From: Purpureocillium takamizusanense
Taxonomy: Eukaryota > Ascomycota > Sordariomycetes > Hypocreales > Ophiocordycipitaceae
Direction of reading: 5' to 3'
Length of the DNA stretch: 64,000 nucleotides
NCBI RefSeq assembly: GCF_022605165.1
Contig: NC_063069.1
Span: 3,348,001 to 3,412,000, forward strand
Shown piece by piece: positions 1 through 64,000 of this stretch. The notes under the pieces were generated by a model, which made no database searches, was not told the origin of the DNA, and saw only the letters and a list, made by a program, of their open reading frames with translations. The first letter of the stretch is position 1. Each line of letters starts with the position of its first letter. Both the position numbers and the translations under genes were made by a program.

Positions 1-1057
1 CAACCTGTGGAAGCTGCTGCTCAACTGGATCGAGCACATACGCGCCGCCGACCTCATCCTCATCGCCTCCCACTCTCAGGGCGTTCCCGTCAGCGTCATG
101 CTGCTCGAGAAGCTCATCGACCTCGGCATCGTGACAAACGCCCGCATCGGCGTCTGCGCCATGGCCGGCGTCGCCCTCGGGCCCTTTCCCGACTACAAGT
201 CTAGCATCCTCATGGGCTCGGCCGCGGAGCTGTGGGACTTTGGCAACCCGTTGAGCGTCAACTCGCAGCGCTTCGAGGCGGCCATGCAGCGTGTCCTCGA
301 CTACGGCGCGCGCATCACCTTTATTGGGAGCATCGACGACCAGCTCGTGCCCATGGAGGTAAGCCTAGCTGTCCTTTTCAATCCTGAGCCTCTCCTTCGC
401 CCTCTCTTCTCGATCAACGCATGCTAACATGCCCGGCAGTCGGCCGTCTACTCTCCCGCCAGCCACCCCTACATCTACCGCGCCGTCTTCATCGATGGGC
501 GCGTCCACGCCCCAGATTTCATCGCCCATCTCGTCGGCTTCGCCCTCAAGCTGCGCAACCTCGGCGTCTCGGACCACGGCCTCGTGCGTGAGCTCTCCGC
601 CCCGCTCGCGGGCAGCCTCTACTCGGGCGAGGGCCACTCGCGCCTTTACTACGACGCCGCCGTTTACGACCTCGCCGTCGCCCACGCCCTCGAGACCACG
701 TCCGTCGCGCCCGGCACCCCCTGCGAGATGCGCCGCCCCGCCGCTGCAGCAGCAGCTGCCGCTGTCTCGTCTTCTTCGTCGTCGTCGGTCAAGGGCGGCG
801 CGGGTGCGCCAGCTACGGCAGCAAGCGGAGGAGCAGGCAGTCTAGGCAGCAACGCGGCCACGGCCCCCCTCCTCGCCAGCCCGAACCCGTACGTCCTGCC
901 GTGGATCATGCGCGGCGTCCTCGAGGAGGACTTTGTGCGCACCGAGCTGCACGCCGAGACGGAGGAGCTGTTGCGCAAGTTTGACGACTGGCGGCCCGCC
1001 AACAAGGCCCTCAAGGACGTCAAGTACCGCCTTGAGGCGGTGCGCTCCAAGCTGTGA
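1..1057 (+). CDS. YML020W-like alpha/beta-hydrolase-fold protein, 3' part
   Basis: The gene begins before the window; the frame is open from base 2. Two exons are visible, 2-358 and 440-1057, with an intron at 359-439 (GTAAGC donor, GCTAAC branch site at 422-427, CAG acceptor) that restores the frame exactly. The visible part has a hydrolase nucleophile-elbow motif, ASHSQG, shortly after the left edge, followed by the MAGVALGPFPDY and VPMESAVYSP stretches. I recognise these from a conserved fungal family related to yeast YML020W, often annotated as a mitochondrial membrane or hydrolase-like protein with no proven substrate. A low-complexity Ala/Ser stretch lies at about 740-830, and the protein ends in a charged helix (RKFDDWRPANK). 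The family assignment is from memory of the motifs; the fold is an inference. Confidence 0.75.
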
Positions 1058-1416
1058 GCCGGGGGCGCATCGTCTCTCCCTCTCTCCTCTGTGCCTCCCC
1101 CCCCTTTCGCCGATCAACATCCATCTCCTGTCCTCTTTACCCTCCGCATTTCCACCTCACCATACCTCCCCACCACCTCCGCAACCACTCCCATCTACTA
1201 TCTTGTACGGCCAAGGGGGAAGGGAAGGCGTATACGCAGTGGCGGCGTAGGCGCGTCATCATCATATCATCATCGTGGTCCACGCGAATCTAAAAGGAGG
1301 CAACAATTGTTGTTTTGTTTTTTCTGGTGTGATTTGGGTCGAGGAATGTCTGGTGTTGGGATTACATACACACACAATCAGCGAGCGATGATGTTTAGAA
1401 TACCTTATAGAGAGCA

Positions 1417-1460
<44 letters not shown>

Positions 1461-2238
1461 ATGGCGCAGGATAAGAGCCATCGTCACCAACATCGTCGTG
1501 GGCATCATGAGCACCACCGCGGTCAAGGTCATCACCACCACCATCATAAATAATCACCACAACACTACGAACATACCCCCTCACTCTCCGCAATACCCCC
1601 CTTATCCAGAATGCCAAGTCCCCCTCTCCCTCACCATCACCACCATGGTAACAGCAAAACAGCAAAGCAGTAAAACAGTAGAACAGTAAAACAGCAGGAT
1701 AGTAGAATAGTGGTGATGGTAGTGGTACGTAGAGTAAGGTATTTAGAGTAGGTACTAGGTAGGTAGGCACCAAAATGTTCATCCCGTACTGCAAAGTACA
1801 TGCATCAATCAACCCAAGTTAGCATCCCCCCCCTATGCATGCACGGATATCCCATCCCATCGAGGGAGGCACGCATAAGCCCCGGCGCCGCCACCCGGGG
1901 ATAATGGTGATCCCCCCCCCCTCTCTTTCCCTGCATCGCTGTCTGTCTGCCTGCCGGCTTGCTGCGATCCTTCATTCCCTCTCTCTGCTCGTCCTTCTCA
2001 TGTCGTATGCAGTTTTTCTGTGTGTGAGTGAGGGATGGGAAACAAAAAACAAAACATGGCCCCCGATTCCCCGGTCGGGTGTCGGATTTCGTACAGTTTT
2101 ACATCTATGATACAAGCGACGCCTCCCCCCCTCTCTCCGTGTGAGCGCGCGCACCGCAAGCCACTTGCCCCCGCCGTTCCACACGGTCTATGCACAAAAA
2201 CAACGGGCCGTCATGCGGGAAAAGGAAAAAACAGACGC
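1058..2238. other. Intergenic region with convergent 3' flanks
   Basis: This lies between the 3' ends of the hydrolase gene (+) and the processing-peptidase gene (-). I see no credible coding region. It holds CT-rich DNA, an (AC)18 microsatellite at 1419-1454, a degenerate ACAGTAAAAC repeat at about 1660-1710, and GTAGGTACTAGGTAGGTAGG-type sequence near 1750. It presumably contains both polyadenylation regions. Confidence 0.6.
1419..1454. repeat. (AC)18 microsatellite
   Basis: Thirty-six bases of uninterrupted AC dinucleotide repeat in the 3' flank of the first gene. It would be expected to vary in length between strains. Confidence 0.95.
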
Positions 2239-4088
2239 TCATGCAGACTGCCGGCCGAGCTTCCAGCCGTCGATGCGGTCCTGGATCTGGTCCCAGGTCA
2301 TGCCGTGGCTCGTCAGGCCGTACGCCTGCGCCTCCTGCACCACGACGGTGGGCGCGCCGCTGCCGCTGCCGCTGCCACTGCCACCGCTGAGGCCGCCGAC
2401 GCGCCCGCCGACGACGGCCGAGGCGACGCGGCGCAGGTCCGCGACCGTCAGGTCCTCGATGCGGGCGCACATGTCGCGCACGGGCACCTTGCGGCCGTGG
2501 ACCTGCACGCTCCGGCCCAGGTCCTCGAGCTCGACCATGCGGCTCTCGAGGTTCATGAGCAGGCTGCTGCGCAGCTGGTTCTTGGCGCGGGCCACCTCGC
2601 CCTCCTGCAGGCGCGAGAAGCCCGTCTCGAGGGTCAGGGCGCGCAGCTCCTGGCACATGACGTCGAGCATGTGCTGGGTGTGGCCGGGGAGGCACGATGC
2701 TGAGATGCCGAACAGGCCCGAGTCCGTGTACGAGTGATTGAAGGCGACGCACGACTCGACCCAGCCGTGCTGGTTGAGCACGTTGGTGTACAGGCGCGAG
2801 TACATGCCCTTGCCGGGCCCGCCGGCCGAGAAAGACCCGCCGCCGCCGAGCAGCGTCTGCAGCGTTGCCAGCGCGTAGATGTCGTCAGAGCCCACGGGCA
2901 GGCCCTCGAACGCGAGGTGGATGTGCGTGAAGTTGGTGCCGGTCAGCGATGGCGGCTGCGCTGGGAGCGATAGGAAGCCGCCCGTGTAGCGCGCCGGCTG
3001 CGGTACGTCTATGAGGTCTGTTATAGGCGTGTCGATGACGGCCGCGTTGCGCGGCGCTGAAGTGGAGATGTTCTTGAAGAAGGGGATCTTGGTGATGAGC
3101 TTGGAGGGGCGCGACTGGGGCGACGCCGAGGGGGATGAGGATGCCGGGGAGCCAGTGGACGTGGAAGCCTCGCTGTCGGATGCCGCAGACATGCTCGTCT
3201 CCGAGCCGGTCCTTGACAGGGCGGGCAGCGGGCTTGCCTTCATGTCGCCGAAGAACTGCTGGGCGAGCGTCACCGCGGCGCCATGATCGACGCCCGCAAA
3301 CGCCAGCACCATCCTCTCCGGCCGGTAGAACAGGTCCCGGTACGTCGTGACGGTAGCCTTGTCGATGGCGCCGAGGCGGTCCTCGGGGCACAGCAGCGGG
3401 TTGCCCAGCGTGTTGTCCTTGAAGGCGGCCGTGTGGACCAGCTCGGGGAGTATCAGCTCGGGCTTGCCCCAGATCTCGGCAATCTCGTAGCGCGCCGTCT
3501 CGATCTGCTCGGCGACCTCTTCGTCTGTGAGCTTCGCGTCGCGGATGGTCTCGGCCAGGAGCTCGACCGTCTGGGGCACGGCGTTGTTGAAGGTGGCGGC
3601 CTGGTACATCATGGACTCGCGGGACGACGCGCACTGGATGTTGCCGCCCAGCGCCTCGACCTTCTCCAGCATCTCGTCGGCTGTGTGCCGCGACGTCGAC
3701 TTGAAGGCCAGCCGGTCCATGATGTGCGACACGCCGCGCAGGCTGGCGTTTTCGAAGCGCGACCCGGCCTCGACGTAGACGCCCACGCCTGAGAAGGAGC
3801 CCGGGAGGGCTTCGGAGGCGACGCGCAGGCCGTTGGGCAGCGTTGTGATTTGATCCAGCTCGGTCGGTTCCTGCGCACCCGGGGATCATGCGTCAGCAAG
3901 CCGCGGACGGACGGCCACAAGAGCCAAGGGCCTAGATGTCAAGGGTTGCTCACCTTGGGGATGCCTTCGACAGAGACGGTCGCCATGGACCGCATCGGGA
4001 GGCTCAGCCCGCCCTTAGGCCGCAGCAACCTCGCGCACGACGAGGCCGCCGCGCGGGGCTGCAGCCGCGTGGATAATTGTCGCAACAT
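2239..4088 (-). CDS. MAS2: Mitochondrial processing peptidase alpha subunit (M16 family)
   Basis: Two exons, 4088-3954 and 3870-2239, with an 83-nt intron (GTGAGC...GCAG) give a 588-residue protein, close to the usual length for the family. The alpha subunit binds mitochondrial presequences, and with the beta subunit removes them in the matrix. The N-terminus (MLRQLSTRLQPRAAA, Arg-rich, no acidic residue) is a typical matrix-targeting presequence. The M16 core starts at about residue 55 (LPNGLRVASEALPG). The position of the beta-subunit zinc motif is occupied by GVSHIMDRLAFKST, as expected for the non-catalytic alpha subunit. The glycine-rich presequence-binding loop GGGGSFSAGGPGKG is at about residues 387-400. 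A Ser/Thr-rich linker (about 260-300) separates the two M16 halves. The upstream ATG is favoured because it supplies the presequence in frame. Confidence 0.95.
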
Positions 4089-5073
4089 GGCTGATTGTGC
4101 TGTTGCGACGACGATGTGTTGGATGGTGGATGACCGTGGGGAGGGAGGGCGGACAAAGGTTGCGAACGGCGGCGGCGGCGGCGATGACGGGCCGTTGAAC
4201 TTGGCACCAAAAAATTGGGTGGAGCACCGCCACACCAGACCAGACGCTGTGCGGCTTCGGCGATAGGCATGACATGTCGGATCATTCCGAGCCCGGAATC
4301 CGAACCGACGGCTCCAGCGGGTGACCAAATAACTAGTGAGGCAGCGATTGGCTTGTATGGGCGCGCCCGCTCCGTCATTAGCATGCACTACCGCAGCCAC
4401 TGCGCATCCTTATACCCTCTTTTTGAGGCTCAGCGTACGAAGGAAGGATTCCATTCAACACCGTGAGTTGATCCATAGAGCGAGGCATTGCATTTATCAC
4501 TCACTGGATGGGTAGACTCGTAAATCCCGCGTGCAGAGTACAGACAGCCACGGAAAGATGATGGACTTTCCCACTGTCGTACCGCCAGGCCATCCAACTC
4601 CGTATAGCCCACACGCACAAAACACCACCAACTACATGAGCCAGCAACACCACCACCACAATCACCTCATGTTGCGACAATGCTTGTACACCTAGGTATG
4701 CTCTGCAATACAGGTAGGCAGTCGGCCATGGACCACACTCAGCTTTTCACTGAGCCCCGATTTCATTATATATGTATGCGTGCCACACCCTGTCGAAACA
4801 AACAAAAGGCCACGCGAGGCCAATGCCTAGGTACTGTCGCCCCATGCTGTGGCAAAGACGCCGAGTCATGATCGCATGCTCGCCTCCATGATGGATGGTT
4901 TGGCCAGCCCCCGCACGATGATGCCCCCTCAACGCCGTGCACCCGCGCGCCGGCCCGCCAAGCCAAAAGCCAACGCCGCTCTATGGTATCTACAGTCTGC
5001 TCGCTATGCCGTCCCTTGGAACCATGTAAGATTGCATTTCCCACCTCTTTATCGTCATGATTGTGGCCCCGCG
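4089..5073. other. Intergenic: promoter of the processing-peptidase gene and 3' flank of the FHA-RING gene
   Basis: The half next to 4089 should contain the promoter of the processing-peptidase gene, and the half next to 5073 the terminator of the FHA-RING gene. No ORF here looks like a protein, and I see no tRNA fold. Confidence 0.5.
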
Positions 5074-6980
5074 TCAGTGGCTCGAGGCGTCGCTCGTGCC
5101 GCCCCCGCTGAGGTCCATCTCCGTCGCGGCGTCCAGACTCGTCATCTCGGCCGTCGGATCCGCCACCCGCCGCCCGGCGCCGCCGTCAAACACCCAGGGC
5201 CCTGCGTTGTTCCTCGGCGTGATCGGCCCCTCTCCGTTGGTTTGCGGAGACGGCGACCGAGTCTCGCGCAGTTGGTTCACGCGCCCGGCTCCAGACGCCG
5301 GGTTGCGAATGGGCACGGGTTCCGTCGGCTCGTGCGGCAAGTTGGACCTCCCGCTGGGACTGTCGGCCGCGTTGGGGTTGACGGTGACGTCCATGGTTGT
5401 GTCCATGGCATCTGGCTCGGCCGCCGGCACGGGCGGGGCCTTCAGCGTAGCCTCGGAAGGCTGCCCGTTGGCCGCTTCGGGCTTTGCCTCTTCTTCGGCG
5501 CCATCCTCGAGCTGCTGCCACTCCTCGTCTGGCTCCTCGACATCGGCCTCCAAGTCGGCGCCGGCGCGGCAATTTGGACAGACAAAGATGGGATACTGCG
5601 GCGACGACAAAAGTGACCGCACGCACTTGAAATGCCATGTGTGCGAGCAGGGTGCCACGAAGAGTGACTGGCAGGGCTAGGACGGGAGTTCAGTTGCGGT
5701 GTTCGAGGGTGGGGTAGGATCCGCTCATGATGACTTACAGCAATGGAGTTGAGGCAGATGGAGCAGTCCTGCGAGTTCGAGCTCGACACGGACGCGGCGG
5801 TGTTGCTGGTGGCCATTGTGCGCAGCCGCTTGTGCGCAGCAACGCTGGAAAGGGTGCGTCAGTGAAAACAACTAATGGAACAGGAGACGGCGCGGTGCAC
5901 CCACTTGAAGGTGTTGAGCTTGTTCTGCCAGCCTCGGTTGAGCTCGAGGCGCATCTTGACGCATCGGAAAATCATCTCCTCGCCGCCTTTGAAGTCGATG
6001 CCGAGCTGGACAATGTCACCGTCGTTGACGGGGTATGCCTTGCTCTCCTGTGACGGCGGGCTGAGGCGGATGTGGTTGAGGAACGTGCCCGACGAGCTCT
6101 TGACGTCGCGAATGTACCACTTGCCGTCCTCGCACCAGAACTCGCAGTGGCGACGGCTGACGACCTTGCTCTTGAAGCCGACGGGGGCGGCCGATGGTTG
6201 GTTGCCGGCCATGTTGGCGGCCTGACCATCGCGCTCCGAGTAGCGGCCGACGCGGATAATCTCTGAGCCGTTGGGCAGGGTCCTGGAGATGGGCGGGAAG
6301 GAAAGCGAAGGACGGGTAGAGCGCGGGTCGTAGTACGCGGAGAATCGTATCGACGGGGTGTTTTCGGGGCTGGGGGCGGACGCGGCGGCGGCAGCGTCGC
6401 CCGTCGCAGTCATGGTTGCCGTCGTCGTCGTCGTCGTCGTCGTCGCAGTCGCGTTGTGAGGCATGGCGGGCTGGCGGTCGTCGGCGGCGTGCGGGGTCGC
6501 TGGGGGGGCGGCGACGGCGGTGGCCTCGGGGATGGACTCGGGATGATTTGTGGCGGAGGAAATTCTCGCGCGGGCCGACGAGGTATCGGGGTTGGAGCTG
6601 ACGAGGGTCAGGCGGTTGAGGTTATGGGCGGCGGCAGGCGCAGTCGGGTGGGCGTGTGCGGAGGGGGTGGTGGTGGTGGTTGACGAGGGCGTGTAGCTGA
6701 CGGAGCGGGTGAGGCTTGCGCCGTGCGCGTGCGCGTGAGCGTGGGCACTGCCGGTGCGGGTGGGCGGCGAGGGGGTGCCCGTGCCTGTGCCTGTGCCTGC
6801 GGGGGCGGCGTGTGAGCTGTTGTTGGAGTTGGAGTTGGAGTTGCTGTCACGCGACAAAAGGTGGTTGTGCGTGTAGTTGCGCAGGTAGCTGAGGCCGCGC
6901 AGACGGCTGGGCCGCCCTGGGGAGACGGGCGAGGCAGTCTGCGGGCCGGGGGGAGGCGAAGACACTGGCTGTGTAAACAT
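5074..6980 (-). CDS. dma1: FHA-RING E3 ubiquitin ligase, Dma1/Dma2 type
   Basis: Three exons, 6980-5905, 5844-5739 and 5676-5074, with introns of 60 and 62 nt, encode 594 residues. Residues 1-230 are low-complexity (Asn/Ser, Gly/Thr, His/Ala and Thr runs). An FHA domain covers about 240-345, with the phosphothreonine-binding pattern GRYS (245-248), SRRH (275-278) and SSSGTFLNH. A C3H2C3 RING finger follows, with C386, C389, C404, H406, H409, C412, C427 and C430. The C-terminal tail of about 160 residues is acidic and probably disordered. FHA followed by RING is the architecture of yeast Dma1/Dma2 and fission-yeast Dma1, which ubiquitylate phosphoproteins in the spindle-position checkpoint and septation control. 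The first donor must be CAA|GTGGGT, because the alternative TGG|GTGCAC breaks the frame into exon 2. Confidence 0.92.
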
Positions 6981-7860
6981 TGCTGGGGTCCGCCGCGGAG
7001 GATCGCTCGCAATGGCCCTAGTCTTGCCTCTTTATTTTTTTTTTGGTCTGACGTCTGTCTGTCCTTTGGGCCCCAGTAATGCTAGTTAGTGGTTTCTGAG
7101 GGTGTGTGAGTGTGTGTGTGAGAGTGTGTGAGATGTGCCGACGGCGCCTGTGCGCTTGTCGTACGACGAACTGTCCCGTTTTCCTTGGCTCTGCCGGGCG
7201 GTAATTGCGGCTCGACACAAGGCCCGGGTGCTAGAGTAGGAGCGTTTGGGGTAGGCGATTGGTAGAGGGTTCCACTGGCGACAGCGCAGCGTCCCTACCT
7301 GGACAATGGACGGGGGAGAATGCGGCGGCAGCAGCAGCAGTTGCGGCCACAGAGCAGAAACACACGCCGGGCGGGCGAGTTGGTTCGGTCGAGGAACCGA
7401 GCAGCGTCGGCGGTGACGGGCGCGCAAGACGGTGCGCAGAACCTTGTTCGGTTCCCGTCCTCGACGGGGTGGCTGGTGAGAGGGGGGGGGGCCGATGGGT
7501 TAAAAAGGTGATGGATCGTTGGCGCGCTGTGGCGATCGACGCCGAAACTGCGACGCTGTCGACCTCGACTCCGTCCAGCGCAGGGATGCGGCGAGCGCTG
7601 GCGAGTGGGAGCGCGTGCTTGCGTGCCTGCGTGAGTGAGCGAGCGAGTGATTGTCCGCGACGTCGTCAGCGGACGCTGAAATGCGATAAAGCTGAAAAAT
7701 GCCAACCAGCGGGCGGGCGAGAGAGTCGGCAGTCTGCGACGAGAAAGGGGGCGGCCACTGTCTGAGGCGAGGCGAGGCGAGGCTCGACCCGTCCGTCAAC
7801 CGAGGAAAAGCACCTGATGCTGCTGCTGCTCGCAGGTTTCAGTCGTTGGGCCAGGCGGTG

Positions 7861-7878
7861 TCTGTCTGTCTGTCTGTC
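7861..7878. repeat. (TCTG)n tandem repeat
   Basis: Four and a half uninterrupted TCTG units, upstream of the FHA-RING gene. Confidence 0.9.
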
Positions 7879-8737
7879 CGCTCGCTCGGGCTCCTCCCTC
7901 AAGTACTCGAGCTTTGAATGAATTGACGTCGCAGCGATCGGCCGGGGTGCCGAGGACGCTCGGCTTTCCCCGGTTTCGGCGTCTGTGTCCTTCGATCTCT
8001 CGCTCTCTCTTTCTCTGTGCCCTCTGCCCTGTCTCTGCCCTCTCACGGGGGTGCAGCAGCAGAAGCAGCAGCGCTGTAACTTACGGCGCTCGCCGGACGC
8101 ACGGAGAGAAGAAGGAGAAAAAAAAACACGCAACGCACCGCGGGCGCAACAGCAGGTCCGGCAACGGCGGAGGAGCAGACCTATCGATGGACGGAGTGCG
8201 CCCCGCGAGCGTAACCACACGAACTGCTGTGTGACCGAGACGAGACGCGGGGTGGCGGGTAGCTCTGGCGGCGGACCGAAGGACCAAAACGCTCGCGCAG
8301 GGACGACGACGGCGGCGCTCGGATGGATGAATGGATGGGATGGCAGGATTCGTTGTACGGACGCGACAGTGCGAAAGAAAAAAAGGTAGAGGAGTGGAAA
8401 GGGATCTGTCTCCCGGACAAGAGTGAGCGGGAGAGAAGCCCTTCTTCGTTGGTGGTGGTGTTGGTAGTGGTGGTTGTGGCGGCGTCGGCGGCGGTGGTGC
8501 GTGTGCTGGTGCTTGCTGGTGGTGCTGGAGCCAGCGCGGCGCTGGTAGTGGTGGTGGTGGGTGGTGTCGTAGTACGGATCGAGCAACCTAATAACGGCCC
8601 GTTCGACGACGCACTCGTTCGCGCGTGTGGGGACACTGGGGGACTGGGGGAAGGGGGGAGGGTAAGGTAGTTTAGTAGGGGGGGCGGCTTGGCTTGGCTT
8701 TCTGGGAAGTTGAACGTTCCGTCGACGATGAGAAAAA

Positions 8738-8752
8738 GGGGGGGGGGGGGGG
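8738..8752. repeat. Poly(G) run of 15
   Basis: Homopolymer of 15 G on the plus strand; further runs of 11 G lie at 8813-8823 and 9148-9158. Runs of this kind are prone to sequencing-length errors and may form G-quadruplex structures. Confidence 0.9.
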
Positions 8753-9100
8753 TGGAAGAGGGTTTGGCCAGGGTTTTGTGGCAAGGAGCAGCACGAGGAG
8801 CAGAGTTACGTCGGGGGGGGGGGAAGCGCAGGCCACCACCACTCACGAGCGTGGCCTAACGGGGATGTTGCTTGGGGTGGTCGGGTGTTGTGCCGTTCGG
8901 ACTGACGATTCCAGGCCAGGTGAGCGGAGCGCCCAGTCCGTCCATGAATCTCTACTAATAACGTAGCCAGGCTGGCGGGCTTCTGGTGGTTAACTTCCTT
9001 GCCTCGTTTCGATACTAAAGCAGTAGGTGGTGTATGGGGTGGAGCGGGTGTGGGTGGTGGCCTGTGGTGCAGTGCAAGGTAGTGCAGCGCAGTGCACTGC

Positions 9101-9140
9101 AGGGCAGGGCAGGGCAGGGCAGGGCAGGGCAGGGCAGGGC
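9101..9140. repeat. (AGGGC)8 minisatellite with G-quadruplex pattern
   Basis: Eight perfect AGGGC units, so eight GGG runs separated by two bases, which satisfies the classic four-run G-quadruplex pattern twice. A second five-base repeat (CTGGC)n follows at 9181-9199. Confidence 0.9.
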
Positions 9141-9282
9141 AGCAGCCGGGGGGGGGGGATGTGCCCAGGGGTCGGGTGGCCTGGCCTGGCCTGGCCTGGG
9201 CAGGCGAGAGAGCTTGTCCATTGCACTTGCAGCAAACTACCTCCACTGGCTGCGCGGGCTGATGAGAGGGGCACTACCATGA

Positions 9283-9300
9283 TACCTAGGTACCTAGGTA
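9283..9300. repeat. TACCTAGGTA palindromic motif
   Basis: TACCTAGGTACCTAGGTA is self-complementary. Degenerate relatives occur near 1750, 11855-11900 and 13060-13100, so this may be a dispersed intergenic motif. Function unknown. Confidence 0.6.
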
Positions 9301-12300
9301 CACGTCAACATACAGGTACTACTAAGGTATCAACCAAGTAAGGTACTCAGGTAACCCAAGTCAGAGGCCTGGCATGGTGCAAATGGATGGTGTCTATACC
9401 ACAGGTGGCTACTTGGCTACGTACCGTATTATTAGATGCCTGTACGTTAGTACTACCGTTGAGCCGGGACGGTCTGGTGGTCTGTCTGGTGTGCTCGCCA
9501 CGGGATCGGTCTCGGGACGGCGCTGGCGTCCACGCGCGCGGCCAAGGCATCCCCAGCCCAGCCCAGCTGGAGCAGTCTAGTAGGTAGTAGCACACCTCAC
9601 AGGCGGACCGTCGCTACCACGCACTACGTGTCTCTGCTAACAACTAACTGAGTACTAACCTTATGCCTGCAAGGTTTGCTAAACTTGGTACAAACTTGGC
9701 AGCACGCGGGCGCGCGCCCGCCTAGGTTGGATCTGCATCGGAACTGTTCCACTCCATTGAGTCCGCTCTCTCAGCTGCAGCAACTACCACCACAACTAGC
9801 GATCGAGGATCCAAAGTGGAGTCGGAATCGACCGAGCTCTGTCTGCCCTGTGCCCGCCCGCCCCTCTTCATGGATGACGAACTACGGAGTGGACGCATCC
9901 CAAAGGTCCAGGCCTCCATCGACGGCCGCGCTACCTGGAGTACGACGGACCTAACTGCTAACACAATCGCTGCGAATTTGGCATGGTATGTTGCTGGTTA
10001 TTACTGGCAGCGGCGGCGACAGCAGCAGCGGCGGGCTGCTGCCCGTCCGTCGCTTCAAGATTTGACGTTCGCATCTAGAATCTGATGGCTCATATGGCCT
10101 AGTCCCCTCCACCCCCTCTCCTCCCTGGTAGCGTCCGCCGCCCAAATCCCCCCCTCTAACTGCATTCCTGCTCTCCTAATTTAGGACAACTGGCGGCAAT
10201 CTGTGCGGTGTGTTCGCTCGTGTGTCGTTTCCCCGACGATGCAAGCTTGGGAGAGCTGGCGCAGGCAAAAAAGAGAGCCAGATGGAGAGTGGTGTATGTT
10301 TGTGTGAGAGAGAGAGAGAGATGTGGCCCTCGTCGGCGGGTCATGAACTGCACCGAGCTGGCCCACCAACAGACCGGCCATGATCGCCCAAGGTCACTGG
10401 CGGCGCGCGCCCTCGTCAAGCTGCCATGGCTGCCATGACTGCCCTCGATGCGTCTTGTTGCACGCCGTCGTTGCGGCAAGAGGGGCCGGCGACAACCAAC
10501 ACGGACTCTCTCTTTCATCCTCAATGCGCATAGTGGCGGCCCCGCACGCACATGGGTGGGCATGTGCTCGACTCATGCGAACGCGACCACGCATCCAGCA
10601 CGTTCATTGTACATATACGCACATCCGAGCACACACACACACAGACAGCAGACACGTCCATACGGTCCTCTACAGTAGCGTACGTACCAGCAGGAGGGGC
10701 AGCCGTAGTTGTCACATCAGACGAGGGCTCCCCCGGGAGGTCGAAAGACGGCTGCCTGCAGGGAAGCGGGTCGACGACAAGCAGCAAAAAGGAATTTACG
10801 TAGACGGACATGAATGATCCAAGACCTTGGGGACGGGTCGCCTTGCCGTTCAGCTCGCACCCCACTACGGACAACAACAGGTTCATGCGTAGTACGTAGT
10901 GCTTTGCACGTCGTGAGTCCAGCCCCGTTGGTTCGGTTTCTCACACGAAAGCTTAATATAGAGCCGGGCCCATTCGAGTTGGTGCCCGTGGAAGGAATGT
11001 TTTGGAGCCAAAAAAAAAATCAAGAGTTGTCTCGGATGCGGGACATGCAGGAGGAGCATCCTGTCTTTGCCGTGCCTTGGTTGAGAGTGATGATGAGATC
11101 GATCCGTGGATGCTCACGGCGGCGGCGGCGGCGGGGCCACACACACAGTCGAGGTGGTGGCGGCGGGCCGTACACATTGAATGTAAGCATCGAATGCGGC
11201 CATCATTCAGCAGGCGTGCAACTTGAGGTTATTACAGTCGACGGAGGACCTGCGCTACCGTGCCGCTGCTCGGCTCCCGCCACCGGCGCCCGTCAACGAT
11301 ACCTTGGTAACTCAGTACCTAATAAGCGTTGGCTGTGGCGGCGGTTGGCGGGGCGGCACTAGCTTAGTAGTTAGGTCGTTCCCGGCGACGTCGAGACCAG
11401 CTGGACAGTTTGGAGAACTCAGTCCAGCGACAGCCCCATCGAGCGCCGCGTGCATGCGCAAGGTTTGTAAGTAGGTATGCGGGCCGAGTGAGGACCGCAC
11501 GCGCATCTCGGTAGCCTCTTCCAAATCAAAGACGGAACCAAAAAAAAAAAAAAAGGGCGCTCAACATCGGGGGCGCGATAAATTACGGGCGTTGAAGCTG
11601 CTGCTCAGTTTTGTTAGTAGTTTTCTTCGTCTTCTTCTCTCCTCCTCTTTGTGCGTGCGTGTACGAAGTACCAAGGCGAGCGCGCACCTTGTATTTTCGA
11701 CACTTGCGTACCTACGTTCTTCATGACGGGCTGTGAATGGGGCGAAGATGATGAACACGATGAGCCCGTTGATATGAAAGCAAAGGCGTGCGATCCACTA
11801 CACCTGTACGTCCGTCCCTGAACGCGTGGATGGTGTCATGGATAAGTAGGTACTTCGTAGATGCCTAGTACCTAAGGTACCTAAGTTAGTACCTAAGGTG
11901 AGTGTAAGGCAGTACAGACATGACACAGCGCGCGACAGGTGGATAGATGCTCTCCGGGATCCCAGATTGGTGTCGGAGGAGCAAGCTCCCTCCCGCTGCT
12001 GCTGCATCGCAAGCGCTCCGTGTAAGCCGCTTTCCGCCTCAGCTTATTACCCTGCCCAGGAGGCTCCCTTCTTCCTAGGGGTTAAGCTTATAACCTACCT
12101 TATGTTGATAAGGGCCGCTATCCGTGCCGCAACGATTCCCCCGTGGTGTGCGCGCAGCCGTCGATAGCTGCCACGGCGACCTGTCCCATCACCATCCCCA
12201 TTCCATGCTGGCATCCGTCGTCGGGCACGCCCTCTCGCGCGGCACGACACGATGCAGCCAGCGGAGACCCCTCCTGCCCCTCTCTCTCGTCTCTGTTTCC

Positions 12301-14141
12301 TCCCCTAGGTCGGTACTTCGTCGCCAGCCGACCGGCACGCACCTGCACCTTTCTCTGCATCTGCGCACGCGGCAAACGCAACCACCGTCTCACCTCGGCA
12401 CCTACCAAGACTGTCAAACCTGTCAGCATCACTTTTGCACTCTCAAGACACATCGCCCACAGCGGGCCCGCCCGGAGTGCGACATCATCGTGCCCAAGAA
12501 GCTTTGCTTTTTTGACCCGCTCAAGCGAAGAACCCCCATCCGTCCGTCCGCCGTGTATCCGTATATTTAGCAACGACATGGCATGCACTCGTAAACCCTC
12601 CCGCCCCGCACTGTCATTCTTCATCCCTTGCTTGCAACAAGTTGGCTGGCCCTCGTGGAAAATGGGTTCAGCTGCCATGGACACTCAAGTTACGTTAGCA
12701 GAACACGCCAAAAGGACCCAAGCAGCGTCAGGCTGAAACCCCCTCGCAAAACCTGACGCCTGAGGTGAGACACTGTGCTTGCTCTACGAAGTACTAGCAG
12801 TTCGCCACCAAACATTACCTGCATACCTGCATATGCTCTCGTCATCTCATCAGCCGGCTGAACCCTGCTCTTTCTTCAGCAAGCAAGCTCACCTGCTTGG
12901 TATAGTACACTCGGTAGTTACATACCTTCGTACCCATCTACTCAGCAGTCAGCAGGCCAGGCAGCAGCACCGGCGACCTGGCGACGGGTCTTGTTTCGTC
13001 CACCTACTAGACAGCAGTCAAAACGTGCAACAGCTCCCTCTCGTGTATGAGTACCTGTAGTACGAAGTAGTACTAGGTCCGTAGTTTCGACCCAGTACCT
13101 AACGAGGTGTATTCCAAACTGCCAAGCGCACGCACGGGATTTCGCAGTTATTTTCCCCATCTGAGGCTGATTCAATACCGTGCGTGCCCTTTCATCGACC
13201 AAAACTCCACCAGCACGAGAGGCCCTCGCTCCCGCTCCGACTACGATATACGTAACAATCACTTATTTTACACTCTGCTCACCCGCTCAGTCACCAACTA
13301 CTAACATGAAGCTCACCTGACCATCCCTCTAACAACTCCCATGCCACTATCTCCCAAATATCAAAGCTTCAATAAACATATCCGCACACCAAACTACTTC
13401 GCACATCTCTTCCCCTTCCGTCAGTCACATGGTCCGCACCGACCTTGCCTGGAACAAGAAAACTCCATCATTCATCCCACACTACACCATCCATGTCTGC
13501 GGCACGCGCACGCGCACGCGCCAGGCCAGCCACCCACGCGCGCACCTGCATCTGCCTGCCTACACCCGCACGTGCGTGCGGCGCCTCGCTCCCCTCTTGC
13601 ACTTTACCCGCGCCTCGCTGGACTCGCTCGAGCAGTGGGGGAGCGAGGCTCTGCCGGCCGTGTAAGTGCGCCCCCCCACCCGCAGTTGCTCCTAGTGTGC
13701 ATGCGCACCTTCAATGCCGCCGCCGCCACCAGTCATGCACGCTTCCCACATGAATTGTAGAATCAGGCTTCCCTTCCCCTCCAGAACGTGTCACTTGCCC
13801 GGTTTCCTCACCACTAATGGGACGCAACCCTTGAATAGGTGCGGTTGGAGTATACCTCACAGACAGGGCGGGGATGGGGATGCGCGAATGCTTTCAAAAT
13901 GGGAGTGCAAAGGACACGCATTCGTGACAGAAGGCGAATGCTGCCCAAGAGCAAAGTATGTACCTGTCTTGTCTGCTGCAGGCCAATCTGCCACTGTTCT
14001 GCTAGCCGGCCGGGCTCCATGGCTCTTCGACCGTCCCGACCCGAACCCACGCTCCGTGTCGTCTGGCACGGAGACTCTTCTCCACCCGGACCGACCGACC
14101 GCCCCCCTTTGCTGTCATCCCGATGTCTACCCACTCATGCC

Positions 14142-16879
14142 CTACTTCTTTGAAAACACCGTCGCGCCCAGGCGCTCAATCTCTCGCCCCTCCTGTGAGC
14201 CCCTCCCCGCCGCCTCGAGCAGCCGCTGCCACGCCCCTTGATCCCTGAGCCGCACCGCCTCTTCCGCGGCGCGCACCCGCATTCCGCACTTTTCGTACAT
14301 GATGATTGTCTCCCCGGGCTCCAGGCCAGTGCACTTGGGTATGAAGACAGCCGCCAGCCGCGGGTTGCCCGCTTGGAGCGTCAGGTTGAAGAAGGGCTGC
14401 TGTGCGTTAGCCAGAGTCCCAAGTCGTCACCGACCGACCGAGCCGTCTCTTGAGACTTACCTCCCAGCCGATGGGGCTTTTCCTCTGCTTGGACGTGTCC
14501 TCGATCTCGTTCCACTCCCGCTTTGCCACCAGCGCCCGCAAACTGCGTTGATTAGTCGCGCTCACGTATGGACTCGGGAACGGTCACCACGTACCGTATC
14601 CACCAGGCCACCTTTTCTGGCACCTTGAAGTCGTTCTGTATCTTCTTCGCCTGGCTGTTGTACCCGAGCCGGATCAGCTTGAACAAGGTCTCATCAACGC
14701 TGAGGCCACTGAATGTGTCTGTCAAGTCTCGGTCAAAAGCCGCCTGTAGTCGGAGCAGCATCGTCGTCTGGTTGAGCGCATGGAGCTCCAGGTTCGCCTC
14801 CTTGGTATCGGCGAGGAGCTTTGCCGCCAGAGCCAGCTTGTCAGAGGCAGTGCGCGCGTCGGGCTGGTTGAGCGACTCCCGAATGAAGACGAGGGCTCCA
14901 TCTACCCGGCGGTCATCTTGGTAATACAAATCTTTCAGTAGCGTATTGTCCGCCTCTTGAATCGCCGACGCCTCCACCATAGCTGTGGCCGTCGGCCGGG
15001 CATTGATGACCCGGAAGAAAGCAGCCAGCGGCAGCTTCTTCTTCAACTTGAGCAGCACGTATAAGACAAGGTCTGTGTCTCCGCTCTCTATGGATTTGTC
15101 CAGTGCGAGCTCGTCTTCTTCCATGTCGAGGAGTAAGGGCACTTGCCTCCCGCCCCGGGGCTCGTGGTTGAGCAGCTCCGTGGCCAGGCGGCCCCGACCC
15201 TCATGATACGCGGCTCGGGCGATTTCTTCAAACGAGATGCCTGGCTTGCCAGACAGCCTGTCCACTACCACGCGACAAATCGTGTCGTCATCCTCGTCTC
15301 CAATGCGGACCTTGCTGCACGCCCAGTGTACATAGATGCGGTCCGACGGCAGCTTGAGATAACCTGCAATCTTGAGAGCAAGTAGGTAGTCATGACGGTT
15401 GAGCAGACGCTGAACCAACTTCTCCGGCGTAAGTCGATGGTACTGTTCAAAGGACAGCGGCATGCCGACTTGATGATCTCTAACGGCGTTCAGCACCCGC
15501 AGAGTCTCACACATGTCAACAAAGTCGTCGCTGTTGTAGATATCCAGCACAGATTTGCCGAACGACGCCGCCTTGAGGAGCCGTTTCTGCCATTTGGTGT
15601 CAAACTCGCGGCCCGCCGCGTTCACACAGGTATCGACGGCCTCGGTCAGGTTTGGCCGGATGAGCTGAATATAGTCGTCGGCTTTGGGCGACTCTATCTC
15701 GAGCTGGCCTACGGCGTCGAGGAGAATGGATGCAGGCGAGGACTCCGACGCGTGTCCAAACACCTGGAGCGTGTCATCTGGCACCCGTTCCAGGAACTCG
15801 CAATAGTCATTCGTAATAAGCCGAGCGCCGTCATATTCTGTAAACAAGCGTTAGCAATCTAGTACAATGACAGTGCAAGGGCTCCTGGATGAGCCGATGG
15901 CCGGAAGACGAACCTGACACAACATGCACCCGAGTGCTGTCGTAAATGTACGAGGACGACTGATTGCCCGGGCCAATAATGTGCACCTCGTCTTCCCACG
16001 CAATGAGCGCATCGCTGCCACACCATTCCACATACTTGGGAGGCGTTCGCGAGTCCGAGTCGTGTACAAAGAGGATGTCCTGGAAATCGCTGGAAATGAC
16101 GCGGGCCTGGCCGTTGACGCCGTACAGATTCGCGTACCGTCCGTCCGGAGACACGCTGATGTGGGTAAACGGCCCAAAGTCGACCATGCGGTCCTCGCAG
16201 TCCACGGCATCGAGGATGAAGACGGTCGACCCCAGGCTGAGCAGCAACTCGACAGAGCGCGACAGGGTGTGGTCCGGCGAGATAATGGCCCACGAATGGA
16301 TCTCCCCCTCGGGAGCCTTGGCCAGCGGCCTCGGCCGCGGCTCCGCATAGGACGAGACGGTGACGAAGGTGTTGTTTCCTAGCAGCGCGACCATGCCATT
16401 GTTGTAGAACCTGAGGAGAACACAGTGAGCACACTGCGGCTACGGTAATGGGGGGCTCGGAGATCATACCGACACGACTCGACGCCATAGTTATCCGCGC
16501 CGTGGCCCAAAGAGAAACTGCTGAAATCGCCCTGCAAGTCGTAGCATCGCACATTGCCGTCCGCGGTGACCACGAGCAGCGACTCGTCGTCGGACCACCC
16601 CAGCCCCTTGACGGCGCCGCGGTCCCAGGGGATGGCGCGGATCTTCTTGCCGGCGAGGCTGTAAATGTCAATCGATGGCTTGGACGAAGCCCCCGGCTGG
16701 TGGGCCAGTATCTTGGTCTCGTCGCGCCACAGGGCGAGGGCCCCCGCGTACGGCGCGCCGGCGACGACGTAGTTGTCGAGGTCCAGGTCTTGGTCAAAGA
16801 CCTTGGTGTACTGCTGCGTCTTGCGAAACCACCTGTCCCCCACGCTCTCCCAGTCGGCGCGCGCGTGTAGGGTGTCCAT
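14142..16879 (-). CDS. VPS16: Vacuolar protein sorting protein 16 (HOPS/CORVET core subunit)
   Basis: Five exons, 16879-16470, 16410-15914, 15837-14595, 14542-14461 and about 14396-14142, give about 828 residues, the normal size. Introns are 59, 76, 52 and about 64 nt. The N-terminal half is the Vps16_N beta-propeller-like domain (WDRGAVKGLGWSDDE, ISVSPDGRYANLYGVNG). The C-terminal half is the Vps16_C alpha-solenoid (CETLRVLNAVRDHQVG, YLKLPSDRIYVHWACSKV, AWWIRLRALVAKREW, KQRKSPIGWEPFFN). VPS16 is a core subunit of the HOPS and CORVET tethering complexes, which act in fusion at vacuoles and endosomes. The last intron ends in a CAGCAG tandem acceptor, so the protein may or may not carry one extra Gln; the PFFN form fits the family better. 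It is divergent from ATG16 with a 586-bp shared upstream region. Confidence 0.94.
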
Positions 16880-17465
16880 CACGTATGCGTCATATCATTG
16901 TCTCATGAGCGTGTCGGGAGTTCCCAGGTGGTGCGGTGAGGTGCGGTGCGCCGAGGGCGAGCGCTGAGCTGAGGTGAGCTGGCGCGTTCCGTTGATGTGT
17001 GACGGGTGGAGTGAGTGAGGTCGGCTGCGATCGACGACTTGCGTCAGCGGAGGCGCTCCGAGCTCAGGCAGCTGCAGCTGCATCCACGGGCCAGCGTCAG
17101 GGCAGTGTCGGGTGAGGTGACGCCCGCTGGGGTGTTGCACAGCGGGGCTATTTGTCGGCTAATTCCACTCCTGCTGCAGGTTGCAGGCCAACTGGGATCC
17201 ATTGGGACCTCGACTCACCACCTCATCGATGGCCTGAAAGCGCCTCATCAACCACCGCCACATAGCCTATAGTTATGTACTTAGGTACTGCCGGGGTGGG
17301 CAGAGTGCCCCGCCATTGCCGGCCCCCCACCCCGCCGACTTCGACATCAGCGACAATGGATCCATCCTTTCAGCATCCATCCTTCAATTGTAGCTCCGTC
17401 TCGGGTGCCGCGCAGTTCGTCTGCTCTACAACGCACCACTTTCCACCACCAGCCAGTCGCCCGCC
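16880..17465. promoter_or_regulatory. Shared upstream region of VPS16 (-) and ATG16 (+)
   Basis: 586 bp between two divergent start codons, so it must contain both promoters. A GC-rich segment with GAGGTGCGGTGCGC-type repeats is near 16930-16980. I cannot assign a specific transcription-factor site. The pairing of a vacuole-fusion gene with an autophagy gene is consistent with co-expression, but that is inference. Confidence 0.5.
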
Positions 17466-18225
17466 ATGCCAAGCTGGAGAGAAGAGTATCTCTTATCCCT
17501 CCAGGATGTGGAGACCAAGAATCCAGTCAACATGGACCTTGTCCAGGCCTGTACGCAAGCTACCCCGCCTCGGCGCCCTTCCCTCCCTTTGTCTGGCGGC
17601 CGTGGGTTGACAGAGAGAGCAGGCTCCCAGATGGCCGACCGGATAGCCGCCCTCGAGGCCGAAAAATCCGCCCTGCAATCGCAAATCACAAACCCCAGCA
17701 CGGGTGGTGGCGGCAATGCAGCAGGCCGAAAGACCGTCGCGAGCAGCAGCCCGTCGACGCCGTCGGACGATCCAGGCGTCTCGCAGCTGCGTGTTGATCT
17801 CGCCGAGTCGCTCCGCGCCAAGGGCGTCGCAGAGTCCCGCCTCCGCACCGCCGAGGAGGAGCTCGGCAAGCTGCGGACCAAGACAAAGGACGACGCGCGA
17901 TCCATCCGCGACCTGACGGCCGACCGGGCGAGCGTCAGGATGAGATTAAAGGACCAGGAACACGAGCTGAGAGAACAGAGGAAGCTGCTCGAGGTACGTA
18001 TCCAGAGCCTCCATGGGCAGTCCCCGCAGACAGCCTGCTGACACTGCGCAGCAAGTGCAAGACGAGATGATTACGCTTAACTTGCAAGTCTCCGTCGCCG
18101 AAAAGGAGCGCGACAAGGCAAGAAAGGAAAACAAGGAGCTCGTTGACCGGTGGATGAAGCGTATGGCACAAGAGGCCGACGCCATGAACCTCGCAAATGA
18201 ACCCCTCTTCGACAAGACCCGCTGA
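17466..18225 (+). CDS. ATG16: Autophagy protein Atg16
   Basis: Three exons, 17466-17550, 17623-17993 and 18052-18225, encode 209 residues. Atg16 binds Atg5 of the Atg12-Atg5 conjugate through its N-terminal helix and dimerises through a coiled coil. The complex acts at the pre-autophagosomal membrane in Atg8 lipidation. The N-terminus MPSWREEYLLSL is the conserved Atg5-binding helix. The rest is heptad-rich coiled coil (ADRIAALEAEKSALQSQI, VAEKERDKARKENKELVD) ending in LANEPLFDK. The 72-nt first intron (17551-17622) is a multiple of three and has no stop, so an unspliced reading also stays open. Removing it joins GCC-T to GC-TCC-CAG and restores the family motif VQACSQMADRI, so I take the spliced form. 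Confidence 0.93.
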
Positions 18226-18391
18226 TTACGATACGACATGCGGACGCAGGTGGCCACGTCCCATCACAGGCTCTTGCTGGCGGGCGGCAAAACTGGCAGA
18301 TCAAGTGCGTATCTTATTCGCTATCCGTGTCTCATGCAACCGACACCCCGTAGTACCCAAACAGTCCTGAATGCTAACATGGTCGCCGTAG

Positions 18392-19974
18392 CTATTTACG
18401 TGTTGAGATAAAGTACGGACCCCCAGCGTTGGTCCAGCTCACGTATCCTTCCGGGTACGAGCACTCCTCCACGTCGAGGATGGTGCTCCCGACATCGTTG
18501 ACATTGTGGCTGCTCTTGAACTCGGCCACAAAAGACCGCAGCGAGATGATCTTGCACCCCGGCTTGAGGTCCAGGAACATGCGCACCAGGTCATCATTGA
18601 GCTGCGACGTAAAGGCCTTGTTGTTCACGAGCACCACGTCGGCGCGCTTGAGCGCGTCATGGATGATACTATTTTTTCGAAAGTCGCCACGTTCGAGGTG
18701 GACCTTGCCCGGGCGAATTCCCCAGAGCATGCATCGCGAGGTAAACTCGTCCACCTGCGCATCGGCCAGGTTGCAAGCGTTCTCCATCATCTCGCAACCC
18801 CAGCTGTCGCAACCAATCTCGAGCGCCGCTTGCAGACACACGTTGCCCACGCCCGACCCTAGGTCTACAAAGACCTGGTCCGACGTCATCTTGGTCTGCT
18901 CGACAAGTATCTTGGAGATGAAGGGATGCAGAAGCTCGCCGTACACATAATCGGTGCCATTCTCGTACTTGGACAGGAGCTCGACCTTGGGGGCGACGGT
19001 TCGGTCGTACACCTGATCCAGGATGAAGGCGACGAGGTTGCGGGGCAGCTCGTGCATGTTGTCTAGGTTCTTTGCGATGACGCCGTCCTCGACGAGGCCG
19101 AGGAGAGTCTCGTTGTATTCGTGTAGCGCCGACTTGAATCCAGCGAGGTCCTGTATATTGCGGTTCGATGCCTTCTCTAGCCGGCGTATCAGGCCCGTGT
19201 TCTGGTTGGTGAAGGGCTCGGCCTCCTCGTCTGTGAGGTACGTCTCGGCTACATGGCGTACTATGCGTATGCTCGCCTCGACGGCGTCGATCTTGTCCTT
19301 GGCCCAAACCAATTCAAATCTGCAACGGTCAGCTCCTAACTATCCAAACGGAGTACAAGACCAGGGGCGTACCTCTCCCGCGGCTGCAGACTGGGGTACT
19401 GCAGCTCTATTGCCACGTCCTCCTTCTGCGCGCCCATGACGGGCACGCACTTGGACTCGAGCGACGCCACCTCGGTAGCGTGTATGAACTTGAGCTCATC
19501 GTTGCGGCCCTCAAACGCCCGTGCATTGCGCAACTTGCGATTCGGGTCGACAAACCGTCCGTCGGCTGTACCCCTGCGCTGCCGCTTGCGAGTGTCGAGG
19601 TTCATCCAACCATCATCCTCATTGTCGCTGTCCTTGTCGAAGGCTACGCGATCGCTCACGGGCGATGGCCGGGATAGGGCGCCGCCGCTACCGTCGCGAC
19701 CGGCTTTGCGCTTGCGGTCGAGGCGCCTCTCGTCCGAGGACGAGGGGTACGGCGAGTGGCTCTTGTTCCGGGCGGCGGCAGCGGACGAGGAGGAGGAGGG
19801 TTTCGGCGAGGGTCGGTGGCCCGTGACGGGGGAGGACCGGGCAGAAGAGGAGGAGGTGGCGGCGGCGGGACGGGGCTTCGGCTTGGACTGCGGAGGGCGC
19901 TCCACGACGACCTTGTCGATGCGGATTTTGGGCTGGTTGACCTTAAACTTGTTTCCTTTGCCGAGGAGAGGCAT
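18392..19974 (-). CDS. DOT1: Histone H3 lysine-79 methyltransferase
   Basis: Two exons, 19974-19373 and 19319-18392, with a 53-nt intron encode 509 residues. DOT1 methylates H3K79 in nucleosomes using S-adenosylmethionine and affects silencing and the DNA-damage checkpoint. Residues 1-180 are basic and low-complexity, as is usual for the fungal N-terminus, which contacts nucleosomal DNA or acidic patches. The catalytic DOT1 fold starts near residue 200 ([17 protein letters not shown]). The AdoMet-binding loop is [11 protein letters not shown] (D353 region), preceded by [10 protein letters not shown] and followed by [20 protein letters not shown] and the active-site VLVNNKAF. No zinc finger or SET domain is present. 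The start [12 protein letters not shown] is the first in-frame ATG. It is convergent with ATG16, only 166 bp apart. Confidence 0.95.
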
Positions 19975-21246
19975 GGCGAGGAGTTGCTTGATGCCCGAGC
20001 GAGCGCAGACAAATAGGTAGGTAGGTAGGCGGTCGCAGGCACGCAAGTCGGCGGCGAAGGTGGCGGTGGTTGTGGTGGCGGCGATACGATGACGAGCGCG
20101 CGCGGTCGGCGGTTGGGGGAAGGGGATTGCGAGACACGAGTCGGATCAGGTCAGGGGTCTTGTTGGAGGGGCCGCGTGCCGCGCGCCGCTGTCGTCGGAT
20201 CGATAAGAGAGCCCTCGGGGGTTCGGACTTTGGGGGTATGGAAATGCAGAAGAAATACTGTTGTATGTGCGCTGGGGCTGGGCGATGCTGTGCTCCCAAA
20301 CATGAAGAGGTGACAAAAAATTCTAGGTATGAAGAACGGAGACGGACGGGGAGAAAAAAAGAGATATGACGTCCCGCTGGTGGTGGATGCAAGGAGAGAC
20401 GGAAGACAAAGGCCAAGGTGAGGTTCGGGTCGCAAGGCAGCCAGCCAGCCAGCCAGGCTAGGCAGGCAGAGCCGCACTTGCAATGCTTCACTCACCTACC
20501 AACGAAGTTAGTGACTCGGAACAGCGAGGTCCGCCTGTAAAGGTCGGGTGCGCGCTGGTCCTTCGGAGTTACAGTGGAGCGCAGGTAAGAAATGTGGGGG
20601 CCTCTGGGCGCCATCGGCAAAAGTCGCGTGACAGAGTCTGCAGTGATGAGTGCCTGAAGGAGCCCACTGGCCTGGGACCCAGCTCTACTGCAGGTGCCGC
20701 TGCAACCTGGCGCCGTCGTGCTGGGAACTCGCCCACCCACCGGCTGAAGGACACACCAAGCCACATCCATTATAGGCCGCGTCATTCACCACCTCAGGGC
20801 GGGGTGTGGTGTGGCTCAGCGACCCGGAGCGGCGGTTCGTTCATTGTCAGGCGCACATGCCGGGTCCAGTTTTTGGTCGGTCAACTGCCGGCGCTGGGGC
20901 TGGGCAGACAGACCTCCATGCCGTCCTTGATGAGGCGCCTGCAAAAGGCGCTTGGCTCTTGCGAATCTGTGGGTACAATTATTATTTTCTGGCCTTTCGA
21001 CGCCTGGTGTCGATGGGTGCTGGTTACGGAAAATCGACGCAGCAACGTCAAGCAGCATCGTCTTGCATCTCATATGTTCGTCCAGTTGAGCATGTAGCCA
21101 CGCCCACCTCTGCACTCGTTCTCAGAGCTAATCATATCACCTGCATTCAACATCACCCCCGACTTGCGAAGCTGTCCCACCTTAGAGAAGAAGTATACTG
21201 TAGCTTCAATACTTCGTAGGGTTATAAGGTAGGGAGATGCTGCAAA
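19975..21246. other. Intergenic: DOT1 promoter and edge of the accessory region
   Basis: 1.27 kb without a credible gene. The part next to 19975 should hold the DOT1 promoter, with a GTAGGTAGGTAGG repeat at 20016-20030. A (CCAG)n repeat lies at about 20440-20457. Sequence composition becomes less GC-rich towards 21 kb, where recognisable core genes stop. Confidence 0.5.
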
Positions 21247-22920
21247 ATGACAACAACTCTGACCCTACCAAACGGTAGTCCCATCACGTACGATTCGGCA
21301 AAACGAAAAGACTACAACGTGATTAGGCGAGTTGCGCACGCCGCCGCAACCGACGACTTCCGCAAGCTCCTACAACAGCATGAGAAGGACATCATCGCCA
21401 TCGTGCGCCATCACCTCAGCCTAGACCCCTGGGATACTTGCCAGGTCCAGTCGCAACGGATAGCCGGCGGCTTCAATCTATGCGTACCTATCCAAGTGAC
21501 TGGCAGCTTGAATAGGACGCTCTTGCTGAGATGTCCTCTACCACACATGCACGCAGAGCCGTATTATCCTGGCATGGTTGACGAGAATGTCCGCAGCGAG
21601 GTTGGTGCGTATGCATGGATAGAGGAGAACTGCCCTACCATCCGTATTCCTCGCCTGTACGGATTCGGCTTCTCCAATAATACTGACGTATGCCTGCCCG
21701 CTGTTATTCTCTCGACCACGCTGACTCGCTGTGGACTAGTTTACACACGAGTCTCGCGCTGGAATCCACGTACTGCTTTTGCGAGGGATTCGCCGCGCCC
21801 TTCATCGAATGCCTGGATACCCTACGTTGACTCACTTCGCACCAAGTCCCTTACGGCACGGTCTACCGACTGCGTACATGGTCATGGAATTCGTGGGCTC
21901 GGAAGTGGGCCAACCGCTATCTACCACCTGGGACCAGTATCGACAAGATCCAAATCGTTTGCAGACACTTTGCCGAAGCATGGCGCGCATCATGGTTGCC
22001 TTATCCAGAGCCCCATGGCCTAGGATCGGCTCCTTCCGCTTCAACGATAATGACACCATAACGCTCGCCAACCGACGGCTTCTGTGCTCGACCACGATAC
22101 TTGAGAGTGAAGGCACGCCGAGGACGATGCAGACCAATGAGACTTATGCATGTACAGAGCCGTTTGTAGCGGATTTGATACACCTGCACGACAATCGTCT
22201 GCTCAGCAACCCCAGCGCGACCGACGAAGAGGATGATTGCCGCAGCCAGATGGCCGTCCGGGCATTGTTGCGGACAAGGGCCCGCCATTTTGTCCTGAAG
22301 GAACGCCGCAACGGACCCTTTGGCGTCCAACTGACAGACTGTCATCCCGGCAATTTTTTCGTTGATAAAGACTGGAATATCACGTGCATCTTTGACCCCG
22401 GGGAAGTGTGTTCTCTGCCGCTGGAGATGGTATCAGTGCCATATTGGCTGACTGGGCGCGCAATCTCTGACTTACACGGGGAAGACCTGGAGGAGTTCGA
22501 TCACGTTCGAACACGTTTTATGCAGATGGTCGAGGAGGAAGAGCAGAAGAGCAGAAGAGCATTGTAAGCATCTCACTATCTAAGATCATGCATCAGATGT
22601 GCGAATCGCGGGGCGACTGGTTCTGGCATTCCCTGAGCCCGGTGGACGCAGCGTTTTGGCTTGTTGCGGACCATCTCTGTCCGAAGTTCCAAGCGCGACT
22701 ATCCCTGCAAGTCGAGCAGTCCTTCTCACAGTTCTGGTGTGAAAATGTCGACCAGATCGTGAAGGAAAAGCTGGATGACTATGAGAGATGTGAGAATGAA
22801 CTTGGACAGTTATTTCATAGTCGGGCGTATAAGAAGTTGAAGCCATTAAGCCGGGTCACGTTATTCCTCGAACAGCAAGTTACTCAACCCTATCGCTGGT
22901 CGGTGGAACCTACTTCGTAG
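21247..22920 (+). pseudogene. Phosphotransferase (aminoglycoside-kinase-like) family gene with a frameshift
   Basis: Exon 1 is 21247-21687; a 52-nt intron (21688-21739, GTATGC...CTAG) leads to exon 2 from 21740. The product matches a large fungal phosphotransferase-enzyme family: IPRLYGFGFSNNTD, AYMVMEFVGSEVGQ, MARIMVALSRAPWPRIGSF, the kinase catalytic segment TDCHPGNFFVDKDWN with a downstream FDPGE, and PYWLTGRAISDL. The frame closes at a TAA at 22565, just after a repetitive GAAGAGCAGAAGAGCAG stretch. The family's C-terminal module (IMHQMCESRGDWFWHS...DHLCPKF) continues in another frame at 22585-22920, so one base appears lost or gained around 22540-22566. A 56-nt intron from a weak GTCGAG donor (22529-22584) would also restore the frame. 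Substrate unknown. Confidence 0.7.
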
Positions 22921-23483
22921 TCTCAACCTAGAAGCCCTTAGACCTCGACAAGGACACAATTCTGATATATGACGCCCAGACAAGAAGGAACCTTGCTCTC
23001 CGCCCATAACACGGAGGGTTGAGTACCCCTTACCTACAGCGTGTATACGCCCTAATGCTTCATCAATCCAGTGCTTTATTAACCTATGGAAGTCACTGAT
23101 ACGTAATAGTCAAGGTGGCAGTGCACATACACCGACAATATGGCCCCCAACCCACAGCGTGTGTAACAGCCTCTTCTTCCACGTACAGGGTCTTGGCTCA
23201 GCTCTCGCAAGCCTAGCCTAGCTATTGATTCAACATTCTGCCTTGCGTTCGACGGAGAATGGTTGAGCCGTTGCGGCTGGAAGCCCAACGTCAATTGATC
23301 TCATATCCCACCAGGACACCTCGGCCACCAGGAACCTCGAGCCAGGGCCGGCCCGCAAACCTGGCGGCCTCCACATCTCTGCGTCCACAAGGGGCGGCCG
23401 TCTGACCCCCCGAGACCGGGAGAGCGAGCGATAAGCGAGCGATATATCGACCGAACGCGAAAACACAGATACTCGACTTCAAA
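22921..23483. other. Intergenic region
   Basis: Between the phosphotransferase relic and the phosphorylase gene. No coding signal, RNA fold or repeat that I can recognise; the right end presumably carries the promoter of the phosphorylase gene. Confidence 0.5.
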
Positions 23484-24377
23484 ATGTCCGCGGTGATGCG
23501 CCCCACCTCACGGCGCGGCTTTGAAATCGCTATCATTTGCGCTTTGGCCCTAGAAGTCGATGCTGTCGACGCTCTTTTCGACCACCACTGGGAAGATGAT
23601 GGTCTACCTTTTGACAAAGGGCCAGGCGACCCCAACGCCTACTCCACCGGCATCGTCGGCCGCCACAACGTCGTCCTTGCGCACATGCCGGGCATGGGGA
23701 AAGCCAATGCTGCGATAGTTGCGACCAACTGCCGCAAAAGCTTCCCAAATGTAAGGCTTGCTCTCATCGTAGGTATATGTGGCGTTGTCCCCGTCAGCCC
23801 CAGTGGTCAGGAGATCATCCTCGGCGACGTCGTGATCAGCGACGGAGTCATTCAGTACGATTTCGGCCGACAGGAACCGGATCGCTTTGTTCCAAAAGAT
23901 ACCTTGTTAGATTCCTTAAGCAGGCCCAATCTCGAGATCCGAGCAGCGCTGGCGAAGCTCAAAACACTCCGAAACCGGAAGCGGCTTGCCACTGAAATGG
24001 CCACCTACCTCGGCGGCCTGCGCAGTGATCCGGAACCCGGCGCTGAGTACCCAGGTGTGGCACACGATAGGCTTTTCGAGGCGGCATATCGCCATGAGCG
24101 TGGCAAGGAATCGTGCGAGCAAGCCGGCTGCAACGGGAAGCTGGTCCCGCGAGAACGCCTCCAGGCCGGCGGAAGCGAGCCGCGACCCAACATACATTTC
24201 GGTCTCGTTGCTTCTGGCGACTGGATTATGAGGTCTGGAGAAGATCGCGATGCCATCTCAGCGAAAATCGGCGTTATAGGTTTCGAGATGGAGAGCGCTG
24301 GTGCGTGGGATACCTTCCCCTGCCTGGTGATCAAGGGCGCTTGTGACTACGCAGATAGCCACAAGAGCAATTCATAG
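23484..24377 (+). CDS. Nucleoside phosphorylase-domain protein, truncated C-terminus
   Basis: A single exon encodes 297 residues of the PNP/UDP phosphorylase superfamily as found in fungal NLR proteins and stand-alone relatives: FEIAIICALALEVDAVDALF, HNVVLAHMPGMGKANAA, LIVGICGVVP, EIILGDVVISDGVIQYDFG, IGVIGFEMESAGAW and VIKGACDYADSHKS. The FEMES segment is the conserved substrate-binding Glu/Met/Glu of the superfamily. The frame stops at a TAG (24375-24377) where the family has Trp (SHKxxxWQRYAAATAAACMKAF), and the expected continuation QRYAAATAAACMKAF follows directly in frame. Further on, a T appears to be missing in GCATTTTGGCC. The stop is TGG to TAG, a CpA-to-TpA change on the other strand. 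Only the last 30 or so residues are lost, so some function is possible. The ATG has a good CAAAATG context. Confidence 0.75.
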   Translation: MSAVMRPTSRRGFEIAIICALALEVDAVDALFDHHWEDDGLPFDKGPGDPNAYSTGIVGRHNVVLAHMPGMGKANAAIVATNCRKSFPNVRLALIVGICGVVPVSPSGQEIILGDVVISDGVIQYDFGRQEPDRFVPKDTLLDSLSRPNLEIRAALAKLKTLRNRKRLATEMATYLGGLRSDPEPGAEYPGVAHDRLFEAAYRHERGKESCEQAGCNGKLVPRERLQAGGSEPRPNIHFGLVASGDWIMRSGEDRDAISAKIGVIGFEMESAGAWDTFPCLVIKGACDYADSHKSNS

Positions 24378-24985
24378 CAGCGCTATGCGGCGGCTACGGC
24401 AGCCGCCTGCATGAAGGCATTTTGGCCCACTGGGTGCCTTCTCTACAAACAGGCGCGTGACACTTGTTGATAAGCACTGCGCCTCACCCACAACGGTTTG
24501 ATCTCGATGCCCTTCAAATACTCAGGAGCATTACTATCCAACACGTACTCGCAAACCCAGCTCCTTTATACGATACAATAAGGATATCTACTTATATCAA
24601 ACAACACTAATGAGCTATCGTCTGGCCCTGTAGATGACTTCTGTGAAGAGACCACGCAGATCGTCCACGAATAGTTGCTGACTCCACGTCTAGATTTTCC
24701 CGCAGGGCAACAACCACAGGCCAACGTCGACTCACGTCTAGTCGCCCTAGAGACGTCACAGGAGATATTGAGGGATCGGTGTGATCAACTGCACACGATG
24801 TTAATGCTCCAAAGTCTCTCACTGTCCCTTGTTCGCTTACCGGAGCCCGGGCGCGAATGTGAGTTTCGTCGCGAAAAATCCCCTCGTTTAGGATTGGCCG
24901 TTTCTGACAAACCTAAGACTCGCTGGGAATTGAGATTTTCAGATCAATCACCCATTCGTCTTGGGAGTGTGAGAGCGCCTGTGAC
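24378..24985 (+). other. Region with unassigned open frame
   Basis: It begins with the cut-off end of the phosphorylase domain. An open frame without an ATG start, 24675-25016, encodes ALETSQEILRDRCDQLHTML and similar text. It may be the original N-terminal part of the AAA-like gene that follows, now in a different frame. I cannot assign a domain to it. Confidence 0.3.
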
Positions 24986-25862
24986 ATGGGCTTTTCTGAA
25001 GAACAGGACCAAGTGATTTTGGCCTTGGATCACCATCAAGGCACAGGACTAGACAAATTTCCAGTCGTAGAAAGCCAAATCATCGAACACGATACTCGCG
25101 GCTTGATAATCTATTTTACTGGCTGCTCAGTCAAGGACATATTGCCTCTTGTCGAGGCGATGGCATCAACGTTGGAACGTCCGCTACATCACATCCGAGA
25201 CACAGACTTCAAGCATCTGGAATCAGAACATCATGTAAAGGAGCTTTCGAGTCGGCTCTCAACGAGCGTACAACAGCGTGCAATAGTGCTGCTGGACTTC
25301 GACGAAACGAAAAGACAATCGCGACGGGACGACGCTTCCTGTTCAGCAAGGGGTAAGATGGTAGCACGCGTGATATTCAACTTTCCTGGCATCATCATTA
25401 TGGCTGATTGTAAGAAAATCGACGACGTTGATAAGAAATCCAAGTGAGAAAGCCACCCTCAAACGTGTGCATTCGACTAATTGCTCTAGATCCAACACCA
25501 GCATGACACTACTACGTCCCAAAATGGATGTAACTACAGCAATGAATGTCTGGAAACTATTACTCCAGTGTATGAGAGCCAAACATGGTTTGATTTTCGA
25601 TGAGATGGACATGATGGCTTTCGCGGCGCGTATTTATTCTCGAGCGCCACACTTGCTTTCCTACCAAATCCGTGACATCGTGGAAACTGCAACAGAACTA
25701 GTAATTGTCGCGAAGCTCAAGTCCCTACAGACGAGACAAATTGGTGCTCCGTGGCCGCAGTCTAGCCCCCTAATCATGACAACCGACTACATCGATCGAG
25801 CTCTAACGGCCTTTGAGCACCTCCAAACAACATGCAAATGCGGGCGGACCTATGTACCTTGA
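24986..25862 (+). pseudogene. Degenerate AAA-ATPase-like protein
   Basis: Two exons, 24986-25443 and 25490-25862 (46-nt intron GTGAGA...CTAG), give 276 residues without an internal stop. The order of blocks follows the AAA module of a common fungal ATPase family. DTRGLIIYFTG stands where GRGLIFLLHGPPGVGKT is expected. LERPLHHIRDTDF follows, then AIVLLDFDE at the Walker B (normally LLLDEAD), FPGIIIMADCKKIDDVDKK at sensor 1, and an AAA-lid-like end (FDEMDMMAFAARIY, YQIRDIVETATELVI, YIDRALTAFEHLQ). The Walker A is lost (GCSVKDIL in place of GPPGVGKT), the second Walker B acid is displaced, and the arginine-finger segment is replaced by NTS. It could be a decaying gene or a non-hydrolysing paralogue. 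The match is by eye only. Confidence 0.5.
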
Positions 25863-26530
25863 CCTACCCCAAATACGTGGGCCCTATGGACACCGGGACA
25901 GTCATTCGCCCACGGTTCCATAGCCCCCAGAGCGTCGGCGTACTAATGGGGAAGGAAGCGATTGGAAACGAGCCCATGGACAAGGCGCCGGATGGACTCA
26001 TAATTTTTGAACTCTGGAGGCTGGGACCGCAGGGACAGTAACTCAGTTCAATCTAGCTGTAACGAGATTGCATACTGGCTCGCCCAGGATTCAATAGCCA
26101 ATGACGCAGAGCAGGTGGAGGAGGACGCTGGCACAGCTTTGATAGAATTCGCGTTTTGTGGTCGCTTCACACTGCATGAGTGGACAGTTGTAAGCTACAA
26201 TACTTTGGGAACAAGGAGTCGCAAGATTCTACTTTATCCGTAGAGTAGCCTTACACACGCATGCATTTCTCAAAGCTTTTCACACATCTGAGCTGTCGGG
26301 ACTGGGCCACACAGTATTGCACCATCCCTGCCGACACCCCAGCAGCCCGTCATGTCTTCCTTCCCCGCTACATTGAGCCTGGCAGCCACGTTGCACTCGT
26401 CTGTGCGGTTACTGCAGACCGGCCCGGACTGCATGAGAGAGCAATAGGCATGGCTTTATTGCCCCGTGCACAGCCTGTTCTTAATCATAGTAGAAGCTTT
26501 TCGTCGTTCCGGGGTGGCCTGGATACGTAA
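25863..26530. other. Region with short unassigned frames
   Basis: Short plus-strand open frames (25832-26041, 26007-26243, 26261-26530) have roughly protein-like composition, for example HVFLPRYIEPGSHVALV near 26350, but none has a domain I recognise. They may be decayed pieces of a neighbouring gene. Confidence 0.25.
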
Positions 26531-26789
26531 ATAGAAAATCACATATATAAGAATGAGGTATCTAATTACTTTATAGAAAGGGGAGTTCTAGATCGGCTTT
26601 ATGCTAAGTATAGAGTCATTTATTACTTAATACTTTACTTTAGAGCACTGGTTAGCTTTTATAAGTATTGTTTATTCGTATTATAATATTTTTACTTATA
26701 AGAAAAGTGCGTAATTAATTGATTAACCAATTCTTTTCTGGATCAGAATCTTTTTCAATATATAATATGAATTATTTTGTTAGTAAAAC
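26531..26789. other. Short AT-rich island
   Basis: About 260 bp of markedly AT-rich DNA with many TA steps, directly abutting the 5S 5' half. The composition suggests a RIP-affected repeat remnant. No element can be named. Confidence 0.45.
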
Positions 26790-26828
26790 ACATACGACCA
26801 TACCTACTAGAAAGCACGGGATCCCGTC
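26790..26828 (+). rRNA. 5S rRNA gene, 5' half (split gene)
   Basis: Thirty-nine bases beginning ACATACGACCATA and ending GGGATCCCGTC match the first third of filamentous-fungal 5S rRNA. The expected continuation (CGCTCTCCCATAG...) is absent here but present at 35136. The segment CCTACTAG can pair with CTGGTAAGG of that 3' half as helix II (one bulge, one G-U), and ACATACGAC pairs with GTTGTATG as helix I. The two parts therefore appear to come from the same gene. Confidence 0.85.
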
Positions 26829-29778
26829 TAGATCTTTGGCCATGTTCACAGCACGCAAGATTTGGCGCCATGTGCCTCCACTTCCGAGTCCTCGTCGTCC
26901 AAGATCGGAAGACTGTGCACCGGGCCGCTTCCTGCCCCGCACCGTTTGGTCAGCTGACCAACCGCTAAAACCGAACTGCCCACCGTTTCCCTCGCGCCTG
27001 CGCACGTCAGCCGACATCGGTCATCGCACGCCAAATACAGCCACTACGCTCACCCCACGCGCATCGACTGTTAATTCTGGTCGTTGCCGTCTGGATACCG
27101 CTAATAGACCATCGCATGAATGTGCTAGAGCAATACCTCATGCACGAGTCCATTGCGCTCGCCTTGGCCCTTCCTCCGCAGAAGATGACCTTGGGATGCG
27201 GCACGGCTTCCTAGGAAGCTGCTCAGACACCTACACCGCGGGGCACGAGCGCCGTTATGTCGGCCATGGAAGACTATGGACGTTTAAATCGAAGACAAAG
27301 TATACTATCGTGAATGTAAATCAGACGTTGCCCCATGAAACGGATCGAGGTAGCAATATATCCCAACGCACCGAGTGTGACTAAGCCAACGGACTGCGCA
27401 TGTTCGCGGAGGAGAACAAGGTCGCGAATTGCCCGGCACAGGCTTCAACAGCGCCTTTGCGCACAGGTGGAAATCCACGGGGCCTCGACAAAAACAGGCG
27501 GACCGCAGGAAGGCCGCCTTGCGTGCGGGTTCAAGCTTGCCGACGGGTTCAGCAGCTGAGCATGCAACCAGGTCCTCAGGGCAAAGAATCTCCGCGGGGG
27601 CATACTTGGCATGGGTTCTTTCACACTGCCCCGTGGCTGCCCTGTGAGTCTGCGACTGCTCTCGTGCTGGCCGTCTTCCACAGTCTCTGAGACCACAACA
27701 CTCATATTCTCCCCATTTATATCCGACATTTGCATCCTTGCGGCCCGGGTCTTTCCCCTACCCAGTCAGACCTCATCCGATATTACGACAGGAGCGCAGA
27801 CACGCTTTCTTCCAAGAAAGGCACAGTTACCCCTTACAAACGCTAGAAATGTCTAATGCCCTGGTTGGTTGCCTTGCCTTGGTGTGGCCCTGGACCTCCC
27901 TATTTACTGCTTGTCAAAGGTGGTTTGTTTGACGATGCAACTATCGAAGCTGATTATCGACACTCACCATGAGTATTCTGGTGCGTGCGTGCCGAGGTAT
28001 GCGAGAAGCTGCTGAACTGAAGAGTCACAATGACGCACCGTCGGTTGATCCCTGTCGGGTCCACATCTGCACAGGCTCGGGAGAGTGCTAAACGCGCCTG
28101 CCTTTCCCGCTCAGCCGTATTGCCTTGCTCATGATTGGGATTGACCATGCCCTGCCGTTGGCACCAACTTCGATTCACCTAACATGCCGCCAATGGCAGA
28201 GCTTGCCCACCATGACAGGGCCAAAAACGCCGACCTGTTGCCTATTGGTAGAAGTAGTGCTTGGGCGCGTTGGCTCTCTAGCTAAGCCGCGCTCCCCGGC
28301 GTGGGCTACAGGTGCGGTGGCAGACCGATACTGACCATCGCGTACTTTTGATTTGTGACCATGTTGCAGTCGGCAGCAAAGAGTGACCTCGCGGTTCCAC
28401 GACTTGCGCATAACAAATGCAGGTGCGACCCCTCTGTGATCTGCGAGCCAAGTCCAACCCACCATGTTGAGCCATATTGGTTACTGCACCGCGATGTGCC
28501 CCCCCAAGGGGCTCATCATCACGTCGCCGCTCACAGTTGATGCAGACGGGAGAGATAGCGCTGATGATGTCCCCATTGTACTTAGTCTCGTGGATTGCAG
28601 GCGCACTAACAGATTCTTTTGTTTTCCGCAGTCATTGCTATTGTCTTTCCGCACTCATAGCGTCGGAAGGAGGAAATGACATCCAGGCTCTCAGCTTAAC
28701 TACAGCCAGCCACTCTCGCTCGGAGGGGCATCCCGTGGCGCACGGCAGCGCGGGTTGGCGCGTTGCAGCCGGCATCCGGCTTGCGTTCCCATCCCAGGTG
28801 TGCGGCATTCCGCCAGGACGCCAGTCTGTGCCTTGCCACCGGGTGCACAAGCGGGTAGCTGACGGGGGTTGTTAAGCAGCAGGTCAAAACTGAAGGCCCT
28901 TTATTTATTGACCATGCCCGTAAATATACATCGCGTCCTTGCAACAAAGCAGAGCTAAGAGACTCAGAACAGCCAGGTACCCGGCCACTATATCTAGATA
29001 TTGACTAGAGACTAGTGAAGGACCCATTCGAGAGGAAACGCATTCAGAACCGCTCTGCACAGCGAAAATATCCTAATTCATTCTGCATTTAATGGTCTCA
29101 CTATCACATTGACTAACTTCGTTCGCAGCTCGGAAGCAGAGAGAGTAGGCCAGGCGTGTGTTGGTCGATGTAGTACGGGCAACTTTTACAAACTTCTAGC
29201 GGCCCTGAACCACCGGAACTCGCCTACGATCCAGTATAATGAAACGAAGTCCATGTGGGAACAAGATATGCGCTTTGGCTGCCGATGTAATGCAGCTGCC
29301 GGAGGCTTCAGGATTTCTTGGGAACCCCGGTGTAGCATTACCTACCCCTGGACCAGCGGGTTTCTCTTTGGCAAGCCACACTTTCATGTCCGGCTGCCGC
29401 GCCTACCGAAACGACTACAGCAGTCAATCGTCTCTCTACAGTACTGGATTGTTTTCTCTTCTCGGCAGCACTTCATGTGCTCAATAGTTGCATAGGCCTT
29501 TGTTTACTTTCTTGATCTCATCGTTGCACAGAAGTTTTATTTCTAAGGATACTCACCCTTAGACCATAAGCCAGGGAAGTACGGGAAAACGATGTTCCGG
29601 GCACCTGGCTAGATGTGGAAGTTTTGCAAGTTATGAAGATAACGCTTCTGCTGCACGTAGCCTCAGCCGCAGGACATTGACAGCCTGGGCTTCAGTTCGC
29701 AAAGGACACGCCGGACCGACGGGTGATAGATTCAACCCCGCAGCATGAAACCGCGATACGGCTACGACAGTGATCGAC
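26829..29778. other. Left part of the 5S insertion, no assignable genes
   Basis: About 2.9 kb of moderate GC DNA. Open frames up to about 220 codons exist (for example 26719-27384, 28477-28875 and 29109-29495 on the plus strand), but none shows a motif, and some overlap each other on both strands. I report no gene here. Confidence 0.4.
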
Positions 29779-32700
29779 ATGGCTTCATCAAGATTGTCGC
29801 GCTTAGTCGATCGAACGACGAGGGCCCTATCTCGGGATCCCCGCACACTAAGCCTGACTGTAGAGCAGCCGCAAGGCCTGGAGGTTGTCTTCGAGGGGGA
29901 CAATCCGATCGTCGAGTACGTGCCATCTACGTCCCTGCACCTTCCTGTCTCACAACGGTAGCATCGTCGCACTACATGGCCTTAACGGCCACCGGAATAA
30001 AACATGGACGGCGGAAAATGGCGTCCACTGGCTCCGAGACCTTCTCCCTAAGGATCTTCCGCAAGCTCGCATCCTCTGCTGGGGGTATGACGCGAATACG
30101 CATGCCGCTGATCGAGTGAGCTGGCAGTATCTCTACGACCATGCGAGAACCTTCGTGTCAGACTTATGCAGGAAGCGGAGAATGACGAATGTAAGTGCGC
30201 ATCAGTTGCATGCTGCACTAATACTGAGACGACTATCTAGTCGATCGACCGACCGATTATCTTCGTCGCCCACAGCCTAGGAGGGCTTGTCCTCAAGAGT
30301 GTAGGCCCATCCGCTATATTATACGTACGAAATCTTTATTGACTGGCAACGCTAGGCCCTAATCCACTCCGACGCCGCTCGGCAAGGCGCCTTAGCTGAA
30401 CACCGGTCGATCAAACTATCAACATATGGAATTCTATTCATGGGAACTCCTCACCAGGGCGGAAACGGCGTGCAACTAGGACGAGTGCTCGCTAATATAG
30501 CGTCCCTTATCGTGGCAGCAGATAACCGGCTTCTGAAGCACCTCGAGAAGGACTCAGAATGGTTGCAGCAGCAACTGGGGCAGTACGGACCAATCAGCAA
30601 TGACTTTGTGACAAAGTTTGCCTACGAGGAGTATCCGACTCCCACCGTCTTGGGACACAGCATCATGGTTCGTATTTATACCGCTATCGTTGACACTAGC
30701 ACTAAGCACAAATAGGTGGTTCCAAAGGCATCGGCGGTCGTCCCAGGACACGCAGACGCCGAGCCAATCGTTATCCACGCAAATCACACCTCTATGGTCC
30801 GATATCTATCAAGGCAAGATATCGGATACGTTACAGTGTCGGAACACTTGCAGATAATGGCCAAGGATGCTACAGGCAATGTCCAACAACGATGGGAGGT
30901 AGAAGCAAGAGTAGATAACGGTAGGATTGCCTAGTTGTGGGAATTGTTCATAATTGACGGTAGATTCTCCAAGCACGAGCCAACATCGATCGTTTCAATC
31001 TTTCTCCTAGCCTAGCGGGAGCGACTGAAGCGACGCACTTTATTGGTAGAGAAGACGAGCTTGGCTGGATGCACCAAAACCTGCGCAGGTCACCGGGACG
31101 CCAAACTATTGTCTTGCATGGCCTAGGTGGTATGGGTAAGACGCAGCTCGCTATCGCATACATGAGGCAGCACCGAAATGACTATTCCGCGTCGATCTGG
31201 CTGAACGCAAGAGATGAAACGTCATTAAACCAGAGCTTCCGGATTGCAGCTATGAGGATCTATGGGGAGCACCCTGGCCTAAGCTACATGGAGAGTGCGG
31301 TTTCGGACAAAGACGGCGATGCGTCACTGGCCGTCAAGAGGTGGCTAGATGAACCGAGGAATGGGCGATGGCTGTTAGTCTACGACAACTATGACCATCC
31401 TAAGATGGAGGGCGATACCGGGGATGTGCTTGTCGAAGACGGTGGCATTCCAGGCCGGCCTAGCGAGGTAGATCAACAAGCCCCAGAGGGCTACGATATT
31501 CGGCAGTACTTCCCCGATACAGACCAAGGAGCAGTCATTGTAACGACGCGATCATCGACCGTCTATATTGGGGAGTCTTTGCGATTGCAAAAATTATGCA
31601 AGATAGAAGACAGCCTTCGCATTCTAAAGACAACTTCGGGCCGGAAAGGAGCCCAAGACGGTACACGGCATCCCTCCAACCCCGATGACTACATACGACT
31701 CTAATGAGTTCTAACGTATAATAGATGCTTCCGCTATAGCCCTTGCCCGCAAACTCGACGGCCTGCCGCTCGCCCTGTCGACAGCTGGTGCATACCTCAA
31801 GCAGGCCTCGACGTCTTGGCGAGAATACTTGCAAGATTATGAGAGCGCCTGGGACCAGTTGCAGAAACTGAGCCCGCAACTCCTGACGTACGAGAACCGT
31901 GCCATGTACTCGACATGGGACATCTCCTACGTAAGTATCTGCCGACGCAGCGAACCGGCGGCGATGCTGCTACGACTATGGGCTTTTTTCGGCAATGAGG
32001 ATTTATGGTATGAGTTAGTACGGCGAGGAAGCACAGAGTATGGACCTAAGTGGCTCCGAGATCTTACAGAGACTCGGCTTGCATTTGACCATGCCATGCG
32101 AGTGCTCTATAGCTACGGACTCGTTGAACCACATTCAACAGCGGCGCAAAATTGGTGTGAGTCAAGTGGCTATAGCGTACATGCTTGTGTGCATTCATGG
32201 ATGCTATATGCTCTAAACACACCGGATGAGCAAGACCTAGCAGCACTGGCAATGGAGTGTACCTGCCTACATGTGCCGGGAAAGGAGATTTCAGAGTACT
32301 GGTTGATGCAGCGGCGACTTGTGGTTCATGGTGATCGATGCCGTCAATTGCTAGGCGAGGTTGATAACGATGAAAGCAGTGCCTGGATGTCGGCAAACCT
32401 TGGAATCCTCTACGTGGACCTCGGGCAGTTCAAGGAGGCCGAGGCTATGTACGAGCGGGCGCTGCAATGCAAAGAGAAGGCGTGGGGACCGGACCACGCA
32501 TCAACACTCGACACAGTCAACGATCTCGCAAACCTCTATAAGAGGCAAGGGCAGCTCAAAAAGGCCAAGGCTATGTACGAGCGGGCGCTGCAAGGCAAAG
32601 AAAAGGCTTTAGGACCGGAGCATATATCGACACTCGATACAATTAACAATTTCGCAGTCCTCTACGCAGACCAAGGGCAATTTAAGATGGCCGAGGCTAT

Positions 32701-33691
32701 GTACGAGCAGGCGCTACAAGGCTTCGAGAAGGCATTAGGACCGGACTACGCGTCGACGCTCGATATAGTCAATAATCTGGCAAACCTTTATGCGGACTTA
32801 GGGCATCGTAAGAAGGCCGAGGCTATGTACGAGCGGGTGCTACAAGGCTTCGAGAAGACATGGGGACCGGAGCATACGTCGACTCTCAATACGGTCAATA
32901 ATCTCGCACTCCTCTACGCGGACCAAAGGCAGCTCAAAAAGGCCGAGACTATGTATAAGCGGGCGCTACAAGGCTTCGAGAAGGCATGGGGGCCGGATCA
33001 TACGTCGACTCTCGATACGGTCAATAATCTCGCAAACCTTTACGCTAGCCAAGGGCAGTTTAAGATAGCCAAGGCTATGTACGAGCGGGCGCTACAAGGC
33101 AAAGAGAAGGCGTGGGGACTAGAGCACACGTCGACTCTCGATACAATTACCAACCTTGCTAACCTCTATATAAGCCAAGGGCAGTATAACAAGGCCGAGC
33201 CTATATGCGAGCGGGCGCTACAAGGCTTCGAGAAAGCGTGGGGGCCAGATCATACGTCGACCCTCGCTATAATCAATAGCCTTGCTAACCTCTACGCAGG
33301 CCAAGGGCAGTATAATAAAGCTGAGGCTATGTACGAGCGGGCGCTACAAGGCTTCGAAAAGGCGTGGGGATCGGAGCATACGTCGACGCTCCTAACAGTC
33401 AATAATCTCGCTCTCCTCTATAAGAGCCAAGGGCATTTCAAGAACGCCGAGGCCATGTACGAGCGGGCGCTACGAGGCTACGAGAAAGTACTGGGCAAAG
33501 ACGGCATCACGACTTGTATCCCCTTCTTGAATGCTGTCCAGAATATGGGGCATCTATGCGCCATCCAAGGACAAGAGATACGAGCAAAGGAGTTGTACAC
33601 AGTAGCTCTTACGGGTGCTCGCAACGTCTTTGGAGATAGCAGTGGCCGTGTCAAAGAGCTCGAACATCGTGTAGAAGGTCTCTCCGACTGA
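29779..33691 (+). CDS. NLR-like protein: alpha/beta hydrolase - NB-ARC - TPR
   Basis: Seven exons: 29779-29915, 29962-30190, 30241-30300, 30356-30667, 30716-30910, 30964-31660 and 31725-33691. All introns are 46-64 nt and phase-consistent, and the product is 1198 residues with no lesion. Residues 46-270 form a SERAC1/lipase-like hydrolase (VDIVALHGLNGHRNKTW, nucleophile S134 in VAHSLGG, MGTPHQGG, HANHTSMVRY). An NB-ARC domain begins at FIGREDELGW. It has P-loop GLGGMGKT (K370, T371), Walker B WLLVYDNYD (D452), GAVIVTTRS and GLPLAL (556-561). From residue 768 there are nine 42-residue TPR units of kinesin-light-chain type plus a degenerate tenth. Fungal proteins of this design act in allorecognition and are proposed to act in immunity: repeats sense, NB-ARC oligomerises, and the N-terminal enzyme executes. 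Cytoplasmic location is expected; no signal peptide or membrane segment is visible. Confidence 0.9.
32396..33529 (+). repeat. Nine tandem 126-bp TPR-coding repeats
   Basis: Nine units of exactly 126 bp encode N-L-A-x-L-Y-x-x-Q-G-Q...A-E-A-M-Y-E-R-A-L-Q-G...E-K-A-W-G-P-x-H-x-S-T-L. The units are very similar at DNA level (GAGGCTATGTACGAGCGGGC recurs in several), with changes concentrated at a few codons. Such internal similarity is typical of fungal NLR repeat domains that expand, contract and homogenise. Confidence 0.9.
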
Positions 33692-35127
33692 ATATTCTCA
33701 TTGCAACGAATCATAGTTATTCCTTTACCTATCCAGTCTTGCTCCTGAGAGCACGCCTAACCAGACTATCATGCAGCGCTAGCTTAATCATGTGGACCCA
33801 TTATTTGCAACTTTTTGTTGATAGATACACGCTATGCGAGACCCCAGATATCTCCAATTTGTGTTTAAAGAGAGGAAGTTGTTTGTGCTCATAGTTGTAC
33901 TATAGAGCAATGAAGCAATCTCGGATCCATAGTTGCTGGCCCCGTGGATAGTGCTAGTGCTCTCGCACTGCCAGTGCGAGTGTTCCTCGCCACATATAAC
34001 GAAGTCAACCGTTTGCATTGATGTAGTTGTTGAACACTAGTCAGGAGACATTGTACGTTCCACGAGCCGTGTCAATATCTCTTGCGCGTCTGCTGCAGTA
34101 TCTGAGCATTGCATTAACACTATGGTACGATGCAGTCAGATGCTGCGCTTCGCGAATGTTTCTGGAACCTCGCCATTTCCGCCACAAGTGTGCCTGGAAG
34201 TGAGATCAAGTCGGTCATGAGCTCCGTGTCGGAACCGTCGTTTGTGAGACAGGCGGTACGCCCGCCTACCATTCCAACTGTACACGCCTGCTAAGCAGCC
34301 CTGGGTTCGAGCTGCAGCGTCTAGATCATTAGCAATCATTTGAGATATGACAGGCATGCGCAGAGTTGCCTGAAGTCGCCGTTACCGTTCGGCGCAGCAG
34401 TGCTGTGTTGTAACGATTACCGTGGACAAGACGCAGGATATTGACGGGCCTACCAATGAAGCCCATCGGCAAGTCGGGTATTGTGAAGACGGCTAAGCTT
34501 CGTGAAATGGACGACTGAACAGAATTGCACCCTCCACGATTTGCTTATCCCACTCTCCGTTCAGTATGTCTATACCCTCCAACCCAACCACGGTGATGTC
34601 CTCCTCTCTGTCCTCGTCGTCTCTCGCCCGCTCCATCGATGACCACTTGTTGCCAAAAGGAACGAGCCGAAGGACAGTTGTGTCCGGCACGTATGTAGTG
34701 GAGGTGAGCACCAAAAAGGAGTACGCCTTAAAATCCGGCTGGGGGGGGAGGGGGGGAGTTTCTCTGCTGGAAGAGAAGGAGAGAATTGAATCAGGGCACA
34801 AAAGCAAGCCCAACGGGCAGACAGAGAGGTGTGGGACGGCTGCGCACCCAACGAGGGTCACAGCCGTCCGTGCTACGGTTTAAAATAGACAGCGCTGACG
34901 TGTATAGCGACATGACCGGCAGTCTACACAAAACAAGTTGATCGATGGTGGGGGCGTACGAGCCGAGGGCAGAGTGTTCGGCGCTTCGGGACCGGAGGTC
35001 GGAAACGGTAGGATCTCGAGACCGCCTGGCCGGGACAGCGAGGTTTGGAACGGAGGCGGCTGGGGCGCGCAACCGTTGCCAGAAAAGCGGGCAAAAGATC
35101 GGGACAGGTTCATCAAGTAAGCAAGAA
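33692..35127. other. Right part of the 5S insertion, no assignable genes
   Basis: About 1.4 kb after the NLR stop. Two antisense-overlapping frames at 34493-34883 (122 codons minus, 105 codons plus) are possible but have no motif. A G-rich run lies at 34740-34758. No terminal repeat is visible at the right boundary. Confidence 0.4.
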
Positions 35128-35214
35128 ATCCCGTCCGCTCTCCCATAGTTAAGCTGGTAAGGGGCAGATTAGTAGTTGGGTCGGTGACGACCAGCGAACA
35201 CCGGCTGTTGTATG
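35128..35214 (+). rRNA. 5S rRNA gene, 3' two-thirds (split gene)
   Basis: It starts with the duplicated ATCCCGTC and continues CGCTCTCCCATAGTTAAG, then the internal-promoter region AGTAGTTGGGTCGGTGACGA and the 3' end CTGTTGTATG. The 3' terminus can pair with ACATACGAC, the 5' end of a 5S gene. The upstream DNA (GTAAGCAAGAA) is not 5S, so the gene is interrupted here. Confidence 0.92.
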
Positions 35215-35222
35215 TTTTTTTT
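35215..35222 (+). terminator. RNA polymerase III terminator
   Basis: Eight T immediately follow the 5S 3' end, the standard Pol III stop signal; a second T run follows at 35224-35229. Confidence 0.85.
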
Positions 35223-35283
35223 CGTTTTTTAGTTTGAATTTGAAATTCCCGTGTTAAAATGCGATTTGCGTCGGCAGTCTAGC

Positions 35284-35322
35284 ACATACGACCATAGCCA
35301 TAAGAGAATTCGGGATCCCGTC
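35284..35322 (+). rRNA. Second 5S rRNA 5' half, broken at the same position
   Basis: Thirty-nine bases again run from ACATACGACCATAG to CGGGATCCCGTC and then diverge into unrelated sequence (AAGAACTTATC). Its helix II strand (GCCATAAGAG) does not match the 3' half at 35136, so it derives from another 5S gene. No corresponding 3' half is found downstream in the window. It starts 69 bp after the end of the first 5S gene. Confidence 0.8.
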
Positions 35323-36604
35323 AAGAACTTATCTTCTGTCCACCGACTCCCAATTCCTGCAGCATCGACATCAAAAAACAGCAGCCAGCATCTCCGTTAC
35401 CGGCAGCCAGCACACCATAATGCGCCCCAAAAATAGCTAAAGTCACCGTTTAAAACGGGACAGCACCACACCCCGCCCCCCTAATTCATTCACCCCCAAA
35501 CGTAAACTAATCATTTACTAAATTTCGTTTCAATCTTACTTATTCTATAGTCTACACTAAAATTGAGAATCCCAGGGCATGAAGACGCCAAATACTCCCT
35601 GCGCTTGACCACCCTAGATTCCGGTGTCCTCAAGCTTATTCCTTCTGCTTTGAACAATTGCAACACGAAAAGCAAGCTCTGCAATCGTTGTGTGCCATTT
35701 CGACCACCTGCTTGCAAGTAGAACACAATCTCAGCACTCCCAGACCTGCTAATAAAGCTGAAGACATATATCTATGGGCGGCGTAGACAAGAATACTCCC
35801 ACGCCCCCTACATCCAAAGATCCTTCCTCTACGCCTACTGGCACATCCGCCGCGAGCACCAGAGTTCCTTCCTCTGCGCCTACTGACACGCCTGCCACGA
35901 GCACCAGGGGCCGGAGCCGTGGCGCAGGCCATGGACTTGATTGAAGGATGTGGTGGTGGTGCCGTTGGGCCGTTGTGTTCGTTGGTGATGGGGCTGTTGG
36001 GAAACGTTGGAGGAGTGAAGGAACGGAGGACCGGAGAGCATAGATGTTGGGACCAGGTGGCTCTTTTAGGGGTTCGGGCGAGTCAGAGGCCCTCGTGGGC
36101 TCTCACTCAGCTTCCATCTGATATAACACCTGTCACCATCGGGAGTCGTGGTGGCGCGGGAAGCTTGCTTTGAGAGCGATAACCATGACGATAGTGGCGG
36201 CCCGCGCCGGCCAACCAACCGTACAATCACTACAGGTTGCTATGCGCTTGGCCGTAAATACCCGACTCCTTACCGTCAGAGAATACCAGGGCAACGAATC
36301 ATTAAGACACGAATCGCCCACACAAGATAACACATCTCAGTTCTTAAACGCACGTGCCATAATAACACTCAAAGGAAAAGGAAGTGGCAAGCACGCCATA
36401 TGATCTCTGCTATGTCTAGGTATTATATTCAGAATCCCACAGATAGGGGCTTAGTACAAGCTCGCCCACCTAAAGGGGATCTATTAGTGCGGGACGCCCC
36501 CTCTGCGGTCCCGATCAAGCAATGGCAACAGCAAACGCTCAAAGCAGCATGCTACACCTCCTCAGTCCGCCGTACCCTATGACCACCACCAAGCCCATCC
36601 TGAC
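35323..36604. other. Intergenic region between the second 5S relic and the HMG-CoA reductase gene
   Basis: 1.3 kb with no gene I can assign. A minus-strand frame at 35932-35636 (98 residues) ends in a Cys-rich tail (LCSTCKQVVEMAHNDCRACF) after Arg/Gly-rich repeats. The opposite strand of the same stretch reads as a Ser/Thr/Pro-rich peptide. Two 45-bp imperfect tandem units occupy 35822-35911. The last 200 bp should hold the 3' flank of the reductase gene. Confidence 0.35.
35822..35911. repeat. Two 45-bp tandem units
   Basis: Units 35822-35866 and 35867-35911 both begin CCTTCCTCT and share CGCCTACTG and GCGAGCACCAG-like blocks with a few substitutions. Confidence 0.7.
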
Positions 36605-39600
36605 TCAGCGCTTGGCCCTCTCCACCGCTGCAGGACTCGGCGCACCCAGCTGCTCAGGATGCCTGACCGCCTTCTCCACAGTGCTAGTTATGGCGAGACT
36701 GACGGGAGTCGTGGCGCCGCTTGACGGGGCCGGGGTGCTGGAGCGGGTGGGCGGGGCGGAGCGGTTATGCTGCATGTGGGCCTTGACGAGGTGGCCGGCG
36801 GCGAGGGCAGAGCAGAGGGAGAGCTCGCCCGCGAGGACGGAGGCGGCGACGATGCGTGCGAGCGAGCGGGCGTTCTCGCCGGGGTTGGGGAGGTGGGGCC
36901 CGCGCACGCCGAGCAGGTCGAGCATCGCACCCTGCGGGTCCAGGATGGTGCCGCCGCCGAGGGTGCCGACTTCGATGGAGGGCATGGAGACGGAGATTTG
37001 GAGGGAGCCGCGGAGGCTAGGGGATAGGTGTTAGTGCGGAATTCGAAGTAGGGGAAAAAGACGTCTTTGGGAGGCGGGACAGGAACTTACTTCTTCATGA
37101 TGGTGATACAATTGGCGCTCTCCACGACCTGGGCAGGGTCTTGGCCGGTAGCGAGGAAAATGGCAGCGACAATATTCGCCGCATGAGCATTAAAACCACC
37201 CACAGACGCCGCCATGGCCGAGCCGATGAGGTTCTTGTTAATATTCAGCTCCACCAACGAATCAACATCACTCTTGAGCACATGCTTCACCACATCGCTC
37301 GGAATGATTGCCTCGGCAACAACGCTCTTACCCCTCCCCTCAATCCAGTTGATGGCGGCCGGCTTCTTGTCGATACAGTAATTGCCACTCAAAGAGATAA
37401 TCTGCATATCATCAAACCCTGCCTCGGTAGCCATCACATTCAACGCATGCTCGACACCCTTGGAGATCATGTTCATGCCCATGGCGTCTCCAGTTGTAGT
37501 CTTGAAGCGGATGTAGAGATTAGTCCCCGCCATGGCCGTCTTCATCTGCTGTAACCGTGCGAATCGGCTAGTAGAATTAAACGCCTTCTTCATCACCCGC
37601 TGACCCTCGTCAGAGTCCAGCCAAAGCTTGGCAGCACCTGATCGCTCGAGTGTCTCAAAGGTCACGCACGGGCCACGCGTCATTCCATCCGCGGTCAGAA
37701 CCGTAACCGCGCCTCCACCAAAGTTGATGGCTTTGCATCCACGACTAGTACTGGCCACAAGAACACCCTCGGTTGTGGCCATGGGAATCATGTAGCTGCG
37801 ACCGTCGATCACTAGTGGTCCGGCAACACCCACGGGTAGGGGCATATAACCAATAACATTCTCGCAGCAAGCACCAAAGACCTGAGCCCAGTTGTAGTTA
37901 TCATATGGTAGCTTTGACCGATCAAGTACCCTGGTAAGCTCTTCGGTAGCCTTGGTTCTCGAGATAATCGTCCGGCGGACCTTGACGGCGCGAGTGAAGT
38001 CCTTGAGTGTCTCTTCCAGGGCATATCCGGGAATCTTGCCTCGTAATGACATGGAAACGACCTCCTCGTCAGTAAGCTCGTGTGCCCGTTTCTCCTGTAA
38101 AAGTTTCTCGATCTCTTCAGGTGAGTGTGAGACGTTGGGGCTGGCCTGTTCGGTAGCCGCTCTTGTGGCGGGCGATTCTCCTTCATCGTCTGTTGATGCA
38201 GGTGTGATGGGTTTCGATGGAGTTGCGGTAGGTCGCATATACTCGCCAGGTGGGAGATTCGGTGTGTCGACATCGTTGAACTTCTGGGCATCGGCAAGAT
38301 CGCGCGTATTGATTGGCCGATCTGGGACGTTGGGGTCCTTGATACCCCATCGAGCAGCGTTGAACAAGTAACCATTGAGAGCAACGCTCATAGCCAGGGC
38401 GACAACGATCCACTTGGACAAGATAGGGTCCTCGAGGCTCTTGAGGATGCTGCCCACCATGCGTCCACCCATCCCATAGTTCGCCAGATCATCCGACTCG
38501 CCCTCGACCTTACCGGGGCGCAGTCCGTAATGAATCGATGGGAACTCGAGCTCATACTTGATCGGGGTCAGAACAGTCACCACGGTCTCCTGACTCTTGC
38601 GCATTGCGTTTTCAAGAATCGAGTCCAGTCCGCTAGCCGCGACCTTGAACGGGTCGACGGGGGGCGAGCTAGCCACTCCGCCGAGACCTCCGGCCCATGA
38701 GGAGATGTAGGTGAGGGAGTCGGTGCTACGGAAAGGGATAGTGCAGATGTTGAGGACGTTGATGATGAGAAAACCGGATACCATGAGCACCTTGAACTTG
38801 GGGACGCTAGTGCTCTTCATTTGGCGACCAAAGATAGAGGTGGCTGGCTGGCCCTTGCCATCCACTCGGGCCCAGTCGTTGTTCTCGGCAACCTCCTTGG
38901 CAACACGGTGGCTGACACCATCGTCCTCCAGAGCCCTGCGTATCTCCACATAACGCTTGATCCGGTTGATCTCCAACTTAATGCAGAGGATAGCTGTGTA
39001 GAAGGAGAACAGCAGGATTCCATCGAAGAAGAGGATCCACGCTGCCAAGAAGCAGAATTGCTGTAGGCCGCCCTGGACTCCAGAAGCTGCACCCGCCACG
39101 AGAACGATAATTTCGATAACATAATCCTTGACAATCTCGTAGCCCTTCTCCTTGATGGCGGCTTGGATGGCGTACTGGATCACATTCGTTGTCCTCTCAC
39201 CGACCTTGCGAAGCCCCTTAGCGTTGCCAGTGGAGTTTCCGTTTTCCAGAGAACGGCGATGCTCCAATGCGTGTGATAGGACAGCTTGTGTCAAAATGAT
39301 GTTCTTCTCAAAGCCGATAGTGACAACCAAGAATGGCAGCCCCTCTGAGAGTAGTACGACGGTTATCGGTACACCCAGCTTGGTGGTTACGATAAGGCCG
39401 AAGAGGAAGGCGAAGATAGAGGACAACAGAGTGCTGGTGCCCAGCCAGAATCTCGAGCCTATCCGGCGCATGGAGAGGAAGAGCGAGACAAAGGTTAGGT
39501 GCATGGAGAGGTAGCCGAGGACCATGATAATGATGTCGAGAGTTTCGGCATTCTTCAGCAAATCCACAAACTCAACCCAGCTATTGTTAAACCAGCGCAC

Positions 39601-40314
39601 AACACTACTTCTGGTGTGAACTCTAGCCGCCTTCATGATCCACATCTTCTTTTCCCGGCCGCGCTCCGTATCCATCGTCTCCTGTCCCGGGATGTCATTG
39701 GGGATCTCCTGGGCGGCAGCCGCAAACTGCGGTGCCTGGTGGAAGTCGAGTGCAAAAGCAAGCGCAGTATCTTGGGAGTAGGCACCGAGCGGATTGGCGG
39801 TTGAGGGAAGCGAGGTGATGGACAGATTCTCAGGAGTCGGCACGACGTGGATCAGAGGGGCCGAGTTCGGGGCCGAGTTCGGGGCCGAGTTCGGGGCCGA
39901 GTTCGGGGCCGAGTTCGGCGAGCTGTGAGAGAGCGACTCGGGGAAAACGAAGGTGACAAGGGCGAGATGATCGGCGCCGGAGGGAGCCGATACTTCGGAG
40001 TCGTAGGGTTGCCATTTCCACGAGGTCTCGGGACCAATACGCAAGCTCCTACTACCATCACTCAGGCTAGACCAGTCGGCACGGCGGACAGTTCCGGAGA
40101 GGTCGAAGAGGCTCTCCTTGAGGAGGCCCAGGTAGGTGGAGCTGGCAAGGACGGCAACGATGACGATGGTATGAATCGGGTGTAGGGAGGTCAGGCTAGC
40201 CAGGGTCTGCAACAAGGCAGTGATCCTGTTGCTGAACCACGACGGGGCCGAGGCTTTCGTCGCGGGCTTCTGACCCCGGAAGCGGGAGGGAAGGAAGGAC
40301 GACGCAGCGATCAT
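36605..40314 (-). CDS. HMG1: 3-hydroxy-3-methylglutaryl-CoA reductase
   Basis: Exons 40314-37091 and 37016-36605 with a 74-nt intron encode 1211 residues. The enzyme makes mevalonate from HMG-CoA with two NADPH, the controlling step of sterol and isoprenoid synthesis, in the ER membrane. I start at [14 protein letters not shown], the family N-terminus; the frame extends upstream but without ATG. Membrane segments begin at about 47-65. A sterol-sensing domain covers about 258-440 ([20 protein letters not shown]). A linker (660-740) leads to the catalytic domain with [18 protein letters not shown]849 in ATTEG, the DKK lysines 983-984, D1039 in GQDPAQ, GTLGGGT, and catalytic H1155 in [14 protein letters not shown]1161 matches the inhibitory AMPK-type phosphosite. 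A (NSAP)5 repeat sits in the N-terminal loop. No lesion is visible, even though RIP-mutated DNA lies 260 bp upstream. Confidence 0.96.
39857..39916 (-). repeat. In-frame 12-bp minisatellite encoding (NSAP)5
   Basis: Five perfect copies of a 12-bp unit (GGGGCCGAGTTC on the plus strand) encode Asn-Ser-Ala-Pro within the loop after the first reductase membrane segment. It is likely to vary between strains without breaking the frame. Confidence 0.9.
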
Positions 40315-40574
40315 GTCGAAGTTTTGTCGAGGACGAGGACGGGTAAACACGATTGCGCAGGCCGCAGCGGTGTCAGCTGCAAGGAGGAACGGTGAGGAAG
40401 TGAGGTCGTACCGAGAGAAGGCTTTGTGCCTCACTACTATTGTTCCCTGATGGCGCCCCGTCGACCGATCACGGGCTGTCCAGTTGGGTTTTTCGGTGTC
40501 CAATGCGAGACAAAACGAGAATCAGGGTTCAGAGCCCGCGAATGAATGAGATTGGTTTAGCAATGAGGGAGGCC
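40315..40574 (-). promoter_or_regulatory. Short upstream region of the reductase gene
   Basis: Only about 260 bp of normal-composition DNA separates the reductase start from the AT-rich block. It must contain the core promoter and 5' leader unless regulatory DNA has been displaced. No specific site can be named. Confidence 0.45.
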
Positions 40575-41080
40575 GCTTAATTAAACTATATCGTTATACG
40601 TACCGCCTGCGCCGGTAGGGCTTAATTTACTTAAAAAATACGTTCCCGCTATTTTCCTATAATGTCATAATATCGGGGCTATATTATTCCGGGCCGGACC
40701 GGGCTAGTTGCGAAGCTAAAGCTGCCGCCGCTTATAATGCTATTAACGGGCCTAAGCCCCCCCTCCCTAGCCGCCGCCGCTACCGCTATAGCTACCTCGT
40801 AATGCCCTCTCGACCGTCGTCGTCGTCTGCCTTAGCCGCGGGCCCGCGATATAGCTATTAGAGGCGCGTTAAGAAGCATAGCTGTAATATTACCTATCGT
40901 ACTACTATATAGTGTTTATTACGTTAGCTATAATAGGCTACTACGGGCGGCCCGCGCCTACGTACCTTATTCGTATAGGGGTGGGGTTATATAGTATGCG
41001 ATTAGCTAGAAAAGAATAAAAAATGGATTATCTATGCGGCTAGACGTTTCTATCTATGTAAATAGTACTACTCTTTTTTT
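40575..41080. repeat. Dispersed repeat T, copy at the block edge
   Basis: Begins TTAATTAAACTATATCGTTA and ends near AATAGTACTACT. The same start, the internal TTCCGGGCCGG segment and the same end recur in direct orientation at 61739-62252 inside element X, differing mainly by transitions. A partial inverted copy is at about 61430-61630. It marks the sharp boundary between reductase flank and AT-rich DNA. Confidence 0.7.
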
Positions 41081-44000
41081 ATACCTTAAGTATTCGACTT
41101 TTTATTAAGGATCCCTTAATATTTTTAGCTATATAATTATTATTATTTACCTTTTTATCCTTATAATAAAAATAAAGCGCTTTTAAAGATTTTATTAATA
41201 ATTTAAAGGACCTTAATTATATTAACTCCTTTATATAAATTTTAAAGTCTTATATTATATCTATAAATAATAAAAAGGGATACCTTAATTTAAAGGAATA
41301 TAGCTTTTTAGCGAGATTTTTATTAATGATTTAAGACCTATTTATCTTTATTGCCTTTATCCTTTAGTTTATAATACCTTTCGTTATTATTACCTTACTT
41401 TAAAGTCTTAAAAGACCTTTATTATTTTTATTAAAGAGTAATATATATATTATTTCTATACCTATAATAGGTATTTTAAAAAGTAGTAAATTACCTTTAA
41501 TCTCTTTAAGTATTTTAACTATATTTAAGCTATTATTAATATTATCGCTATTAATAATATTCTTTTAGTTTATAAAATAATTCTTATATTTTAGTAAATC
41601 TCTTTAAGTTTATTTAGCCTTTATTAGCTTTTTATTATTTAATTATTAATAATTATTAAATTACTATTTTTTATAAAGGAAATTATAATAATTATAATAT
41701 TATTTATATTTAAGTCTAAAGTATTATTAAGATCTATATTAAGGGCTTTAAGGACTTTATGTTTTTATTAAAAGTTTATTAGCTCTTTATTTATAAGGTA
41801 TATTAGCTTATTATCTCTTTTAATAGCGTTAAAAAAGGCTATTATTTTAAATATACCTTAATTAATACTAAAAAGTCTATTATTAAAGTAATAGTAAAAT
41901 ATAAGAAACTTATTACCTTATATTAAGTATTTATTTTATATTAATATCCCTTTTTTCCTACCTTTATAATAAGTACTTTTCTTACTTTTATTTCGCTATT
42001 TAATTATTAATAGTTTTCTTAATTATATAATAAAGTCTTTAATTAAAAGATATTAATAATATTATATTTAATATTAAGTAATAATAGCTTTTTAATATAA
42101 AGCGCTATATTAATAGTAATTTACTATAATATTAAAGAGCTATTTATTTATAGCGAAATTAAAGATACCCTTTTTAGCGATATTATATTAAAGTTCTTTA
42201 TCTTTAATTTATAGGTTTAAGGTTATTATATTAATAATTTACTAGCTTTTTAAATAATCCTTTTTAAGCCTTAGTTTTTAAAATTAAGGTAATTTAAGGT
42301 TATATTAAGGTTTATATCTTAAGGTTTACTTACTTAACTTTATAGGTATATAATAAATTATTCTTTTTTTTAACCTTTATTAATTAATTTTTTATTTATT
42401 TTTCGCTTTAAGCTTAATATTTTAATAATAAATAGCGATTATATTTAAGGTATTTTTTATATTTATTATTAAAACCTATTAATTATACTTTATAGGCTAC
42501 CCTTTTTATTTAATTAAGTATATTAAAATACTATACCTATAATAATATTCCTTAATATCCTTTACTTTTTATTTATTATCGCTATTTATAAGGTTAAGTA
42601 TAGGTATTAATTCGCTATTAATTTATTTTCTTTATTTTATAACTTAAGGTTTTAAAAAGCTAATATAAAATATACTATAAATATAAGTATACTTATTTAA
42701 GAGTATTAATTAATAAGCTTAAGATTTAATATATTAAAGGATATAAAGTAAGCTAATATATTTAAGTAAGAGCTTTCTTTTTTTACTTTTAAGGTATAAA
42801 TTCCTTATAGATAACTTAATAAAATCGCTAATATTTAAGGATAGCTCTTTATATTATTTATTATAGTACTTAATTTATAATTTAATAGCTTTTTATTAAT
42901 ATTCTTATAATTACTTTTTTAATACCGCTAGCTAATATAGCCTAGCTTATATATTAAGTATCTTTTCTTTAATCTTTATATCTTTTAAATAAAAGTAAAT
43001 TATAGGCTTATAGCTTATTAACGCGTTATTAAGTATTAGCTTTATAGTAATATTAATTATATTATTATATATAAATTATATTTATTTTAATAATTAAGCT
43101 TAATTAACTTAATTAGCTATAATAAAGTAATAAAGGTAATATTTAAAGGTTTAATTTATTAATTTTAATTAATTATTTATTTAAGGGTAAAATACTATAA
43201 ATAATTATTATTTAATCTTAAAGGCTTAATATAATTATAATTAAAAATTACTTATAAATATTAAGCCTTTATTTAAGATAATATTATTAAATACTTTAAA
43301 TTAAAGCTTAACTTTATTATAAAAGAGCTTTATAAGCTTAATAATATTAATATCTATATAGTAAGGAAAGAATAAGGAATACTTAATATATTAATTAATA
43401 ATTATTAAAATAATATTATAGCTTTATTAATTTTATTCGGTCTTTAATAGCTTTATAATAAAGTCTATTATAATCTTTAATTATAGCCTTTAAGGAATTA
43501 AAAGCGATTTAAGATTTTTATATAAGTAATACTTTTTAATTACTACCCTTTAATATATAATATATAACTTAATATATTATTAAATATCTTTTATTATACT
43601 TAATTAATAAAAGACCTTATAAAGTAGCTTTATTATATATTATACTTTAAAATAGCTAGCTAAAGGATTATTATAATAGACTTTTAAGAGTTTTTATTTA
43701 ATAGTCTTTTTTATTAATATATAAATATATCTATTATAGTATAGTAAAAGGTTTAAGCTTATTTTTTAAGTCCTATCTTTATTATCTTTATACCTTTAAG
43801 CTATAAAAGCGATTTACTTATAAGCTTCTTTATCTTTACTTTAAGTATATTTAATTAATTCTTTAAAGTCTACTTTTAGCTCCTTATAGACTATCTCTCT
43901 TATTATAATATACTTAACTTAAGCTTAAAGTAATAAGGGATCTTACTTAATATTTCTCTTTACTTAATAATTAAATCTAAGTATATTTAATATAATCTTA

Positions 44001-45288
44001 ACTTAAAGGGGTTAGCTTTAATTTAAGATAAAGGAATATTATTCCTTTATTAATACTTTACTTTATCTTTTATAATATATTATTCTTATTATTACTTTTT
44101 TAATTATTATTAACTAGCTTTATAGATTTAAAAGTAAATAGGTATTTATTAATATTTTATTAATATAATCTAGCCTTTTTAAAGGTCTATTTATAAAGTT
44201 ACTTTTCCTTAAATAATATTTAATTATAAAGTTAAATAATATTAAAGCTATATATTATTATACTTACTTTTTATTTAGCTTTATTTAATTTATAAATATT
44301 TAAAGGTTATAATAGTTAAATAAGACTTTAATAAAGCTTATTACCCTTTTAGTATAATATTATTAATATTTAAATAATTTTATAATTATAAATATTTCTT
44401 TATTAAAGGTATTATAGTTTACTTTTTTAAGTTTAAACTTTTATAATTAAAAAGTAATAAAATATTATTACTTTTTTTTATTTAGCTAAAATAGGATTTT
44501 AGCTATAATATAGTTTAATATATCTATTTTAATATATATTAGCTTAATAAAATCGAAATACTATAATAAAAGTATATCTTAAAATATTAATTTAAGCTAT
44601 TTAAATATAGCCTTTTTATTAACGTTTAGCTTAATACTATTAGGCTTTTTACTATTTTAATTACTTTTAAGGAATATTATAAAAGGGGTAGCGATCTTAA
44701 AATATTAATAAATAAACTTATAATAAAAGTTATAAAACTTAAAAAAGACTTAAGTCTTTTAAAATATCTAGGGTTTTTATTAATTAGCGATAGCCTATAT
44801 TTAATAAGGGTTTATTAAAATATTAATACTTAAAAAAATAAACTTTAAGAACTTAATAAAGCTTTAATAAAATATATACTTAATAAAGTTAATATATAAT
44901 TCCGCTTATTATATATACTTTAAGACTTATATAATATATTTAATATATTCTTTTTAAATCTTTAAGAAAATAAGGATATTATTTAAATATATAATATAGA
45001 TTATATTAATTAGCCCTTAAAGTATAAAATAAATATAATTCTAAAATATAGTTAAAGTATTTATTAAGTTAAAGGGTATAATTAAGTATTTAAAATAATT
45101 ATAATAAATATAAAAAGCTATTTTTTATTTATTCCCTTTTTAAATATAAATCTTATAGTAAATATCTTTAATATTAATATTAATAAAATACTAAATACTT
45201 TTATAGCGGTCTATAATTTTAAATATAAAAAAGAATATATAGCGGTTTTTTATTAAAATATAATTAAGCTTATAATAATTTATATATA
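41081..45288 (-). mobile_element. Ty3/gypsy retrotransposon 3 (host), pol portion
   Basis: On the minus strand just left of 45288 the frames, ignoring stops, read like gypsy reverse transcriptase: NK-KIAFYIYYNYFKYL, then FKYLIIPFNLINTL, and YLNNILIF at 44989-44978 in place of YLDDILIF. Both Asp codons appear as AAT, the expected RIP change. Sequence further left should hold RNase H and integrase but is too mutated to read with confidence. Its reverse-transcriptase text is continuous with that at 52395-52678, across element 1. Confidence 0.65.
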
Positions 45289-45519
45289 TAACGGGGCTAG
45301 CGCTATATAGTAGGAGCTAGTCGGGTTATTAATATTTAACGTATTATAAAGGAAGGAAATTAAGGTTATATATTAAGTAGCCCCTATATACGCGGCGCTT
45401 ATTACGTATAGCCTTATATAATTAACTACGGGCCTAGGTTAGCGTAGGGTCTTAGCTATATATAGCGTTATTACGCTTAGGGCCGCGCTCTAAGCTCTTA
45501 TTAGGCTAAGCCCCTTATA
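45289..45519 (-). repeat. 3' LTR of retrotransposon 1
   Basis: 231 bp, directly repeated at 52164-52394. Shared blocks include GGGTTATTAATATTTAA and GCTAAGCCCCTTATA. The polypurine tract lies just inside it. Confidence 0.85.
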
Positions 45520-48500
45520 TTACCCCCCCGCTCCCCCCCCCCCCCCTAGGCTAGCCTTAGCTATTATAAGGGGGCTTATAATAACCCCTTACTCGAGCCC
45601 TTTAGTTAAGGGCTTCTTTACCTTTATACCTAATAGCCTATAAATAAATATATATAGCTAGCTTTTATTACCGCCTATTATATAGTAGGTAAGTCTATTT
45701 ATAAGGGCCTTATTTCCTTTAATTAGGTATCTCTACCCTTTTTAGTATAAGCCTTATTTACTAGCCCGTATATATTTATAGCCGGCCGGGTTAATAACGT
45801 CGTAATAGCTATTTACTTTAAGTTACCCTCTAAGCCTTATATAACTATTAATACGGCATAACTATAAAAAGACCTCTTTCCCCTAGGCCTAGCGGGCTTC
45901 CTTCTTTCTTTTTATAACCTTATTACTATCGCCGCTATTACGCTATCGCTACTATTATAATAATAGTAGTAATAGTAATAATAATAATAATAATAATAAT
46001 AGTAATAATAATAACGGTAAGTCTTTACCCCCTCTTCCCTTATTATTATGCCTTACTCTATAGGGCGCGAAGGCGTATTAATTCGAGCTAACGTTTAGGA
46101 TAGATATTATTAAAGTCTTTATAGGCTAGGCTTTTAGAGCCTTTATCGCTATTACTATCGCTATTACTACCGCGAGTCTATCGCCCCCCTTACCTTATAG
46201 TAGCTATACCTAGCCCCTCTATTATACTTTAGGCCGCTATTATCGCTATCTTAGCCTCCCCCCCCCCCCGCTACTTACTTTATTATTACCCTTTAGGGTA
46301 CTTACTATAGTTATTTATTACCGCCCTTAATATTGCCTTCTATAAGTATACTTACCTCTCTTTATATAAGTATTACTAACTTAAGATAAAAAAAGGTAAG
46401 ATTTAATACTCTTATTAAAGAGCTTTACTTTTACCTTTATATATACTATACTAAACTAGAGGCTAATTACGTAGCCTATATTAGTTAATTATAAGGCAAT
46501 TATTATAGCTATTATATAACTAATTATATATATTATTAATTAAGCTTAGCCTTCTTTATTATCTTATATAGTTAAATCTCTATTATTAACGCTATTATCG
46601 CTATTATTGCCGCTATTATTGCCGCCCCCCTTATTACCGCTAATACCGCTATTACTATTACTATTACTACCGAGAAGGTAAAGGCTAAGGTAAAGAAAGT
46701 ATTAAGCACTACTTATATAGCGACTTAATACCTTTAGGAACTAAAGTATATAAGCTTTATACTTAAATAAGTCCCCTCCCTTTATCCCTATATAATACTA
46801 ACGATATAGCTATTAACCCCTATATAAAGGTAGCGCTAATAACCTTAATACCCTCGCCCTTACCCTTACCCCCGCCGCCTTAGCTATTACCTTAAGCAAT
46901 AATACCTAGCTATTTACTAAGGTAGGTACCCTTAAAGATTACTTTATAGCGGTCGAGATTATTATTACTACCTTTATTAAGGCTCCCCTTATTATCGCTA
47001 CTATTATTATTATTATTAAAGAAAAAGAAAAGGAGGAAGATAAGGAAGATAAGGAAAAGGACGAAAAGGAAAAGTAACTACGCTTTATAAAGTAGCCCCC
47101 CCCTTTTAAAGGGGGTAAAGTTAATATTAACGTTTCTTTTTAACGTTCTTTATTAACCTATTTTATAAAATATTTATATACCTTAATATACCTTATTTCC
47201 TTAAGCGGCTTTTATATTAACTTAAGATATCTACTTTATTTAATTAAGGCTTCTTCCTTAACTCCTTAGCTATAAGGCTTTTAATAGACTATAAAGATCT
47301 CTTTTACTTTATAAAATATATTATCGCTTACTTATATTAATATAGGCTAATTATTTAAAATAGCTTAACTAAATATAAGGTTATTACTTATATATTATAG
47401 CTAATCTATATAGAAATAGTTATATATACTTAAGGGTAGGCTTATTAGCTCGATTATATATAGGCCTATTACTTTATTAATTATATATTTCGAGTATAGC
47501 TAATCGAGCTTTTTCTTTAGTCTTATAGAGGTATAGTTATAAAGGTCGAGCTAGACTTTATCCCTTACCTTATACCTATCTATAAAGCTATATATATAAT
47601 TAGCCTATCGCTTTTACTTAAGTAAGGCCGCTATTATTATAAAGCTATAAAGCTTTATAACTTATTTAAGCTTTATTATAAAGGCCTATACTTTACTCTT
47701 TAATATAACGCGCTAGCCTATTTCCCTTATAGGGATAAAGGGGCCGCTTATAATAGGTTAAGGGTAATAACTATAAAATATAAAGAAAAGGGATATACCG
47801 ATTAAGGTATTTATTTAGCTATTAAATATAAGCTAGGCTATAGGTAGCTATTAGTTTTAGTTATTTTAATTATAGTTAATATAGGCCTTAAGGTATACCT
47901 ATACTTCTTAATTAATCCTCTCTATACCCTTATTTATTTAAGGGTAATATACTATATTAAGTTATTACTCGATACTTACTAGCTTATAGAGGTATTATTA
48001 AAAGTTACTTATTTAGTTTATTCCTCGATTACTTATAATAATAGCGGGCTAGCTATATTAATAAAAGTAATACTAAAAGAAGCGCTCTATATATATAATA
48101 GCGTTTATAATAGCTATTAGCTTTAATATAATTTCTTTATTAAGCCTATCTTAGATAACCTAAAGGAAGCGGCTTTTACTTATAGGGGGGAGGTCTATAA
48201 TAAAGTCTATTTAAATCTACCTATAAAATTAGTTAGGTATAAATAAAGGCTATAATAGGCCCTTTTTATACTCCCTTTATATCTTTATATAGCTATAAAT
48301 ATTATAGTTATAGAGGAACCTCTTAATATATTATTATATTAAGGGCTAATAGAACTTATATAATAATATAGCTATTATACCTTCTCTATTAAGGTACTTA
48401 AAAAGGGGCGAATTATAGGCCTATTATATTAGCCGACCCTTAAGTTCGTTTTATAAATCTATTCTTTTAAGAATAGACTTTACCTTTACTTTTATTACCT

Positions 48501-51500
48501 AAGGGGCGCTAAATACTTAAAGGCGGTCCCTATAATAGAGGTTCCCTATTATATTAAGGCTATACTTTATAATCTATACCTTAAGACCGAGCTTTAAATT
48601 AAAGGTATAAGCGCTATTCTTAATTATATAGAGGGCGCTTTAATATATTATATCTTACTTTACCTCTTACTACTATAAAGAGCTTAGCTAAAGGTTAGAG
48701 AATAAAGTCATTAATATAGTTAAGGTAATACTAATATATATATAGAAGGCACTCTAAGGGATAAATTATAGGTCTTTAGCCTTATAATCTTCTTAAGTCT
48801 TTTAATCTTAGTCTTTATAAAAGAGTATATTAAATATTATAGCTAGCTTACCTAGCCTATATTTTAAAGAAAAGTTAAACCTTAAGAGTAACTTTACTTA
48901 ATACGCTTACCGCTTTAATAAGCGCTAATAAGTTATAAAATATTCTAGGTTTTTATAATCTATAAATACTATAAAGCTCTTATAGCTATAAAGCTTTACC
49001 GATTATTATTTTAGGTAATAAATAATCGCTAATATCTCCTTATCGTAAATAAAGTAATTTTACTTAATAAAGGATAGCTTTTATAAATAAAAGGCTATTA
49101 GCTTTTATTAACTATTTATATCTTATAAAAGCGTTCCCCTTAAGGTAGTCTTATTATAATTTACTTTTAAGAAGGTAAGTAAGTTAAGGTCTTATTATAA
49201 AAGGATTAAGGCTTTTATAAAGAATTCCTTAAGGGCTTTAAATACTACTTAATACTCCCGCTCTTATATAAATAGAACTTACTTCCCTATTAAAGCTATA
49301 AATAGCGCCGCTATATCTAAGAACTTAAATATAAAGACCTAATAGTAATTAATAAACCTAAAGAAGCTCTATACCCCCTTTTATATCGTTAAGGCTAGCT
49401 ATTCGATAACCGCTTTTATCTTTATAGGGTCTACTTTAATACCCTTACCTATATAGATAACGAAACCTAGGTATTTAATAGTTTTAACCCTAAATTAATA
49501 CTTATCTAGGTTAAGATATAGGCTATAGTCTTAAAGCTACTTAAATACTTACTATACCTTTATATAATATTCCTCGAGGGTATTACTTATATAAATAAGG
49601 ATATTATCTATATAAGTAAAGTAGAAGTTATTTAAGAAGTCCTATAATACGCTATTAATATAGCATTAAAAAATAGCTAAGGCGCTACTAAGGCTAAATA
49701 AGGTAACTATTTACTTAAAAAGACTATACCTTATATAAAAGGCAGTCTTTTACTCTTTTCTTATTATTACCTATACTTTATAGAATACCTATATTATATT
49801 AAGCTTAATAAACTAATAAGCGCCTATTAAGTTATAAAGGGTATTATTAATAAAGGGGATAAAGTAATAGTCTACTTTTATAATAGTATTAAAGGCATAA
49901 TAATTATAATAAAAATAAAGCCCGCCCTTTAGCTTCTATATAAAGAGGATAAGCGCTATTACCTTTAAGTTATTAGCTTTAATAAACCCCTTATCGAGAA
50001 AGTTATTAAAGGTCTTCTATAATATTAATACCTCTTTATATAATATACTATAAAGCGCTCTATAAAGTATAAGTAAGTCTTAGCTATTTAGGCCTATCTT
50101 AAAGGGGATCTAGTAATTTATATTAAGCTTATAGGGGTTAAGCTTATTTACCTCCTATTTCTCGAAGAGTAAAAATAAGTTATAAAAGTATAATAGGATA
50201 ATTACTTAAAGTTCCTCTCTTAACTTAAGCTACTTAAATATAAGTACTTTCTCGATATCTCTTATATTAACGGCGAAGATAGCTACTTTAGCTATATCGC
50301 TACCCTTTTATTTCTTAATCTATTATATATACCTTACGAATATTAATACTATAACGTAATAAATATCTTTTATATCCCTTAAAAATAGGCTATTAAGGGG
50401 CGGCCCTTAATAATACTATATCTATATTTATAATAGGCTATATTAAAGCCTACCTTTATATAGGATTAAATAAGACTTTATATATTATATCTAGGGCTTC
50501 CTTAAGATAAAGGGGAACTCTAATTAAGGCATTATATAAGTATAGATAAGCTATAAATAGCCCTTTATATCCGCGACTAGCTATACTAGCCCTTTAATAG
50601 CTACCCTATCTATAATGCCTAATATACCCTTTACCTTATAAAAGGGGATCTTCTTTATTAAGACCTTAAGGTCTTAAGCTACTTCCTTATCTATAGCTAT
50701 ATAATACTTATATCCCTTATCGATAAGTATAGAATAAAGAGGACTTTTATTAATCGATATTATTACTATCGATAGGGTCGTCTCTAAGCGTCCCTTAAGC
50801 TCTATTTTCTTTACTTATATTATTATAGGCCCTAAAGTATAGCTTCGCTTTAAGGTAATACTTTTCTTTATATAAGCGTTATTTTTTTACTTTTACTTTC
50901 TTTATTACCTTCGCTTTTAAGCTTAGGCTTAATAAAGACTATATAGTATAGCCCGATTGAGTTTAATATTATAGGCCGCCTCGCTAAGGTATAAAGGTAG
51001 TATATTATTAAGTAGCCGCTCCCTCTATAATAAAGGTATAGCCTTTTACTCTTCTTTCTTTCCCTTTTATCTTTAATAGCCTACTTAATTTAATAAGACT
51101 TATTGCCTTCTTTAGTTAAGTCCCTCTAGGGGCCCCCTTTATTTAGGCTAATCTCGTACTTCTTAAAGTAAGTAGCTAATATCGTAATATTGCCTTAATA
51201 ATTAATAGTTAAGACTACTATAAGGGAGTCTATTTAATCCGCTCTTAAATAAGTAAGCTAGTATTTATATTAGGCCTAGCCCTTCTTCTATAATTCTTTA
51301 AAGTATAAGGTCCTCTCGAAGTTTTAAGTAATTTCTTAAAGGCGCTAAGTATATTTATAAAAAGCGATTAATATCTATATCGTAATAAGCTATTCCTTTA
51401 AGGCATTAAATATAATATTCTATAGCGCCGAGATCTAGGTATTTTCTATTTAAGTAGACTTACTTATATTTATAAAGGTATTCTCGAAATTAAAGAAAAA

Positions 51501-52163
51501 GGTACTAAAAAGCTACCTATCTCTTTAATATAGGCCTTATAGCTTATCGAGCGCTCTTTTTTTTACTTATTTATTACTAAAGAGGTATTTAATATAGTTA
51601 AAGAAGGCCTATAATTCCTTATTACCTTTAAGTCCTCCTTAGGTTTAAAATCCCTCTATATAAAGCTATAATTAAATAGGTAATATATTAAGGAGCTAAT
51701 ACTAAGTAGCTCTACTTTCCCTATTAAGGCCTTTTACTTTATTAGTCTTATATTTACTCTTTAATTAATATAGGAAAAAGTAAAAGTATTCTATCTTACT
51801 ATCTTATATTAGCTATTTAAGTAGCTTTTACTTCTTAAGCTTAGGCGCCGCTCTATTAAGGGCTATTAGGTTAAGTATAGACTATAATTACGCCCTTAAA
51901 TATTTAAGTTCCGCTTATTAAAGCGCTTATTATTACGTTAGCTATTATACCTATTATTATACTTATTATAGCGCTTATTATTATACCTATTATTATACTT
52001 ATTATTTTACTTATTATTACGCTTATTATTATGCCTATTATTATACCTATTATTACGCTTATTATTATACTTATTATTATGCCTACTATTCTATCGAGAG
52101 CCTATAGGCTACCGCTAGGTCTATCTTTATTGCTTAGTTTACTATCGTTAATAATATATATTA

Positions 52164-52394
52164 TAATAAGGCCGGCGCTATATAGTAAGAGCCGGTCGGG
52201 TTATTAATATTTAATATACTATAAAGGAAGGAAATTAGGGTTATATACCGGGTAGCCCCTATACGTATAGCGCCTATTACGTATAGCCCTACGTAACTAG
52301 CTATAGGCCTAAGTTAGCATAAGGTCCTAGCTATATATAGCATTACTACGCTTAGGGCCGCGCCCTAGGCTCTTATTAGGCTAAGCCCCTTATA
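52164..52394 (-). repeat. 5' LTR of retrotransposon 1
   Basis: Partner of 45289-45519. It retains several C/G bases (for example GGCCGGCGC) that are T/A-shifted in the other copy, so each copy took its own RIP hits. Confidence 0.85.
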
Positions 52395-52678
52395 ATATAT
52401 AATTAAAAAATACTATCTTTCTTAAATATAAAAAGGATAAAGGCGCCTATTAAGTTCTTTAAATATTATATTTACCCCTTTATTAAGTTTTTACTAATAT
52501 AGCTATAAAGCTCCTTTAATTTAAACTATAAAAAGAGTAAATAAAGGGGGTTATATAATAGGATAGTATTAAAGAGGAGGTTAACTATATAATCTATTTC
52601 TTTATAGCGTAATAATATCTTTATTTAAGTAACGTTATATATATCCTTAAGATATATTATTTTAAAAAGTAAGGGGTT
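52395..52678 (-). mobile_element. Retrotransposon 3, protease/reverse-transcriptase junction
   Basis: Minus-strand reading: NPLYLLFL, then KLNKGVNIIFKELNRRLYPF and RQYFLIIY. This corresponds, in order, to the gypsy segment that precedes the reverse transcriptase (PLYSLS...L..GFIRPS.S..GAPILFVKK). It continues at 45288 once element 1 is removed, and to the right it is cut by element 2. Confidence 0.6.
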
Positions 52679-52908
52679 TATAATAAAGTATTAAAATAGA
52701 ACGTATATATATAAGCCTAGGTAGAGAATTGGGGCATATATATAATGCCCCTAAACTATAGGGTATTAAAGCCTATTTAGCTAGCGAACTAAAAGTTTAA
52801 ACCTATAAACTTTAGTCTTATAATATTATTACCTTTATACTTATTTAACTATATTATTACTTCTTTTACTTAATTACTAAACTAATATTTAATAAATAAG
52901 CTATTATA
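52679..52908 (+). repeat. 5' LTR of retrotransposon 2
   Basis: 230 bp starting TATAATAAAGTA and ending AAGCTATTATA (TG/CA ends converted to TA). It shares GCCCCTAAACTATAGGGTAT with the partner copy. Confidence 0.9.
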
Positions 52909-55900
52909 ATTCCTAAAGCTTCTTTTTAGTTATTTAAGAAATAACGATAATATTAATAAAAAGCTAGCGAGCTATTAATACTATATATAACGCAATATAA
53001 TAGGTAGACCTATCTATAAAGAGTACTATAAGTATATTTAATATAACCTTTATTACCTTAATACTTACCTTAAAGGAATAAATATAGGTAATATAAGCTT
53101 ATATTAAATAACTTAAAAAGTTAAAGGCTTTATAAAATAAAGAAAGGGAATTATAATATTCCCTAAAAGGAGTAAAGAAATATAGTATAATATTACCGAG
53201 ATATAAATAAAGTATTTCTAAATTATCTAATTATAGCGCTAAAGTTAAAATTACTAATATCTTAAAATTAAGCTACTTTACTAACTTATAATATTAATAA
53301 GATTAGCTAAAAGATATAAAGTAGGCTTTTATAAGTATATTTAAGAAATATAGATAGGATAAAAAGTAAATTATATTTATTTTAAATTATATATATTAAA
53401 AAGGATAAATAAAATAAGATTATTTCCTTAATAATTAAAAAGAGGAATAAAAAGCTTAATTAAAAATAACTTAAGAAAAGTTTAAAGACTAAACTTATAT
53501 ATTATTTCGGGACTTAATTAACTATAAAGCTATATTTATAGCTTTACGTTATAAAGTAATATAATAAAAATAATAGTCTTTAATTAAGTTTAGTATTTAC
53601 CTTAATTTAATAAAGAAATACTTTAAATATATTAATAAAATAGACTATATATTTACCTTCTTTAAGAAGTTATACTTAAAGCTTTAATAATAGATTAATT
53701 TATAGACTTTAATTAAAAATAAGATATATAAAGAGGTAATATAGATTACTTAATAAATATAGGATTTTATAGATTACTATATAAAAAGGAAAGAAGCGCT
53801 TATAGGTAATACCTATTATATATTTAAGTTTTAATAGTAATTTAAGGTAAGGAAACCTTAATAAAATAATTAAGTTATACCCTTTATTACCTTAATAATA
53901 AAGCTTAATATTATATCGGTATAGTCTATACTTAAGGCTATAAAGCTATAATATTTTAATTATAGGAGTAAAGATTATTTCCTTTAGGCTTATTTAAAGC
54001 CTTAAAGGAATATAGACTATACTATATAATAAGGAAACTATAAATAGCTAAAATAAGCGCTTATACTTTAGTTTTTACTCCTTAAGAATAGGCGATATAA
54101 TACTTTATTATATTAGTAATAATTAATAATTAAATTAAGGTTTAAATAAATATAAGACTTAATATTTATTTTAAGGTAGACTTAATTAATATTAAATTTA
54201 TATAATAATATTAATTATAAGAAGTTAAAGGGAATTCTTTAACCCTATCTATATTAAAAGGATTATATATTCCTTAATATAGAGTTTAAGAAATACCTTT
54301 TATTATAAAAGATAATAAAAGATAAAGCTAAGGGTTTCTTCGCTATTATATTATTATTAATTAAGACTTAAAGGTAAAGGGATACCTTATCTTTTTAGGT
54401 ATATTTATATTAATAAAATAATAAATCTTCTTTACTTTAATAAACTAAAGATAATAGTTTAAATATTAATAAATTAATACTAGAATTTTAAAATTAAAGA
54501 AATTTATTTAAAAATATTAAAATAAAGTAAAGGTATATATAATAATAAGGGATAATAATTTAATATTACTTTAAGACTTAAAAGAAAAACTAATAGCGAA
54601 TTAAAAGTAAATAAGCGATAACCTATCCTTTAAATTAGCGGGATATAAAGATATCTTTAATATTACTTACGCTAATATTTTACTATTTTATAAATTAATT
54701 AATTATATTATTGATTTTATACTTAATAGAATACCTCTTTATAAACCCCTTTATTTACTTTTATAAACTAAGTTATAAAAGCTATAGAATTATATTTAAG
54801 AGAATTAAGTTAATAAATAGATCTAACCCTTAAAGAGCTTAATAGGTATATTAATCCTTTTTATATTAAAAAAGGATAGTAAATTATAACTATATATAGA
54901 TTATTAAGGACTTAATAGTATCTTAATAAAGAATCGCTATATATTACCCTTTATTTTTAAGATTATAGACTATTATAAAAAGGCTTATTATTTCTTAAAA
55001 ATTAATATTAAAGATATATATTATTATATTTATATTTAAGAAAGTAATAAATAAAAGACTATTTTTTATATTTATTATAGTTATTTTAAATACTTAATAA
55101 TACTATTTAGACTTATAAATATATTAGCTACCTTTTAGAGTTATATCTATAAAGTATTATAAAGGCTAATTAATATTATTTATATAATATATTTAAATAA
55201 TATCTTTATTTTCTCGAAAATATAAAAAAAATATATTTAATACCTTTAGTAAATCTTAATATATATATATAAAGCTAAATTATATATTAACTTAAATAAA
55301 TATATTTTTTATTAATAATCTATTAAGTTTCTTAAGTTTATTTTATTAATTAAAGGTATTTTAATAGATCTTTATTAAATAGCTATTATTATAAAATAAT
55401 AAAAGCCTAAGACTTTTTAAGAGATTTAAGTTTTTTTAAGATTTTATAATTTTTATTAATAGTTTATTAAGTAATATTCTTAAATTATATTATTATTAAG
55501 TATATTACTTAAGGGCAATAAAGATAGTAAAAAGCTTAAAAAGGTAGACTTAAATACTAACGAAAAGGCAATATTTTATAAGTTATAAAATACCTTTTAA
55601 AAGGTACCTTTATTATAATATTTTAATTTAAATAAGCTAATATATATAGAGATTAATATATTAAACTTTATAATAGTTAAGATTTTATCTTAGCTTAATA
55701 ATAAAGGATATTAATACTTTATTACTTTTTAGTTTTATAAATTTATTAATTAAGAAGTAAATTATAAGACCTTAAATAAAAAATTATTTATTATTATTAA
55801 ATTATTTAAATATTAATAATATTATATTAAAAAAATAGCGACTTTAATAAAGGTATTATTAAATTATTAAAATCTATAAACCTTTATAAAATAGATAAAG

Positions 55901-58900
55901 TTAAATAAAAGGTAAATATATAGCTAATTCTATTTAACTTTATTATTAAGTATTAATTAAGTAAGAATAACTTAATAAATAGGCTATTAAAGAGGCTAAA
56001 TTATAAAGGTAAAGTACTTTAAAATATTAATTTATTATTAAACCTTTAAAAAAGGATAGTAATAATCTAAGAAGTTATTATAAATATAATATATTAAGAG
56101 GAAAAAGGGCTATAGCTCTTAACCTTTAAGGAAGACTAATAGTTTAATATAGAATTAAAGGTAAACCTATAAAGCTTAAGCTTTTAAATAAAGAATAAAA
56201 TAAGGTAAAACTTAGCCTTTATTTATACTTAAGTAAAGTAGGCTATATTTATAGAAATAAAGATCTTAAATAATATAGACTTAAAGGTATTAATAAAGTA
56301 AGTTTAAGACCATAATAAAAAAACTTAATAATAAATTACTTTTATATCCCTTAGGTAAAGTATAGTTAAGGACCGAGCTTAAAAGGTAAGGGATAATAAA
56401 TTAATATAATATAATAAATATATCTTTATATTAATAAAATTAACTTTATATTAAGAACTCCTTAAAGTCTATTATAATAATTATTTAATTAAATACTTTA
56501 AAGTAATATATATAAATAAGTTATTATATTAAGCTTATTATTAATTAAATATAAATCGAGATATATAAGATTATATTAAATTATATATAATATATTAAGG
56601 GGTAGTTATAAAAAGGTATTACTTTTATAATAAACTTAAATCGCTATTAATTTTAAGGTAATTATAAGCTAAAATTATAATAGATTTTATAGTAAGCTTA
56701 TTTTATATAAAAGTAAGTAATTAAAAATATAATATAATTTTAGTAATTATAAACTAATTTATTAAGTATATATTATTCTTATTATTATAAATTAATATTA
56801 ATATTATAGACTTAATAAATATTTTCTATAATAAAGTAAAACTCTATTTTAATATATTTAATAATATTATATTTAATAAAGGGCTAGTTTTTATAAATAA
56901 CTTTTAATTAAAGCTATATTACCTTTCTTAAGTTAAAAGATATTTATTAATAGCGTTTTATTTATGAACTAATAAATAAATAAAATAAATAAAATAAATA
57001 TTAAAATATTACTTATATTATTTTATCTTTATAAACTAATAAAATTAAGTATAGTTATTATAATAAATATAATTTATATATAATAATATTATAAATATAA
57101 TAATAGGCTTAACCCTTAATTATAGCTTTTTTAGCTTTTATCTATTAATATATATTAGCTATAAAGATATAGTTATAAAAGGGGAGATATTAAATATTTA
57201 AGCTAGAATCTAAAAACTAGCTATACTTAAAGGACGACTATATAAATATTAGCGAAAGGCTATTAAAATATAAGCGAAATACTATAATAAAAAATATAAA
57301 AAACTTATATTAAAAGTTAGCGACTTAATTAAGCTTTTTATTAAAAACCTATAACTTAAGATCTATAAGAGGAAATTAGCCTTAAGATATATTAGGCTAT
57401 TTTAAGTCTTTTAATAAATTAGAAATTAAGCCTATAAAGTAATATTCTTAAAGAACTATAATAAGATTTATAATATTTTCTATATAAGCCTATTAAAACC
57501 CTAGATTAAATAGATTAAAGAGTAAGCTATTAGCGAAAATATATTAATATTAAAGCTAAAAAATAATAATAAAGAATAAAAAGTAAAAGAGATTAAATAA
57601 TAACGCTAATAATAGGGAAAGATATCTTATTTTATTAAATAAAAGAGATAGCTATTAAAATATAATTAATAAGTATTAATAAAGGACTTAAATATTTTAA
57701 AGCTACTTTAATAATTCTATAAAAAGATAACTAAAGTAAGACTTAAACTTAATATTACTTTCTTAAGTAATAAAAAGAGAACTATTTAATTACTCGACCT
57801 TAAAGAAGTCTTAGCTTTATTAACGCTTTAATTCTTAACCGTTTTAATTATAGGTTACTTTTAAGGTAATAGCGAACTAAAAGTAAAGAGGCTTAACCTT
57901 AAGGAACTTATTAAAAAGGGATATATAAAGCTAGTTAATAATAATTAAGGAAATTAAATATTTTAAAAAAGACTTTTATAAAGCTTAATTACCTTTATTA
58001 ATATTAATTAACTTTATATTTAAGAATAGAAATACTTATTATTATAAAGATATTTTCCTTAATATCTTCCTTTAAGATAAGAAAAAAGAGCTTAAAAGCT
58101 AATTAACTTTATTATTCTTAAACTTAATATATAAATTATTTTAATAGTAAAATACTTAAGAAATAATAATAAATTAGGAATAAAAGACTTTATTATAACT
58201 CTTATATATAAAATAGAAAGGAATATATTTAAATTACTATATCTTAAAGTATATTATTTTATAAGGCTATAAAGTAATATATTTTAAAAAATAATAGCTT
58301 AAATATATTCCTTAAAGAAGTTTAATATATTATCCTTTATATATCCTTAAATTATTATAATATTAAAACTTAATAATAAATACCCTTATTTATTTCCTTA
58401 TTTAAGTATAAAATAATTATAAGTTATTAATAAAGTAATTACGTTATATAAGCGAGAAATTAAGTAAAAAAGCGCTTTAAAAATTTACTCCTAATAATTA
58501 AGAAAATAATAAAGGAAAGTTATAAAAGGAAGATTAATAAAAAAAGATTAATAAAGGAAAGATTAATAAAAAAAAGATAATAAAGGAAAACCTTAAAACG
58601 AGAGACTTATAAAGGTAAGCTAAAATACCTTAGAAACTCCTATAATTAAATATTATAAGATAGTAAAATCTCTTTATAAATATTATCGAAATAATTAATT
58701 ATTAAATACTTAAAATTAATAATTATAGTCTTAATATTATTAATAAATAATATCTTTATTATAGTCTAACTTATATAACTTATATCTCTATTAAATAGCT
58801 AAAGGGTAATATACCTTTTTTAAAAGCTTATATTATCTTAGCTAGCCTATATAAAAATATTAATAATTCGCTATAAAAATAATTATAATAATATATTATT

Positions 58901-60007
58901 TACTTAAAGGCTAGGATATAAAAATATACCTATAAGGAAAGAGTAATATAATATCTTTAAGGTAGACGCTTAAATATATTACTTAATATTAACTTATAAA
59001 AGCCCGATAAGCCTTATTATAAGTTATAGACTTTATAAGCGGTATTAAAGGCCGATATTAATACTATTAAAGCGCTAGCGATTTATTTATAAATTTCCTT
59101 AATAAATAAAAGCTAATATAAAGCTAGCGTAAATATAAGATTACTTTATATATTAAGAAAAGGCGAAATAATAGCGCTATCTTTTAATATATTATTAGCT
59201 ATTATAACCTTAATATATTAAGTAGCTAAAATAGTAATATTATCGCGCTCTTTATTAATAATATTAGCTACTTAATTATATAGTATTAATAAATTATTAT
59301 AGTCTTTTATTATTAAGGAGCTTAATTATTAAAAAGGATTAATAAGTAAGATAATAATAAAAAAAGGGAGAAAAGAATAAAACTTACTTAATTATAAATA
59401 TCCTTATAAGAAATATATTAAATATATTTATATAAGTTAAATATCTTATATATATAACCGATCTTAAGGATTATCGAAACTAAAGGCTTTAACTTAATAG
59501 CGTTCTTATATACTATATATATATAATATATATAAAATAATTTTTTAATAGAACTTAACGTTTACCGATAATAATATACTTAATGCTACTTTTTCATTAT
59601 ATAGCTATAACGGTAATAAATAAAAGGTATAGTAATAGCGTAATATAGGCGAGAAGATAGTAAAATAAATAAGAAAATATAAATATAAGGGTAGAGGTAA
59701 ATAATAAAATATAAAAGATAGAACTAATATAAGCGCGAAAAAAGGCTAATAATAATAAAGAGGTAAAATAAGCTAAGGTAAAATAATTATATTTATATTA
59801 TTAATATAAATACTATAATAATATCGGTTTAATAGCGATCTAATAGTAATTTACTATTTATTTACCTTCGATTCGATATATAGCGAATATTATAAAACTA
59901 AAAAGAATAAAGACTTAATTACTATAAATAAAAGATAATTTCGTTCGAGCCTTAAATAGGCAATATAAATAGGCAATTAAGATAGTTACTTAAGAGAGGG
60001 GAATAAT

Positions 60008-60237
60008 TATAATAAAGTACTAAGATAAAATATATATATATAAGCTTAGGTAGAGAATTAAGGTATATATATAATGCCCCTAAACTATAGGGTATTAAAG
60101 CCTATCTAGCTAGTAAATTAAAAGCTTAAACCTATAAGCTTTAGTTTTATAATATTATTACCCTTATACTTATTTAACTATATTATTACTTTTCTTATTT
60201 AATTACTAAATTAATATTTAGCGAGTAAGCTATTATA
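60008..60237 (+). repeat. 3' LTR of retrotransposon 2
   Basis: 230 bp, identical in length to 52679-52908 and differing almost only by transitions. It is followed directly by the GGGTT duplication. Confidence 0.9.
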
Positions 60238-60242
60238 GGGTT

Positions 60243-60897
60243 AATTCTTTACTTTTTATTTATTATTTCCTTACTCTTTCCTAATAGTAAAGGGCTTAAC
60301 TTTTTTTATAATATAATATATATATTTATATATTATTTTAGTATATATATTTATATATTATTTTAATATATATAAATAAACTTTTATTTATTTAATATCT
60401 TTAAGCTTCCTTAATTATATTTAAATTATTACTTATAAGTAATATAGGCTAAATAGACTTAATATTTTATAAATATTAATATACTTAATAAAATAAAGTA
60501 TTCTTTTAGCTATAAGTTATAATTAATAGCGATATAAAAGTAAGTTAAATAGTATTCTTAGCCTTAACTATCCTTTATTATAATTAATACTTTTTAAATA
60601 TTATATTAAAGGATATTAAGCTCTTTTAATACCTTTAATTTAAGGGTCTTTTAAAATAATTATTATAATTATTATTATTATATAAAAATAATATTAATAA
60701 AATTTACCTTTAAGTATATATTAAGTCCTATATATATTTATATTTCTTATTAAAAGTAAATTATTATTAATATAGTTAAATATTATATCGCCCTTTTTAT
60801 TATAGGTTTTCTTAAAGTATAAATATTTACTTTAGCTATTAAGAGTTTTCTAATATATTTATAATATCCCTTTCCTTTATAAGCTTTAAATATAAAA
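60243..60897 (-). mobile_element. Retrotransposon 3, probable gag end
   Basis: On the minus strand the text KGKGYYKYIRKL...VNIYTLRKP resembles a RIP-altered retroviral-type zinc knuckle followed by the gag/protease linker. It lies where element 3 should continue on the right of element 2. The assignment rests on position and a short resemblance. Confidence 0.4.
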
Positions 60898-62410
60898 TAG
60901 TATTAAAGGCATAACTATATTTTATTAGATATATAACCCTCCCTATAAAATAAAATCCCCTAGCTAATCTTATAGCGTATAGCCTATTATATCCGATTAA
61001 GGTTAAGTCCGTTAGTATAGCCGCCTATTTACTTATATATCTTACCTACGCTATTATATTAATACTACTATAAGATATTATTAAATACCTATATCGCGGC
61101 CTTATAGTAGGCCTTATAGTAGGCCTTAAGTAGCGATAGAGATAGTATTATAGGGTGCCTATAATAGCTATAGTAGCCTAGCTACTTAAGGCCGACCGGC
61201 GGCTTTACGAGTAATAGTAGCGATAGTAGCTAGTATATATAGGCGCCTAGCCTAGTATAGAATAATATAGCCCTAATATTATAATATTAAAAGAAAATAG
61301 CGGAAACGCTATTTATAAGCGAATTAGGTTCTATTAAGGAAGGGGCAGATAAGGTTATAGGTATAGGCGTAAGTATAAGCGTAATTAATAAGTAATAATA
61401 GGCGCGGGCCTAGCGCTAGTAGTACCCGACCGGGCCCGGCGGAAAGATCTAAAGCGGAAGAATGTCTATTTAAATATAATAATATTATAGGGAAACTATA
61501 GAAATATGTTTTTTAAGCGAATTAAGCCCGGCTAGCGCGCTAGCGCGGGCGCTACGTTATAACGATATAATTTAAGAGTAGTACTATTCGTAAAGCTAGT
61601 TTTCTCTAGTCGTAAAGCCGGTCTACTTTTTATAGGTCCGCGCCCCGCCCCTATACTACGCTAGCTATTTTTAGTATATAGGTATAGGACGAGACTAGCG
61701 CGCTATAACGCACGCCGATATAATATCATAATAAAACCTCTTAATTAAACTATATCGTTATAATACTTGCCCGCGCCGCTACGTTAATAGGCTTAATTCG
61801 CTTAAAAAACGCGCTTCCGCTATTTTCTTACGATATTATAGTATCGGAGATTTATTTTTCCGGGCCGGGCCGGCGCCTTTATATACTAGGTACCATCGCT
61901 ACTATCGCTCGTAATGCTATTAGTCGGCCTTAAGTAGCCGCGCTACCGCGGGTACCTTATAATGCCGTTTCTATCGTCGCCCGAGACTTGCCGCTTAGCT
62001 TGCCGTAAAGCCGCGGTATAGGCATTTAATAATGTCTTACGGAAGGCATTAGCGATAGTATTAATCGAGATAGGCGCGCAGGCGTATTATATATATAGGC
62101 AGAGACGGACTTAATCGTCGTCGCGCGCTAGCCTAAGTTAGGAACCGTATTCGGGTATAGTAGGCTACGCGGTATAGGATTAGCTAGGAAAAAATTAGGG
62201 GTAGAAAGGGCTTTACGACTAGAGAAAACTAGCTCTACGAATAGTACTACTTTAATTTAATTAAGATATCGGCATATATTACGGCGCGCCGGTCTTATCC
62301 TATGCCTATATACTAAAAATAGCTAGCGCGGTCTAGGGGTAGGGCGCGGGCCCTTTATTTTATAGGATAGGTTATATATATAGTAAAATATAATTATGCC
62401 CTTAATACTA
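60898..62410. mobile_element. Element X: 1.5-kb inverted-repeat element containing repeat T
   Basis: The two ends are inverted copies of about 75 bp: TAGTATTAAAGGCATAACTA at 60898 and its complement ending at 62410. The motif CCTATAAAATAAA is shared further in. A TATATTTAAAG-like direct repeat flanks both sides, which could be a target duplication. The interior is less AT-rich, holds repeat T (61739-62252) and an inverted partial copy of it, and has no protein I can read. It may be a non-autonomous DNA transposon inserted in the gag of element 3. Confidence 0.5.
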
Positions 62411-63400
62411 CTTTAAATATAACCTCTTAAAGTAATCTTTATTATTATAATAAAAATATTATAATTTTTCCTTTATTTTTAATATTATTAAGATTATATT
62501 TACTTTATTAATTAAAATAAAAGTTTATCCCCTTTATTTATTATTTAAATTTTAAATACCTCCCTTTTAAAAGGTTTTTACTATTTATTTATTTTTATAA
62601 GTAATTAGCTTTTTTATTTTATTTTATAATTTATAAAGTCTTAAACTTATTAAATAATCTTTATTATTACCTTATAGGTCTTATTTTTAATAAATATTTA
62701 TAAGTTAATTTAATATTATAACTTAAAATATAGTTTCTTAAAGAAAGTAAAGGTATAGTTTATTTTATTTATATACTTAAAGTATTTCTTTATTAAATTT
62801 AAATATAAATTAAAGTTAATAAGTAATTAAATTTTTTATTAAATTATATTTTACCTTTAAGCTATAAGATTTACCTTATAGTTAATTAAGTCTTATAAAA
62901 GTACCTTAATTTATTTTTTAAAAGCTATTTAATTTATTTTTAATTACTTTCTTTATTTTTTAAGCTAATTATTAAGATATTAGTTTTATCTTATCTTTCC
63001 TTTATAATATATATAGTTTAAGGTAAAAATAATCTTTTTCCTATCCTTTTAGAATTTTTAAGGTACTTTAATAAAGGTATACTTAATATCTTATAATTAA
63101 TCTTAATATTTTTAAGGATTTATTAAATAGCCTAGCTTTAAGAAGTTTACTACCTTTACTTTATTATTATAGTTACTATTAATAAAATTAAAAATACCTT
63201 ACTTTTACTTTAATAACGTTATATTAACGCCTTTACTTTAAGCTAAAGATTTATATAGCTATTTCTCCTTTTTCTAAAGCGATTAAAGCTCTTTAAGTTA
63301 CTTAATATAAAGATAGAGTACTTAAGCTTATTCTTTAATTAAAATCTCCCTTTATATTATATCTATATTACTTAAAGTAGCTTATATTACGTTAAATACC
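62411..63400 (-). mobile_element. Retrotransposon 3, gag region
   Basis: On the minus strand at 62812-62717 the text YLNLIKKYFKYINKI followed by FTFFKKLY is nearly the same as element 2 gag at 53590-53690 on the plus strand. This establishes a related gypsy gag in minus orientation, as expected for the upstream end of element 3. The right limit is uncertain. Confidence 0.55.
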
Positions 63401-64000
63401 TTAGCGGTATTATCTATAGGGATTCCCTTTATTAGCGTAACGCTATATAACGCGCTTATATTATAGTGGCTTCTCGCTAGCGCTATTATCGCTCTTAAGT
63501 AACTATTAAAGAAGCTTTAGGAATTATAAGGCAATAATATAATTAGTTTAGTTAGGTAAGAGAAATAGTAGCTTTATTAGTCTATAAGTAGTGCCTATCG
63601 CTATTATATTAAGACTAAAGCTTAAAGAGCTTAAACGGCGAAACGTAAGCGAGCTATATAGGGATATCCTTCCCTATACGTAATAGTTATATAGTTACTA
63701 GCATTAGCTAGCCGATATCTTATACCGATATGTATAGAATATAGCCTAAGGTCTTTATAAATACCGGCGACTAATAGGTTAAGGTTTTAAAAGGCAAGGT
63801 ACCTTTTATACGAAATATTAAAAACGTCCTTCTCTAGTATCTTAGTCCGCTATAGTAAAGGAGTAAAAAGGAGGTAACCTTTTAGCGCTATCTCCTTAAG
63901 CACTTACTCTAGGCGTATATAGCTAGCCTTAAAGGCGTTATCGATAATACCTTTATAGACGAAGAGAGTAAGGAGGCATATAGCTAGATAGGGGACCTAG
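63401..64000. other. RIP-affected repeat DNA at the window edge
   Basis: Somewhat less AT-rich than its surroundings but still almost free of CpA/TpG. It could be the 5' LTR of element 3 or the next repeat; its partner would lie outside the window or is not recognisable. No gene visible. Confidence 0.35.

Follow-up and report, generated by a model that had tools for sequence, protein, structure and literature searches.

Osiris Starships are known to target 5S rDNA, and direct repeats of more than 6 bp accompany this targeting in the passages of PMC12153272 used here. These Starships (Osiris navis, Enterprise family, Aspergillus fumigatus) split 5S rDNA, have repeats of more than 6 bp and carry cargo (same passages). 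Starships span 15-700 kb according to a passage of PMC12134995, and NLR genes are named as common Starship cargo in an excerpt of PMC10128009. Terminal inverted repeats are given for 18 of the 20 Starships in the excerpted part of PMC12153272, where elements under 15 kb were filtered out as captain-gene indels. On captain-less or non-autonomous Starships, the listed titles and the excerpts of openly licensed PMC papers contained nothing on point. A word search of PMC11623301 and PMC12289983 for "5S" or "autonomous" gave no match, and no report of a Starship in Purpureocillium was found in the openly licensed PMC literature.

Here we analyze a stretch of 64,000 nucleotides of Purpureocillium takamizusanense (the window, on contig C2; other contigs are designated likewise), in which a 5S rRNA gene is split by a short insertion. 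This insertion resembles Osiris navis in its 5S site, its repeat of more than 6 bp and its possession of cargo. The four Osiris type elements (37.6-138.3 kb; passages of PMC12153272) were classified by their captains, whereas the insertion described here has no captain and is likened to them by site and repeat. Starships targeting 5S are thus already known from the excerpts of PMC12153272; what is unusual here is a short insertion that has lost neither end and carries an NLR gene, yet gives no captain match. All comparisons between loci were made within one genome of the fungus (35.6 Mb).

A 5S rRNA gene split by an 8.3-kb insertion

The features of the first split gene (gene A) and its insertion are as follows, in window coordinates.

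26790..26828, plus strand: first part (5' half) of 5S gene A, nt 1-39, agreeing with the intact C6 and C13 genes at 39/39 positions
26821..26828, plus strand: left copy of the direct repeat ATCCCGTC, read from the sequence
26829..35127, no strand: 8,299-bp insertion without captain match, GC 0.533, composite RIP index -0.34
26830..27256, no strand: left terminal region common to the 66-kb C13 element, 427 bp, 72.6% over 452 aligned columns
28436..28582, no strand: internal 147-bp patch, collinear with the C13 element, 68.7% identity
29864..33691, plus strand: putative multi-exon NLR gene, approximate limits, splicing predicted
34666..35127, no strand: right terminal region common to the C13 element, 462 bp, 71.3% over 509 aligned columns
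35128..35135, plus strand: right copy of the direct repeat ATCCCGTC, read from the sequence
35128..35216, plus strand: 3' part of 5S gene A, from an Rfam match and identity to intact genes

A preliminary description of this stretch had proposed that a 5S gene stops after 39 nt at 26828 and resumes at 35128, with an 8-bp duplication around an insertion of about 8.3 kb, and all three observations hold: the repeat is exact at both junctions and the insertion measures 8,299 bp. Joined with one ATCCCGTC dropped, the halves give 120 nt identical at 120/120 positions to the intact 5S gene C6:2534327-2534446 (minus strand), with 1 difference to C13:85085-85204 and 2 to two further copies. Because there are 0 differences from the C6 gene, both pieces come from one 5S variant, which excludes the objection, raised in the same description, that they derive from different variants. 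Of the two helices whose strands it had described as complementary between the halves, helix I forms in the lowest-energy fold of the joined gene and the canonical helix II does not. The fold adds nothing beyond sequence identity, since the intact C6 gene has the same sequence and folds identically.

Both copies of ATCCCGTC are part of the 5S target. The 27-nt pattern of the 3' junction, allowing up to 3 mismatches, gave 1 match against 0.00 expected. By itself, the 13-nt ACATACGACCATA carries little weight (3 matches at up to 2 mismatches, 1.13 expected; 5/100 shuffles reach 3). The gapped pattern ACATACGACCATA...GGGATCCCGTC has 9 exact matches in the 35.6-Mb genome, all at whole or split 5S genes, and its reversed control has 0. 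The repeat is exact over 8 bp only at the 8.3-kb insertion; CCCGT is common to the 8.3-kb, 30-kb and 66-kb insertions, and the left repeat copy of a 2.5-kb insertion on C13 reads CACATC. An Rfam match at 35104-35216 (41.9 bits) was rejected as an intact 5S gene; it overlaps the right end of the element.

Content of the 8.3-kb insertion

In keeping with the preliminary description, the insertion carries an NLR gene and has no DUF3435 match. The NB-ARC domain lies in frame at 30964-31704, followed by an array of 126-bp TPR repeats in frame at 31715-33691, a combination consistent with Starship cargo. The N-terminal piece, which we take to be hydrolase-like by its AHSLGG motif, gave no Pfam match. 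Searches for a captain reached a best E of 0.82 with 4 queries and gave no match at E ≤ 1 with 10 queries, and the inward-transcribed DUF3435 captain that marks one end of a Starship thus has no match in the insertion. A by-eye resemblance to a captain start at 34493-34640 was dropped (no Pfam match, no tblastn match). The GC content and composite RIP index listed above show no RIP signature.

Transposons of the hAT type make 8-bp target duplications, and a hAT element inserted in the 5S gene would account for a repeat of exactly 8 bp. However, no transposase domain was found among the 16 open frames scanned within or overlapping the insertion (part of the frames of at least 50 aa), which held only NB-ARC/AAA and, on the TPR frame, TPR or other helical-repeat domains. 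Terminal inverted repeats were not significant in the 3/3 elements tested, the best match score of the 8.3-kb insertion being reached by 39/200 shuffles. The strict choice of site is also unlike hAT: five 5S genes are struck at the same place, captains are present in two of these insertions, and the other insertions share fewer than 8 bp. We consider a hAT origin very improbable.

Ends shared with a captain-bearing element

A genome search for copies of the ends beside 5S genes, and for a DUF3435 element with the same ends, as the preliminary description had suggested, arrived at a single 66,140-bp element at C13:85308-151447, inside another 5S gene. Both ends of the 8.3-kb insertion match this element in register at 32/40 of the first nucleotides each, a level reached by 0/500 mononucleotide shuffles, and in its last 320 bp the right terminal region is 78.2% identical over 339 aligned columns. 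Besides themselves and this element, the ends recover a single C11 stretch, which corresponds to the inward portion of the right query; the C11-like segment of the insertion (78% over 141 bp) borders the right terminal region on its inner side. The insertion thus shares its termini with an element that carries a captain, as a Starship would.

The C13 captain (DUF3435) is encoded on the minus strand, at 148399-150885, and faces inwards, with its first codon 0.56 kb inside the right end; the right-end homology stops about 56 bp short of its start. In five stretches it matches the Purpureocillium lilacinum protein P0133 at 90-97%. The captain stretches contain one TGA and one TAG, which are probably intronic judging from the alignment to P0131/P0009. 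The idea of a captain broken by a stop was set aside; alignments to P0131 and P0133 appear to fit introns. The C13 element shares both ends, the 5S position and the orientation with the 8.3-kb insertion, but is 8 times longer and also encodes DUF3723. An NLR-type frame lies near its left end, and its TPR repeats share about 30% protein identity with the repeats in the window NLR.

The break falls at the same position in five 5S genes, and 4/5 left ends are clearly alike. Against the 8.3-kb insertion, the left ends score 32/40 (66-kb C13 element), 28/40 (C2) and 23/40 (2.5-kb C13 insertion) with 0/500 shuffles each, and the 30-kb insertion next to gene A scores 18/40 (3/500), all shuffle counts being per comparison and uncorrected across 20 comparisons. 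By local alignment the left end of the 30-kb insertion shows no likeness (135/500), and its right end scores 16/40 (17/500) in register and 471/500 by local alignment. The right ends of the 2.5-kb C13 insertion and of C7 are unlike the others. The related left end on C2 adjoins a 5' half at C2:5087092-5087130, for which no 3' half was found.

These shared ends bear on whether the 5S pieces could instead have been parted by a chromosomal rearrangement, by misassembly, or by ectopic recombination among dispersed 5S genes. The genome offers possible substrates for such recombination, with 16 full-length 5S matches scoring 74 bits or more, yet both ends of the insertion match those of an element that lies between the two halves of another 5S gene. 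We regard all three as most improbable; recombination between 5S genes would not place element termini on both sides.

A second split 5S gene beside the first

Another split 5S gene (gene B), overlooked earlier, lies 67 bp beyond gene A.

35284..35322, plus strand: 5' half of 5S gene B (39 nt), whose 3' part begins at C2:3413713 (window 65713), 1.7 kb past the window
35323..64000, no strand: window part of the 30,390-bp insertion in gene B, which extends to C2:3413712
36761..40521, minus strand: extra HMG-CoA reductase gene of the 30-kb insertion, main frame 37087-40521, C-terminal exon near 36761-37012
63709..64000, minus strand: decayed captain (DUF3435 family) of the 30-kb insertion, pieces continuing to C2:3412770, 0.94 kb from the right end

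The 30-kb insertion has the 5S position and orientation of the 8.3-kb insertion, but its ends are only weakly similar, its cargo is an HMG-CoA reductase gene, and it is heavily RIP-mutated (41001-64000: GC 0.226, composite index 1.43). Its captain remnants match P0133 in three collinear pieces (E 3.4e-33) with 14 stops within the three stretches, and occupy the same place and direction as the C13 captain. Despite the RIP-mutated insertion between them, the gene B halves are unchanged relative to the split 5S gene of C13. We had taken the unmutated halves of gene A as a sign of recent insertion, and this was withdrawn; the halves around the 30-kb insertion are equally clean.

The preliminary description, finding no recombinase in the insertion, held that the mover was unknown and perhaps undescribed. 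While none was indeed found in the 8.3-kb insertion, a same-ended element has a DUF3435 captain, the same-site neighbor has captain remnants, and Starships targeting 5S have been published (passages of PMC12153272). An undescribed mover therefore seems to us hardly credible. The accompanying proposal of a site-specific insertion into the 5S gene, carrying an NLR gene, is supported.

Proposed origin of the 8.3-kb insertion

We give a probability of roughly 0.85 to a reading in two parts. First, the 8.3-kb insertion derives from a Starship lineage that targets 5S genes, and is captain-less. Second, a tyrosine recombinase of the captain type (DUF3435) would have integrated it at nt 32-39 of the 5S gene, through site-specific recombination at a short core that element and target share; the core would remain at both junctions, and the orientation would be fixed, the captain side facing the 3' part of 5S. 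What the insertion retains is about 0.43-0.46 kb per end, presumably cis-acting, plus the NLR cargo. Since there is no captain match, we file it as a Starship derivative and not as a full member; at 8,299 bp it also falls below the Starship size range.

There is about an even chance that the recombinase was supplied in trans by a related element, for instance the one on C13. That the insertion had its own captain, later deleted, is possible, and we think supply in trans more likely. In the deletion scenario, which shares our core claim, a full-length captain-bearing Starship entered gene A and then lost its captain and most of its cargo internally, never moving as a short form. Small elements are viewed as captain indels and not as transposing Starships in the passages of PMC12153272, the internal patch is collinear with the 66-kb element, and the C11-like stretch inside the right terminal region could mark a rearrangement. 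However, no captain fragment was found in the insertion, and a second short 5S insertion exists on C13 (about 2.5 kb, with a Fic/DOC frame, a related left end and no captain match at E ≤ 1), although its right end is unlike the others. We hold this scenario to be a real but minority possibility.

Supply in trans, if correct, would mean that Starship mobilization requires only short ends and a recombinase from elsewhere. The insertion would then offer a minimal substrate for captain site choice, and Starship cargo would be undercounted. Tentatively, there may be a hidden class of short non-autonomous Starship parasites, which would combine about 0.45 kb of each captain-recognized end with conflict-type genes (NLR here, Fic/DOC in the 2.5-kb C13 insertion) and move on the captains of full Starships. 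Captain-anchored surveys would miss such elements by design.

As two adjacent genes are both occupied, the locus illustrates the repeated use of 5S genes for docking. It also places an HMG-CoA reductase lineage, probably moving horizontally, inside a captain-bearing insertion. Further DUF3435 copies occur away from 5S matches on C1, which has no 5S match, and elsewhere on C2, at a distance of at least 278 kb.

Split 5S rRNA genes

The preliminary description of a 5S rRNA gene divided by an 8.3-kb insertion (26829-35127) with an 8-bp duplication was confirmed. ATCCCGTC is present at both junctions in the window sequence, and the halves of this gene, here called gene A, joined with one repeat copy removed, are identical at 120 of 120 positions to an intact 5S gene elsewhere in the genome (C6:2534327-2534446; C numbers denote contigs). 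Both pieces therefore come from one 5S variant and not from two different ones, which would have refuted this reading. A second split gene, gene B, follows directly and is another 5S variant.

Features of the split 5S genes and their insertions (bare coordinates refer to the window)
26790-26828, 5S gene A, first 39 nt
35128-35216, 5S gene A, remainder
35284-35322, 5S gene B, first 39 nt, 67 bp past the end of gene A
C2:3413713, 5S gene B, 3' part
36761-40521, minus strand, extra HMG-CoA reductase in the 30-kb insertion
C2:3411709-3412770, minus strand, captain remnants near the right end of the 30-kb insertion, with 14 stops
C13:148399-150885, minus strand, DUF3435 captain (tyrosine recombinase) gene of the 66-kb element, inward-facing, first codon 0.56 kb inside the right end

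The halves of the window gene B are separated by 30,390 bp. When joined, they are identical to a joined gene B on C13 and differ at three positions from the nearest intact gene (C10). On C13, gene A is intact and only gene B is split, by 66,140 bp, so that this pair resembles a half-empty paralogue of the window's. The A-B spacers of the two loci are partly similar, while upstream of gene A the loci are dissimilar.

The analysis covers one genome of one strain, as assembly sequence (35.6 Mb, 14 contigs). At least 21 5S matches at E <= 10 were found, at least 16 of them full-length at 74 bits or more; these are lower bounds, as scoring covered 47 of the 1855 first-look candidates. The remaining five of the 21 are 3' parts (window gene A, C13:151414, C2:3413728, C7:2238130 and C13:453323), and an additional 3' fragment lies at C9:1676318. 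Five 5S genes are broken at the same position: window genes A and B, C13:85308, C13:450778 and C2:5087091 (minus strand).

Shared ends and a captain-bearing element

Further copies of the 8.3-kb ends beside 5S genes, and a DUF3435 element carrying them, had been proposed as checks, and both were found in the 66-kb element (C13:85308-151447). The left 427 bp of the 8.3-kb insert align with one end of this element (72.6% over 452 columns) and the right 462 bp with the other (71.3% over 509 columns), in register from the junction (32 of 40 positions at each end, reached by 0 of 500 mononucleotide shuffles). Among left ends compared with the 8.3-kb insert over the first 40 nt, the 66-kb element scored 32, C2:5087091 28, the 2.5-kb insertion (C13:450778-453321) 23 and the 30-kb insertion (35323 to C2:3413712) 18; shuffles reached these scores in 0, 0, 0 and 3 of 500 cases, and local alignment scores in 0, 0, 0 and 135, counts which are uncorrected for the 20 pairs of ends compared altogether. 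The right end of the 30-kb insertion is weakly similar to that of the 66-kb element (17/40, 3/500; local 4/500) and barely similar to that of the 8.3-kb insert (16/40, 17/500; local 471/500). The right end of the 2.5-kb insertion is similar to none of the other right ends compared.

At C2:5087091-5087130 (minus strand), a 5S 5' half is followed by a left end related to the others, and the searches detected no 3' half belonging to it. Before the core, the short repeat common to element and target, AGTAAGCAAGAA at the right end of the 8.3-kb insert (about 35116-35127) resembles AGAAAGCACGGG in the 5S gene (8 of 12 by eye), a likeness that recombinase arms common to the element and target sites would produce.

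The 66-kb element is a Starship by anatomy. In a genome-wide DUF3435 family search, the best stretch of its captain scored 28.2 bits (cut-off 25.8) with one TGA within; two of its three open pieces matched DUF3435, one at 3e-5, under the cut-off, and the other at 5.1e-6, which narrowly passed it. Five stretches are 90-97% identical to a P. lilacinum protein, with one TAG at a stretch edge. We read the TGA and TAG as intronic. Two papers state that Osiris Starships sit in 5S rDNA and that repeats over 6 bp go with a 5S target (PMC12153272), and that some captain families prefer targets such as 5S rDNA (PMC12134995). More captain relics lie at C1:4502591-4502926 and C5:1866617-1866751 (64% and 51% identical to P0133, the P. 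lilacinum protein used as captain query).

In the 66-kb element, 28 frames are 220 aa or longer. Three of ten scanned matched DUF3723 (8.3e-60), ankyrin repeats and a methyltransferase; four more include a kinase-like frame (below cut-off), a captain piece and DUF7779, a domain known from NLR-type proteins.

An insert with NLR cargo and no captain match

The earlier statement that the 8.3-kb insert contains no recombinase held in captain searches (best E 0.82 among four queries; none of ten queries at E <= 1), and this lack of a captain match is an unusual feature of the insert. Its NLR gene encodes an NB-ARC domain (E 2.2e-6) and a TPR array of 126-bp repeats; a Pfam scan of ten other open frames at E <= 0.1 yielded nothing. 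Right-end homology with the 66-kb element ends near 34666 (C13:150941), about 56 bp before the captain first codon (150885). We estimate a probability of about one half that the captain was supplied in trans. Loss of a captain in situ is a somewhat less probable alternative. The clean 5S halves do not decide between the two, because those flanking the 30-kb insertion, which is RIP-mutated, are equally clean. The RIP signature is absent from the 8.3-kb insert (index -0.34; -0.45 for window positions 1-26000). No description of captain-less short Starships was found among the CC-licensed PMC papers searched.

Just inside the right terminal region, 34505-34645 is 78% identical over 141 bp to C11:748002-748142, a stretch about 130 kb from the single 5S gene detected on that contig. 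The 2.5-kb insertion, in another 5S gene, has a Fic/DOC-family frame (E 2.7e-9) and gave no captain match at E <= 1.

An extra HMG-CoA reductase

The HMG-CoA reductase in the 30-kb insertion is 75% identical over 807 aa to the host's own. Identity reaches 94% with a Hypoxylon cercidicola protein, 92% and 88% with two others, and 72-74% with the next twelve among the matches listed. A tree was built from 31 sequences, of which 29 were hand-chosen from the best 120 of 4794. In it, the extra copy forms one clade with these three closest proteins (support 1.0), and the host's own enzyme (C9, partial, 798 aa) groups with Hirsutella (0.903). This grouping places the host probably within or close to Ophiocordycipitaceae, in agreement with the captain relatives found in Purpureocillium. 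The four-member clade lies outside both the sampled Xylariales and the sampled Hypocreales, which suggests that the extra gene belongs to a horizontally moving lineage. Elsewhere in the 30-kb insertion, positions 41001-64000 are AT-rich throughout a long region, where GC per kb ranges from 0.13 to 0.41; this region contains both direct and inverted copies and is strongly marked by RIP.
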